A program made the translations under genes and the position numbers. From NCBI RefSeq assembly GCF_000972705.2, contig NZ_LATL02000177.1:1-43966 (forward strand): DNA of 43,966 bases, written 5' to 3'. This stretch comes from Limnoraphis robusta CS-951 (lineage in GTDB: Bacteria > Cyanobacteriota > Cyanobacteriia > Cyanobacteriales > Microcoleaceae). This document shows, in pieces, positions 1 through 43,966 of this stretch (the first letter of the stretch is position 1; the number at the start of each line of letters is the position of its first letter). The notes below the pieces were generated by a model. It made no database searches and was not told where the DNA came from. It was given only the letters and a program-made list of their open reading frames with translations.

Positions 1-287
1 TGAATTTTGTCACCTAGAATTAATCTAAATAAACCCGCCCCGTCAGGTTGAAATAATGTCATTAAATGTAGGGGCGGGTTCGTCGGGATTTTGGTGTCTA
101 TTATTAATATTAATAAATCCGCCCCTTCCCCGGTATGAATTGAATGAGGCGTGAATTTTGTCAATTGAAATTAACGTTAATAAATCCGCCCCGTAATCAG
201 TTTATAAATAATTGTTGGGGTGGGGCGGGTTTATAACCATTATTTCTGAGTACGATAAGTTATTGCGTAACCCGCCCCTACAGGTCT
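1..287. repeat. Intergenic G/C-rich repeat cluster (CCCGCCCC / GGGGCGGG)
   Basis: This gene-free stretch holds at least six copies of a CCCGCCCC core in both orientations, near 33, 71, 116, 185, 223 and 271, in otherwise AT-rich DNA. Positions 1-43 and 152-194 form a direct repeat of equal length: both begin TGAATTTTGTCA and end CCGCCCCGT, with a diverged middle. A further copy of the core (TAGGGGCGGGTT) lies at the other end of the window near 43915. I see no open reading frame and no regular spacer pattern, so this looks like an interspersed intergenic repeat rather than a CRISPR array. Confidence 0.6.
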
Positions 288-1712
288 TTAATTAATTTCG
301 AGTTCCCGCAGAAAGTAAAATTGCTCAGTTCCGTCAACACGACCTAAATAACCCGTTAAGGGAGAAGATAACTCTATCAGCAAGTCTCGAACTTTTTCTT
401 GAGAAAGTGTCGAGTTGATGTCGGTTGCAAACATCGAATTATATTGAATTCTGATTTCTGTAACTGTGGGTTGAGCGGTTCCGAATTCTCCCTGTTTTTT
501 AACGGCTTCAATAATTTTGCTTCGCCGTTGAATGTCTTGTTTAACTTTCTCAATATATTCATCAATTTTATCATCAATTTGTCCGGCTGTAAAATATTCT
601 TTCAGTTCAATTAGATTAACTGAACCGGGATATTTTGCTTGAAGTTCAACCAAGTTTTGTAAAGTCATGGGATTAATAATACTGATAATAGATTGTTGTG
701 CAGATTTCTCAAGATAACTTGTAGGTTTACCTGGGCCAATAATTAATTTGACAGCAGTTTCATAGCTTTCTCTACCTAAATGTCTCGTACCAATTCGATA
801 GAGTTGTTCTGCTGTAGAATCAGGAAGACTCTTTCCGGCTTTGCATTCCCCCACCATTGGATAGGGTTTATGACAATACAAATCCATCCCACCTGCACCG
901 CCTTTTGCATCACTATGAACCTCAAAACCCAAATACGCTAAACTTTTACGAACGATATTTTCAAAGGCGGTTCCTTTTTCATATTTTCCGCCTGTTTCTG
1001 CTGTTCCCAACTCGTTAATTGTAGAAATCCAATCGGGTAAAGGTTTAGTTTTTTTTGCCATTTTCCAACCTATAAATTGTTGAATTTGCTCATCGAATTG
1101 TTTCGCCGCAGAATGAGTTACTGCTAACTGAGAAATTGCGGTTTGTAATTCTTCTAATTCGGGATGTAATGGAGGCTGACGGTTGAGAATTTGACGATAT
1201 CGTTGATCGAAGGCGTCGTTACTTAAAATCGGGTTATCTTCACTAACCGTTAAAGCGGGGGAAATAGGAAGAAAACGGGGACTAGAATTAACCGCAATTT
1301 CTGACGGTTCACTCAGTTGATAAACCCGCAAATAGGTTAGAAAAAAATGTCCTCGCTTGGCTAAAGTTTGATGCAAAGCTTCCTCAGTCCAAACCGTTAA
1401 CTGAGATAACAAATCCAACCGTTCTGCTTCGTTAACGATTTGACAAAGTTCACATTTTGCCCAACTTTTTATCGTTACCGTTTCCGAACCCAATTCAGCT
1501 AAACTCTGATGAACTGTTGGTAAAAAATTCGGACGATAATATTGTTCGTTTGGGAGGGTATTGGATGATGTATCTGCGGGATAAAGAGCGAACTGTCTAC
1601 CGGGATTAATAAAAATTCCAGCAATAATTAAGATAGTTCGCCCTTGGTTTAACGCTTCCAATTCGGGAGCAGGTAGACGCAAAGCAACGTCAATAGAAAT
1701 AGATTGACTCAC
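288..1712 (-). CDS. DUF1802-like / PD-(D/E)XK nuclease fusion protein
   Basis: The 474-residue protein has two parts. Residues 1-135 resemble the cyanobacterial DUF1802 family: a LNQGRTILI strand, then FLPTVHQS, a KSWAKCEL segment and a TYLRVYQL ending. Residues 245-330 look like a restriction-endonuclease fold: E251 in a helix, D277 in GGAGGMDLY and E289-x-K291 in VGECKAGK, the spacing expected for a PD-(D/E)XK metal site. The C-terminus (380-474) is charged and probably helical. The start is GTG at 1712, preceded by AAAAGGAAA. The gene lies 22 bp after the ATPase gene and is the last of three co-oriented genes. DNA cleavage in a defence or repair role is inferred from fold and context; the DUF1802 assignment is from memory of family motifs and is less certain than the nuclease call. 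Confidence 0.7.
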   Translation of the reverse strand: MSQSISIDVALRLPAPELEALNQGRTILIIAGIFINPGRQFALYPADTSSNTLPNEQYYRPNFLPTVHQSLAELGSETVTIKSWAKCELCQIVNEAERLDLLSQLTVWTEEALHQTLAKRGHFFLTYLRVYQLSEPSEIAVNSSPRFLPISPALTVSEDNPILSNDAFDQRYRQILNRQPPLHPELEELQTAISQLAVTHSAAKQFDEQIQQFIGWKMAKKTKPLPDWISTINELGTAETGGKYEKGTAFENIVRKSLAYLGFEVHSDAKGGAGGMDLYCHKPYPMVGECKAGKSLPDSTAEQLYRIGTRHLGRESYETAVKLIIGPGKPTSYLEKSAQQSIISIINPMTLQNLVELQAKYPGSVNLIELKEYFTAGQIDDKIDEYIEKVKQDIQRRSKIIEAVKKQGEFGTAQPTVTEIRIQYNSMFATDINSTLSQEKVRDLLIELSSPLTGYLGRVDGTEQFYFLRELEIN

Positions 1713-1734
1713 GTTTATTTCCTTTTAAACTCAA

Positions 1735-3621
1735 CTAAAAATTAGCTAAATCTTGTTCATCGCTAGCATCTTCTTCTTCAAAAGATAATACACCCAAGTC
1801 AAACAGTTCTTCTTCGATCATGTCATCAGGGACAATATAGGAAGGATCGCTGAGAATTTCTTGAAGTAAAGGATTACTCGCGCCTAATAAATTTTCAGCA
1901 CCTTTTTCAGCAATAAATTGTTCAATTTCTTCTTTTGTGAGTTGATATTCAACTTCCCGTTTATTGTAAACCGAACGAATCGCAATCAGGGGTTTAAGCT
2001 CATCTTCTTTCAGTTCAACATATTCTCCGCCTTTCTCGATCAAAGGTGTAATATATGTATTCTGAATATAAGGAGTCATTTTTCGGTCTTTGGAACGAAC
2101 TAAACAACTGCGGGTTAACTCAATCCCAAAGTTTTCGGGTTGGGTTAATCTTCGGAGTCCAGCGCCTAATGAATTTCCTCCCGTGTATTGTAACACTGCT
2201 ACCCCGATTTTAACTTTTTTTCCGTCTTCGGTTCCAATGATTTTAAAGTTGATATAGTTGTCTTTTCCAGATTTATTGTTGACGCTTTCAGTGACATCTT
2301 TAATCAAAACTCGCTCAATGGTTTGACCAATTAACCCTCGAAATCCAAATAACAAAGCATCTGCTATTGAGTAGTTATCGTCAATATAGTTGTCAATTTC
2401 TAATTGCATTTCTATATTGAAAGCAGATTGAACTTTATTTTCAACTTCGGGAGAACTTACTTGGGGATCTAAAAGCTGAGGCAGTTTTTCTTTGCACCAA
2501 GTTAAAACCCTTCGGACAGTTTCAGATTTAGTTTTTCCAAGTTTACGCAATTCTGTTTCATCAAATGGATAAAGCGGATAAGGAGGTGTGAGATTTGTTT
2601 CTTTGTACAACTGGTTTAGTCGTAATTTCACCAACTCAACAACCGATTCTTCATCCATAAATTTCAAGTTGAGTGCTTCTCCATAAGCGGAAACTTTCTG
2701 CCAAGATAGATCAGCTTTTTTTATTTTATCTTGCCAAACCGCAGGTAACATTACGCTGAGAATAACGCCATTGCTTAAGTTCTCAAACAGTTCTTTAATC
2801 AATCCAGCAACAATTTGTGCTTTGGTGAACCCCTGTTCATTAAATTCTTTACTATCTAGCTCATCAAAGCAAATCAAGATTTTATTGTACTGGCTAATAA
2901 TTGCCAAAGTTTCAACTACAGTTTCAAACGATTGGGATTGAGTGGGTAGTCTCAACTCATTTGCGTTACATTGAGCAATTTCTTCACCCGCTAACCACTT
3001 GACTGCGTATGGAAACTGATCGGGTGAAAGTGTCCAGAAGATCGCTTTGATAATATCAGGATTTTTGTCAGCTATTTTTTTGTGAAAAGCTCTGGTAAAC
3101 TGCTCAACTTTTTTTGAGATAGATTCCAACGAAGCCTTTTGAAACTTTTCAACCAAATTTGGAGGATCATACTGATTGGGTTGGGGTTTAACAACTTTAA
3201 GAACGTGGTTAATCATTGCAGTTGCTAACTCTTGCCATTGTTTGACTTCTTGATGACCCACTTTTTTAAGACTATTAGCCAAGATTTTTTGAAAGGTGTT
3301 TTTGAGATCTTGATTGAGATTTCCGTATTGATTGGCATAGACAAATAACGTATTACCCTGAGTTTGCAATTGATGACGAAGGCGACTAATGATATGACTT
3401 TTTCCGGTTCCATATTCCGCAGTCACTACAATTGAGGTTGTTTGATTTTGTTTGAGGGCTTGCAGAACTGCATTTGAGGCGTGAGCATTGAGAGATTTGA
3501 CATCAGTAATAGCGTAATTCCAGATGTGGTTGTGGCACACACTATACTCGCTAAAAGGATTTTTTTCCAGAAGGGCTGATTTGATGTCTTCCAGGGGAGA
3601 ATGAACGTTTGAATGTGTCAT
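1735..3621 (-). CDS. P-loop ATPase of a putative defence operon
   Basis: The 628-residue protein carries a Walker A motif, AEYGTGKS, at residues 68-75 and a Walker B motif, ILICFDELD, at 248-256 in which D253-E254 would bind magnesium and activate water. The architecture (an N-terminal P-loop domain with an inserted helical stretch, then a long C-terminal region) recalls ORC/STAND-like and BREX-type ATP-binding proteins, where the GEYGxGKT-type P-loop is common, but I cannot assign a named family. The C-terminal 50 residues are very acidic. The ATG at 3621 follows AGGA at a proper distance. It lies 41 bp after the winged-helix gene and 22 bp before the nuclease gene. The likely role is an ATP-driven motor or switch controlling the nuclease, by analogy with other ATPase-nuclease pairs; this is inference. 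Confidence 0.7.
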   Translation of the reverse strand: MTHSNVHSPLEDIKSALLEKNPFSEYSVCHNHIWNYAITDVKSLNAHASNAVLQALKQNQTTSIVVTAEYGTGKSHIISRLRHQLQTQGNTLFVYANQYGNLNQDLKNTFQKILANSLKKVGHQEVKQWQELATAMINHVLKVVKPQPNQYDPPNLVEKFQKASLESISKKVEQFTRAFHKKIADKNPDIIKAIFWTLSPDQFPYAVKWLAGEEIAQCNANELRLPTQSQSFETVVETLAIISQYNKILICFDELDSKEFNEQGFTKAQIVAGLIKELFENLSNGVILSVMLPAVWQDKIKKADLSWQKVSAYGEALNLKFMDEESVVELVKLRLNQLYKETNLTPPYPLYPFDETELRKLGKTKSETVRRVLTWCKEKLPQLLDPQVSSPEVENKVQSAFNIEMQLEIDNYIDDNYSIADALLFGFRGLIGQTIERVLIKDVTESVNNKSGKDNYINFKIIGTEDGKKVKIGVAVLQYTGGNSLGAGLRRLTQPENFGIELTRSCLVRSKDRKMTPYIQNTYITPLIEKGGEYVELKEDELKPLIAIRSVYNKREVEYQLTKEEIEQFIAEKGAENLLGASNPLLQEILSDPSYIVPDDMIEEELFDLGVLSFEEEDASDEQDLANF

Positions 3622-3662
3622 GGTACTGTCCTAAAAATTTAAGGTTTACAAACAATTTACAA

Positions 3663-4334
3663 TTAGAAACTGAGCCGTCTGACGTAATAGCGCATTCCTC
3701 CAAGTTCAGTTTTGATCGAGTCTTCAGCTTTATCGGGGGTAATATCTGTCATTTCACCGCCTATCAGTTGGATCAAGTCATTGGCTTGCATTTCTAACAT
3801 CCAATCACTAAATTGCGATCGCGTGACTTTTTCCCCAATTTCCCGGCGAATGCGATAAATTGGCACAAGATTGTCATAATTAAAGTCACGGTTGAGGCAC
3901 TCATAAACCTCCAAGGCGACGGACTTAAACTCATCATAAGATGTAATCTTATTTTCTGAAATAGAGGGTTGAGAATTGACCTGTTTTGTGTTATAATTGC
4001 TCTGTCGCAGCCACCGCAAAACGGCGTTAAAATCCTTCGTTCTCACCCGTTGTCTGGCGTTATATTCAAAGTCAGGACTTTTCAGACAGTCCTCTAAAAT
4101 CTGCAAACCGATATCGGTTAAAGAAACTTTAACAGATCGGTTTTTCGTTGTGATCGCGATCGCACCTTTTTCGTTTAATTCGTCTAGTACGGGTTGATAG
4201 GTGGCGACTTTCTCTTTACCTTGTTTAACCGAATTAATCAAATCACTTTTTTTGATTTGATCAGTTGCGCCGCCTAAGTCCCACAGTGCAAGCAACAGAC
4301 GAGTTTTGATTTTTAAATCTACAGAATTGGGCAT
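3663..4334 (-). CDS. Winged-helix DNA-binding-like protein, first gene of ATPase-nuclease operon
   Basis: I do not recognise a named family. Residues 10-90 read as a winged helix: LLLALWDLGG, a KKSDLINSV helix, a recognition-helix-like YQPVLDELNEKG and a wing (AITTKNRSVKVSLT). A second helical domain follows at about 135-223, with an RSQFSDWMLEMQ helix that may be another helix-turn-helix. I prefer the ATG at 4334 (223 residues); a GTG at 4343 in frame is the longer option. The gene is divergent from the VOC gene at 4493, and the 150 bp between them hold a CCGT-N6-ACGG palindrome at 4430-4443. It is 41 bp upstream of the ATPase gene. It could be the DNA-binding subunit or the repressor of the operon. 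Confidence 0.6.
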   Translation of the reverse strand: MPNSVDLKIKTRLLLALWDLGGATDQIKKSDLINSVKQGKEKVATYQPVLDELNEKGAIAITTKNRSVKVSLTDIGLQILEDCLKSPDFEYNARQRVRTKDFNAVLRWLRQSNYNTKQVNSQPSISENKITSYDEFKSVALEVYECLNRDFNYDNLVPIYRIRREIGEKVTRSQFSDWMLEMQANDLIQLIGGEMTDITPDKAEDSIKTELGGMRYYVRRLSF

Positions 4335-4429
4335 GATTTTCACGGTACTAACTGAGGCTGTTCAAACTTGCATCAGCTTAGATTCTCCTTCTATCTAATA
4401 TTGTATAAGAGGTCAGTTTAGATTAAAAT

Positions 4430-4443
4430 CCGTAATATCACGG
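4430..4443. promoter_or_regulatory. CCGT-N6-ACGG palindrome, possible operator
   Basis: The sequence CCGTAATATCACGG has 4-bp inverted half-sites spaced by six bases and is followed by AAATTAA. It lies in the divergent region between the winged-helix operon (start 4334) and the VOC gene (start 4493). Matching palindromes occur at 29660 and 32449 in this window. A regulator binding site is inferred; the protein is unknown. Confidence 0.4.
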
Positions 4444-4492
4444 AAATTAAGTGATTGTTTGTTACTGCTGTGTTGAAAATACTTAGGTGTAG

Positions 4493-4858
4493 ATGATGAA
4501 AATTATTCAATCTCTCCATGCGGCGATTTTAGTGGCTGATTTAGAAAAAGCAAATAATTTCTATGGAAATATTCTCGAACTTCCTCAAGTTGAACGTTCT
4601 CTCAATTTTCCTGGAACTTGGTATCAAGTCGGAGACTTTCAAATTCATTTAATTCAAGCCCCTGCGGTAGTTCCTGATGTGGTTAATAACGAAAAATGGG
4701 GACGAAACAGACATCTCGCCTTTTCTGTAGATAACTTAGAAGAATTCCAACAAAAACTCACCGAAAATAACTGCACGTTTCAAATGAGTTCATCGGGTAG
4801 GGCGGCGTTATTTGTGCAAGATCCTGATGGTAATATTATCGAACTCAGTCAAGCTTAA
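4493..4858 (+). CDS. VOC (glyoxalase/dioxygenase superfamily) protein
   Basis: The 121-residue protein is one VOC unit of two beta-alpha-beta-beta-beta modules: LHAAILVADLEKANNFYGNI at the start and RHLAFSVDNLEEFQQKL in the middle, ending with the typical VQDPDGNIIELSQ strand. H9, H74 and E117 are plausible metal ligands, as in glyoxalase I and related enzymes. The substrate cannot be read from sequence; small VOC proteins include lactoylglutathione lyases, fosfomycin-resistance-type transferases and dioxygenases. Two ATG codons sit in tandem at 4493 and 4496. The gene ends eight bases before the recombinase gene, so the two are probably co-transcribed, though no functional link is evident. 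Confidence 0.85.
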   Translation: MMKIIQSLHAAILVADLEKANNFYGNILELPQVERSLNFPGTWYQVGDFQIHLIQAPAVVPDVVNNEKWGRNRHLAFSVDNLEEFQQKLTENNCTFQMSSSGRAALFVQDPDGNIIELSQA

Positions 4859-4866
4859 ATCATTCC

Positions 4867-6162
4867 ATGAAAATTATTGCTTATTCCTACAGCGATCCGT
4901 TGCTAGAAACACCTCCGAACCGGATGATTTGGGGTTGGGAAATCGATCAGGTTTATCAAGATTTGGGAGAACGTCAACAACTGGATAAACTATTAGCAGA
5001 CTGTGAAGCTGAACCGACAGAATATCTGTTAATTCGACGGTTTGAAGAACTCGGAGACTCTCTACAACAAGTTAGCGATCGCCTCTTGCAATTAGAAAGA
5101 TTAAATGTTAAAATTATTGCTATAGAATCTAATCTGAATCGTGCGATTTCTGATGCGACTCAAGTTGATTTAATTAAACTGATTGCCGAAATTCAAACCA
5201 GTCAACGCAGTCGCCGCATCCGTCAGGGACACGCCCGCAACCGCATCAATGCCACACCACCCCCCGGAAAAGCCCCCTACGGTTATCGTCGGGGAAAAGA
5301 GCGCTATACTTTAGATCGAACCACCGCCCCAGTCGTTAAAGAATTTTTTGAACGGTTTTTAATTTACGGTTCGTTGCGGGGGGCGGTGCGATATTTAGAA
5401 AAGCGATATAGCAAGAAAATCTCAGTCACAACGGGGAGAAGATGGTTAACAAATCCCGTTTATCGAGGAGATTTAGAATATAAAAATGGGGAAGTTCTTC
5501 TCAATACTCATGTTGCAATTTTATCTCGGGAAGAAGCCGCCCAAATTGATAGATTATTGCGCCGCAACCAACAAATGTCTCCGAAAACTGCAAGTGCGCC
5601 TCGTTCCTTAGCGGGTTTAGTGTTTTGTGGGGAATGTGGCTGTTTGATGACGGTTAGCCGAGTCACAACCTATCGGAAAAGCCGCGAATATTTGTATTTG
5701 CGCCCCACCGCTTGCCCGCTTCAACCCAAGTGTAAAGCCTTATCCTATAATAACATTTTAGAGGCAACAATTCAACAAATTTGTGAGGATTTACCCCGAG
5801 CGGTTTCAGAGTTAGAACTACCCAATTTAGATAGAATTAAAATAGAACTTCAACAAGCCCTAACAATAAAACAAGAAATTCTCTCTCAATTACCCCAGTT
5901 AACCGCAACGGGAATATTAGATGAAGAAACCGCCCAACTGCGAACCTACAAAGTGAAAACAGAAATCGCCCAACTCCAAGGAAAACTCGCTCAATTTCCC
6001 CCAGTGAGTTTAAAAGAAACCGCCCAAGCCGTTTCTATACAGCAGTTTTGGCTAGATTTATCGGAAACTGAACGGCGCTTTTATTTTCGAGAATTTATCC
6101 GTAAAATTGAGATTATTCGACAAGACAAAAACTGGAAACTCAATGTTGAGTTTATTTTTTAA
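4867..6162 (+). CDS. XisF-like large serine recombinase
   Basis: The 431-residue protein has a short N-terminal resolvase-like domain (1-115), a Recombinase domain (about 125-235, with PPPGKAPYGYRRG and TNPVYRGDLEYKNGEV), a zinc ribbon (C254, C257, C283, C289) and a C-terminal coiled coil (about 310-375). This order is that of large serine recombinases; cyanobacterial relatives include XisF, which excises the fdxN element. The N-terminus has candidate nucleophiles S7 and S9 in AYSYSDP, but the segment matching the resolvase LDRLxR motif reads RRFEELGDS (57-65), so two arginines usually needed for catalysis are acidic here. Either this subfamily uses other arginines (R57, R58) or activity is reduced. 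No phage or element genes adjoin it, and I could not identify attachment sites. Confidence 0.8.
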   Translation: MKIIAYSYSDPLLETPPNRMIWGWEIDQVYQDLGERQQLDKLLADCEAEPTEYLLIRRFEELGDSLQQVSDRLLQLERLNVKIIAIESNLNRAISDATQVDLIKLIAEIQTSQRSRRIRQGHARNRINATPPPGKAPYGYRRGKERYTLDRTTAPVVKEFFERFLIYGSLRGAVRYLEKRYSKKISVTTGRRWLTNPVYRGDLEYKNGEVLLNTHVAILSREEAAQIDRLLRRNQQMSPKTASAPRSLAGLVFCGECGCLMTVSRVTTYRKSREYLYLRPTACPLQPKCKALSYNNILEATIQQICEDLPRAVSELELPNLDRIKIELQQALTIKQEILSQLPQLTATGILDEETAQLRTYKVKTEIAQLQGKLAQFPPVSLKETAQAVSIQQFWLDLSETERRFYFREFIRKIEIIRQDKNWKLNVEFIF

Positions 6163-6209
6163 CTAACCCCCCAACGACCTCTCCCTAACCCTCTCCTACG
6201 AGGAGTTTG

Positions 6210-6312
6210 AAAGCTTAAAAGCGGGGAATAAATTCCCCGTCTAAAAACCCACCTAAGTCCTATACGCGAGGACTTTATGTATTAGACAGAGATTTTAATC
6301 TCTGGATCTCTG
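6210..6312 (+). repeat. Diverged copy of hairpin-cluster repeat
   Basis: Between convergent genes lie a hairpin CGGGGAATAAATTCCCCG (6222-6239), a GTCTAA/TTAGAC outer stem enclosing AAGTCCTATACGCGAGGACTT, and a second hairpin AGAGATTTTAATCTCT. The order matches the reverse complement of the hairpin units at 28614-29349, although the stem bases differ, with compensating changes on both sides. The first stem may also terminate transcription of the recombinase gene. Confidence 0.65.
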
Positions 6313-6325
6313 GATCTCTGACTGG

Positions 6326-6667
6326 TTATAAATATAATAATAAAGTCTCTTTATTTAACTGGGGTTTTGCTTGAGAAGCAGAAGCTGCTTTAGTTCCCGG
6401 AAAACGAGCAATTGCGGCGGCTGAGGTTGATGTTTGTTCCGAATTTGGATTGAGTAAAATAAAATTATTCAGAATTTCTAACTGAGCATCAACAATTTCA
6501 TCATAATTTTCATACCACTTGGCGATCTCAACTGATAAGGTTTCGATATCATCTTCTAACGGTTCTATTAACTCAAGTAGTTCTTGACGTTTTGACTCGG
6601 GGAAGAGTTGAGGTTTTTCTTTCAAAAGTTGCAGAAAGGCTTTTAGGTTTTGACTGTGAAAAGACAT
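6326..6667 (-). CDS. Hypothetical protein, helical N-terminus and low-complexity tail
   Basis: The 113-residue product is not one I recognise beyond a resemblance to short cyanobacterial hypothetical proteins that begin with an NLKAFLQLLKE helix. Residues 1-75 are predicted helical and acidic (LLELIEPLEDDIETLSVEIAKW). Residues 78-113 are rich in Ser, Ala and Thr and end in LLLYL. It has no signal peptide or membrane segment. It is convergent with the recombinase gene, and its 3' end abuts the hairpin repeat at 6210-6312. The ATG at 6667 has no clear ribosome binding site, so the start is uncertain. Confidence 0.55.
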   Translation of the reverse strand: MSFHSQNLKAFLQLLKEKPQLFPESKRQELLELIEPLEDDIETLSVEIAKWYENYDEIVDAQLEILNNFILLNPNSEQTSTSAAAIARFPGTKAASASQAKPQLNKETLLLYL

Positions 6668-6798
6668 AGACTAATATCTGTTAATTGTAACATACAATCA
6701 ATTGGGTACAGTCCTGATTAACGCTAATGTTGAATCGGGATATTTTCTCACCTCACCACTCAACACCAGGGATCAGAAAACTGCACCCAGTTTAGAGT

Positions 6799-6957
6799 TT
6801 AGCCTTTAGTGAGGCGAAGATGCTCCATCACCCGACGCTTGCGTTCATCCGATGAACTCAAGGGGTTGTACGAGGTGGATGAAGCTTGGGTGAACTGTCC
6901 TAGACTACGGGCTAGGTGTTCTTGAATTTTCTGCTTCTGCTCGTCTGAACTGGCCAT
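6799..6957 (-). CDS. 52-residue protein with two copies of a SSDE(Q/R)K-EHL motif
   Basis: This short gene encodes 52 residues beginning MASSDEQKQKIQEHLARSLG and ending SSSDERKRRVMEHLRLTKG. The two halves are clearly related: SSDE-Q/R-K-x-x-x(2)-x-EHL followed by a basic residue, so the protein is an internal duplication of an 18-residue helical motif. It is soluble, charged and probably unfolded or helical. The duplication and the clean ATG-to-TAA frame argue that it is real, although no strong ribosome binding site precedes it. The function is unknown; a short conserved helix in two copies suggests a protein-binding peptide. Confidence 0.6.
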   Translation of the reverse strand: MASSDEQKQKIQEHLARSLGQFTQASSTSYNPLSSSDERKRRVMEHLRLTKG

Positions 6958-7156
6958 AATTATTTAGCGGGAACTCGCATCAGGTGTTTTACCTCTCTAT
7001 TCTTATACGAATTGAGAACTTTTTGACGAAGAAAAATAGATAACTTGAGAAGATAGCGTGATCCTGTCACTTCAACCCCTTTTCGGAAGTTTGGGTACTC
7101 GGGTTAGATGTCCAACTCGAGAGGTTTTCCCCCAGAAAAATTACGGTCTTTCCACC

Positions 7157-7184
7157 TTGACGAAAATCCCAGTTTAGGTAATAT
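7157..7184 (+). promoter_or_regulatory. Probable sigma-70 promoter of the 22-aa ORF
   Basis: TTGACG at 7157-7162 and TAATAT at 7179-7184 are spaced by 16 bases. An alternative -10 box, TATAAT, lies at 7186-7191. The predicted transcript would carry a short leader, a strong AGGAGGT ribosome binding site at 7228-7234 and the 22-codon ORF. Confidence 0.45.
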
Positions 7185-7240
7185 TTATAATTAGAAGAAT
7201 AAATTCTAATCATAACCCTATAACTTCAGGAGGTATTGTC

Positions 7241-7309
7241 ATGTTCTTTCCTTTATGCCTGTTTTCATTTTTCGTTCTCGCCGCTTACTTGACAGTTCCT
7301 CTCGTCTAA
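7241..7309 (+). CDS. 22-residue hydrophobic small protein
   Basis: A 22-codon ORF encodes a peptide starting MFFPLCLFSFFVLAAYLTV and ending PLV, almost entirely hydrophobic and long enough to span one membrane. It is preceded by CAGGAGGTATTGTC, a near-perfect Shine-Dalgarno sequence at ideal spacing, and by a good promoter at 7157-7184. A strong intrinsic terminator follows at 7326-7367. The whole forms a stand-alone transcription unit of about 170 bases. I cannot match it to known small photosystem, cytochrome b6f or Kdp subunits. It could be a small membrane subunit or a leader peptide, but the absence of a gene directly beyond the terminator makes a leader less likely. Confidence 0.5.
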   Translation: MFFPLCLFSFFVLAAYLTVPLV

Positions 7310-7325
7310 CCGATTAGTAATCATT

Positions 7326-7367
7326 AACTTCCCTTAACCTATCAAAAACAGGTGAGGGAAGTTTTTT
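7326..7367 (+). terminator. Rho-independent terminator
   Basis: AACTTCCCT (7326-7334) pairs with AGGGAAGTT (7355-7363), and ACCT (7337-7340) pairs with AGGT (7350-7353) inside it. The stem runs directly into a run of T residues. It ends the transcript of the 22-aa ORF. Confidence 0.85.
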
Positions 7368-7510
7368 ATGTCTTGTTGTCTTGATTTTATCATAAAACAT
7401 TCAACTAAAATTCAAAGCAAGTTGAAAATTATTTAATTTTTTAGAGCTATTTTTAAAACCAGAAAAACCACCAATGTACAGAGAAAACTTAACAGCAAAT
7501 CTTTGTGTCT

Positions 7511-7540
7511 TTGTGTTGAATCACCGTACTACTCTATAAT
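7511..7540 (+). promoter_or_regulatory. Possible promoter of the metallophosphoesterase gene
   Basis: A consensus TATAAT at 7535-7540 is preceded by a weak TTGTGT at 7511-7516 with 18-bp spacing. It lies 27 bases before the ATG at 7567. The rest of the 200-base gap from the upstream terminator shows nothing else. Confidence 0.4.
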
Positions 7541-7566
7541 TAAAAAGTGACAAGCAGAGTTACACC

Positions 7567-9363
7567 ATGTCATCATCCTCAAATCCAACTCCCATCACTC
7601 CCGACTCACCGCGTAATCTTTGGATTATAGCTGTTCTAATTATTACACTATTTCTACTCATTTTAGCAATGATTTTACAATTTCCTCAACCCAAACTTTT
7701 AACCGATCCATTTTTACAGCTTCCCACAGAAAACTCAGTTAGAGTTGTGTGGTTTACTGAGTTTTCCGGTTCTCGTCACTTCGTTAGTTACGGTGAAAAT
7801 TTAGAACAAAACGTAGCGGCTAAAACCACTAAACTGAGTCGCACTCAAGAAGATCAAAAGTCCCGAGTCGGAGAACAAACCGCAGACGGAACCGTTTATC
7901 AAAAACCAACAATGCGCCACATTTGGCGACACGAAGCAGAAGTTCCCAATTTAACGCCAGGAGTGCGAGTTCCCTATCAAGTTACGAGTCTAACGAATCA
8001 AGGCGGAACAGTCAAGAGTGAGGTGTTTTCTTTGGCGGCTAAACCCCTACCTGGAACCCCTTTAAAAATCTTATTAACTTCCGATCATCAGTTAAAACCG
8101 ATGACGGCTGCAAACTTACAAAAAGTGGTTGAAACAATAGATAATATTGATGGAATTTTCTTAGCCGGAGATTTAATCAATATTCCTGATCGCGCTTCGG
8201 AATGGTTTGATGATAACCGAGGCGGTGCATTTTTTCCACTGTTACAAGGTCGAGGAAATTATCAACTCGAAAAAAATGGCGTAAACACAACCTATAAGGG
8301 CGGTAAACTTATTCAAAATATGCCTTTATTTCCCGCTATTGGCAACCATGAAATTATGGGTAAATTCTCAACAGAGATTGATTTGAATGAACAGTTTAAT
8401 AATCCCTATCCTCGCCAAGCGGCTGAAACAGTTTATCAGAAAAACATCCAAACTATTAATACCAATAATAATCCAGAAGTCAAAACAGAATGGTTAAAAA
8501 ATAATAGCTTTAACAGCGATACCTATAATGAAATTTTCACTTTACCCAATGGAGATAAAAACTATTATGCTGTTACTTTTGGAGATATTCGTTTAGTTGT
8601 TTTGTATGTGACCAATATTTGGCGAAATCCCGGTTTAAGTCAAAATATTCGGGGTAAATATCGAGAACGAGATCGTGATTTTAACCAACCGGAAAATTGG
8701 GGCTACGGACAACATATTTTTGAACCGAGCAAAAAAGGAAGTGAACAATATAATTGGTTACAGCAAGAATTAAACAGTCCTGAATTTAAACAAGCCAAAT
8801 ATAAAGTGGTTATGTTTCATCATCCGCCTCATTCTTTAGGAGATAATATTGTTCCTCCCTACACTGATCCCGTACAAATTATTGACCGAGATGAACAAGG
8901 AAATATTCAAATGATTCGTTATGAATATCCCAAGTCTGAAGATTATATTATTCGAGATGTTATCCCTTTATTAGAACAAGCGGGAGTACAATTAGTGTAT
9001 TACGGACATTCCCATCTGTGGAACCGTTTTGTCAGTAAAAGCGGGATACATTTTTTAGAATCATCCAATGTCGGAAATACTTATGGGGCTTATTTAGGAG
9101 ACAAACGACGGTTTATTCCTCCCGGTTTTCAAACTCAAAATTATAGTGCAGTGGGCGATCCGAATAACTTAGAAGCTGTAATGCCAACTCTACAACCTAT
9201 TTTATCAGAAAAAGGTGAACCTTTACCCTATATTGCCAGTGATGACATCACCGCTTTTAGTATTTTTGACACCGCCACCGGAACCGTCAGTAGTTACTAT
9301 TTTGATACACGACAACCCAATTCAGATGTGATAAAATTTGATGAGTTTGTCTTAAATCCCTAA
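7567..9363 (+). CDS. Membrane-anchored purple-acid-phosphatase-like metallophosphoesterase
   Basis: The 598-residue protein has one N-terminal membrane helix (residues 19-39), so the enzyme domain should face the periplasm. Residues about 45-155 form a fibronectin-like domain typical of purple acid phosphatases, including NLTPGVRVPYQV. The calcineurin-like domain follows with SDHQ (172-175), GDLIN (201-205), GNHE (259-262), FHHPPH (417-422) and GHSH (480-483), which supply the two-metal ligands. The first ligand motif is D-H rather than the usual D-x-H. The substrate is unknown; phosphomonoesters or phosphodiesters scavenged outside the membrane are likely. The gene overlaps the convergent GGCT-like gene by four bases at its stop. 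Confidence 0.85.
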   Translation: MSSSSNPTPITPDSPRNLWIIAVLIITLFLLILAMILQFPQPKLLTDPFLQLPTENSVRVVWFTEFSGSRHFVSYGENLEQNVAAKTTKLSRTQEDQKSRVGEQTADGTVYQKPTMRHIWRHEAEVPNLTPGVRVPYQVTSLTNQGGTVKSEVFSLAAKPLPGTPLKILLTSDHQLKPMTAANLQKVVETIDNIDGIFLAGDLINIPDRASEWFDDNRGGAFFPLLQGRGNYQLEKNGVNTTYKGGKLIQNMPLFPAIGNHEIMGKFSTEIDLNEQFNNPYPRQAAETVYQKNIQTINTNNNPEVKTEWLKNNSFNSDTYNEIFTLPNGDKNYYAVTFGDIRLVVLYVTNIWRNPGLSQNIRGKYRERDRDFNQPENWGYGQHIFEPSKKGSEQYNWLQQELNSPEFKQAKYKVVMFHHPPHSLGDNIVPPYTDPVQIIDRDEQGNIQMIRYEYPKSEDYIIRDVIPLLEQAGVQLVYYGHSHLWNRFVSKSGIHFLESSNVGNTYGAYLGDKRRFIPPGFQTQNYSAVGDPNNLEAVMPTLQPILSEKGEPLPYIASDDITAFSIFDTATGTVSSYYFDTRQPNSDVIKFDEFVLNP

Positions 9364-9995
9364 TCACTGGATAGTGATTTGAGCGAGATTGAAGCTTGGA
9401 TTGAACTGAGATGATATTGAAGTTGTTCTTTCTGCAAACTGTACATATGTTGAAATAATTTCCAGCAATATTCTTCAGTCAGACCACAGGTGATAGCACC
9501 TCGCATCACAACGTTAAAATACCAGTCATTGGGTGCAAGTTCTTCGGGTAATTTATTGACGACCGTATACGTTCTAACATCAGAATAACGTTGACCTTTG
9601 CAAAAAACCTCAACTCTTTCTGGTCGATAACTCCCCACATGAATAGCTTGATGATGATTGAAACACACTTCTTCTCGCTGATCTAAAAGATTGATCATTC
9701 GTCGAGGAAGGTGATACAAAACTCCTTCAACGTGACTCTTGGGATCTTGGACAATATCTAATGCGCCACAATTTCGGCGACGATATTGTAAATAAAATCC
9801 TAATCGATATCCTTTGATTAGAGCAGGCCCAACTACATAATGATGAGTGGGTTCTTTCATTGTTCGCTGCAAATCAACCGGACACATACATGATCCATAA
9901 GCAAAATAATAGAACATTTCTTCTACAATTGGCTTTTGCTTGTTTTGAAGTGATCCTGAATTGGAAATATTCGTAGACTGAAGCATTGTATCCAT
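9360..9995 (-). CDS. Gamma-glutamylcyclotransferase (GGCT)-like protein
   Basis: The fold begins at residue 27 with MFYYFAYGSCMCP, the GGCT substrate-binding YGS loop, and continues with VEGVLYHLP and LDQREE, whose glutamate is a good candidate for the catalytic acid. Family members release 5-oxoproline from gamma-glutamyl amines or glutathione breakdown products; BtrG of butirosin synthesis belongs here. The first 26 residues are an unconserved Ser/Asn-rich extension, and initiation at M27 is possible. The gene is convergent with the phosphoesterase gene (4-bp overlap) and lies 38 bp downstream of cysE in the same direction, so it may share a transcript with cysE. The exact substrate is not readable from sequence. 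Confidence 0.75.
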   Translation of the reverse strand: MDTMLQSTNISNSGSLQNKQKPIVEEMFYYFAYGSCMCPVDLQRTMKEPTHHYVVGPALIKGYRLGFYLQYRRRNCGALDIVQDPKSHVEGVLYHLPRRMINLLDQREEVCFNHHQAIHVGSYRPERVEVFCKGQRYSDVRTYTVVNKLPEELAPNDWYFNVVMRGAITCGLTEEYCWKLFQHMYSLQKEQLQYHLSSIQASISLKSLSSD

Positions 9996-10033
9996 TTTGA
10001 TTTCAACTTTAATTTCAACTTTTTTTGATCCGA

Positions 10034-10651
10034 TTAAACAAGATTGACGACTTTAGCTGTTAAGGAAGAAACGGAATGAGAAATAATGCGACCAGGTACA
10101 CCCACAACCGTAGAATGAGGGGGAACATCTTTTAAAACAACGGCACCTGCACCGACACGAACTTGATCGCCGATGGTGATATTACCGAGTATTTTACTTC
10201 CAGCACCTGCAATCACACCGCAGCCTAAAGTGGGATGACGTTTACCCGTTTCTTTTCCCGTTCCTCCCAGTGTTACCCCTTGATAAATTAAACAATAATC
10301 GCCAATAATTGCGGTTTCTCCAATCACAACTCCCATACCATGATCGATAAAAACATGATGACCAATTGTTGCACCCGGATGAATCTCTATTCCGGTTAAA
10401 AATCGAGCAAAATGAGACAGAAGTCGAGGAATAACGGGGAGGTTTAATTGATATAAAAAGTGGGCAATGCGATAAAATAATAAGGCTTGGGGGCCAGGAT
10501 AACAGAGTAGGACTTCTAACCAATTGCGAGCTGCCGGATCACGTTGAAAAGCGATCGCATAGTCAGAAATTACTATTTTAAAAGGATTCCAAAACCGAGT
10601 TAAATGGTTAGAATGAGATTGAATGTTATTAGAAGAAGTGGCAATCATCAT
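10034..10651 (-). CDS. cysE: Serine O-acetyltransferase
   Basis: The 205-residue protein makes O-acetylserine from serine and acetyl-CoA, the first step of cysteine synthesis. The N-terminal helical part (FRDPAARN-like, [20 protein letters not shown]) is followed by a left-handed beta-helix with [19 protein letters not shown] and GVVIGETA, the hexapeptide repeats and catalytic histidines of the family, then TGKRHPTLG and a GVPGRII end. Its length matches the short bacterial form rather than the longer E. coli type. The ATG at 10651 follows AGGATTTATA. It lies upstream of the GGCT-like gene in the same direction. A cysteine-using NRPS lies nearby (13155-17225), so local cysteine supply is an attractive but unproven link. 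Confidence 0.93.
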
Positions 10652-10679
10652 TATAAATCCTGAGCGTTTTATTGAACTG

Positions 10680-10815
10680 TTGTAGTAAGCACTGAAAAAC
10701 TAAGCCGTTAAAGAGTTGTTGCGATGCCCGCGCACCAAGCCTGAAGCTAAAGTTCAACGACAAACAATCAGCTTGAAATGATTAAGATAGGAAAAGCTTA
10801 CAGCACTTACTACAA
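10680..10815. repeat. 136-bp element with 15-bp terminal inverted repeats
   Basis: TTGTAGTAAGCACTG at 10680-10694 is matched in inverse orientation by CAGCACTTACTACAA at 10801-10815 with one mismatch. The enclosed 106 bp carry no ORF. The pattern suits a MITE-like remnant in the cysE upstream region; I see no clear target-site duplication. Confidence 0.45.
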
Positions 10816-10866
10816 ACTCGATGGTGGTTTGAAGCTGAGGCGCGAGAATCTACAAGTTAAGCAAAT

Positions 10867-12942
10867 TTAAGCAAAAACGAAATGATTTTCTGATGCGATC
10901 GCCAAGTCACTAACTTCGATATTTTGCAGAGTTGCCAAATCAAAACCCGCGAAAGAAATTTGCGTATTTGCTCCCTCTTGAGTCAGAACCAAATCATCAA
11001 TAGAAGTTGCATCTGTACCACTCAGATCGAGGCGATCAATTCCCACTTCAAAATCAACAATCGTATCAATTCCCTCGGCAATATTCAAAACAAAAGTATC
11101 CGCACCTTCACCGCCTGAAAAATCATCGCCAGTTAGGGTGTCGTTACCCGAACCCCCATTAATAATATCATCGCCATCATCACCCCAGATGCGATCGTCG
11201 CCTTCACCTCCCAATAGGAGGTCATTTCCGGCTTTACCTCCGATGCGATCATCGCCGTTACCGCCCTCAATGGTGTCATCGCCGCCCACCGTACCGCCAG
11301 GTAAACGACTGTTACCGTCTCCGCGCAACACATCATCACCGTCATCGCCAAAAATCCGATCTTTTTGGAAGCCACCCGCTATCGTATCATTGCCTTCTCC
11401 TCCGTAAAGGCTATTATTACCCGCTAGACTGGGGAATCCGGGGATCACAGCTTGAGTTGCATCAATCAAATCATCCCCCGGACCTGCAAAAACACTATCG
11501 TGATTTCCGTCAAATTCACCATTGATATCACCGGCATTAAATACATCATCATTTGCAGTCCCGAAAATTTCTTCTGTTTCAGCTTCAAGTGCGGCGAGTC
11601 TTGCGGGTGAGGGTTCATTAACATGAGTCAGCAAATCATCGGGTTCTACAAATCGATGTGAACCTCGGTTCGGTTCAAAGATAACACCATCTGGAATAAG
11701 ATTAGGATAAAAATTGGTAAACCCAATCATTAAAGAAGAACGAGAAGCTAAATAATCGGGTTTAACTTCCGGTTCTAAACTATGACCAATACTAAACCCA
11801 AAAGGAGAACGCATCGTTTCTAAAGCATCATCCCAAGTTGGCGCTTCTGATACGGGTAAACCCCCGTCTGTTTGATAGAGTCCTAACTCATCCGGTCGAT
11901 TAATATTGTAGGGAACTTGAGAAATATAGACACCTCCTTTCCCCTGTTCATCGAGCATTTGATCGTAGTCAAATTCAAAGGTTACGCTGGCGGTACCGTC
12001 TGGATTTCCTTCAAAAATGGGAGTGCTAACCGCTTGAGTAACAGGTATGGATACCGCCAGATCTTCTACTCCGTCATTATTAACATCCAGACCGGAATTA
12101 TCTTCTGGAATACTCTCAAAGAGATCAAATTCGTTACCAATTAAATCCCCCGTTTGACCGTCATACCAAAAGTTACTTTCAACGCTGCCAATATTCGTTA
12201 GTATCCATAGTTGCCACCGTGCATCTAGGATTTCAACGGGAAACTGATTGTAGGGTGTAGAAACATCTTCGGGTCGGGTGAGATCAATGCGATAGGGAAG
12301 TCCGGTAAATTCAACATCCATTCTAACTGTATTCTCGGCTTTAGAATAAGTGATGGTTGTATCCATTCCCCCTTCTAACATTTCCGGTGTAACGATATCA
12401 ACTTCATCAATAAACGAAGTTCGAGCCGCATGGGAGATATACCGAATTCGTCCTTCATCATCCGGTGCAAATTGAGTGGCTAAATTCACAAACGCATCGG
12501 ACAGACTTTGAGTTGAAAGTTCGGAATTAAAGGAGCGATATTCTTCTAAATCAACAAAATCATAAAATTTCAGTCCGGCTTCTAAACCGATATCTTTAAG
12601 ATGAATCAACGCTTCAGAATTACTCAGATCGGATAATTCTGGATTCGCTTCTTTGTAAAAGTTTAAGTCAACAAATGGAGAGAATAAACGACCGTCTTCA
12701 ATTCCTTCATTCAGTAAATGTTCAAAGGCTTGACGAGGACTGAGATCGGATAAATCAGGATTGGAAACTCGCTGATAGTAATTAACATCAATGAAGGGAG
12801 AAAATTGTAATCCCCCATCGACTCCAACAGCTAAAAAATGATCGAGTCCTGTGAGAAATTCGCCTTGTTCAACGGCTTCTGCGGCTTCGGGATTAAATTC
12901 TAAATAGAATTCTTCATCGAAAACTTGATTGATTGAAAGCAT
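10867..12942 (-). CDS. Secreted RTX-type calcium-binding protein with N-terminal tandem repeats
   Basis: The start at 12942 has AGGAG eight bases upstream and gives 691 residues. The N-terminal 170 residues contain about four 44-residue repeats of the form F(S)PF(I/V)D-x-N(Y/F)Y-x-x-x-NP-E/D-LSDLS-x-x-x-A-x-x-H followed by G(I/L)E-x-G. The middle region (about 175-480) is a beta-rich extracellular domain with a DVNNDGVED calcium loop. Residues about 490-640 hold glycine-rich nonapeptide repeats (GGEGNDTI, GDDGDDVL, GGAGNDLL-like), which bind calcium and form a beta roll. There is no N-terminal signal, which fits type I secretion via the C-terminal region. It follows the NRPS operon in the same direction, but the roughly 210-bp gap makes co-transcription doubtful. 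It may be a surface or matrix protein. Confidence 0.85.
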   Translation of the reverse strand: MLSINQVFDEEFYLEFNPEAAEAVEQGEFLTGLDHFLAVGVDGGLQFSPFIDVNYYQRVSNPDLSDLSPRQAFEHLLNEGIEDGRLFSPFVDLNFYKEANPELSDLSNSEALIHLKDIGLEAGLKFYDFVDLEEYRSFNSELSTQSLSDAFVNLATQFAPDDEGRIRYISHAARTSFIDEVDIVTPEMLEGGMDTTITYSKAENTVRMDVEFTGLPYRIDLTRPEDVSTPYNQFPVEILDARWQLWILTNIGSVESNFWYDGQTGDLIGNEFDLFESIPEDNSGLDVNNDGVEDLAVSIPVTQAVSTPIFEGNPDGTASVTFEFDYDQMLDEQGKGGVYISQVPYNINRPDELGLYQTDGGLPVSEAPTWDDALETMRSPFGFSIGHSLEPEVKPDYLASRSSLMIGFTNFYPNLIPDGVIFEPNRGSHRFVEPDDLLTHVNEPSPARLAALEAETEEIFGTANDDVFNAGDINGEFDGNHDSVFAGPGDDLIDATQAVIPGFPSLAGNNSLYGGEGNDTIAGGFQKDRIFGDDGDDVLRGDGNSRLPGGTVGGDDTIEGGNGDDRIGGKAGNDLLLGGEGDDRIWGDDGDDIINGGSGNDTLTGDDFSGGEGADTFVLNIAEGIDTIVDFEVGIDRLDLSGTDATSIDDLVLTQEGANTQISFAGFDLATLQNIEVSDLAIASENHFVFA

Positions 12943-13154
12943 GACATAAACTCCTGTTTGGGTAGATGAATAATTCGGGATTCCCACCCCTTTCCCGACT
13001 GTGGAAAGTGACAGTTATTTGCTTTGTGAATTACAATTTTTTGAGATTGTCAATCACTGATTAATGAACTGTTTCCTAAACTTTCCACCCCTTGTTAGTT
13101 CTCCCTAAACCTCTGCGTGGGGAGAAATAAAACGGCCCCGATTTTCAAGGATAA

Positions 13155-16100
13155 TTATCTGTAGCTTTTTTTTCGGTATTTCATCTGAGAAAGAGGGGGA
13201 AGTGTTGAATAATTGAGAGAATTAGGGTTGGAACTGCTGTTTAAAATCAGTTTTGAGAGTTGACTGACAGCCGGAGATTTTAACAGCGAAAAATGGTTTC
13301 CTTCAACTTGAGAGAATGTAGTATGTTTCGGTAATAAAGAAGACCAAATTTCCTGAGATTCGTTAGCAACCCGCTCGTGAATGTTTTGCGTCGCCATCAC
13401 CAATAAACAAGGAATATCTACGGTTAAAGGTAAGGCTTGATAGCGATGCAAGGCGTTAAGATTAGCGCAAAAAACATCAAACAGAGGACGCAAATTATCT
13501 AGATTTCCCGAGGGAATAAAACCCCGTTGTTGTGCTTCTTTGAGAGCGGCGAGTACGATATCTTCAGAATCATTATTTACCCGAAGACAATCGAGGTTGA
13601 AAAGTTCTCCCGCTTCGGCAACATCGGAAACAAACCATGAAACCAGCGTCTTGAATTCTGCCTGTTTTCGCGGACGAGGTGCGGGACTATCAATTAATAC
13701 CAAATGTTCAACTTCAACCCCCTGTTTAATCAGTTGTTGAGCCGCTTCATAGGCAATAACGCCACCCATTGACCATCCGCCCAGACGGTAGGGAGCCGAG
13801 GGTTGTATCGCCCGAATTTCCTGTAAATAAACTTCTGCCATTTCAGGAATAGAATTCATCGGTTTGTATTGATGATCGCTTTGAGCCTGAACTCCGTAAA
13901 ACTGGAACTGGGCTGACAACAATTTACCCAAATCCTGATAACACAAAATACCGCCACCGGAAGGGTGAAACCAAAAGACTTTAGGATGAGTTTCTTGACC
14001 CGCAATTGAAACTAAATGTGACCGAGATAGGGTAGAATTTTTGTTGTGTTTATCGATGAATTCAGCTAATTTTGCTAAAGTGGGATGTTGCAACAGCATC
14101 GTTACCGGAAGTTCAACCCCAAAGCGATCGCTAATGGCTGCGGTTAAACGAACTGCTGTAAACGAGTTTCCGCCCAACTCAAAGAAATGATCCTCACGAT
14201 GAAGCTTGTCAATTTCGAGAACTTCTGACCATAAAATCGCCAATTTCTGTTCAGTTGGCGTGCGTGGAAGTTCGCTAGAATCGGCGTGTTGAACCTCTTG
14301 GGGAATAGGAAGTGCTTTGCGATCGACTTTTCCGGTTGCGCCTAAAGGGAGTTGATTCATAAACACAAATCGGGTCGGAATCATGTATTCTGGTAAAAAT
14401 TCCGTTGCGTGTTTTTGCAGTTCTTCACTCAGTATTGTTTCCCCTTCTTTAGCGACGATATAAGCCGCGATATAGGCTTCTTGAGGGCGCTCGCCGATCA
14501 CTTTAGCGACTGCATTTGCAACCCCATGATGACGCTGTAAAACGCTCTCGATTTCACCCAATTCTATTCGATGTCCCCGCACTTTCACTTGACCATCTTT
14601 TCGTCCGAGAAAATCAATATAACCCGGTGAACGTCTGACCCCCCAATCCCCCGTGCGGTAAATTCGTTCTTGAGAAATTGGATGAGTAATAAAAGAACGA
14701 GTTGTTTTTTCGGAATCTTGCCAATATCCCTCTGCAACACCCACCCCACCGATGTACAATTCACCGGGAATATTATCAGGACGAGGTTGCAATCTTTCAT
14801 CTAAAACATAGAAGGATTGATTGCTGAGAGGATAGCCGTAAGGGATGCTTGTCCAGGTCGAATCTACCCCGTCAATCTCGTAGTAAATTGACCAAATAGA
14901 AGCCTCCGTCGCCCCACCTAAACTAACAACTTTTGCGGCTAATATTTGCTTGAGTTTATCCGGTAATTGTACGGGAATCCAATCGCCACTCATCATCACC
15001 AAACGAATCGAAAGGCTATTATAAACCCGATTTCGTTCGAGATATTCCACTAAAAGATGAGCCAAGGCGGGAACCGAATTCCAAACAGTTACCCCGTATT
15101 TTTCACAAAGTTGAGTACACAAAGCGGGTTCTCGATTCGCACCGACAGGAGGTAATACTAAAGTTGCACCTGCGGCGATGCTTCCAAAGATATCGTAAAC
15201 TGATAAATCAAAACTCAGTTCAGAGATGCCAAAAATTACATCATCAGCGGTAATTTTAAATCGACGATTGATGTCTTCTATGGTGTTGACGGGGCCGAGA
15301 TGATTCAACATGACGCCTTTGGGTTGACCTGTTGAACCCGACGTAAAAATTACATAGGCTAAATCATCGGAAGATTGAATTCGGGGTAAATTGCTAAATT
15401 CAGCAACTAAATTTTCTGAACAATCGACCGCAATTTTAGTTAGATTTCCCAGACAATCATCGTTTAAATGTGCTTGAGAAGTGAGAACAATTCGACATCC
15501 ACACCGTTGTAATACATTGAGTTTTCGGTTCTCTGGAAAAGCCGGATCGATTGGTACATAAGCCGCCCCCGCAGCGAGAATTGCCTGAGCCGCAATAATT
15601 TGTTCCCAACCTTTAGCGGCGTAAATCGCAATTAATTCATTGGGTTGAACTTGATACTGTTGGCGTAAAGTCCAAGCAATTTGGTTAGAAAGAGCCAGCG
15701 CTTCTGCATAGGTTATCGTTCGACGGGAATCGATAATCAGGGGTTTATTTGGAAGTTTTTCGGCTTGCTCATAAAGGTATTCATGCAAACAATAATCGGA
15801 TAATAACGGGGCTGAAACTTGATTGTATTCAGTATGGTTTTGTTGCTGTTCCTGTGAGCGGAAATCAAAATAAGATTGGTTCCAAACTTTGTCATTTTCT
15901 GCAAAACTAGACACTAGAGAAACATAGGCGTTGAACATATCATCCAACACACCGGTCTCAAAAGCGGAATCCATCGTATCCCAGATTAATGAAACCCCTC
16001 CATCGGGTCGGCTAATGGCTTGATGATCGACAAGAACTTGAGGTGTTTCTAGACCACAAAATGCAACTTTTTCCCCTTCTAATTGAAAGATTCCTGATGG

Positions 16101-17225
16101 AATGGGTTGGCCTGGTTCTGCTAACATACTGACAAAAGCAACGGGACTGGCGGCGTGAAATGCGGCTCCATCTTGACGATTTCGTTCTTGCAAAACATCC
16201 AATCCACAAATCATTGAACGAGCTAAATCTCGAAAAACTTGGCGATGAATTTCCTGGGAATGCTGTTGAAAAGATTTGGCTTCTCGAAAATCAACTTCAA
16301 CCAAAATTGTACTCGCAAAATTCCCCAAAACTCTCGATAAATCTGCAAATTCCCGATCCCGATTCTGCACCATCATGGTCAAAGAATAGTGCTGAGTTTT
16401 TGACCAATAAGCAATGATTAAACTATAGGCGGTCAATAACAGGGTTGTTGGGCTGATTTCTTTAGTTTTAGCCCGTTGACAAATGATTTCCCATTGTTGG
16501 GCAGAAAGAACGTGTTTGCGGCGAATGAGTTGAGAACGACGTGCAGAATTGAGTTGAGAAACTAAGGGAAAAGTAGGGCCTTCTGGTAAGGTTTTTAAGC
16601 GTTCAAACCAATAGTTTTTAGCTCGTTGATAGCGCTCAGTGGCTCGTTTTTGTTGGATGTAAGCATCATAACCGCAGAGATCAAAGGAAATTTTGGGTAA
16701 ACAACAATTGGGGTTTGTATAAATCTCTGAGAGTTCGTGCAGTACCATTCTTACACTTGTTCCATCCAAAAATAACAAGTCAATATTGATGTGAACTCGG
16801 GTAAAATTCGGTAAACGTGTGATCTGTACTTCTATGTTGGGTGGTGTATCGGACTGGAGATCAGCCCGATAAAATGTTTGGCGAATTTCTGCAAGTTTTT
16901 GAGTCGTTTCTTCGCCGTTTAGATGACACAAATTTTGTTCGGGAATCTGATAGTTAATGGTGTCTTCTACAACATAAATTTCACCGGTGGGTAATACCAC
17001 TGCGCGTAATATTTCATGTCTGGCAATCAGAATGTTTAACGCTTGAGTGAGTGCTTGGCTGTCACATTCATCGAGATCAAATTCTAAGTAAAGATGGGGA
17101 TGAACATGAAGGTCAAAACTTGGCTGTTGTCCAACAAAATAAGCACGTTGGAGGGGAGAAAGTTGGGCAGAAGCAGAGAGAGTATGATTGAAAGAAGCTG
17201 GCATTTTCTCAGTATTAATCATCAT
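13155..17225 (-). CDS. One-module NRPS: heterocyclization-adenylation(Cys)-PCP-thioesterase
   Basis: The 1356-residue enzyme opens with a heterocyclization domain (about 15-455): LSPLQRAYFVG at the start and D149-x4-D154-x2-S157 in place of the HHxxxDG of normal condensation domains. The adenylation domain (about 475-975) has the A3 motif YVIFTSGSTGQPKG (625-638) and K966 in GATGKVD. Its pocket residues read D673, L674, Y677, N716, M744, S746, L769, I777, W778, nearly the DLYNLSLIW code for cysteine. The PCP has FFELGGNSF with S1021 as the phosphopantetheine site. The thioesterase has GGWSMGG (S1152), D1179 and H1311 in VEGNHFS. It should condense an acyl thioester with cysteine, close a thiazoline ring and release the acid. 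It starts six bases after the ACP gene. There is no epimerase or methyltransferase. Confidence 0.93.
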   Translation of the reverse strand: MMINTEKMPASFNHTLSASAQLSPLQRAYFVGQQPSFDLHVHPHLYLEFDLDECDSQALTQALNILIARHEILRAVVLPTGEIYVVEDTINYQIPEQNLCHLNGEETTQKLAEIRQTFYRADLQSDTPPNIEVQITRLPNFTRVHINIDLLFLDGTSVRMVLHELSEIYTNPNCCLPKISFDLCGYDAYIQQKRATERYQRAKNYWFERLKTLPEGPTFPLVSQLNSARRSQLIRRKHVLSAQQWEIICQRAKTKEISPTTLLLTAYSLIIAYWSKTQHYSLTMMVQNRDREFADLSRVLGNFASTILVEVDFREAKSFQQHSQEIHRQVFRDLARSMICGLDVLQERNRQDGAAFHAASPVAFVSMLAEPGQPIPSGIFQLEGEKVAFCGLETPQVLVDHQAISRPDGGVSLIWDTMDSAFETGVLDDMFNAYVSLVSSFAENDKVWNQSYFDFRSQEQQQNHTEYNQVSAPLLSDYCLHEYLYEQAEKLPNKPLIIDSRRTITYAEALALSNQIAWTLRQQYQVQPNELIAIYAAKGWEQIIAAQAILAAGAAYVPIDPAFPENRKLNVLQRCGCRIVLTSQAHLNDDCLGNLTKIAVDCSENLVAEFSNLPRIQSSDDLAYVIFTSGSTGQPKGVMLNHLGPVNTIEDINRRFKITADDVIFGISELSFDLSVYDIFGSIAAGATLVLPPVGANREPALCTQLCEKYGVTVWNSVPALAHLLVEYLERNRVYNSLSIRLVMMSGDWIPVQLPDKLKQILAAKVVSLGGATEASIWSIYYEIDGVDSTWTSIPYGYPLSNQSFYVLDERLQPRPDNIPGELYIGGVGVAEGYWQDSEKTTRSFITHPISQERIYRTGDWGVRRSPGYIDFLGRKDGQVKVRGHRIELGEIESVLQRHHGVANAVAKVIGERPQEAYIAAYIVAKEGETILSEELQKHATEFLPEYMIPTRFVFMNQLPLGATGKVDRKALPIPQEVQHADSSELPRTPTEQKLAILWSEVLEIDKLHREDHFFELGGNSFTAVRLTAAISDRFGVELPVTMLLQHPTLAKLAEFIDKHNKNSTLSRSHLVSIAGQETHPKVFWFHPSGGGILCYQDLGKLLSAQFQFYGVQAQSDHQYKPMNSIPEMAEVYLQEIRAIQPSAPYRLGGWSMGGVIAYEAAQQLIKQGVEVEHLVLIDSPAPRPRKQAEFKTLVSWFVSDVAEAGELFNLDCLRVNNDSEDIVLAALKEAQQRGFIPSGNLDNLRPLFDVFCANLNALHRYQALPLTVDIPCLLVMATQNIHERVANESQEIWSSLLPKHTTFSQVEGNHFSLLKSPAVSQLSKLILNSSSNPNSLNYSTLPPLSQMKYRKKSYR

Positions 17226-17231
17226 CGGTGT

Positions 17232-17528
17232 TTATTGAGTGATCAGGGTTTGGATAGCAGAATTTAAGGTTTGAACGGTGCGGAAGGTTTCAGGAGTTAA
17301 TAAATCATCGGGAAAGGTAATGTTAAATTCATCTTCTAGGTCAATCATTAGATTGGTAGCCGACATAGAATCTAGCCCCAAACTATTGAGGTCTGCTTCG
17401 TCATCAATTTGGTCAATTGATTGAACGAATTTTAAATGTTCAACCATACATTCTTTGAGCTTGTTTAGGGTGTTGTTTAGGGTGTTGTTCATGGTGTTGT
17501 TCATGGTGTTGTTCATGGTGTTATTCAT
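17232..17528 (-). CDS. Acyl carrier protein with 12-bp tandem repeat at its start
   Basis: The 98-residue protein is a discrete carrier protein. LGLDSMSATNL places the phosphopantetheine serine at S54, followed by DLEDEFNITFPDDLLTPETF, the usual helix III region. The first 22 residues are MNNT repeated four times and LNNT-type units after that, encoded by six 12-bp units at 17457-17528. Four units start with ATG, so translation could begin at any of them; the first ATG has CGGAG at proper spacing and is chosen. The gene is six bases upstream of the NRPS gene and 48 bp downstream of the decarboxylase gene. It presumably holds the acyl or aminoacyl starter that the heterocyclization domain joins to cysteine. 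Confidence 0.9.
   Translation of the reverse strand: MNNTMNNTMNNTMNNTLNNTLNKLKECMVEHLKFVQSIDQIDDEADLNSLGLDSMSATNLMIDLEDEFNITFPDDLLTPETFRTVQTLNSAIQTLITQ
17457..17528 (-). repeat. Six tandem 12-bp units (ATGAACAACACC)
   Basis: Read on the minus strand, the units are ATGAATAACACC, three ATGAACAACACC, one CTAAACAACACC and a decayed CTAAACAAGCTC. Because the unit is 12 bp, changes in copy number would alter only the N-terminal length of the carrier protein and the number of start codons, never the frame. Confidence 0.85.
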
Positions 17529-17576
17529 GGTAAATTCTCCGATTTGATAATAGGTAATGAGTCAGCAAGTTTGAGT

Positions 17577-18890
17577 TTAAACGGTTAATTCTAAGTTGCG
17601 AATTCGGGTAATTTTTACATCGCTTTCTAGAGAGATTAACCGTTCATGTCCAGTTCGCAGAGCGTAACATTCTACGGGGTTTCCATTGCGTAATGCGACT
17701 TCAACAGGAGCGGGACGAGTGAGGAAAGCAACCAGACTGGCTGTTAGTCCATAAGCGCCTACATTCGGAATGGCAACAATATCACCAATACGCAGGGATG
17801 AAGGTAAGTTAGAATTGCGAGCCAAACAATCTAAAGGACTACATAAAGGCCCTACAACAAAGGTTCTTTGTTCGGAAGAAACCTCAGTTGATGTTGTTTC
17901 GTTTTCTGCCGATAGATTGTGCATAAAAACATAACCTCTGGGAATTCTTCCGAGTCCAGACATTCCGCCTAAGTGGTTAATTCCCGCATCTAAAACCACA
18001 AATCGAGACTCATCTTTTCCGGGTTTAATGTCGAGAACCGTTGCAATCAACGTCCCACTAGAAGCCGCTAGATAACGCCCAGATTCAAACCAAACCTCAG
18101 CCGATAAACTGTGATGGCGCTTGGCTAATATTTCCTCTAATCGAGGTTTCAACGTGTCTAGGGAAACACTCGAATTGAGATTCGCAAACGGCCAGGGAAA
18201 ACCACCCCCCAAGTCGATAACTTTGGGTGTAAATCCCAGTTCTACAGTCAATCTTTCTACACAGTCAATTGCTGCGGTAACAGCTTCTACGATGGTATCT
18301 TCATTGTCTAACTGAGTTCCATAATAGATGTGATACCCAACTAATTCAACGGATGAACTCAGATTTTTGAGTTGTTCTTTACCCTCGGTAAGCACTGTTT
18401 CTTCAAAGCCGAATTGTGTCGCCGTTCCGCTCATCGCCAGTCCACTTTTTAGAGGGGTAATGGGGTTAACTCTCAGCAATAAACGAACGGATTTTTGAGT
18501 CGAACGAGCGGCGTTATCAATCCGTAAAACATCAGTCCATGATTCGGCAGAAAAAGCCGTTACGCCTGTTTCCATTGCTCGGCGAATTTCTCCATCGGTT
18601 TTCCCCGGCCCACTATAGAGAATATGGTCTAAAGAAATCCCGGAATTTTGAGCGACTAACAGTTCATTTTCTGAACAAACTTCTAAACAACATCCAGCTT
18701 GACGAACTGCATTCACAATCGCCGGGAGTGGGTTGGCTTTGAGTGAATAAAAGATTTTAGCATCCGTTGGTAAGGCTTGCTGAAGGGTCTTTACTTGTCG
18801 ATCAACGCTGTCGAGATCGTAGACATAAAGCGGTGAACCAAAGCGAGAAACTAATGTGTTCCAATTTTGAACAATTTGCTGTTTTTCCAT
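17577..18890 (-). CDS. PLP-dependent decarboxylase, BtrK / exosortase-A-associated type
   Basis: The 437-residue protein is a fold-III (alanine-racemase-like) decarboxylase of the diaminopimelate/ornithine decarboxylase group. K51 in FYSLKANP would bind PLP. Other landmarks are EVCSENELL (70-78), GYHIYYGTQ (185-193), the GGG phosphate loop at 228-230, ESGR at 269-272, C350 in GPLCSPLD and Y380 in VGAYG. The GPLC-x-PLD and PAPVEV features are closer to carrier-protein-linked decarboxylases such as BtrK and to the decarboxylases found with exosortase A loci than to LysA. It lies between the ligase (52 bp upstream) and the ACP (48 bp downstream), so the substrate is probably an amino acid held on that ACP. 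A lysine-biosynthetic LysA is the alternative but does not fit the context. Confidence 0.85.
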   Translation of the reverse strand: MEKQQIVQNWNTLVSRFGSPLYVYDLDSVDRQVKTLQQALPTDAKIFYSLKANPLPAIVNAVRQAGCCLEVCSENELLVAQNSGISLDHILYSGPGKTDGEIRRAMETGVTAFSAESWTDVLRIDNAARSTQKSVRLLLRVNPITPLKSGLAMSGTATQFGFEETVLTEGKEQLKNLSSSVELVGYHIYYGTQLDNEDTIVEAVTAAIDCVERLTVELGFTPKVIDLGGGFPWPFANLNSSVSLDTLKPRLEEILAKRHHSLSAEVWFESGRYLAASSGTLIATVLDIKPGKDESRFVVLDAGINHLGGMSGLGRIPRGYVFMHNLSAENETTSTEVSSEQRTFVVGPLCSPLDCLARNSNLPSSLRIGDIVAIPNVGAYGLTASLVAFLTRPAPVEVALRNGNPVECYALRTGHERLISLESDVKITRIRNLELTV

Positions 18891-18942
18891 CGAATTAACT
18901 CCTGTTTTCTGAAGGGATAAGGGATTAAATTATGAGCAAATG

Positions 18943-20466
18943 TCAACTTTTAGTTAACAGTTTTGACGTTTTCATTTCCACGAGCATTCGGCGATCAACT
19001 TTGCCGTTATAAGTGCTAGGAAGTCGATCTAATATCTCTACAGAATCAGGAATTTTGTAGGATTCTAACACCCGACTCAGTGTTGATAAGATCATTTTTT
19101 CGCTAACATCCGATTCGCCGACTACAAATAAAGCTAAATGATCGTCAATTTGCACCACTGAAGCATCTTTAACCCCCTCAATTTCTAAAGCTGCGGTTTC
19201 AATTTCTAAGGGATGTATCCGAAATCCTCGTCGCTTAATTTGGGCATCTCGTCGTCCAACAAAATAGAGATATCCGGCTTCATCCATTTGGAAATCATCG
19301 CCCGTATATAAAGCCCGCCCAATTCCTAACGGATGAGTGCGATATCGAACCTCTGTTTCCATCGGCGCTTTCCAATATCCCAAGGCAACATGACGCCCAC
19401 AAATTACCAATTCCCCGACTTCTCCAGGAGGTAATAAATTCCCCGCTTCATCAACAATAAAAGCTTGGGTATTATCGAGGGGTCGTCCAACAGAACCGGG
19501 GTGTTTTTCTGCTTCTTCAGGCGTTAAAATTGAGACGCGCTTACATTCGGTTAATCCATACATCGGATAGATTAATCCGTTGGGTAAGATATTTTTTAAT
19601 CGCTCAATATGTTGGGGACTGAGATGAGCGCCTGTGTTCGTAATTAAGCGAATTTCGGGGAGGGTTTGTTGACGTCGTTCTAGAATTCTGATCAGGGATT
19701 CAAACAGATTAGGAATTCCCGGAAGAATAGTAATCTTTTGTTGACGTAATGTACCCAATAAAGCGGGGCCGGCAAATTCAGAACGATTAACGACTAAACG
19801 AGCGCCAACTTGTGCGGCGAGAAAGGCTTGATACAGACCGTAATCGAAGGATAAAGGGAGAAATAAACCAATCGCATCCTCTGAAGAATAACGCAGTCGA
19901 GCTTGAATTTTTTCGACAACAAACAGCACGTTATCTTGAGTGAGAACAACCCCTCGCGGAGAACCTGTTGAACCGGAAGTGTAAATAATCAGGGCGGGGT
20001 CTGTATCAATTCCATTGACTCTAAAAGCCATTTCATCAAAGGCTTGGAGAGTTTCCGTTAAAGGTTGGGGTTCAAAGTTCTTAATCGCCGCGATATCGAG
20101 TTGTAAACACCCTGAAAAACATTCACCCTTTTCTCTTGTGGTTGGGTCTAAAAATATAACCTTGGGTTCAAGTTGACTGCTAATTTTTTGCAGTGAATTT
20201 GCTGCGGTGGCTTCGTGTAAAATGGTAGCCGTTGCGCCGAGTAAATTAGCGGCAAATAAAGCGAGTACAATTTCGGGTCTATTTTGAGTAAAAATCAGAA
20301 CTCGATCCCAACGTTTCACCCCCGCAGATTCTAACTGTTTGGCAAGCTGATAAACTGTGCTGATGGCTTCTGTATAGCTATAAGACTTTTCTCCATCTAA
20401 ATAGACTTGTTCTGGCCAACGTTCTGCCGCTTTTCGGAGCAGAGAAACCAGTATTCCTTGCTTCAT
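18943..20466 (-). CDS. AMP-forming acyl/aminoacyl ligase, exosortase-A-associated type
   Basis: This 507-residue ANL-superfamily enzyme activates a carboxylic acid as the adenylate and transfers it to a thiol. YTSGSTGSPRG (162-172) is the AMP-binding P-loop, YGLTECK the A5 motif, YTGDDF the A7 motif and K489 in YNGKVDRR the catalytic lysine. The A4 segment LSFDYGLYQ keeps an aspartate at the position that contacts the alpha-amino group in amino-acid-activating domains, so an amino acid substrate is possible. The sequence resembles ligases encoded beside exosortase A and a partner decarboxylase and ACP in Proteobacteria. It is 52 bp upstream of the decarboxylase gene. It probably loads the ACP encoded at 17232-17528. 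Confidence 0.87.
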   Translation of the reverse strand: MKQGILVSLLRKAAERWPEQVYLDGEKSYSYTEAISTVYQLAKQLESAGVKRWDRVLIFTQNRPEIVLALFAANLLGATATILHEATAANSLQKISSQLEPKVIFLDPTTREKGECFSGCLQLDIAAIKNFEPQPLTETLQAFDEMAFRVNGIDTDPALIIYTSGSTGSPRGVVLTQDNVLFVVEKIQARLRYSSEDAIGLFLPLSFDYGLYQAFLAAQVGARLVVNRSEFAGPALLGTLRQQKITILPGIPNLFESLIRILERRQQTLPEIRLITNTGAHLSPQHIERLKNILPNGLIYPMYGLTECKRVSILTPEEAEKHPGSVGRPLDNTQAFIVDEAGNLLPPGEVGELVICGRHVALGYWKAPMETEVRYRTHPLGIGRALYTGDDFQMDEAGYLYFVGRRDAQIKRRGFRIHPLEIETAALEIEGVKDASVVQIDDHLALFVVGESDVSEKMILSTLSRVLESYKIPDSVEILDRLPSTYNGKVDRRMLVEMKTSKLLTKS

Positions 20467-20509
20467 AATTTTTGTTCCCGGTGATGATAAATATTGCTCG
20501 TTTGTTGGG

Positions 20510-20537
20510 AGGACTTACGCAGTTTAAAGTAAGTCCT
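20510..20537. repeat. Inverted repeat between PEP-CTERM and ligase genes
   Basis: AGGACTTAC at 20510-20518 and GTAAGTCCT at 20529-20537 are perfect 9-bp arms around a 10-base loop. No T run follows on the minus strand, so this is unlikely to be a full terminator; it may be a processing or attenuation hairpin within the operon, or an insertion-sequence end remnant. Confidence 0.5.
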
Positions 20538-20558
20538 GTACGTTAAAAACGATTACTC

Positions 20559-21224
20559 TTAGCCGAGGGTTTTTTTACGAAAAACGAGTCCGAAAATACC
20601 CAACCCCATGAATCCGAGAACAGAAGACGGTTCGGGAACTTTTACCCCTTCAAACTGGGTAATCTGACTATCAGAACAAGGGAATAAACCATCGCCTGCT
20701 GTGAGTGAACATTGACCGTTAAAAGTGGTGAGTTGCTGTTCTAATAAATCCGGCTCATCACTAGCAGGGCCGTGATAGCGAACAACCGATTGAATTTCTG
20801 CGGCAAAAGAATCAAGTAACCCATTTCCAAACAAGAGTTGTTGAGGATTATCGGGTAAATAATTTTCAGTTAAACTGGCGCTAAAATCACCGATTTCACT
20901 CGCATCAACAACATCTCCTGTTGCCCAGATTACGGAAGCTTGAACATCAGGATTAGCAAAGTCATCGACACCACAACCCTCTACACAAAATTCAGGATTG
21001 TTAAAGATTAACCACCAAACACTATAGGCACCTGGATCGAGATTTGAGGTGTTAATATTTAAGTCGAGACTATTTGAAGTTCTGTTCAGTGTGGCAACAG
21101 AATCAACAATCGGTGTCCGGGTGGGTAACTCAAAAAGGTTGCTCGTTTGTAAGGTGGCGGCTTGGGCGGGTGCAGCTAAAGAAACGCCTAAAACAACGAA
21201 AGCAGAGGTTAATTTGTTCAACAT
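20559..21224 (-). CDS. PEP-CTERM sorting-domain protein
   Basis: The ATG at 21224 (AAGGACG eight bases upstream) gives 221 residues; the open frame extends farther upstream, but that part overlaps the MFS gene. It begins with a signal peptide, MLNKLTSAFVVLGVSLAAP ending AQA, and ends with VPEPSSVLGFMGLGIFGLVF and a basic tail, the full PEP-CTERM signal that exosortases recognise. The middle is an acidic beta-rich domain with several cysteines (EFCVEGCG, NGQCSLTAG, LFPCSD) and no family I know. It sits inside the biosynthetic operon, 53 bp after the MFS gene and 92 bp before the ligase gene. No exosortase lies in this window, so it must rely on one elsewhere in the genome. The presence of a secreted anchored protein in a small-molecule operon is unusual. 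Confidence 0.85.
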   Translation of the reverse strand: MLNKLTSAFVVLGVSLAAPAQAATLQTSNLFELPTRTPIVDSVATLNRTSNSLDLNINTSNLDPGAYSVWWLIFNNPEFCVEGCGVDDFANPDVQASVIWATGDVVDASEIGDFSASLTENYLPDNPQQLLFGNGLLDSFAAEIQSVVRYHGPASDEPDLLEQQLTTFNGQCSLTAGDGLFPCSDSQITQFEGVKVPEPSSVLGFMGLGIFGLVFRKKTLG

Positions 21225-21277
21225 GATGTCCGTCCTTGTAATCAGTAATAAAGGCAGATATTGAGCGAAAAAAACAG

Positions 21278-22402
21278 TTAAGAAGATTGATGCTGCAAAG
21301 ATTTGAAACTGAGGAAACAAGCTGGCATCAACAGCAATGTTCCGGCAACAAACAAGGGTTGATAACTGTGCAAAAGTTGGAAGCAAAAAGCCATTGTCAG
21401 GGCGCCGATCGCTTGCGAACAGGCGAAAATTGAGGTAGAAATTGACCAAGCCCAGGAAAACAATTGAGTACCGAGTATTCGACGCAATTCTGCTGCGGTT
21501 AACAAGACGATCGCGGGAACACAAGCGCCTGTGAGGGTTGATCCCAGAGCGAGTAATTCAATGTGTTCAGTCGAAGCCAGTATCAACAACGCCAGGGTTT
21601 TCGAGAGGTAAGCCAGATGTAAGGCGGTTGCCGATCCGAGTCGTTTGGATAATTCTGTTGCCAGATAGGGGCCAAAGATCGCGCCCACTCCGAACAATTG
21701 CCACAACTCGTTTCCGACTTCTAAACCCAGTTCATTGCTGACATAATCACTCAAATAAACCGTTGCGGGAATGTAAGCGATCGCATCCAAGCCGTAAGCG
21801 AAAATCAGCAATTTCGGAAGGGAAACTCTAAAATCGGTGGGGGAATTTAAGGACGGCTCAGGTGATTCTGCCCAATATAAGCTTGAAGTAAACAGTCCAA
21901 AACAGAGTAAAATCATCGGAATCAACATGAATATTAGCTCTGAACGAAACTCAATCAAACTAGCAGAAATACAAGCCCCCAAACCAATCCCGCTAAACGT
22001 CCAAAATTGAGTTTGATGACGGTCTTCTGGAGTCCCCAAACTGAGGGCTAAAATTGGGCCGCTTACCATTAAACAGGCACCGAAAAAACCAAGAACACTG
22101 CGGGTTAAAAGCCAGATTCCCACCGTTGGGGATAAAGCTTCTAAAACCAGGCAAAGGCTACTCAAAAACAAACTGATTTGTAATAATCGACTCGCTTTAA
22201 GTTTTCGGAGTAGCCAGGGTGCGGTCGTGGCGCCGGCAGCATAAGCAATTAATAAGAATGCTGCGATTTTACTGGGTGCGTTGGTCGGCCATAATCCTTG
22301 ATGAACCGCTACAGCAGCCAACGGTGTAAACGCCATTCGCGCAATACCAACCCCCACAAACGTTGCACCCCCACCGATAATTCTGGCTTGGAAAAGTTTC
22401 AT
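21278..22402 (-). CDS. MFS transporter (YbfB/YjiJ-like)
   Basis: The 374-residue protein has about eleven or twelve hydrophobic segments and no large soluble domain. The N-terminal GGGATFVGVGIARMAFTPL and the TAPWLLRKL loop resemble the YbfB/YjiJ group of the major facilitator superfamily. The gene lies 39 bp after the diiron oxygenase gene and 53 bp before the PEP-CTERM gene, all in one direction. Export of the product of the neighbouring NRPS pathway is the most likely role, judged by context only. The substrate cannot be read from sequence. Confidence 0.8.
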   Translation of the reverse strand: MKLFQARIIGGGATFVGVGIARMAFTPLAAVAVHQGLWPTNAPSKIAAFLLIAYAAGATTAPWLLRKLKASRLLQISLFLSSLCLVLEALSPTVGIWLLTRSVLGFFGACLMVSGPILALSLGTPEDRHQTQFWTFSGIGLGACISASLIEFRSELIFMLIPMILLCFGLFTSSLYWAESPEPSLNSPTDFRVSLPKLLIFAYGLDAIAYIPATVYLSDYVSNELGLEVGNELWQLFGVGAIFGPYLATELSKRLGSATALHLAYLSKTLALLILASTEHIELLALGSTLTGACVPAIVLLTAAELRRILGTQLFSWAWSISTSIFACSQAIGALTMAFCFQLLHSYQPLFVAGTLLLMPACFLSFKSLQHQSS

Positions 22403-22441
22403 GCGGCTTGCCTTTTGTACTTCCGAACTTTGAGATAAGAT

Positions 22442-23353
22442 TTAGTTGAGAACTGCTGCGGGTTCAGCTAAGACGTCGGGGGTAGAAAATAAGCCTATTT
22501 TGGTGAAAAACTTAGCAGTTCCCGAGATTAATTGAGAGTTATATTGATGACGGGTCGGATGAGCGAGCAATTCTTTCCGCATCTTTCCAGGCTGTTCAAG
22601 ACCTGCATCGATATACATTTCACGTCGATACAGTTTTTGAACGGAAAGCTGCATAAAGGTTTTAACCGCAGTTTCAATTTCCAAAAGTCTTTGTTGTGGA
22701 TAGGTGTCTTTTAACTGCTGATAAAACAAGTCAACATAGAGGCGACCATAGGTAATGTGACGACCTTCATCGAGATGGTGCAACTCATTCATTTTTTGAA
22801 CAAATTGAGGTAATGTTGTATCTTTACCCATGCGGCGATTATAAAAATCAACAATTTCCTCAAAGATCAAAATCCGAGTAAATAGCATGAAGTTGGCAAT
22901 ATCAGCTTCGGGTAAATGAGCAACGGCTAAGGCTCGATCTGGATAAATTTTGCCCCCATATTGCAGACAAAATTTAGAGAAATACCACATATGTTCATTT
23001 TCTTCTGAAATTAAATGATGCAGATATTCAGAAAGAAGTTCAAAACCTGGGGTGTGTAGTCTGCTAGTCATTTCGACTAAGAGTTCACGAATTCCTGTTA
23101 CATTCAAACTGCAAAAGTTGACAAATTCCCACTGACTCAGTTCAATTTTCTGTTCTTCAGAAAGTTCATGTTCAAAGCGAGTGCCATGAATGGACATCAG
23201 ATCGAATGACATCCAAAACTTGCCTTCTTCCAGGCTTTCTGGCCAAATTAGTTCTTTAAATGGATCGTAAGGATCGGCATTCGTGGCTTTAACTAATTGA
23301 GCCAGAACTTTTTCAAATTTAGATGTATCTTGAGTTAATGCTAAGGTACTCAC
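22442..23353 (-). CDS. AurF-type diiron oxygenase, first gene of the NRPS operon
   Basis: I chose GTG at 23353 because AAAGGAAAA precedes it at ideal distance, giving 303 residues; an ATG at 23401 in frame has no such site. The helical protein carries the ligand pattern of p-aminobenzoate N-oxygenase (AurF/CmlI family): E118-x-x-H121 in EENEHMW, E165/E166 in IFEEIVDFYNRRM, and H192-x3-E196-x2-H199 in HHLDEGRH. Such enzymes use a dinuclear iron site and oxygen to oxidise amines to hydroxylamine or nitro groups, and some act on carrier-bound substrates. It leads the seven-gene operon. Oxidation of an amine made by the downstream decarboxylase is a reasonable guess; hydroxylation of a carbon is the alternative. 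Confidence 0.83.
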   Translation of the reverse strand: MSTLALTQDTSKFEKVLAQLVKATNADPYDPFKELIWPESLEEGKFWMSFDLMSIHGTRFEHELSEEQKIELSQWEFVNFCSLNVTGIRELLVEMTSRLHTPGFELLSEYLHHLISEENEHMWYFSKFCLQYGGKIYPDRALAVAHLPEADIANFMLFTRILIFEEIVDFYNRRMGKDTTLPQFVQKMNELHHLDEGRHITYGRLYVDLFYQQLKDTYPQQRLLEIETAVKTFMQLSVQKLYRREMYIDAGLEQPGKMRKELLAHPTRHQYNSQLISGTAKFFTKIGLFSTPDVLAEPAAVLN

Positions 23354-23474
23354 GAGTCTGTTTTCCTTTGTATGATGACTACAAAAAAGCTCAATTGACA
23401 TCTTGGCATTTAGAACTAGCCGCTTTATGTTGGGCTTGAATACTTAAAAAATGCTTTGATGTTCGCTTACTTTT

Positions 23475-23510
23475 ACTTATGTCTGACCCCAAATCGGTTA
23501 TGCAATTTTT
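23475..23510 (+). promoter_or_regulatory. Direct repeat copy 1, possible regulator site
   Basis: This copy reads TATGTCTG, a ten-base variable spacer and GGTTATGCAATTTT. The second copy, 236 bp away, keeps the same half-sites at the same spacing while the spacer differs, the pattern expected of a protein binding site and not of a recent duplication. Confidence 0.4.
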
Positions 23511-23710
23511 GAGATTTATTTCAAATTTATTTTTTACATTAAACCTGATTGTAAAAATCCCAAAAAATCCATGTTAATTTCCCCTGGAATGACCAGAGGT
23601 GCGATCGCTAAAATTGTGAGAATGTTGAAAACCGATCAAGCAACACAACTTAAGAAGTATTCATAAAAAGGGCAAAACTGAGTAAGTTTGACTTTAACTA
23701 ACTTGTCAGT

Positions 23711-23746
23711 ACATATGTCTGGCTTATCAGAGGTTATGCAATTTGT
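23711..23746 (+). promoter_or_regulatory. Direct repeat copy 2, possible regulator site
   Basis: This copy keeps ACATATGTCTG and GGTTATGCAATTTGT around a different ten-base spacer. It lies 358 bp upstream of the NRPS operon start and 343 bp upstream of lysC. Confidence 0.4.
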
Positions 23747-24053
23747 TATATTTTGTCTAATTTTGTATGTTGCTCCCCGTACATCAACGCCAAACCGGGT
23801 TTTTCAGTCTATCCTGATGGCAGTCGCTCACTTCAATTAAACTTGAAACTTCTACTTTGAGCTTCTTGTCGCTTCAGGATTGGTGTCATGCAACGTTCTG
23901 TATGATATCCTGTCCTCTAAAATATGGAGAGGCATCCATAGAGTCAAATCCGTTTTTGAAGGGATTCGGCTCGGAACTTAAGGGCATCTACAGATGTCCA
24001 ATGTCCCAGACTCACTTGCGATCGCATTCCATTCCCAATATTCTCAAGTTGCT

Positions 24054-25883
24054 ATGCTGATAGTCCAAAAATACGGTGGTACCTCTGTCGGATCTGTTGA
24101 ACGCATCCAAGCGGTTGCTCAACGAGTCGTGAAAACAGCCCGCGAACATTCGGTGGTTGTCGTTGTTTCAGCGATGGGAAAAACAACGGATCAACTCGTC
24201 AAGCTGGCGACGGAAATTTCTACAACACCCAACCGCCGAGAAATGGATATGTTACTCTCAACGGGAGAACAAGTCAGCATCGCACTGATGAGTATGGCGA
24301 TCCAAGAACTCGGACAACCCGCCATTTCTATGACCGGCGCCCAAGTGGGAATTGTGACCGAAGCTGAACATACTCGCGCCCGAATTCTGCACATTCAAAC
24401 CGATAGAATTGAACGTCACCTCAAAAAAGGTAAAGTTGTCGTTGTCGCAGGCTTCCAGGGGATTACAGACCGGGAAGAATTAGAAATCACAACGCTAGGG
24501 CGGGGCGGTTCAGATACTTCGGCGGTGGCGTTGGCGGCAGCCCTACAAGCCGATCAATGTGAAATTTATACCGATGTTCCCGGCATTTTAACCACTGATC
24601 CGCGTTTGGTTCCTGAAGCCCAGTTAATGACGGAAATTACCTGTGACGAGATGTTGGAATTAGCCAGTTTGGGGGCGAAAGTGTTGCATCCTCGGGCGGT
24701 GGAAATAGCCCGAAACTATGGGATGCCGTTGGTGGTGCGATCGAGTTGGAGTGATGAACCGGGAACTCGCGTTACCTCTGCGACTCGTCAACCTCGACCC
24801 CTAGAAGGCTTAGAATTAACGCATCCGGTTGATGCGGTAGAATTTGACACCAACCAAGCGGCGGTTTCTCTGTTGCGGGTGCCGGATCGTCCGGGTATTG
24901 CGGCGAAACTGTTTGGGGGAATTGCCCTACAACAGTTAAATGTGGATTTGATTATTCAGTCGATTCACGAAGCCAATATTAACGATATCACCTTTACCGT
25001 TGGCAAGGATTCCTACAATCAAGCGATCGCCGTTGCAGAGGCTTTATTACCAACGTTGGGCTACAACGAAGATGCGAATTTAGGACAACCCGAAGTCAAA
25101 GGCGATCAAACCCCTATTGCCAAAGTCAGTATTGTCGGGGCGGGAATGATTGGCCGTCCGAATGTGGCATCGGGGATGTTTACCACCTTAGCCGAAGCAG
25201 GAATTAATATTCAGATGATTTCCACTTCGGAAGTCAAGGTGAGTTGTGTGATCGCCGCCGTTGACTGCGATCGCGCCGTTGAAGCCTTGTGTCAACAGTT
25301 TGAAGTGAATTTAGGCACCCCAGAAATGCCGTTATCCACTCCAACCTCTACGACTCCTTTACCGCCTGTGCGGGGAGTTGCCCTCGATCGCCATCAAGCC
25401 CGTTTAGCCATTCGTCACATCCCCGATCGTCCGGGAATGGCCGCGAAAGTGTTCGCCCTGTTGGCTGAACATAATATTAGCGTCGATATGATTATTCAGT
25501 CCCAACGCTGTCATCAAGTCAATGGCATTTTAACTCGTGATATTGCTTTTACACTCTCACAAGCCGATGCAGATGACGCCCAAAGGGTGTTAGAAGAAGC
25601 AACTAGCGAGTTAGGCTGTGGGGAAATTGTCGTCAATAAAGCGATCGCCAAAGTAAGCGCAGTCGGGGCGGGAATGGTGGATCATCCCGGAGTTGCGGCG
25701 CGAATGTTTGAGGCTTTGGCAAAAGAAAACATTAATATTTCCATGATTGCCACCTCAGAAATTAAAATTAGTTGCGTCGTGGATGAAGAACAGAGTATAC
25801 AAGCCTTACAAGCAGTTCATCGGGCGTTTGGGTTATCCGGCGATCATCGCGTTATTGTCGGTGAACCCGTTACAGTGCGCTAA
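24054..25883 (+). CDS. lysC: Aspartate kinase with four ACT domains
   Basis: The enzyme phosphorylates aspartate, the first step to lysine, threonine and methionine. The start at 24054 gives [16 protein letters not shown], the normal beginning of the family; an upstream ATG at 23994 would add 20 unconserved residues. The kinase domain occupies about residues 1-255 with [14 protein letters not shown] and [15 protein letters not shown]. Four ACT segments follow, each with a VPDRPG/GAGMxxxPG-type turn: about 265, 350, 450 and 535. A total of 609 residues with duplicated ACT pairs is the usual cyanobacterial form and suggests feedback control by lysine and threonine. It is divergent from the NRPS operon. 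Confidence 0.94.
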
Positions 25884-25891
25884 ATTTTATG

Positions 25892-25949
25892 GGCTATTGA
25901 GGGGCAATCATCCGGTTGAGTGCTTGAGTTGTTTGAAAACTCAATAGCC
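25892..25949 (+). repeat. Inverted repeat downstream of lysC
   Basis: GGCTATTGAG at 25892-25901 is repeated as CTCAATAGCC at 25940-25949 with perfect complementarity and a 38-base loop. It starts nine bases after the lysC stop. The long loop and missing T run make a classical terminator unlikely; it may stabilise the 3' end. Confidence 0.5.
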
Positions 25950-26151
25950 GTCTAAATGGTATCATCGGATAGAATAAAAGTTTCGAGCGAAAATTGTGAT
26001 CGCAATTTCATCTTAATCTGACCCGCCCTCTATCCTTGGAATGCCTATTTTTGCAAAGATCGTCAACATCCTACTGGGTTAGGCACAGAGGTTTTTAACA
26101 CCATTGAAGCCAACTCCCAACCGGATGCGCCCTGTTCAAACTTGATGAGGC

Positions 26152-27252
26152 ATGGAATCAACCTTTATTAATCAGCTTAATAGCGGGTTTACGCTTTTCC
26201 TCAGCTTACTCGTTGAGGCATTGCCGTTTCTGCTATTAGGAGTCTTATTTTCAAGTGTTCTCAATCAGTTAGTCGATGAACGCAAACTTCTGTCATTGGT
26301 TCCTACTCATCCACTTTTAGCCGCATTATTCGGCAGTTTGGTGGGATTTTTGTTTCCGGTGTGTGAATGCGGTAACGTTCCGGTTGCCCGTCGGTTTCTC
26401 ATTCAGGGAATACCCGCTTCCGCCGCCATTGGATTTTTATTTGCCGCCCCCACGATCAATCCTATTGTTATCTGGTCTACTTGGATCGCTTTTCGTGACC
26501 AACCGGAAATTGTTTTTCTGCGTGTTCTATTATCGTTGATGATTGCCACCTTACTCGGTTGGGTGTTTAGTTTCCAGAAAGACCTACGCCCCATCCTCCA
26601 ACCGACTCTCGCCCGTCTGTTACCGTCCCCGCCCCCCAACAAAAAAACGACTGAGGCGAGTGAAAGTTCACCCTTGCTGCAACCGGGGACTTATTTGTTA
26701 GGGTCAGCCGAACAACCGGTTAGGCTAGAGTCTATCCCGTTTTGGCAAGCCGGACAAGGCATGGGGACAACAGACAAAAAGACTTCAAAACTCGATAAAC
26801 GCCCAACCATTCACTTCCGATCTCTGTTTTTTCGCCCCTCAAAAGAACGTTTGGGCTTGATGGTCGAAAATATGGTACAAGAATTGCGGGAGTTAGGCGG
26901 TATTTTGGTGATTGGCAGTGCGATCGCTGCTATTATTCAGGTGGCGATGCCCCGTGAAATTATTCTCAGTTTAGGACATGGGCCGGTTTCCTCGATTGTC
27001 GCGATGTTACTGTTGGGGGGAGTGGTTTCGATTTGTTCAACTGTTGATGCGTTTTTTGCCCTTTCTTTTGCTGCAACCTTTACCAGTGGATCACTGTTAG
27101 CATTTTTGGTATTCGGGCCGATGATTGACATTAAAACCGTTGGCTTGATGTTATCTGTATTTAAGGGACGAGCTGTGGTTTACTTAATTGTATTAGCGGC
27201 TCAACTGACTTTTTTATTGACTTTGATTGTAAATTTAAACTTCAGTTGGTAG
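26152..27252 (+). CDS. DUF318/ArsP-type permease
   Basis: The 366-residue membrane protein has two blocks of about four helices each, separated by a soluble Pro/Ser/Thr-rich linker (about 150-230). FPVCECGNVPVARR (C71, C73) in the first block and SICSTVDAFFALSF in the second are the paired signature of the DUF318 permeases, a family that includes ArsP and B. subtilis YcgR. The next gene, ten bases downstream, encodes the TIGR03943 partner, the usual arrangement. In Bacillus this pair has been linked to zinc limitation; transport of a metal, metalloid or metal-ligand complex is the best guess here. The ATG at 26152 has only a weak upstream GAGG. Confidence 0.85.
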   Translation: MESTFINQLNSGFTLFLSLLVEALPFLLLGVLFSSVLNQLVDERKLLSLVPTHPLLAALFGSLVGFLFPVCECGNVPVARRFLIQGIPASAAIGFLFAAPTINPIVIWSTWIAFRDQPEIVFLRVLLSLMIATLLGWVFSFQKDLRPILQPTLARLLPSPPPNKKTTEASESSPLLQPGTYLLGSAEQPVRLESIPFWQAGQGMGTTDKKTSKLDKRPTIHFRSLFFRPSKERLGLMVENMVQELRELGGILVIGSAIAAIIQVAMPREIILSLGHGPVSSIVAMLLLGGVVSICSTVDAFFALSFAATFTSGSLLAFLVFGPMIDIKTVGLMLSVFKGRAVVYLIVLAAQLTFLLTLIVNLNFSW

Positions 27253-27262
27253 TCGTTTACCT

Positions 27263-28072
27263 ATGATTGATCGTCGCTTCACTGCTGTCCGTCGTCGCCT
27301 AACTCCCCTATGGCAAAAGGTTCAACCCTGGCTTGATCCGATCGCGATTTTGGCTTGGGGAATTTTATTATTGAAATATTGGATAACAGGTAAACTCAAT
27401 ATTCTCATTCATCCCAATTATTTCATATTGACGATTATCGGCGGAATTGGTTTACTGGGAATTGGCACTGTGAAATTTTACCAAGTCCTACAAACCGATA
27501 GTCTTGAGTCGGAAATCCCCAAAAAATCCCAAACTCTTCAACATATTAGCCTGTTTCCTCCCGGCTGGAGTAGCCTGATTTTCCTCGCTGCGGCTATTTT
27601 GGGTTTATGGATCACCCCAAAAACTTTCGGCAGTCATACGGCTTTACAACGGGGGCTAACGGAATCTTTACCTGTGACTCGCACTCAACCTCAAGAATTT
27701 CGGACGGCAGCCAAACCCGAGGAGCGATCGTTGATAGAATGGGTACGGATGTTGAATGTTAACCCAGAACCAGACTCCTACACCGATCAAAAAGCTAAAG
27801 TAACGGGTTTTATTATTTATCCGCCTTCCCTTCCTCCAGAGTATTTATGGCTGTCTCGGTTTGTGATTACTTGTTGTGCGGCTGATGCTTATCCTGTCGG
27901 TTTACCTGTGTTACTTCCAGCTAATACTCTCCGCCAAGATTATCCTCAAGATAGTTGGTTAGAGGTCGTTGGTCAAATGATAACGCAAACTATTGACGGG
28001 GAACGAAGATTAACGATAAAAGCCACAAAATTAACCCCTATTCCTGAACCGAGAAATCCTTATGAATATTAA
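27263..28072 (+). CDS. TIGR03943-family (YcgQ-like) permease partner
   Basis: The 269-residue protein has three or four N-terminal membrane helices (about 25-125) and a C-terminal soluble domain. The soluble domain contains TGFIIYPPSLPPEYLWLSRFV followed by ITCCAADAYPVGLPV, a diagnostic cysteine-containing motif of TIGR03943/DUF1980 proteins, and ends with a strand-rich segment resembling an OB-like domain (VVGQMITQTIDGERRLTIKA). It overlaps functionally with the permease gene ten bases upstream and is surely co-transcribed. The protein probably forms a complex with that permease. The metal ligand role of the CC motif is inferred. Confidence 0.85.
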   Translation: MIDRRFTAVRRRLTPLWQKVQPWLDPIAILAWGILLLKYWITGKLNILIHPNYFILTIIGGIGLLGIGTVKFYQVLQTDSLESEIPKKSQTLQHISLFPPGWSSLIFLAAAILGLWITPKTFGSHTALQRGLTESLPVTRTQPQEFRTAAKPEERSLIEWVRMLNVNPEPDSYTDQKAKVTGFIIYPPSLPPEYLWLSRFVITCCAADAYPVGLPVLLPANTLRQDYPQDSWLEVVGQMITQTIDGERRLTIKATKLTPIPEPRNPYEY

Positions 28073-28218
28073 CCCGAATCAATCATTATTGGGAAACTCA
28101 CCACAAAGACACAAAGACACAAAGATTCGCGCTTTGAGTTTTATGGTGTTTTAGTGGTTTTCTTCTGTCTGTTTCAGGAGTAACAAAGGTTTTGTAATCT
28201 TCGCTCGTCATGCTAGAG

Positions 28219-28467
28219 TTATCGTTGATCTGGGTGATTACCAGAAGGAAGATCTGTAGGATAAGGACTATCTTGACTCGGAACATGAGATTCTACTGTA
28301 CTCGGCGCTGTTCCTCCTGAACCACTGGGTTGTTCTCCCGCTCTCGCATTTTCAGTTTCTTCTGCGGTAACATTGGGATTAGCATTGATTTCTGCTGTTC
28401 TCGCCCCTGCATTTTGAGCAACTTCTTCGGGTAAATTTTCTGAATGTTTTGTCTTTGGATTAGCCAT
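28219..28467 (-). CDS. Small disordered hypothetical protein
   Basis: The 82-residue protein is rich in Ala, Glu, Asn, Pro, Ser and Gly and has no hydrophobic segment, so it is probably unstructured. It starts MANPKTKHSENLPEEVAQNA and ends YPTDLPSGNHPDQR. The ATG at 28467 is preceded by GAGGAATCAGTA, a good ribosome binding site. Short hydrophilic proteins of this sort are common near stress genes in cyanobacteria, but I cannot name a family. The gap to the permease partner gene (28073-28218) contains only a triple ACACAAAG repeat. Confidence 0.6.
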   Translation of the reverse strand: MANPKTKHSENLPEEVAQNAGARTAEINANPNVTAEETENARAGEQPSGSGGTAPSTVESHVPSQDSPYPTDLPSGNHPDQR

Positions 28468-28675
28468 TACTGATTCCTCGTTATCTAGATTGACGCTTAA
28501 TACTACGTCTTGAGTTTCTATCTCCTAACTTAGCGATTATTTTCTCAATTTTCTTCTATCTAAAGGTGTATTTAGGAAGATTTAATTCAACCTTTGCTAA
28601 AGAAATATCATTTTACCAGGGAATTAATTCCCTGTCTGATAGCGAAAGTCGGTTAAAACCGACTCAATTTAATTG

Positions 28676-28846
28676 TTAGTCCTTTTCAAAGGTTTGTTTA
28701 TTAGACGGGGAATTCATTTCCCGACAGACTTCAAATTCCACTCTGAGATTTTCTAACTCAGTTTGAAGCTGTTCCCGAGTGTTGGTTAACTCAAAAATTG
28801 CTCTTTCGTAATATTATAGAGGTGTTTTGTTGTCCTGGTAATTCAT
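28676..28846 (-). pseudogene. Degenerate coiled-coil small gene (fullest copy in array)
   Basis: From an ATG at 28846, preceded by AAAGGATAAATCTA, the frame reads MNYQDNKTPL, then a TAA stop, then continues open for 45 codons as YYERAIFELTNTREQLQTEL and on through ENLRVEFEVCREMNSPS to a stop at 28676. The region after the early stop has strong heptad-like coiled-coil character. Apart from the single early stop it looks like a complete 56-codon gene, so I call it a recent pseudogene. Its last third is translated from the hairpin repeat, which supplies the stop codon. Two shorter relatives lie at 28927 and 29112. Confidence 0.5.
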
Positions 28847-28926
28847 TAGATTTATCCTTTATTCAAATCCTACCAGGGAATTAATTCCCTGTCTGATAGT
28901 GAAAGTCGGTTTTAACCGACTCAAGT

Positions 28927-29031
28927 TTAATTGTTAGTCCTTTTCAAAGGACTTTGTTTATTAGACGGGGAATTCATTCCCCGAAAGACTTCAAATTCCA
29001 CTAGAGGGGTTTTGTTGTCGTTGGAATTCAT
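28927..29031 (-). CDS. 34-residue mini-ORF, internally deleted copy
   Basis: This ORF starts with ATG at 29031, has the same AAAGGATAAATCTA leader as its relatives, and encodes MNSNDNKTPLVEFEVFRGMN followed by a 14-residue tail ending KRTNN. Compared with the copy at 28676-28846, 75 bp encoding the coiled coil are missing in frame, joining TPL directly to VEFEV. It may be translated, but the product would be a stub; its retention in tandem copies could be passive. Confidence 0.35.
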   Translation of the reverse strand: MNSNDNKTPLVEFEVFRGMNSPSNKQSPLKRTNN

Positions 29032-29111
29032 TAGATTTATCCTTTATTCAAATCCTACCAGGGAATTAATTCCCTGTCTGATAGCGAAAGTCGGTTAAAA
29101 CCGACTCAAGT

Positions 29112-29216
29112 TTAATTGTTAGTCCTTTTCAAAGGACTTTGTTTATTAGACGGGGAATTCATTCCCCGAAAAACTTCAAATTCCACTAGATGGGTTTTGT
29201 TGTCGTTGGAATTCAT
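29112..29216 (-). CDS. 34-residue mini-ORF, internally deleted copy
   Basis: This ORF starts at 29216 and differs from the copy at 28927-29031 by about one residue (THL for TPL), while carrying the same 75-bp in-frame deletion. The near identity of this unit and its neighbour indicates recent tandem duplication of the deleted form. Confidence 0.35.
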   Translation of the reverse strand: MNSNDNKTHLVEFEVFRGMNSPSNKQSPLKRTNN

Positions 29217-29343
29217 TAGATTTATCTTTTATTCAAATCCTACCAGGGAATTAATTCCCTGTCTGATAGTGAAAGTCGGTTAAAACCGACTCAAGTTTAA
29301 TTGTTAGTCCTTTTCAAAGGACTTTGTTTATTAGACGGGGAAT

Positions 29344-29574
29344 TCATTCTTTTTCCGTAGCTTGATCTATTATTTTGTTAATATCTTGAACCGTCTTATT
29401 TTCTAGACTTTCCATCCGGTTCATTACTTTGTCCGTTCGTTTGGCGACGATGTAATCAAGGTCATTCGCCAGTTTATTTAACTTTTTTGCTGAACGATCA
29501 ACAAAATCTCGTTCTACTTTTTTCGCCGAACGTTCTATCTTTTTAACGAAGCCACCAAAAATCCATCCAAGCAT
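29344..29574 (-). CDS. 76-residue amphipathic helical protein
   Basis: The protein starts MLGWIFGGFVKKIERSAKKV and is otherwise a long charged helix with heptad-like spacing up to IDQATEKE. The first ten residues could insert into a membrane. The ATG at 29574 follows AGGAG at eight bases. Its TGA stop lies within the first hairpin sequence of the repeat array, so insertion of the repeat may have set the present C-terminus. A CCGT-N6-ACGG palindrome lies 86 bp upstream. The function is unknown. Confidence 0.65.
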   Translation of the reverse strand: MLGWIFGGFVKKIERSAKKVERDFVDRSAKKLNKLANDLDYIVAKRTDKVMNRMESLENKTVQDINKIIDQATEKE

Positions 29575-29893
29575 GAATAGAACTCCTAGAGTGAAAATTT
29601 ATAAAATCTGATCAATGAACTTATAACTCAAATATACTCGTTTGATTCTCATCAAGCATCCGTAGATTTACGGAAATTTAATAAAACAAATAAAATCAAC
29701 CTCAAAAACATCACACCGGACAATAAATTGCCGTAATTTTCCTCAGTCATCACGAGAAGATCGTTTGATCAACCCTACACCTCTTCCTGTTTTCTAAAAA
29801 ATGAGTTAAATTAGAATAAATGCTTGCGGTGTACCTACCAACCATCCCCCATCGCCATAAGTAGCGTACAAAATCTATTTGAATCATCAAGAA
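29575..29893. other. Intergenic region with palindrome at 29660
   Basis: This 319-bp divergent gap separates the 76-aa gene from the CAP gene. It contains CCGTAGATTTACGG at 29660-29673, followed by AAATTTAATAAAA. I see no other structure or gene. Confidence 0.5.
29660..29673. promoter_or_regulatory. CCGT-N6-ACGG palindrome, possible operator
   Basis: CCGTAGATTTACGG followed by AAATT is the second copy of this motif in the window. It is 86 bp upstream of the 76-aa gene, nearly the same distance as the copy at 4430 from the winged-helix operon. Confidence 0.45.
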
Positions 29894-30439
29894 ATGCCCA
29901 AACAGCGATCGCATATCCTACCCTTTCTTCTACCCGGATTCATAGCAGTTGTGTTATTTTTAAAGGAACGGGGTTTTCAAACTCCTATCGATCCTTCATT
30001 CTCTATTCCTGAAATGTCATCTTTTCCGATCGCCAAACCTGTTGATAATCTCGATGAGTTAAAACAGTCTGTTCATCAACAAGTCAATGAATATCGCGCC
30101 TCAAAAAACTTACCTCCCCTACAACTTGATCCGCGTATTAGCGAGGAAGCTGTGAAGCATAGCGAGGCGATGGCGAGTGGAGAAGTCAAATTTAGCCATG
30201 ATGGATCAAAACAACGATTTCAGGCGGTGGGTCAAAAAATTCCATATCGGATGATTGCTGAAAATTTAGCGTATAATTCGGGATATGCTGATCCGGGTCG
30301 AAAAGCCGTCGAAGGCTGGATCGCCAGTGATGGTCATCGTCGCAATATGGAAGGAAACTTTAATTTAACGGGGATCGGGATTGCCAGAAATGCGAAGGGA
30401 GAGTATTATTTTACTCAGATTTTTGTTCGCAGTCGGTGA
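29894..30439 (+). CDS. CAP/SCP-domain protein
   Basis: The ATG at 29894 gives 181 residues; a TTG at 29879 is the longer option. A hydrophobic segment near the N-terminus (ILPFLLPGFIAVVLFL) should act as a signal or anchor and place the protein outside the membrane. The CAP domain covers about 45-181, with VNEYRASKNLPPLQLD, FSHDG, AENLAY, GWIASDGHRRNM and GIGIARN, including the two histidines and the glutamate of the CAP cavity. Bacterial CAP proteins are secreted and of mostly unknown function, some binding lipids or cleaving proteins. The gene starts 31 bp before the RNase D-like gene, in the same direction. Confidence 0.85.
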   Translation: MPKQRSHILPFLLPGFIAVVLFLKERGFQTPIDPSFSIPEMSSFPIAKPVDNLDELKQSVHQQVNEYRASKNLPPLQLDPRISEEAVKHSEAMASGEVKFSHDGSKQRFQAVGQKIPYRMIAENLAYNSGYADPGRKAVEGWIASDGHRRNMEGNFNLTGIGIARNAKGEYYFTQIFVRSR

Positions 30440-30469
30440 TCAGATTCGGAGTTAAATTTCTCTTTTCTT

Positions 30470-31096
30470 ATGAATAATTTTCAGGTTTGCGATCGCGATC
30501 TTTCTGAGGAAATTCTAGCCAGTTACTTAACGGCTGATCGGTTAGCTATCGATACCGAAACGATGGGTTTACTACCCTGGCGTGATCGCTTGTGTTTGGT
30601 GCAGATTTGTGATGCTAAGGGTCAAGTAACGGCGGTGAGGATTGAAAAAGATCAAACCGAAGCCCCCCATTTAAAAACCCTATTAGAAGCCAGTAACGTG
30701 CTGAAAATTTTTCATTTTGCGCGGTTTGACATGGCCACATTGTTGTATTATTTAGATATCGATGTTAATCCCGTTTTCTGTACCAAAATTGCCAGTAAAT
30801 TAGCCAGAACCTACACCGGAAAACATGGGCTAAAGGATTTAGTCCAAGAACTCGAACAAGTCGAACTCGATAAAACTTCTCAAAGTTCAGACTGGGGAAA
30901 TGTCGGCAATCTTTCCAAAGATCAATTGAACTATGCAGCCAACGATGTACGCTATTTATTGAGTGTACAACAAAAACTGATGGCGATGTTAGAGCGAGAA
31001 GAACGCTTAGATTTAGCCCAAAACTGTTTTGACTGTTTACCGACTTTGGTGACTTTAGATTTACTGCATTTTAAAGATATCTTTGAGCATCATTAA
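30470..31096 (+). CDS. RNase D-like 3'-5' exonuclease
   Basis: The 208-residue protein is a DEDDy exonuclease domain without the HRDC domains of full RNase D. D28 and E30 in AIDTETMGL form Exo I, D87 in FHFARFD Exo II, and Y155-x3-D159 in YAANDVRYLL Exo III. Such enzymes trim RNA or DNA 3' ends using two metal ions. The short form is common in cyanobacteria and alphaproteobacteria. The gene ends 34 bp before the convergent MFS gene. Confidence 0.88.
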   Translation: MNNFQVCDRDLSEEILASYLTADRLAIDTETMGLLPWRDRLCLVQICDAKGQVTAVRIEKDQTEAPHLKTLLEASNVLKIFHFARFDMATLLYYLDIDVNPVFCTKIASKLARTYTGKHGLKDLVQELEQVELDKTSQSSDWGNVGNLSKDQLNYAANDVRYLLSVQQKLMAMLEREERLDLAQNCFDCLPTLVTLDLLHFKDIFEHH

Positions 31097-31129
31097 CACC
31101 GGAGATGCCTAAATAGACAAGCCGAGAAC

Positions 31130-32314
31130 TTATTGAGGGTTGGGTGTATTCATCTGGCGATGAACGCCTAACAAAAGCGGTAATGCTAGCAGTTGAATGA
31201 TCACAGAAAAAATCACCAAAACCAGGAGAGAGCGATCGTACAAAATCCCCATCAACACACTCCCTAAAAACCAGGCTAAACCATAACCTGTTGCAAAAAC
31301 TCCAAACGCAGAACCTCGCTGATCCGCAGAAACAATTCGGGTAATTCCAGCTTTCATAATCGATTCTTGCGCCCCCATACCAATTCCCCAAAGGATTATA
31401 CCAACAATAGCCACTTGAGGCGTTCCTAAAAAAACCAACGGTGCAAATACTGAAGCCAAAAAAGCCGCGATCGCTAAACTCAATAGTCCAATTCGATCAA
31501 AGAGTCGTCCAAATAAAATAGCGGCGATCGCATCAACGCCCATTGCTAAAGCATACAGCAACGGAATTGAATGAGTATCACTCAGATTCACCAGTTGAAA
31601 ATGATAGGCAATCAAGGGAAAATCAGCATATCCGGCGGCGATTAACACCACTGATCCCAAATACAACCAAAAGGCTTTGGGAAATTTTTCAGCTTTGAGA
31701 ATTGCTCGATTTGCGAGTTCAAATTCACGGGGATTTGGATAAACTTTTTGTAGAGTGAGTAGTACAATTAACCCAATCACCGCCGGAATCATTAACGTTG
31801 TATAACCCGCAGAATAATCATTTTGCAGAGACAAAACCACCGCCACCATTAATGGCCCAGATACCGCCCCAATTTGATCCAACGCTTCATGGACACCAAA
31901 GCCAAACCCTGTCCCCACTTGCGTCACCGCATGAGATAACAACACATCTCGCGGAGGAGTGCGAATAGCTTTTCCGGTTCGTTCCGCCATCATCAGTCCC
32001 GCCGCTACAGGTAAATTTCCGGCTAAAGCTAATAGGGGAACAACCAGGGTATTAATAATATATCCAATCGTTGTAATCCGCCAATATTGACGAGTGCGAT
32101 CGCTTAAAAAACCAATAAATAAACGTAACCCGTAGGCAATTAATTCACCGAACCCCGCAACCAGCCCGACAACCGTACCCGTCGCGCCGAGAGATCCTAA
32201 AAATTGCCCATTGATACTTCGCGCCCCTTCATAGGTTGCATCCGCACACAGACTGACAATTCCTAGCAAAATGACAAATTTAAACGCAGCGCTTTTTGAT
32301 GGGGTTGACTTCAT
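31130..32314 (-). CDS. MFS transporter
   Basis: The 394-residue protein has twelve predicted membrane helices. LFIGFLSDRTRQYWRI is the loop 2-3 signature of the major facilitator superfamily and LFGRLFDRIG the corresponding one in the second half. The AERTGKAIRTPPRDVLLSHA stretch between helices 4 and 5 is typical of a bacterial group whose substrates are unknown. The sequence suggests an efflux carrier, but no neighbour points to a substrate. A CCGT-N6-ACGG palindrome is 135 bp upstream of the start. Confidence 0.85.
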   Translation of the reverse strand: MKSTPSKSAAFKFVILLGIVSLCADATYEGARSINGQFLGSLGATGTVVGLVAGFGELIAYGLRLFIGFLSDRTRQYWRITTIGYIINTLVVPLLALAGNLPVAAGLMMAERTGKAIRTPPRDVLLSHAVTQVGTGFGFGVHEALDQIGAVSGPLMVAVVLSLQNDYSAGYTTLMIPAVIGLIVLLTLQKVYPNPREFELANRAILKAEKFPKAFWLYLGSVVLIAAGYADFPLIAYHFQLVNLSDTHSIPLLYALAMGVDAIAAILFGRLFDRIGLLSLAIAAFLASVFAPLVFLGTPQVAIVGIILWGIGMGAQESIMKAGITRIVSADQRGSAFGVFATGYGLAWFLGSVLMGILYDRSLLVLVIFSVIIQLLALPLLLGVHRQMNTPNPQ

Positions 32315-32667
32315 GCTGAATCTAAACTGAGAGTTAACCCCTTGCTTTTATCATAAGTTCCTCACGCTCACCCGTTTGATTAGATACAGTTGAGGGGAAT
32401 CGATTAACGCTGCAATTGATCAAGAGATTCCGTTGCTTTTTTCTCTCTCCGTGAATATACGGATGACCCGACTCTACTCTTAATAATTTGTAATGTTTTT
32501 TTGAGGATTCTAGTTAAGATTTGAGTATAAATTCTTAGCAATCGCCTGGACTATCCAAACAGAATCTCGCAGAAAAACACCCGGTTGAAGATCTTTCATT
32601 TGACTGGTTGAGTATACCCCTATTTAACGTCTTGCTTTCAGTATCTAGCCCCACAAACCTTATATGC
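32315..32667. other. Intergenic region with palindrome at 32449
   Basis: These 353 bp hold no ORF of note. CCGTGAATATACGG lies at 32449-32462. The remainder is AT-rich without repeats that I can see. Confidence 0.5.
32449..32462. promoter_or_regulatory. CCGT-N6-ACGG palindrome, possible operator
   Basis: CCGTGAATATACGG is the third intact copy of the palindrome. It is upstream of the minus-strand MFS gene (start 32314). Confidence 0.4.
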
Positions 32668-33132
32668 TTATAGCTTAGAACGAAGGGGAAGAGCAATCAT
32701 ATTTTTTACAGGAACATAATTGGCTTGAACAGTCATCACCCGTTGAACCAACCGAGTTAAACCATACCCTGCTAATCCAATCGTTGCACCTGCGGCGACA
32801 ATTGGACCCATGCTTATACCGACGGCTGTTTCAGCCAAAGCCAAGCTCATTCCACTTAAAATGGCAGAAATTCCGGCTCCCGTAAATGCACCTCCAGCTA
32901 CAGAAATTAGGGCGCAACAGTCCTTTTCTTGAATCGCTTTTTTCGCGCCATAAGCCGCCACACAAACCACTGCTCCTGCAACCGTTACAGGCGCACTTAC
33001 TGATGCACTTCCAAATCCCCCCAGAACTCCCACTCCAATCGCTGCTAAGTTAGAGTGAGTTATTTGTTCTGATGTATCAGACGTTACTTTATCTAAAGTT
33101 TTAACGTTTTCTTTTGTATTGGGGAAAGTCAT
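32668..33132 (-). CDS. Small Gly/Ala-rich hydrophobic hypothetical protein
   Basis: The 154-residue protein has a polar start (MTFPNTKENVKTLDKVTSD) and then three or four Gly/Ala-rich hydrophobic stretches, such as LAAIGVGVLGGFGSASV and IVAAGATIGLAGYGL, with many small residues. The spacing suggests glycine-zipper-like membrane hairpins. It ends in a basic tail. I do not recognise a family. A degenerate half-copy of the CCGT-N6-ACGG motif (TAGTATTTTTACGG, 33199-33212) lies 67 bp upstream. Confidence 0.65.
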   Translation of the reverse strand: MTFPNTKENVKTLDKVTSDTSEQITHSNLAAIGVGVLGGFGSASVSAPVTVAGAVVCVAAYGAKKAIQEKDCCALISVAGGAFTGAGISAILSGMSLALAETAVGISMGPIVAAGATIGLAGYGLTRLVQRVMTVQANYVPVKNMIALPLRSKL

Positions 33133-33466
33133 TGTTTTCTGCCTTTTGTAAGTTATTTTGCTGAATTCAAAGCTATCATAGCGTTCCGATTATGATATTA
33201 GTATTTTTACGGAATAAAGTGTTAATTTTCTTAAACTTTCCGGAATCTGAGTTTCACAGGTTAAGGTTTTGGATTGACGGCAATACCGGGGCAGAATCAC
33301 TGTATTCATACCTAAGTGAAGCCATTGTTAGGATCAGAATAATTTTATTTTGGTAAAAAATATTAATTTACCGTACAGTTTGAGCCGTATTTTTCCCAAA
33401 ACCAGGCTGGACGTGTTAACAATAAAATGAACCATAATCCCCTAAAAACTCTAAACCTTCAAACCC
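33133..33466. other. Intergenic region, no gene seen
   Basis: This 334-bp divergent gap is AT-rich. It contains the TTTACGGAA half-site near 33206 and a CCGT-ATTTTT half-site near 33390. I see nothing else in it. Confidence 0.45.
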
Positions 33467-34063
33467 ATGCTCACCGAACGAGCCAAACAACTCATCCCCA
33501 AAGCCCGTATTGTCAGCTTGGCTAACTGGGAACAAATCTATCCCTCGGCGACGATCGCCCGGTTTCAAGCCGCAGACGACGAGGGACGTTATCCCAGCGA
33601 TAGCGATCTTGAAGCGTTAGTCGCTACCTTCCAAGACTTCCCTGAACCCGAAAAAGCTGCCGCCCTCGCTCGAGTTGGTGTTGTGCGTTTACTGCGAGAT
33701 CAGGCCGATACTATTGTTACAGAAGCGCGTGAAACGGTTTTGTCTGAATATCCAGGTATTACCGATCCAGGGGGTGATCTTTATCCGAGCGATCGCGCTA
33801 ACGCTTGCTGGCGAGATTTTTGGCATTTTTTGCGCTGTATTACCTATGGGATAGCTGGAGGCCGCGAATATACCAGCGAAGAAGGGCTACATTATATGGA
33901 ATTGTTGTATGAAGAATTAAATGTCCCTTTACAAGCGATGGTTTCTGGGCTAGAAGGCTTGAAAGCCGCAAGTTTGAAGCGTTTCCCGGAGACTCACCCA
34001 GAAGATCTCGCCCCTTATTTTGACCATCTGATTACTCAAATGCGCCGTTTTCTTCCCTGCTAG
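33467..34063 (+). CDS. Phycobiliprotein-like (phycobilisome family) protein
   Basis: The 198-residue protein has the globin-like phycobilisome fold: YPSATIARFQAADDEGRYPSDSDLEAL resembles the N-terminal helices, and ANACWRDFWHFLRCITYGIAGG aligns with the AACLRD-x-x-x-x-LRYVTYA segment of allophycocyanins and phycocyanins. C114 falls at the position of the bilin-binding cysteine, and the RD pair after it is retained. The match is too divergent to be a structural alpha or beta subunit. A bilin-carrying regulatory or assembly protein is likely. It stands alone, 44 bp before the TnpB gene, with argS beyond the TnpB insertion. Confidence 0.8.
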   Translation: MLTERAKQLIPKARIVSLANWEQIYPSATIARFQAADDEGRYPSDSDLEALVATFQDFPEPEKAAALARVGVVRLLRDQADTIVTEARETVLSEYPGITDPGGDLYPSDRANACWRDFWHFLRCITYGIAGGREYTSEEGLHYMELLYEELNVPLQAMVSGLEGLKAASLKRFPETHPEDLAPYFDHLITQMRRFLPC

Positions 34064-34107
34064 GCCGCTTTGGGTAATCTTCCTTTATGTCGAGACAAGT
34101 AACATAA

Positions 34108-35316
34108 ATGCTGGTATTTGAGGCAAAACTTGAGGGACTGAACGAGCAGTATCTAAAGCTGGATGAAGCGATTAGAACTGCTCGTTTTGTTCGCAATGCT
34201 TGCCTTCGGTACTGGATGGATAACATTGGTGTTGGACGTTACGACCTTAACAAATTCTGTGCCGTTCTCGCCTCCAACACGGACTTTCCTTGGGTATCTA
34301 AACTTAACTCGATGGCTCGTCAAGCGAGTGCTGAAAGAGCGTGGAGTGCAATTGCCAGGTTCTTCGATAATTGTAAAAAAGGTAAGCCAGGGAAGAAAGG
34401 TTATCCTCGCTTCAAGAAAGAACAAACTCACGGGAGTGTTGAGTACAAAACCTGTGGATGGAAGCTTTCTACTGACCGAAGATACATCACTTTTACCGAT
34501 GGCTTTAAAGCAGGAACTTTCAAGCTTTGGGGAACCCGTGACTTGCATTTCTACCAGCTTAAACAGTTCAAGAGGGTGCGGGTCGTTCGTCGTGCTGATG
34601 GGTACTATGCCCAATTTTGTATCGATCAGGAGCGAGTTGAAAGGCGAGAACCAACGGGTAAAACTATCGGTATTGATGTGGGGTTGAACCACTTCTACAC
34701 CGACAGTAATGGGGAAACAGTTGCAAACCCTAGACACTTGCGTAAAAGTGAAAAGGCTTTGAAACGGCTGCAACGCCGATTTTCTAAAACGAAAAAAGGC
34801 TCTAAAAACAGAGCCAAGTTGAGAAATAAACTTGCGCGTAAGCACCTCAAAGTAAGTCGCCCACGTAAAGACTTTGCTGTTAAGACGGCAAGGTGCGTGG
34901 TGAGGTCTAACGACCTCGTGGCCTATGAGGATTTGCAGGTGCGAAATATGGTCAAGAATCATCGCTTGGCTAAATCGATCAGTGATGCTTCCTGGTCATT
35001 GTTTCGGGAGTGGGTTGAGTATTTTGGTAAAGTGTTTGGTGTGGTAACTGTTGCAGTTCCACCTCACTACACTTCGCAGAACTGTTCTAATTGTGGTGAG
35101 ACTGTCAAAAAATCTCTTAGTACAAGAACTCATGTTTGTCCCCATTGTGGACACACCCAGGATCGAGACTGGAATGCAGCACGGAACATATTAGAAAAAG
35201 GTCTAAGTACGGCGGGTCACGTCGGAATCAACGCCTCTGGAGAGACTGACCTCTGCTTGAGTGGAGAAATCCCTTCAAGCAAGTCAACTCGTGGAAAGAG
35301 GAAGCCCAAAGAGTGA
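34108..35316 (+). CDS. tnpB: TnpB RNA-guided nuclease
   Basis: The 402-residue protein is a full-length TnpB. The N-terminal OrfB helix-turn-helix and wedge regions run through residue 180 (EYKTCGWKLS, GYYAQFCID). RuvC residues are D190 in GIDVGLNHF, E274 in YEDLQVRNM and D354 in DRDWNAARNI, and the zinc finger is C326, C329, C344, C347. All catalytic residues are intact, so it should cut DNA under guidance of an RNA transcribed from the 3' end of the element. The C-terminal tail (about 375-402) is Ser/Lys/Arg-rich. No TnpA adjoins it. It separates the phycobiliprotein-like gene from argS. Confidence 0.93.
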   Translation: MLVFEAKLEGLNEQYLKLDEAIRTARFVRNACLRYWMDNIGVGRYDLNKFCAVLASNTDFPWVSKLNSMARQASAERAWSAIARFFDNCKKGKPGKKGYPRFKKEQTHGSVEYKTCGWKLSTDRRYITFTDGFKAGTFKLWGTRDLHFYQLKQFKRVRVVRRADGYYAQFCIDQERVERREPTGKTIGIDVGLNHFYTDSNGETVANPRHLRKSEKALKRLQRRFSKTKKGSKNRAKLRNKLARKHLKVSRPRKDFAVKTARCVVRSNDLVAYEDLQVRNMVKNHRLAKSISDASWSLFREWVEYFGKVFGVVTVAVPPHYTSQNCSNCGETVKKSLSTRTHVCPHCGHTQDRDWNAARNILEKGLSTAGHVGINASGETDLCLSGEIPSSKSTRGKRKPKE

Positions 35317-35326
35317 TCTTTGGAAT

Positions 35327-35358
35327 CCCCCGCTACACCCTAGCGGGTGTAGCGGGGG
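35327..35358 (+). ncRNA. 3'-end hairpin of TnpB element, probable guide-RNA (omega RNA) region
   Basis: CCCCCGCTACACCC at 35327-35340 pairs perfectly with GGGTGTAGCGGGGG at 35345-35358 around a TAGC loop. It starts ten bases after the tnpB stop. The position fits the right-end structure of IS605 elements, where the RNA scaffold ends and the guide begins. It could also terminate transcription. Confidence 0.55.
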
Positions 35359-35409
35359 AGGATGTCAATATAAAGCTTGTAATCCCCTATCAAAACTGGA
35401 TCACGTCCA

Positions 35410-37167
35410 ATGCCTTCTACCGTCGAACAACTTAAAGCCAAATTTGACAACGCCATTATCGCCGCGTTTGGTGAGGAGATGGCGGGAATTGACCCGATGT
35501 TGGTTCCGGCGAGTAATCCGAAATTTGGGGATTATCAATGTAATGTGGCGATGTCGCTGACGAAGGTATTAAAAAATAATCCTAAAGCGATCGCCGCTCA
35601 AATTATCGAAAAACTGGATATCAGCGAGATTTGTCAACCGCCAGAAATTGCAGGGCCAGGGTTTATCAATCTCCGCCTGAAACCCGAATATTTAGAAGCA
35701 AAACTGAATACCATTTTAACAGATGAACGATTAGGGATTCCCAGCGTTGACCATCCCCAAAAAGTGATTGTTGATTTTTCTAGCCCGAATATTGCTAAAG
35801 AAATGCACGTTGGACATTTACGTTCAACGATTATTGGAGATTCGATCGCGAGGATTTTAGAATTTTTAGGACATGATGTTTTGCGTCTCAATCATGTGGG
35901 AGATTGGGGGACGCAATTTGGAATGTTAATTACTTATTTACGAGAAGTTTATCCCGAAGCGTTAACCACAGCCGATGCCTTAGATATCGGGGATTTAGTC
36001 GCATTTTACCGTCAGGCTAAAGTTCGCTTTGATGAAGACGAAGGCTTCAAAGAAGCCGCCCGTCAAGAAGTGGTCAAATTACAAGCAGGCGCTGAAGATA
36101 GCCGTCGGGCTTGGCAACTGTTGTGTGAACAATCTCGGCGCGAATTTCAAGTGATTTATGATTTGTTGGATATTAAATTAGAAGAACGAGGAGAATCGTT
36201 TTATAATCCCTTATTGTCGGAAGTTGTAGCTGATTTAGAGAAAACAGGCTTATTAGAAGAAAATCAAGGCGCGAAATGTGTCTTTTTAGATGGGTTTCAA
36301 AATAAAGAAGGGGAAGCGTTACCGTTAATTGTACAGAAGTCTGATGGCGGATATAATTATGCCACAACTGATTTAGCGGCACTACGATATAGAATTAATC
36401 AAGATGAAGCTAAACGAATGATTTATGTGACCGATGCAGGTCAAGCGAATCATTTTACACAAGTTTGGCAGGTGGCGAGAAAAGCAGGTTGGATACCCGA
36501 TAATGTTGAGGTGGTTCATGTTCCGTTTGGGTTAGTTTTAGGGGAAGATGGGAAGAAATTAAAAACTCGTTCCGGGGAAACGGTTAGACTGCGAGAGTTA
36601 TTAGATGAAGCGATTAACCGCACCGAAAAAGATTTAGAAACGCGGATAAAAGAAGAAGAAAGAACCGAGTCCCAAGCGTTTATAGATAACGTGGCAAAAG
36701 TTGTAGGAATGAGTGCGGTTAAATACGCAGATCTCAGCCAAAATCGCACCAGTAACTATGTCTTTAGTTTTGATAAAATGCTGTCATTGCAAGGAAATAC
36801 TGCGCCCTATTTACTCTATGCTTATGTGAGAATTCAAGGAATTCGTCGCAAAGGAGAAATCGACTTTAAACAAGTGGGAACCGAGGCGAAAATGCAGCTT
36901 CAAGAAGAGGCTGAATTTACCCTAGCCAAGCATTTATTACAACTCAATGAAGTGATTGAAGCCGTAGCGACAGACTTACTCCCAAACCGTTTGTGTCAAT
37001 ACTTATTTGAACTTAGTCAAAAATTTAATCAATTTTATGACCAGTGTCCCGTGTTGAAAGCAGAAGACGCTCAACGAATCTCTCGTTTAGGGCTATGCGA
37101 TCTGACCGCACGCACGTTAAAATTAGGATTATCCCTCTTAGGCATATCTGTCCTAGAGCGGATGTAA
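35410..37167 (+). CDS. argS: Arginyl-tRNA synthetase
   Basis: The 585-residue class I synthetase charges tRNA-Arg. The N-terminal add-1 domain covers residues 1-110. HVGHLRST (133-140) is the HIGH motif, and [14 protein letters not shown] is a family signature. [15 protein letters not shown] replaces the KMSKS loop in the usual ArgS fashion, and the C-terminal DALR helical domain starts near 470. The length is normal. Its upstream region was displaced by the TnpB element, whose end is about 40 bp before the ATG, so the promoter may now lie within the element. Confidence 0.96.
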
Positions 37168-37268
37168 GCTGAGATCAATTCAGCTAAAATTAAACTCGGG
37201 TAACGAGTGCAATTTTAACAAAAAAAGTGTAGAGATTTGTAGATAAAACAATACAGAGGAGCTATTTT

Positions 37269-37670
37269 ATGTCTGAAGTTCAACCCGAAAGCACAAAAAA
37301 GATTGAAACAGTCCCACAGACCCCGGTTACAACACCGCTAGTACCCCCACAGAATTCTTCTACGACTGGAGTTAAAGGATTTCTCAACGGTTGGAAGTTG
37401 AAAGTTGGGTTAGCCGTTGCAGGTTTATTAATAGTAGTGGCGGGGCTTTTTTGGTTCTATTATCCCTATAAGATTGCGATGATTGGTTTGGAGAGATGGT
37501 CTAGAGAATCGGGCGCTCAATCCATTGATTGTATGATGCGTGATACTGACAATAATCAGTATATTAGTTGTAGCGCCAAGATGGAGCAGAAAGTTTTTCC
37601 GCTTGAATGTGGTTCGAGTCTTTTTAATATCGGATGTCGAGTCTCTAAAGCGGAACTTCTCCGAGAGTAA
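37269..37670 (+). CDS. Single-pass membrane hypothetical protein
   Basis: The 133-residue protein has a Pro/Thr/Ser-rich N-terminal 40 residues, one membrane helix (VGLAVAGLLIVVAGLFWFYY, about 46-65) and a C-terminal domain with four cysteines (C88, C96, C109 and C118 by approximate count). The cysteine-bearing part may be periplasmic with disulfides. The ATG follows AGAGGAGC. I know no family. It ends at a terminator shared with the next convergent gene. Confidence 0.65.
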   Translation: MSEVQPESTKKIETVPQTPVTTPLVPPQNSSTTGVKGFLNGWKLKVGLAVAGLLIVVAGLFWFYYPYKIAMIGLERWSRESGAQSIDCMMRDTDNNQYISCSAKMEQKVFPLECGSSLFNIGCRVSKAELLRE

Positions 37671-37687
37671 GTTAATCTTTTGTATAA

Positions 37688-37720
37688 GAAACCCGGTTTT
37701 TTGGAGAAGCCGGGTTTTTC
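37688..37720 (+). terminator. Bidirectional intrinsic terminator
   Basis: AACCCGG pairs with CCGGGTT around a loop containing TTTTTTGGAGAAG, with T runs after the stem on the plus strand and A runs before it. It lies between convergent genes ending at 37670 and 37737 and can serve both. Confidence 0.8.
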
Positions 37721-37736
37721 TATCTCAGAATTTGAC

Positions 37737-38141
37737 TTATTTAGATTCTGAGTTATTAGAAGCCGTTAAGACATCCCAAAACGCTTGAGTCGCCTTTGTT
37801 AAACGTTCCCCTAAATCGGCTAAATCTTTGACAATTCCTTGCAAGTTGCTTTCAGCTTCCGTCTCAAACTGTTTGAAAGAAGTCTCAATTTGCTCTTTAT
37901 CAATCAATCGAATTTGCTCAATTCTCTCTCGGACACTTCGCACCGCTTCGGTATAAGCATCACGATTGATTTCGGCTGCGGTTTGCAGTTCTATTTTGAC
38001 CAAATTCTGAATCGCTTGCAATAACGCTTCAGTTTCTTTCTGAGGTTCACTTGTAGAAGAATTTTCGGAGGTTGAAGTCATTTCTGTTGAAGATGTTTCT
38101 ACCAGTGCAGACTCTTTCGGTACATTGTGTTCTTCAGTCAT
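37737..38141 (-). CDS. Hypothetical coiled-coil protein
   Basis: The 134-residue protein has a Ser/Thr/Glu-rich disordered N-terminus (1-40) and a long amphipathic helix region (40-125) with heptad spacing, for example AYTEAVRSVRERIEQIRLID. It has no signal or membrane helix. The ATG at 38141 follows AGGAGAATAAAG, a good ribosome binding site. I do not recognise a family; the C-terminal part resembles generic helical bundle proteins. Confidence 0.65.
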   Translation of the reverse strand: MTEEHNVPKESALVETSSTEMTSTSENSSTSEPQKETEALLQAIQNLVKIELQTAAEINRDAYTEAVRSVRERIEQIRLIDKEQIETSFKQFETEAESNLQGIVKDLADLGERLTKATQAFWDVLTASNNSESK

Positions 38142-38310
38142 TCTTTATTCTCCTGAGTTTGATCAATCTCTCTTTCAGTTTTTTCTAAGTTAATTCGGGA
38201 AAAGTCTAGCTTTTTCCCTGTGTATTGTATCGATAAACGATAGAAGGTATCGTTTTGGAATAATAAGAGCTGCCATCAATAATCGAGCTAGTTGTCAATT
38301 TAACGCTAAA

Positions 38311-39180
38311 CTAATCGGATGGCAAACTCGACATTTCTTGTTCAATCTTCAATAACGCTTGTACCCGAGCTTCTGTAGAAGGATGAGTTGAGAACAAACT
38401 TGCCATTCTTTGACCGGAAAATCCATTCATAATCAAAAGCGGTTCAAACGAAGGGTTGGCTCTGAGGGGAACCTGTCGCGCCATACTATCTAAGCGTTGT
38501 AACGCCCGAGCCAATGCTTTGGGATTTTTCGTTAATTTCGCCGCGCCCGCATCAGCCGAATATTCTCGGGTTCGAGAAATTGCCATTTGAATGACAGTCG
38601 CTGATATCGGCGCCAACATTACCGTTAATAGAATACCAATCGGATTTCCACCCTGTTGATTATTGCGCGAACTTCCTCCAAACCATAACGCATAAGTTGC
38701 AAATTGAGCGATCGCCGAAATTGCACCGCCTATCGTCGCCGCTACCGCTTGGGTAAGGGTATCACGGTTTCTGATGTGGGTGAGTTCGTGAGCAATCACT
38801 CCTTCAAGTTCATCTTGGGGTAATATTTTCAGAATGCCTTCTGTAACGGCAACTGCGGCATTTTTGGGATCGCGCCCTGTGGCAAAGGCGTTCGGCGCCT
38901 GAGTCGGAACGATGTAGACTCCTGGCATGGGTAAATTAGCGCGATCGCACAGTCGCTTCACCATCTTATGCAGTTCGGGTGCTTGTTCGTAGCTAACAGG
39001 TTGGGCGCGATAAGCGGCTAAAGCAATTTTATCGGAATAAAACCAAGAACCCAGGTTCATGATCGCCGCTATACCTAAGCCCACCATTAAACCTGTTGTT
39101 CCGCCAATCACTTGAGAGCAAATTGTCACGAGTAATGCACTCAGTATTCCTAATAAAGCAACGGTTTTTAAGAGGTTCAT
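38311..39180 (-). CDS. htpX: HtpX membrane metalloprotease (M48B)
   Basis: The 289-residue protease degrades misfolded membrane proteins. I chose ATG at 39180, preceded by AAAGGAGAG; eight further upstream codons are open but unconserved. Two N-terminal helices (about 5-45) anchor it, HELTH (131-135) binds zinc with E132 as catalyst, and E206 in TREYSADAGA is the third ligand. Two more helices lie at 142-165 and 180-200. Length and order match E. coli HtpX. The gene is alone on its transcript as far as I can see. Confidence 0.93.
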   Translation of the reverse strand: MNLLKTVALLGILSALLVTICSQVIGGTTGLMVGLGIAAIMNLGSWFYSDKIALAAYRAQPVSYEQAPELHKMVKRLCDRANLPMPGVYIVPTQAPNAFATGRDPKNAAVAVTEGILKILPQDELEGVIAHELTHIRNRDTLTQAVAATIGGAISAIAQFATYALWFGGSSRNNQQGGNPIGILLTVMLAPISATVIQMAISRTREYSADAGAAKLTKNPKALARALQRLDSMARQVPLRANPSFEPLLIMNGFSGQRMASLFSTHPSTEARVQALLKIEQEMSSLPSD

Positions 39181-39282
39181 GGGTTTCTCTCCTTTGGATC
39201 TCAAACCAGGAGTTAGCTAAGATTGCCTCTATTGTATCGGTAAATTATCCGTTCAAGTTAAGGCGGGAATGCCGATTTTTAA

Positions 39283-39312
39283 TGACGGTTTAACCGACTC
39301 AAGGCCTTCGGA
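39283..39312 (+). repeat. Fragment of hairpin-cluster repeat
   Basis: GACGGTTTAACCGACTCAAG matches the second hairpin of the units at 28614-29349 together with the bases that follow it. Only this arm remains. It lies between htpX and the leucine-rich repeat gene. Confidence 0.4.
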
Positions 39313-39354
39313 AATCAGCATTGATCAACCTGTAGTTAGACCGTTGGACAGGAT

Positions 39355-40059
39355 TTAAAACTGACAAATATACTTAGGACTGACTGGACAGGTTGGCTCT
39401 TTAATTGGATTATTGCGAACAAATAAATAGGTTAACCGTTCTAAGGGTTGAAGCGAACTAATATCGGTGACTTGATTATTATTGAGATTCAGTTCATTGA
39501 GTTGTTTCAACGACTGTAAAGGGGTGACATCTTCGACTTGATTGAAACTGAGGTTCAGGAAATTCAAATTTTCCAGGGAGCGTAAGGGGCTAACATCTTT
39601 AACTTTGTTATAACTCAAGTTGATTTCCGTTAAATTTTTTAAAGATTGCAAGGGGGTTAAATCAGTGATTTGATTGTTAATTAACTTCAGTCGGGTAATG
39701 CTGGTTAAAGATTGTAAGGGACTCAGATCAGAGATTTGACTGGTACTCAAGTCGAGTTGAGAGTAGGTGATTAAATTTTCTGCGGCTCTGGCGCAGTTAA
39801 AGGTTCCGGCTCGTTGTAAAATAACACTCATGGTTCGTTGAGCCGAGGGAGGAAGTTGCTCTCGATTGATACACCAGTCCATGAAGCTATCATCTTTCTC
39901 AACTGATTCTGAAGGTGGGGTTTCTGATGGGATTGACTCGGGTTCAGTTGGCGACTCGGTTTGTGGGGATTCAGACTCAGCGATTCCTGTATGTGGATCA
40001 GTTAATACTGTTATCGCCAATAAGAATAGGATTAGGAATGGCTTCAACTGACGTTTCAC
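39355..40059 (-). CDS. Secreted leucine-rich repeat protein
   Basis: The 234-residue protein starts with a signal peptide (MKRQLKPFLILFLLAITVL) and a Ser/Pro/Glu-rich linker to about residue 55. A short cysteine-containing cap follows (DWCINREQLP, GTFNCARA). Residues about 100-215 hold five to six 22-residue repeats of the internalin type, such as LKNLTEINLSYNKVKDVSPLRS, where the inward leucines and asparagine ladder are regular. It ends with a CPVSPKYICQ capping pair. The role is probably protein binding outside the cytoplasmic membrane; the partner is unknown. Confidence 0.85.
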   Translation of the reverse strand: MKRQLKPFLILFLLAITVLTDPHTGIAESESPQTESPTEPESIPSETPPSESVEKDDSFMDWCINREQLPPSAQRTMSVILQRAGTFNCARAAENLITYSQLDLSTSQISDLSPLQSLTSITRLKLINNQITDLTPLQSLKNLTEINLSYNKVKDVSPLRSLENLNFLNLSFNQVEDVTPLQSLKQLNELNLNNNQVTDISSLQPLERLTYLFVRNNPIKEPTCPVSPKYICQF

Positions 40060-40171
40060 GAGTAGTTTCTCTTTCTAGTTATCAGTCATTTATATCATTT
40101 ATAGTATAGCATTTCTCCCTTCATTATAAGGATCTGAAAATTTTGACAATGCAACTCACTATCCTTTTAGC

Positions 40172-41617
40172 ATGATAACGCTAGAGGAACATATTCCCGG
40201 AACGGATATTCCCAAGAAAACAGATACTTATACCTCCAGGGAGTCGCTCACTGATCGCACTTATGTCGGACGCCATTTACCCCCCGCTCCCAAATTTAAC
40301 ACAGAAGGAAATCTCCCACCCGTTGAAGATTTAGCCATTTTGTATCATAAAAAAAAGGATGCAAACGGCAACCCAATCACCCGTTATTCCAAAAAATCAA
40401 CATTACTCTTTCCTTATTTTGTCCAGTGGTTTACGGATGGATTTCTTCGCATCGATCACAACAATAAATTTAAAAACACTTCAAACCATCATATTGATTT
40501 GTGTAACGTTTATGGGCTAAAACCCAAACAAACCCATTTATTGAGAACCCATCAAGGCGGTAAACTCAAAAGCCAAATCATCAACGGTGAAGAATATCCT
40601 CCATTTTATTATGAAGATGCTGAACAAGGCAAAGTCAAACCCGAATTTGAAGGACTTTACGAAACGTTAAATGATGAAAAAAGACTCCCACCCGAACGAA
40701 AAGCCAAACTATTTGCAATGGGAGTTGAACGGGCTAACGTTCACATTGGCTATGTGATGTTGAATGTAATTTGTCTACGGGAACACAATCGCCTTTGTGA
40801 TATTTTAGCCCAAAATTATCCAGAATGGGATGATGAACGTCTCTTCCAAACTGCCCGAAATATTCTCGTTGTGATCATGCTCAAACTGGTTGCGGAAGAC
40901 TACGTTAATCATATCACGCCCTATCATTTTAAGTTTGTGGTTGATCCCTTTGCATTTACCGATGAAAGATGGTATCGCGAGAATTGGGTGACACTAGAAT
41001 TTGATTTGGTCTATCGCTGGCATAGTGCCATTCCCGAAACCATTTTATACGATGGTCAACCCGTTTCTTTGTATTCTTCTTTGTGGAATAATCAGATGAT
41101 TATCGACAAGGGAATTGGGGCATTAATGGAAGAAACCTGTTCTCAACCAGCCACCCAAATTGGTTTACATAATACACCCGATTTTCTGGTAGATATGACC
41201 GAAATTCCCAGTATTAAACTGGGACGAAAAGCACAAATGGCAAGCTACAACGATTACCGGGAAATGTGTAAATTTCCTCGGGTTACAGACTTTGATCAAA
41301 TTAGCAGCGATGAAGACGTTCAAAAAGAACTGGCACGGTTGTATGGTAACGTCGAAAATATAGAATTCTATGTCGGACTTTACGCCGAAGATCCGCGAGA
41401 AAATTCAGCATTAGGGCCGTTAGTCGGACGATTAATTGGGGTAGATGCCTTTTCTCAAGTCTTAACCAATCCCCTATTAGCCCCGCCAATTTTTAACAAA
41501 GATACCTTTTCTCCAGTAGGTTGGGAAATTATTCACGAAACCAAGCTGGTATCTGATGTCGTCAATCGTAATGTTCCCAAAAAAGATAAGCCTTACCGAG
41601 TCACATTTTACCGTTAA
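40172..41617 (+). CDS. Cyclooxygenase-like animal-type haem peroxidase (fatty-acid dioxygenase family)
   Basis: The 481-residue protein aligns with prostaglandin H synthase. YRWH (281-284) corresponds to catalytic Tyr385 and proximal haem ligand His388. REHNRLCDIL (203-212) is the family signature. LYGNVENIEFYVGL matches the helix before Ser530, and S428 in VDAFSQVL falls at the aspirin-acetylated serine. The distal region QWFTD (85-89) aligns with QHFTH of the animal enzymes, so the distal histidine would be D89. It should oxygenate fatty acids to hydroperoxides, as linoleate dioxygenases of this cyanobacterial family do; the loss of the distal histidine suggests weak peroxidase activity. 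A catalase-family gene remnant follows 77 bp downstream, which suggests a former oxylipin operon. Confidence 0.88.
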   Translation: MITLEEHIPGTDIPKKTDTYTSRESLTDRTYVGRHLPPAPKFNTEGNLPPVEDLAILYHKKKDANGNPITRYSKKSTLLFPYFVQWFTDGFLRIDHNNKFKNTSNHHIDLCNVYGLKPKQTHLLRTHQGGKLKSQIINGEEYPPFYYEDAEQGKVKPEFEGLYETLNDEKRLPPERKAKLFAMGVERANVHIGYVMLNVICLREHNRLCDILAQNYPEWDDERLFQTARNILVVIMLKLVAEDYVNHITPYHFKFVVDPFAFTDERWYRENWVTLEFDLVYRWHSAIPETILYDGQPVSLYSSLWNNQMIIDKGIGALMEETCSQPATQIGLHNTPDFLVDMTEIPSIKLGRKAQMASYNDYREMCKFPRVTDFDQISSDEDVQKELARLYGNVENIEFYVGLYAEDPRENSALGPLVGRLIGVDAFSQVLTNPLLAPPIFNKDTFSPVGWEIIHETKLVSDVVNRNVPKKDKPYRVTFYR

Positions 41618-41668
41618 GAAACCCACTCAATCCGCAGAAAATCGATCATAAAAAAGGAAGTTTAACCC

Positions 41669-41698
41669 ATGAAACGTTTGGTCGTTTGTTGTGATTGA
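41669..41698 (+). pseudogene. 5' remnant of a DUF2235 gene
   Basis: A good ribosome binding site (AAAAAGGAAG) leads into ATG at 41669, which encodes MKRLVVCCD and then TGA. MKRLVVCCDGTWQ is the usual beginning of cyanobacterial DUF2235 alpha/beta-hydrolase-like proteins, so this is the intact start of such a gene, cut after nine codons. It runs directly into the catalase-family fragment in another frame. Confidence 0.6.
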
Positions 41699-42048
41699 TT
41701 CAAGCTTTAGCTAAACCCGATGCCGAATATTGTTGGGATTTTGGAATCCAATTTAAAACCAAGCCGGAAATGTCTATTGATGATGTTACAGTCCTTTGGG
41801 ATCAAGATGAATCTCCTTTCTTTACGGTCGGTCGCTTAACAGTTAAACATCAACAGATTAACCTTGATAAACAATGCGATTTTTGTGAAAATTTACGTTT
41901 TTCTCCTTGGAATGGTTTAGCCGTTCATCGTCCAGTTGGTGCATTAAATCGACTGCGGAGTGTTGTTTATTCTTTAGTCGGTGAATATCGTCATCAAAAA
42001 CGACGACTCAACTATCAAGAACCTACAGGTGCAGAACGTTTTGATTAG
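41695..42048 (+). pseudogene. C-terminal fragment of a catalase-family protein
   Basis: The 118-codon open frame has no ATG at its beginning; the frame starts at a TTG directly after a stop. It encodes the tail of a catalase-related protein: IDDVTVLWDQDESPFFTVGR and LRFSPWNGLAVHRPVGALNR then LRSVVYSLVGEYRH, the NPWN-x-L-x-x-HRP-x-G-x-x-NR-x-R motif of that family. The haem-binding N-terminal two thirds are missing. The break falls at the end of a DUF2235 gene remnant, so one deletion removed both the 5' part of this gene and the rest of the other. It is probably not expressed as a functional protein. Confidence 0.75.
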
Positions 42049-42406
42049 GGTATTAGATCAGTTGAGGAATTATGAATTATCAATTATGAATGAGAAAAAG
42101 GATTAATTCTTGGAGGACTGTGATCTTTGTTATCCTATCCGTAAGTTACTTTCATAATTGATAATTCTACATTCATAATTTAGTTAAATTTATTCAAGAA
42201 AAATGATTGTCTAACTCACTTGAACGACCCCAAAAGTGGGAATCGTCAATTCAAGTCAAGCAAGTTATAGTGAAATTATTCGGTTTAGGCCGTAGAACTG
42301 TTGTAAGAGATAGCAGTTTTTGTGAAATAGTTAATGAAGTCAGGGTAAATTGCGGCTAATTTGTCCTCAATTTCTGACTCTCAAATCAAAACAAGGAGCA
42401 ATTTTC
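42049..42406. other. Intergenic region with long inverted repeat
   Basis: These 358 bp carry the perfect 17-bp inverted repeat described separately at 42074-42167. The part from 42168 to 42406 has no feature apart from AAGGAG at 42393-42398, the ribosome binding site of the amylase gene. Confidence 0.5.
42074..42167. repeat. 17-bp inverted repeat, MITE-like remnant
   Basis: GAATTATCAATTATGAA at 42074-42090 is complementary over its full length to 42151-42167. The 60 bases between have no ORF. Arrays of ATTATGAATT-type words are common interspersed elements in filamentous cyanobacteria. Confidence 0.6.
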
Positions 42407-43879
42407 ATGTCTATCAACGGCGTAATCATGCAATATTTCCACTGGTACCTCCCTGGCGATGGTACTCTGTGGGAACAAGTCAAAAACAAAGCCCAAGAAT
42501 TAGCCGATGCTGGAATTACCGCCCTCTGGCTTCCTCCTGCTTACAAAGGAAGTGGTGGAGGGAATGATGTCGGGTATGGTGTCTACGATATGTATGATTT
42601 GGGTGAATTTGATCAAAAAGGTTCAGTTCGTACAAAATACGGAACTTATCAACAATATATCGATGCCATTCAATCCCTGAAAAATTCCGGGATTCAAGTT
42701 TATGCCGATGTTGTTCTCAATCACCGAATGGGAGGTGAATCTACAGAAATTGCCAAAGCAACTCCCTTTCACCAAAATGATCGCGTTTATCCAATCGGAG
42801 GGTTACGAGACGTTAAAGCCTATACTCATTTTACCTTTCCCGGACGTCAAGGCCAATATTCAAATTTTGAATGGCATTGGTGGCATTTTGATGCGGTTGA
42901 TTATGATGATTATAGCAAAGAACAAAACGTCGTTTATTTGTTTGAGGGAAAACAATTTGATGATTATGTTGCCCTAGAAAAAGGCAACTTTGCTTACTTA
43001 ATGGGATGCGATCTCGATTTTCAAAAACCCGAAGTGCAACTAGAAGCAATCCGTTGGGGAAAATGGTATCTTGATACAACCGGGGCTGATGGGTTTCGCC
43101 TTGATGCAATTAAACATATTTCTTCTTGGTTTTTCCCTATTTGGATTGACGAATTAGAACGTCATGTCGGCAAAGATTTGTTTGTTGTTGGGGAATATTG
43201 GCAGAACAGTGTTTCGACATTACATTGGTATGTGAACGCAGTACAAGGCAAAATGTCAGTGTTTGATGTACCCCTGCATTACAACTTTTATTATGCCAGT
43301 AAATCGGGGGGACATTATGATATGCGACAAATCTTTGATGGCACGATGATGAAGGAACGTCCGACTCATGCGGTGACTTTTGTCGAAAACCATGATTCTC
43401 AGCCCTTGCAAGCGTTAGAATCCCCCGTTGAACCTTGGTTTAAACCGCTTGCTTATGCCATCATTCTACTGCGGCGAGAAGGATATCCTTGTATTTTTCA
43501 TGCCGATTATTACGGGGCAGAATACGAAGATTATGGGCGTGATGGCAATCGTTATCCGATTTTCTTACCTTCTCAGCGTTGGATCATTGATAAACTTCTC
43601 TATGCCCGTCAACACTACGCTTATGGCAATCAATATGATTACATTGATCACTATAATACCATTGGTTGGACTCGTTTAGGTGATCAAGAACATCCCAAAG
43701 CAATGGCTGTGATTATGAGTGATAGTGTTCCCGGTTGGAAATGGATGGAAGTCGGTAAACGGAATACTAAGTTTATCGATCTGACTGAACACATTAAAGA
43801 ACCCATTTACACTAACGAAGAAGGTTGGGCTGAATTTCGTTGTAAGGGAGGATCAGTTTCCGTTTGGATCGAAGAATAG
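42407..43879 (+). CDS. Cytoplasmic alpha-amylase (GH13)
   Basis: The enzyme hydrolyses alpha-1,4 bonds of starch or glycogen. ATG at 42407 with AAGGAG nine bases upstream gives 490 residues without a signal peptide; the frame is open 19 codons farther upstream, but without a ribosome site. GH13 regions are DVVLNH (101-106), GFRLDAIKH (229-237, nucleophile D233), VVGEYW (260-265, acid E263) and FVENHDSQ (325-332, D330). The order and length match cytoplasmic bacterial alpha-amylases such as E. coli AmyA, typical of glycogen turnover. It is a single gene after an oxylipin-gene relic with no evident link. Confidence 0.92.
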   Translation: MSINGVIMQYFHWYLPGDGTLWEQVKNKAQELADAGITALWLPPAYKGSGGGNDVGYGVYDMYDLGEFDQKGSVRTKYGTYQQYIDAIQSLKNSGIQVYADVVLNHRMGGESTEIAKATPFHQNDRVYPIGGLRDVKAYTHFTFPGRQGQYSNFEWHWWHFDAVDYDDYSKEQNVVYLFEGKQFDDYVALEKGNFAYLMGCDLDFQKPEVQLEAIRWGKWYLDTTGADGFRLDAIKHISSWFFPIWIDELERHVGKDLFVVGEYWQNSVSTLHWYVNAVQGKMSVFDVPLHYNFYYASKSGGHYDMRQIFDGTMMKERPTHAVTFVENHDSQPLQALESPVEPWFKPLAYAIILLRREGYPCIFHADYYGAEYEDYGRDGNRYPIFLPSQRWIIDKLLYARQHYAYGNQYDYIDHYNTIGWTRLGDQEHPKAMAVIMSDSVPGWKWMEVGKRNTKFIDLTEHIKEPIYTNEEGWAEFRCKGGSVSVWIEE

Positions 43880-43966
43880 TTGATACCATGTCCGGTTAAT
43901 CGATTATGATTATGTAGGGGCGGGTTCTAAACCATCTCTAACACCTATTACTAAATTTAAAAAACC
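43880..43966. repeat. Intergenic end with GGGGCGGG repeat
   Basis: TAGGGGCGGGTT near 43915-43926 matches the repeat at 69-80 at the other end of the window. No gene is seen in the last 87 bp. Confidence 0.45.

What the first reader, a model, noticed from the sequence alone, without database searches (positions are those of the whole stretch)
13155..23401. Seven-gene operon for an undescribed thiazoline-type natural product
Seen: diiron oxygenase, MFS transporter, PEP-CTERM protein, AMP-ligase, PLP decarboxylase, ACP and Cy-A(Cys)-PCP-TE NRPS lie on one strand with gaps of 6-92 bp. Known: Cy domains make thiazolines from cysteine; BtrK-type decarboxylases act on carrier-bound amino acids; AurF-type enzymes oxidise amines. 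Inference: an acid is loaded on the ACP, decarboxylated, oxidised, condensed with cysteine, cyclised and released. I know of no characterised pathway with this exact gene set, though I cannot search. A pure PLP mechanism needs a free alpha-carboxylate, so the acyl group would have to be linked to the ACP through a side-chain carboxylate, as in Glu-gamma-S-BtrI.
Basis: partly seen in the sequence, partly recalled or inferred. Interest (0 to 1): 0.88.

Follow-up and report, generated by a model that had tools for sequence, protein, structure and literature searches.

The report
N-oxidised beta-alanine–thiazoline gene cluster
A cyanobacterium carries a small, rarely found set of genes that probably turns aspartate and cysteine into a tiny sulfur-ring compound with an oxidised nitrogen; relatives of the set exist in other bacteria, but we found no described product, so it is a concrete lead to a new natural product rather than a new kind of biology.

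Summary
In detail: seven same-strand genes with gaps of 6-92 bp. The core five (AurF-type oxygenase, AMP-ligase, BtrK/VinO-type decarboxylase, ACP, Cy-A(Cys)-PCP-TE NRPS) recur together in Okeania, Roholtiella, a Moorena-like genome and Marinobacter; Myxococcus keeps four, without the NRPS. The set was rare in the genomes sampled. The cluster is probably larger than drawn: a serine O-acetyltransferase gene (CysE, 10034-10651) and an RTX-repeat gene (10867-12987) lie in the same block missing from a sister genome; Marinobacter has CysE directly before aurF, and the Moorena-like cluster has the RTX gene. The PEP-CTERM gene was not found in the other clusters.

Best mechanism (inferred): L-Asp is loaded through its beta-carboxylate on the ACP, decarboxylated to beta-alanyl-ACP, N-oxidised by the AurF-type enzyme, condensed with Cys, cyclised to a thiazoline and released. 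The oxygenase lacks the QExxH of cyanobacterial halogenases and folds like CmlI/AurF. Core steps have described precedents (vicenistatin, AFC-BC11, valdiazen, althiomycin); the combination was not seen in the papers searched. Product and activity are untested.

The parts
22442..23401 (-). AurF/CmlI-type diiron oxygenase (probable true start GTG at 23353, 303 aa)
21278..22402 (-). MFS_4 (YbfB-type) exporter
   Evidence: PF06779 5e-30; homologue in the Roholtiella (63%), Moorena-like (65%) and Marinobacter (31%) loci
20559..21224 (-). PEP-CTERM secreted/surface protein (not a conserved member)
   Evidence: PF07589 5e-6; no tblastn match above 45 bits in the 86 loci or the 9
18943..20466 (-). stand-alone AMP-forming beta-aminoacyl:ACP ligase, VinN type
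   Evidence: best PDB match 3wvn 258 bits; VinN D230/S299/R331 correspond to D208/T278/R310, invariant in 7 of 7 cluster ligases
17577..18890 (-). type III PLP decarboxylase, BtrK/VinO type
   Evidence: BtrK 207 bits against 138 for the best DAP decarboxylase; 41%, 39% and 31% to proteins of Dba-type context, MeAsp-type context and BtrK
17232..17528 (-). stand-alone acyl carrier protein (LGLDSM serine)
   Evidence: PF00550 1e-10; alignment of five cluster ACPs
13155..17225 (-). single-module NRPS Cy-A(Cys)-PCP-TE
   Evidence: Pfam; code DLYNMSLIWK, DxxxxD, carrier serine, GWSMGG and GNHF read from the alignment
15861..17168 (-). Cy (heterocyclisation) domain, DLLFLD at residues 149-154
   Evidence: relatives
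14310..15773 (-). A domain, predicted Cys
14055..14246 (-). PCP domain
13275..13982 (-). type I thioesterase domain
   Evidence: PF00975 4.7e-36; Ser in GWSMGG, His in GNHF
10867..12987 (-).
   Evidence: RTX repeats; 59% identical homologue between the two aurF copies of the Moorena-like cluster; inside the block missing from the sister genome
   Evidence: TIGR01172 241.7 bits, cut-off 210.65; CysE directly upstream of aurF in Marinobacter L009, 45%; inside the block missing from the sister genome
9645..23890 (.). block present here and absent from the closest relative held (G1201)
   Evidence: blastn/tblastn and junction alignment; right end approximate

Best explanation
A minimal thiotemplated pathway. 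The ligase adenylates L-aspartate (or a close analogue) at its beta-carboxylate and loads it on the free-standing ACP. The PLP decarboxylase removes the free alpha-carboxylate, giving beta-alanyl-S-ACP. The AurF-type diiron enzyme oxidises the amine while it is still ACP-bound (to hydroxylamine, oxime, nitroso or nitro; level not known). The NRPS Cy domain condenses this starter with cysteine on the PCP and cyclises it to a 2-substituted thiazoline-4-carboxyl thioester, which the TE releases. CysE probably supplies O-acetylserine for cysteine and the MFS protein probably exports the product. Shown here: gene content, domain order, pocket and motif residues, fold of the oxygenase, co-occurrence. 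Inferred: every reaction, the order of oxidation and condensation, the substrate, the product.
Against: Seven NRPS rows share a contig length with a decarboxylase row but with no AurF row (9299254, 9884, 14528, 27542, 15321, 19135, 358838); the last is Marinobacter SS21, where AurF is present (L009), so row matching undercounts, but the other six leave open that oxidation is optional. The Nostoc CHAB 5834 row (13167) pairs NRPS with AurF but with no decarboxylase row, and the Nostoc SO-36 plasmid has no decarboxylase at all. Myxococcus loci have aurF-lig-dec-acp without this NRPS. AurF's D135 is Glu here, and one of the seven metal ligands is not settled (E92 or E106). The oxygenase has no PDB sequence hit at E 1e-3. 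A ligase with nearly the same pocket code occurs in Sinorhizobium without a decarboxylase in the stretch shown, so the code does not prove beta-alanine formation. No chemistry was tested.
Confidence: 0.5

Rival explanations
1. Same assembly line, but glutamate is loaded through its gamma-carboxylate and decarboxylated to a GABA thioester, as in butirosin.
For: BtrK is the best solved relative of the decarboxylase; PDB 7ru7 names it L-glutamyl-[BtrI acyl-carrier protein] decarboxylase.
Against: The decarboxylase is closer to proteins in aspartate-type contexts than to BtrK (41%, 39% against 31%); the ligase is VinN-like with VinN's pocket residues.
Confidence: 0.12
2. The diiron protein acts on carbon, not nitrogen: a CylC-type halogenase or C-H oxygenase working on the ACP-bound acyl group.
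For: CylC/NocO-type halogenases resemble AurF, are widespread in cyanobacteria, and NocO acts on an ACP-tethered chain (PMC12101540 and PMC8406957, passages).
Against: Those enzymes have QExxH; here the position is Glu in 25 of 25 relatives, and the closest solved folds are the N-oxygenases CmlI and AurF. No CylC sequence or structure was in the comparison.
Confidence: 0.1
3. The amine is oxidised late, on the released or PCP-bound thiazoline, or the oxygenase oxidises another position of the finished molecule; the first steps are as in the best explanation.
For: In althiomycin the AurF-like Alb2 is proposed to oxidise the amine of an assembled intermediate to an oxime (PMC3445576, passages). 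Clusters apparently without AurF may exist. A Nostoc CHAB 5834 row pairs NRPS with AurF.
Against: In Myxococcus the oxygenase occurs with lig-dec-acp but without this NRPS, which fits an ACP-bound or earlier substrate better.
Confidence: 0.2
4. The operon belongs to an exosortase/PEP-CTERM surface-polymer system and not to a secreted small molecule.
For: Ligase and decarboxylase hit the exosortase-A-associated families TIGR03098 and TIGR03099 best in NCBIfam, and a PEP-CTERM gene lies in the operon.
Against: Both scores are far below the curated cut-offs (313 against 592, 270 against 478 bits); no PEP-CTERM match in the other clusters; a Cys-specific Cy module does not fit.
Confidence: 0.03

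Closest known systems
Beta-aminoacyl-ACP starter cassettes: VinN/VinL/VinO (vicenistatin), FlvN (fluvirucin), BolO/BolC/BolN (bolagladin), AfcQ/AfcK/AfcP (AFC-BC11)
   Same: Stand-alone ligase, ACP and PLP decarboxylase; same ligase pocket residues as VinN apart from Ser to Thr.
   Different: Those feed polyketide synthases, a multi-module NRPS or a C-domain-free assembly; here an AurF-type oxygenase and a single Cy-A(Cys)-PCP-TE module follow.
Valdiazen/fragin (HamC, PvfB)
   Same: AurF-homologous enzyme said to oxidise a carrier-tethered amino acid (PMC11659414, passages).
   Different: Val on an NRPS, alpha-amine; here a beta-amine on a separate ACP, followed by heterocyclisation, is inferred.
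Althiomycin (Alb2/AlmD)
   Same: AurF-like N-oxygenase with an NRPS and an MFS protein (PMC3445576, passages); that the product has a thiazoline is recalled.
   Different: Large NRPS and NRPS-PKS with an O-methyltransferase; no ligase-decarboxylase-ACP cassette in the gene table seen.
Lyngbyapeptin B / barbamide terminal module (LynB6, LynB7/BarH)
   Same: Cy-A(Cys)-PCP-TE proposed to release a 2-thiazoline-4-carboxylic acid in a cyanobacterium (PMC10127204, passages).
   Different: The diiron enzyme LynB7 resembles PtmU3/BarH and makes a thiazole by oxidative decarboxylation; the oxygenase here is PF11583.
Butirosin BtrK
   Same: Best PDB match of the decarboxylase.
   Different: 31% identity (BtrK residues 10-399); acts on a Glu-BtrI thioester.

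Membership tests
Beta-aminoacyl-ACP starter cassette (VinN/O/L type) | Stand-alone adenylating enzyme with the residues equivalent to VinN D230, S299, R331 | tested here: met
   D208, T278, R310 in 7 of 7 cluster ligases; Ser is replaced by Thr, as also in the SAT1 ligase near a methylaspartate mutase
Beta-aminoacyl-ACP starter cassette (VinN/O/L type) | Adjacent type III PLP decarboxylase and free-standing ACP with the carrier serine | tested here: met
Beta-aminoacyl-ACP starter cassette (VinN/O/L type) | Loads Asp or 3-methyl-Asp and decarboxylates it on the ACP | not testable with these tools
   needs enzyme assays
AurF/CmlI N-oxygenases | PF11583 above curated cut-off | tested here: met
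   107.7 bits against 29.6
AurF/CmlI N-oxygenases | Ferritin-like fold closest to AurF/CmlI | tested here: met
AurF/CmlI N-oxygenases | 3-His/4-carboxylate diiron site with Asp before the first ExxH | tested here: inconclusive
   E134, H137, E181, H208, E212, H215 assigned by alignment and D211 kept; Glu133 in place of Asp; fourth carboxylate is E92 or E106
AurF/CmlI N-oxygenases | Oxidises an amine | not testable with these tools
   needs enzyme assays
CylC-type dimetal halogenases | QExxH motif | tested here: not met
   Glu at that position in 25 of 25; column fixed by alignment with other cyanobacterial PF11583 proteins; motif definition from PMC12101540 (passage)
Cy-type Cys-activating NRPS module | DxxxxD in the Cy domain | tested here: met
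   DLLFLD here; DxxxxD in 5 of 6 aligned NRPSs, the sixth (Nostoc SO-36) lacks the region
Cy-type Cys-activating NRPS module | Cys specificity code | tested here: met
   DLYNMSLIWK, positions mapped by motif from recalled PheA numbering; the Cys assignment is recalled, and PMC12283262 lists this code among those giving Ox-modified moieties (passage)
Exosortase-A-associated ligase/decarboxylase (TIGR03098/TIGR03099) | Score above curated cut-off | tested here: not met
   312.8 against 592.35 and 270.2 against 478.45 bits
Siderophore cluster | TonB receptor gene in or next to the cluster | tested here: not met
   Search of G003, G995, G002, G001 at E 1e-10: none in the cluster; none at all in G995; nearest about 16 kb away in G002; the G001 cluster contig is only 18.7 kb, and the window's own genome was not held

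The most novel reading that the evidence does not exclude
A dispersed family of minimal clusters makes N-oxidised beta-alanyl-thiazoline-4-carboxylates (hydroxylamine, oxime or nitro), a route in which a beta-aminoacyl-ACP cassette is intercepted by an N-oxygenase on the ACP and then captured by a Cys-cyclising module, possibly oligomerised by the TE. In myxobacteria the same N-oxidised beta-alanyl-ACP would instead leave by a fused reductase. GST and AhpD-like partner genes in related clusters hint at a reactive, electrophilic product.
Probability: 0.35. Interest if true: 0.75.

Novelty: new variant of a known kind. Interest (0 to 1): 0.57.

Why it matters
If right, a five-gene line gives a very small, easily reconstituted product with an N-O group next to a thiazoline, and a test of whether an AurF-type enzyme works on an aliphatic beta-amine bound to a separate ACP. 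That would extend both the beta-aminoacyl starter cassettes (known to feed polyketide synthases and, in bolagladin, an NRPS) and the AurF family. The rare but wide distribution (cyanobacteria, Marinobacter, a myxobacterial variant) and the likely co-carried CysE make it a compact genome-mining target.

Tried and rejected
Halogenase reading: rejected on the missing QExxH and on the fold. Exosortase/PEP-CTERM system: rejected on cut-offs and on non-conservation of the PEP-CTERM gene. A Marinobacter 388-aa protein looked like a distant PEP-CTERM counterpart by eye, but BLASTP gave E 0.11. Siderophore: no TonB receptor in the tested clusters. LynB7-like thiazole formation: that enzyme is said to resemble PtmU3/BarH and this one is PF11583. 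Promoter and terminator scans were at or below chance level. Rfam and ARAGORN gave nothing. A first motif script matched the wrong ExxH (SEYLH instead of EENEH); the alignment replaced it. GC content shows no island signal: 42.1% against 38.7% and 42.6% in the flanks. Not in print: judged from titles and starts of abstracts in the capped listings (0 papers; 20 of 1,739; 28 of 31; 9 of 10; 15 of 39; 5 of 5; 4 of 4; 12 of 181; 10 of 27), plus passages of the papers opened; only open-licence PMC papers are held, and MIBiG was not available.

Results against or beside the reading, in one place: NRPS+decarboxylase contigs without an AurF row, and one NRPS+AurF contig without a decarboxylase row; Myxococcus clusters without the NRPS; the partial GGACT match in the sister genome suggests deletion there rather than arrival here; six actinobacterial loci of the wider AurF group (L041, L067, L077, L078, L084, L086) have a 31-33% decarboxylase match about 5 kb away without ligase or ACP matches, and L029 (Streptomyces niger) has Cy (29%) and A (46%) matches 2-4 kb from its AurF without ligase or decarboxylase. 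Only 6 of the 18 plasmid records with an AurF match and the best 80 of 249 genome loci were examined.
Full report
WHAT IS THERE. The seven genes lie on the minus strand at 13155-23401 as described, with the stated families and gaps of 39, 53, 92, 52, 48 and 6 bp. The window's NRPS is 100% identical over the searched region to a protein that NCBI labels Limnoraphis robusta (P0241), so the source is probably that cyanobacterium (inference). No whole genome was held for the window.

RELATED CLUSTERS. A genome-contig scan with an AurF alignment kept the best 80 of 249 loci; with six of the 18 plasmid records that matched AurF, 86 loci were tested by tblastn with the window's proteins. AurF, ligase and decarboxylase occur together in 5 of 86 (L007 Okeania SIO2F4, L008 Roholtiella LEGE 12411, L009 Marinobacter SS21, L010 and L014 Myxococcus), the ACP also in 4 (the L014 contig ends inside the decarboxylase). 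The Cy-A-TE NRPS is present with them in 3 of 86 (L007, L008, L009). L001, a Nostoc commune SO-36 plasmid, has a truncated NRPS plus aurF; no decarboxylase lies anywhere on that plasmid. The other 80 have AurF at 32-47% without the set; six of them show a 31-33% decarboxylase match about 5 kb away, and several carry other NRPS matches. A further complete cluster is in G995, whose contig length (914706) equals that given for Moorea sp. SIOASIH proteins. Identities to the window in the four complete clusters: AurF 66-75%, ligase 50-70%, decarboxylase 54-69%, NRPS 45-66%.

RARITY. AurF of this clade was found in 1 of 386 sampled genomes of the phylum, 3 of 388 of the order, 5 of 195 of the myxobacterial phylum (there AurF is part of a frame of 989-1094 aa whose N-terminus looks, by eye and untested, like a thioester reductase), and 1 of 369 of the Marinobacter class. 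The decarboxylase at E 1e-60 was found in 1 of 20, 1 of 61 and 1 of 185 genomes, each time only in the genome that the search was centred on. The draws overlap, and the genomes that gave the handles were themselves in the samples.

ASSOCIATION. In the protein lists, 9 of 14 AurF rows with 51% identity or more on contigs of at least 6 kb share a longest-contig length with a listed decarboxylase row; 0 of 48 more distant AurF rows do. Of 25 NRPS relatives of the same architecture class (P0242-P0267 without P0252), 11 share a contig length with a decarboxylase row, 5 with an AurF row and 4 with both; 0 of the 11 other NRPS rows share either. Only the longest contig per cluster and the best 120 rows per list are shown, so a missing match is not an absence: Okeania's NRPS row matches neither partner, and Marinobacter's has no AurF match, although the loci hold both. 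A tree of 40 AurF proteins puts all 13 cluster-linked rows on one side of a branch (24 rows, 100/99) with 11 rows of no assigned group, and none among the other 16.

BORDERS. The closest relative held (G1201, aspartate kinase 92%) lacks window 9645 to about 23890. The block holds CysE, the RTX-repeat gene and all seven genes. The gene across its left end (gamma-glutamylcyclotransferase-like, 9360-9995, 211 aa here) is matched only over residues 109-196 in the relative, which suggests a deletion there rather than an arrival here. CysE is a serine O-acetyltransferase (TIGR01172 above cut-off). The relative's two CysE matches are only 74% and 70% identical to it, and Marinobacter has CysE directly before aurF. 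CysE was not found in the fetched Okeania, Roholtiella or Moorena-like stretches. The RTX-repeat protein has a 59% homologue inside the Moorena-like cluster. The MFS gene recurs in three clusters.

STEP 1, LOADING. The ligase's best solved relative is 3wvn, which I recall as VinN. [quoted passage not shown] The ten-residue code DYYPTTMRVK differs in two places from that of a Streptomyces SAT1 ligase encoded near a methylaspartate mutase and a PKS. A Sinorhizobium ligase without a decarboxylase nearby has a similar code, so the code speaks for the acid, not for its decarboxylation.

STEP 2, DECARBOXYLATION. BtrK leads the solved relatives by about 70 bits over the best DAP decarboxylase. By BLASTP the window protein is 41% identical to one in a ligase-decarboxylase-ACP-acyl-CoA dehydrogenase row (bolagladin-like context), 39% to the SAT1 protein and 31% to BtrK. 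In AFC-BC11 the corresponding trio was reconstituted with L-Asp in vitro (PMC12186527, passages). A PLP mechanism needing a free alpha-carboxylate therefore favours Asp-beta-S-ACP to beta-alanyl-S-ACP.

STEP 4, THIAZOLINE AND RELEASE. The NRPS has Cy DxxxxD, Cys code DLYNMSLIWK, a PCP serine and a TE with Ser and His motifs; no oxidase domain was found, so a thiazoline rather than a thiazole is expected. A Cy-A(Cys)-PCP-TE terminus is proposed to release a thiazoline-4-carboxylic acid in lyngbyapeptin B (PMC10127204, passages).

FUNCTION. Related clusters carry GST genes (Roholtiella, Marinobacter) and AhpD/CMD-like genes (Roholtiella, Moorena-like), which would suit a reactive product, but the window has neither. 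There is no TonB receptor in the four tested clusters, so a siderophore role is not supported.

VERDICT. A real, recurring and rare cluster; a new variant built from known modules.

Noticed in passing
window 17461-17531: 12-bp tandem repeat (5.9 copies) at the ACP start encodes MNNT-like repeats with several in-frame ATGs; the four other aligned cluster ACPs lack it.
   Followed up: partly
L104 5609-6520 and 8842-9522: The Moorena-like cluster has two aurF copies flanking the RTX-repeat gene; the second has an internal stop.
   Followed up: partly
L001 7237-10929: Nostoc commune SO-36 plasmid: the NRPS lacks most of its Cy domain and lies next to a TniQ-family gene; no ligase, decarboxylase or ACP match in the stretch and no decarboxylase on the plasmid.
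   Followed up: partly
L001 11108-11962, L008 9110-9934, L009 17923-18837: A conserved secreted-looking protein of about 275 aa between or next to NRPS and aurF in Nostoc, Roholtiella and Marinobacter (51-98% identical); no Pfam family for the first two, the third not scanned.
   Followed up: partly
L001 13261-15330, L008 14420-16489, L110 2100-3530: DUF6851/VCPO_2nd (vanadium-haloperoxidase-like) genes near three of the clusters.
   Followed up: no
L002, L003, L004, L005: More distant AurF genes sit with small carrier proteins, aminoacyl-tRNA-ligase-related proteins and/or nitronate monooxygenases (not every locus has all three), suggesting carrier-bound amino acids oxidised to nitro compounds.
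   Followed up: no
contigs of length 9299254, 9884, 14528, 27542, 15321, 19135: NRPS and decarboxylase rows share a contig length with no AurF row listed: possible AurF-less versions of the cluster.
   Followed up: no
L029: Streptomyces niger locus with AurF (42%), Cy (29%) and A (46%) matches close together but no ligase or decarboxylase match.
   Followed up: no
window 28817-29349: 185-bp tandem repeat, 2.9 copies, 96% matches.
   Followed up: no
window 4867-6162 and 34108-35316: Resolvase/recombinase-family gene and an IS605 OrfB/TnpB-like gene; the former is also in the sister genome, 92%.
   Followed up: no
window 40172-41617: Animal-type haem peroxidase homologue (PF03098).
   Followed up: no
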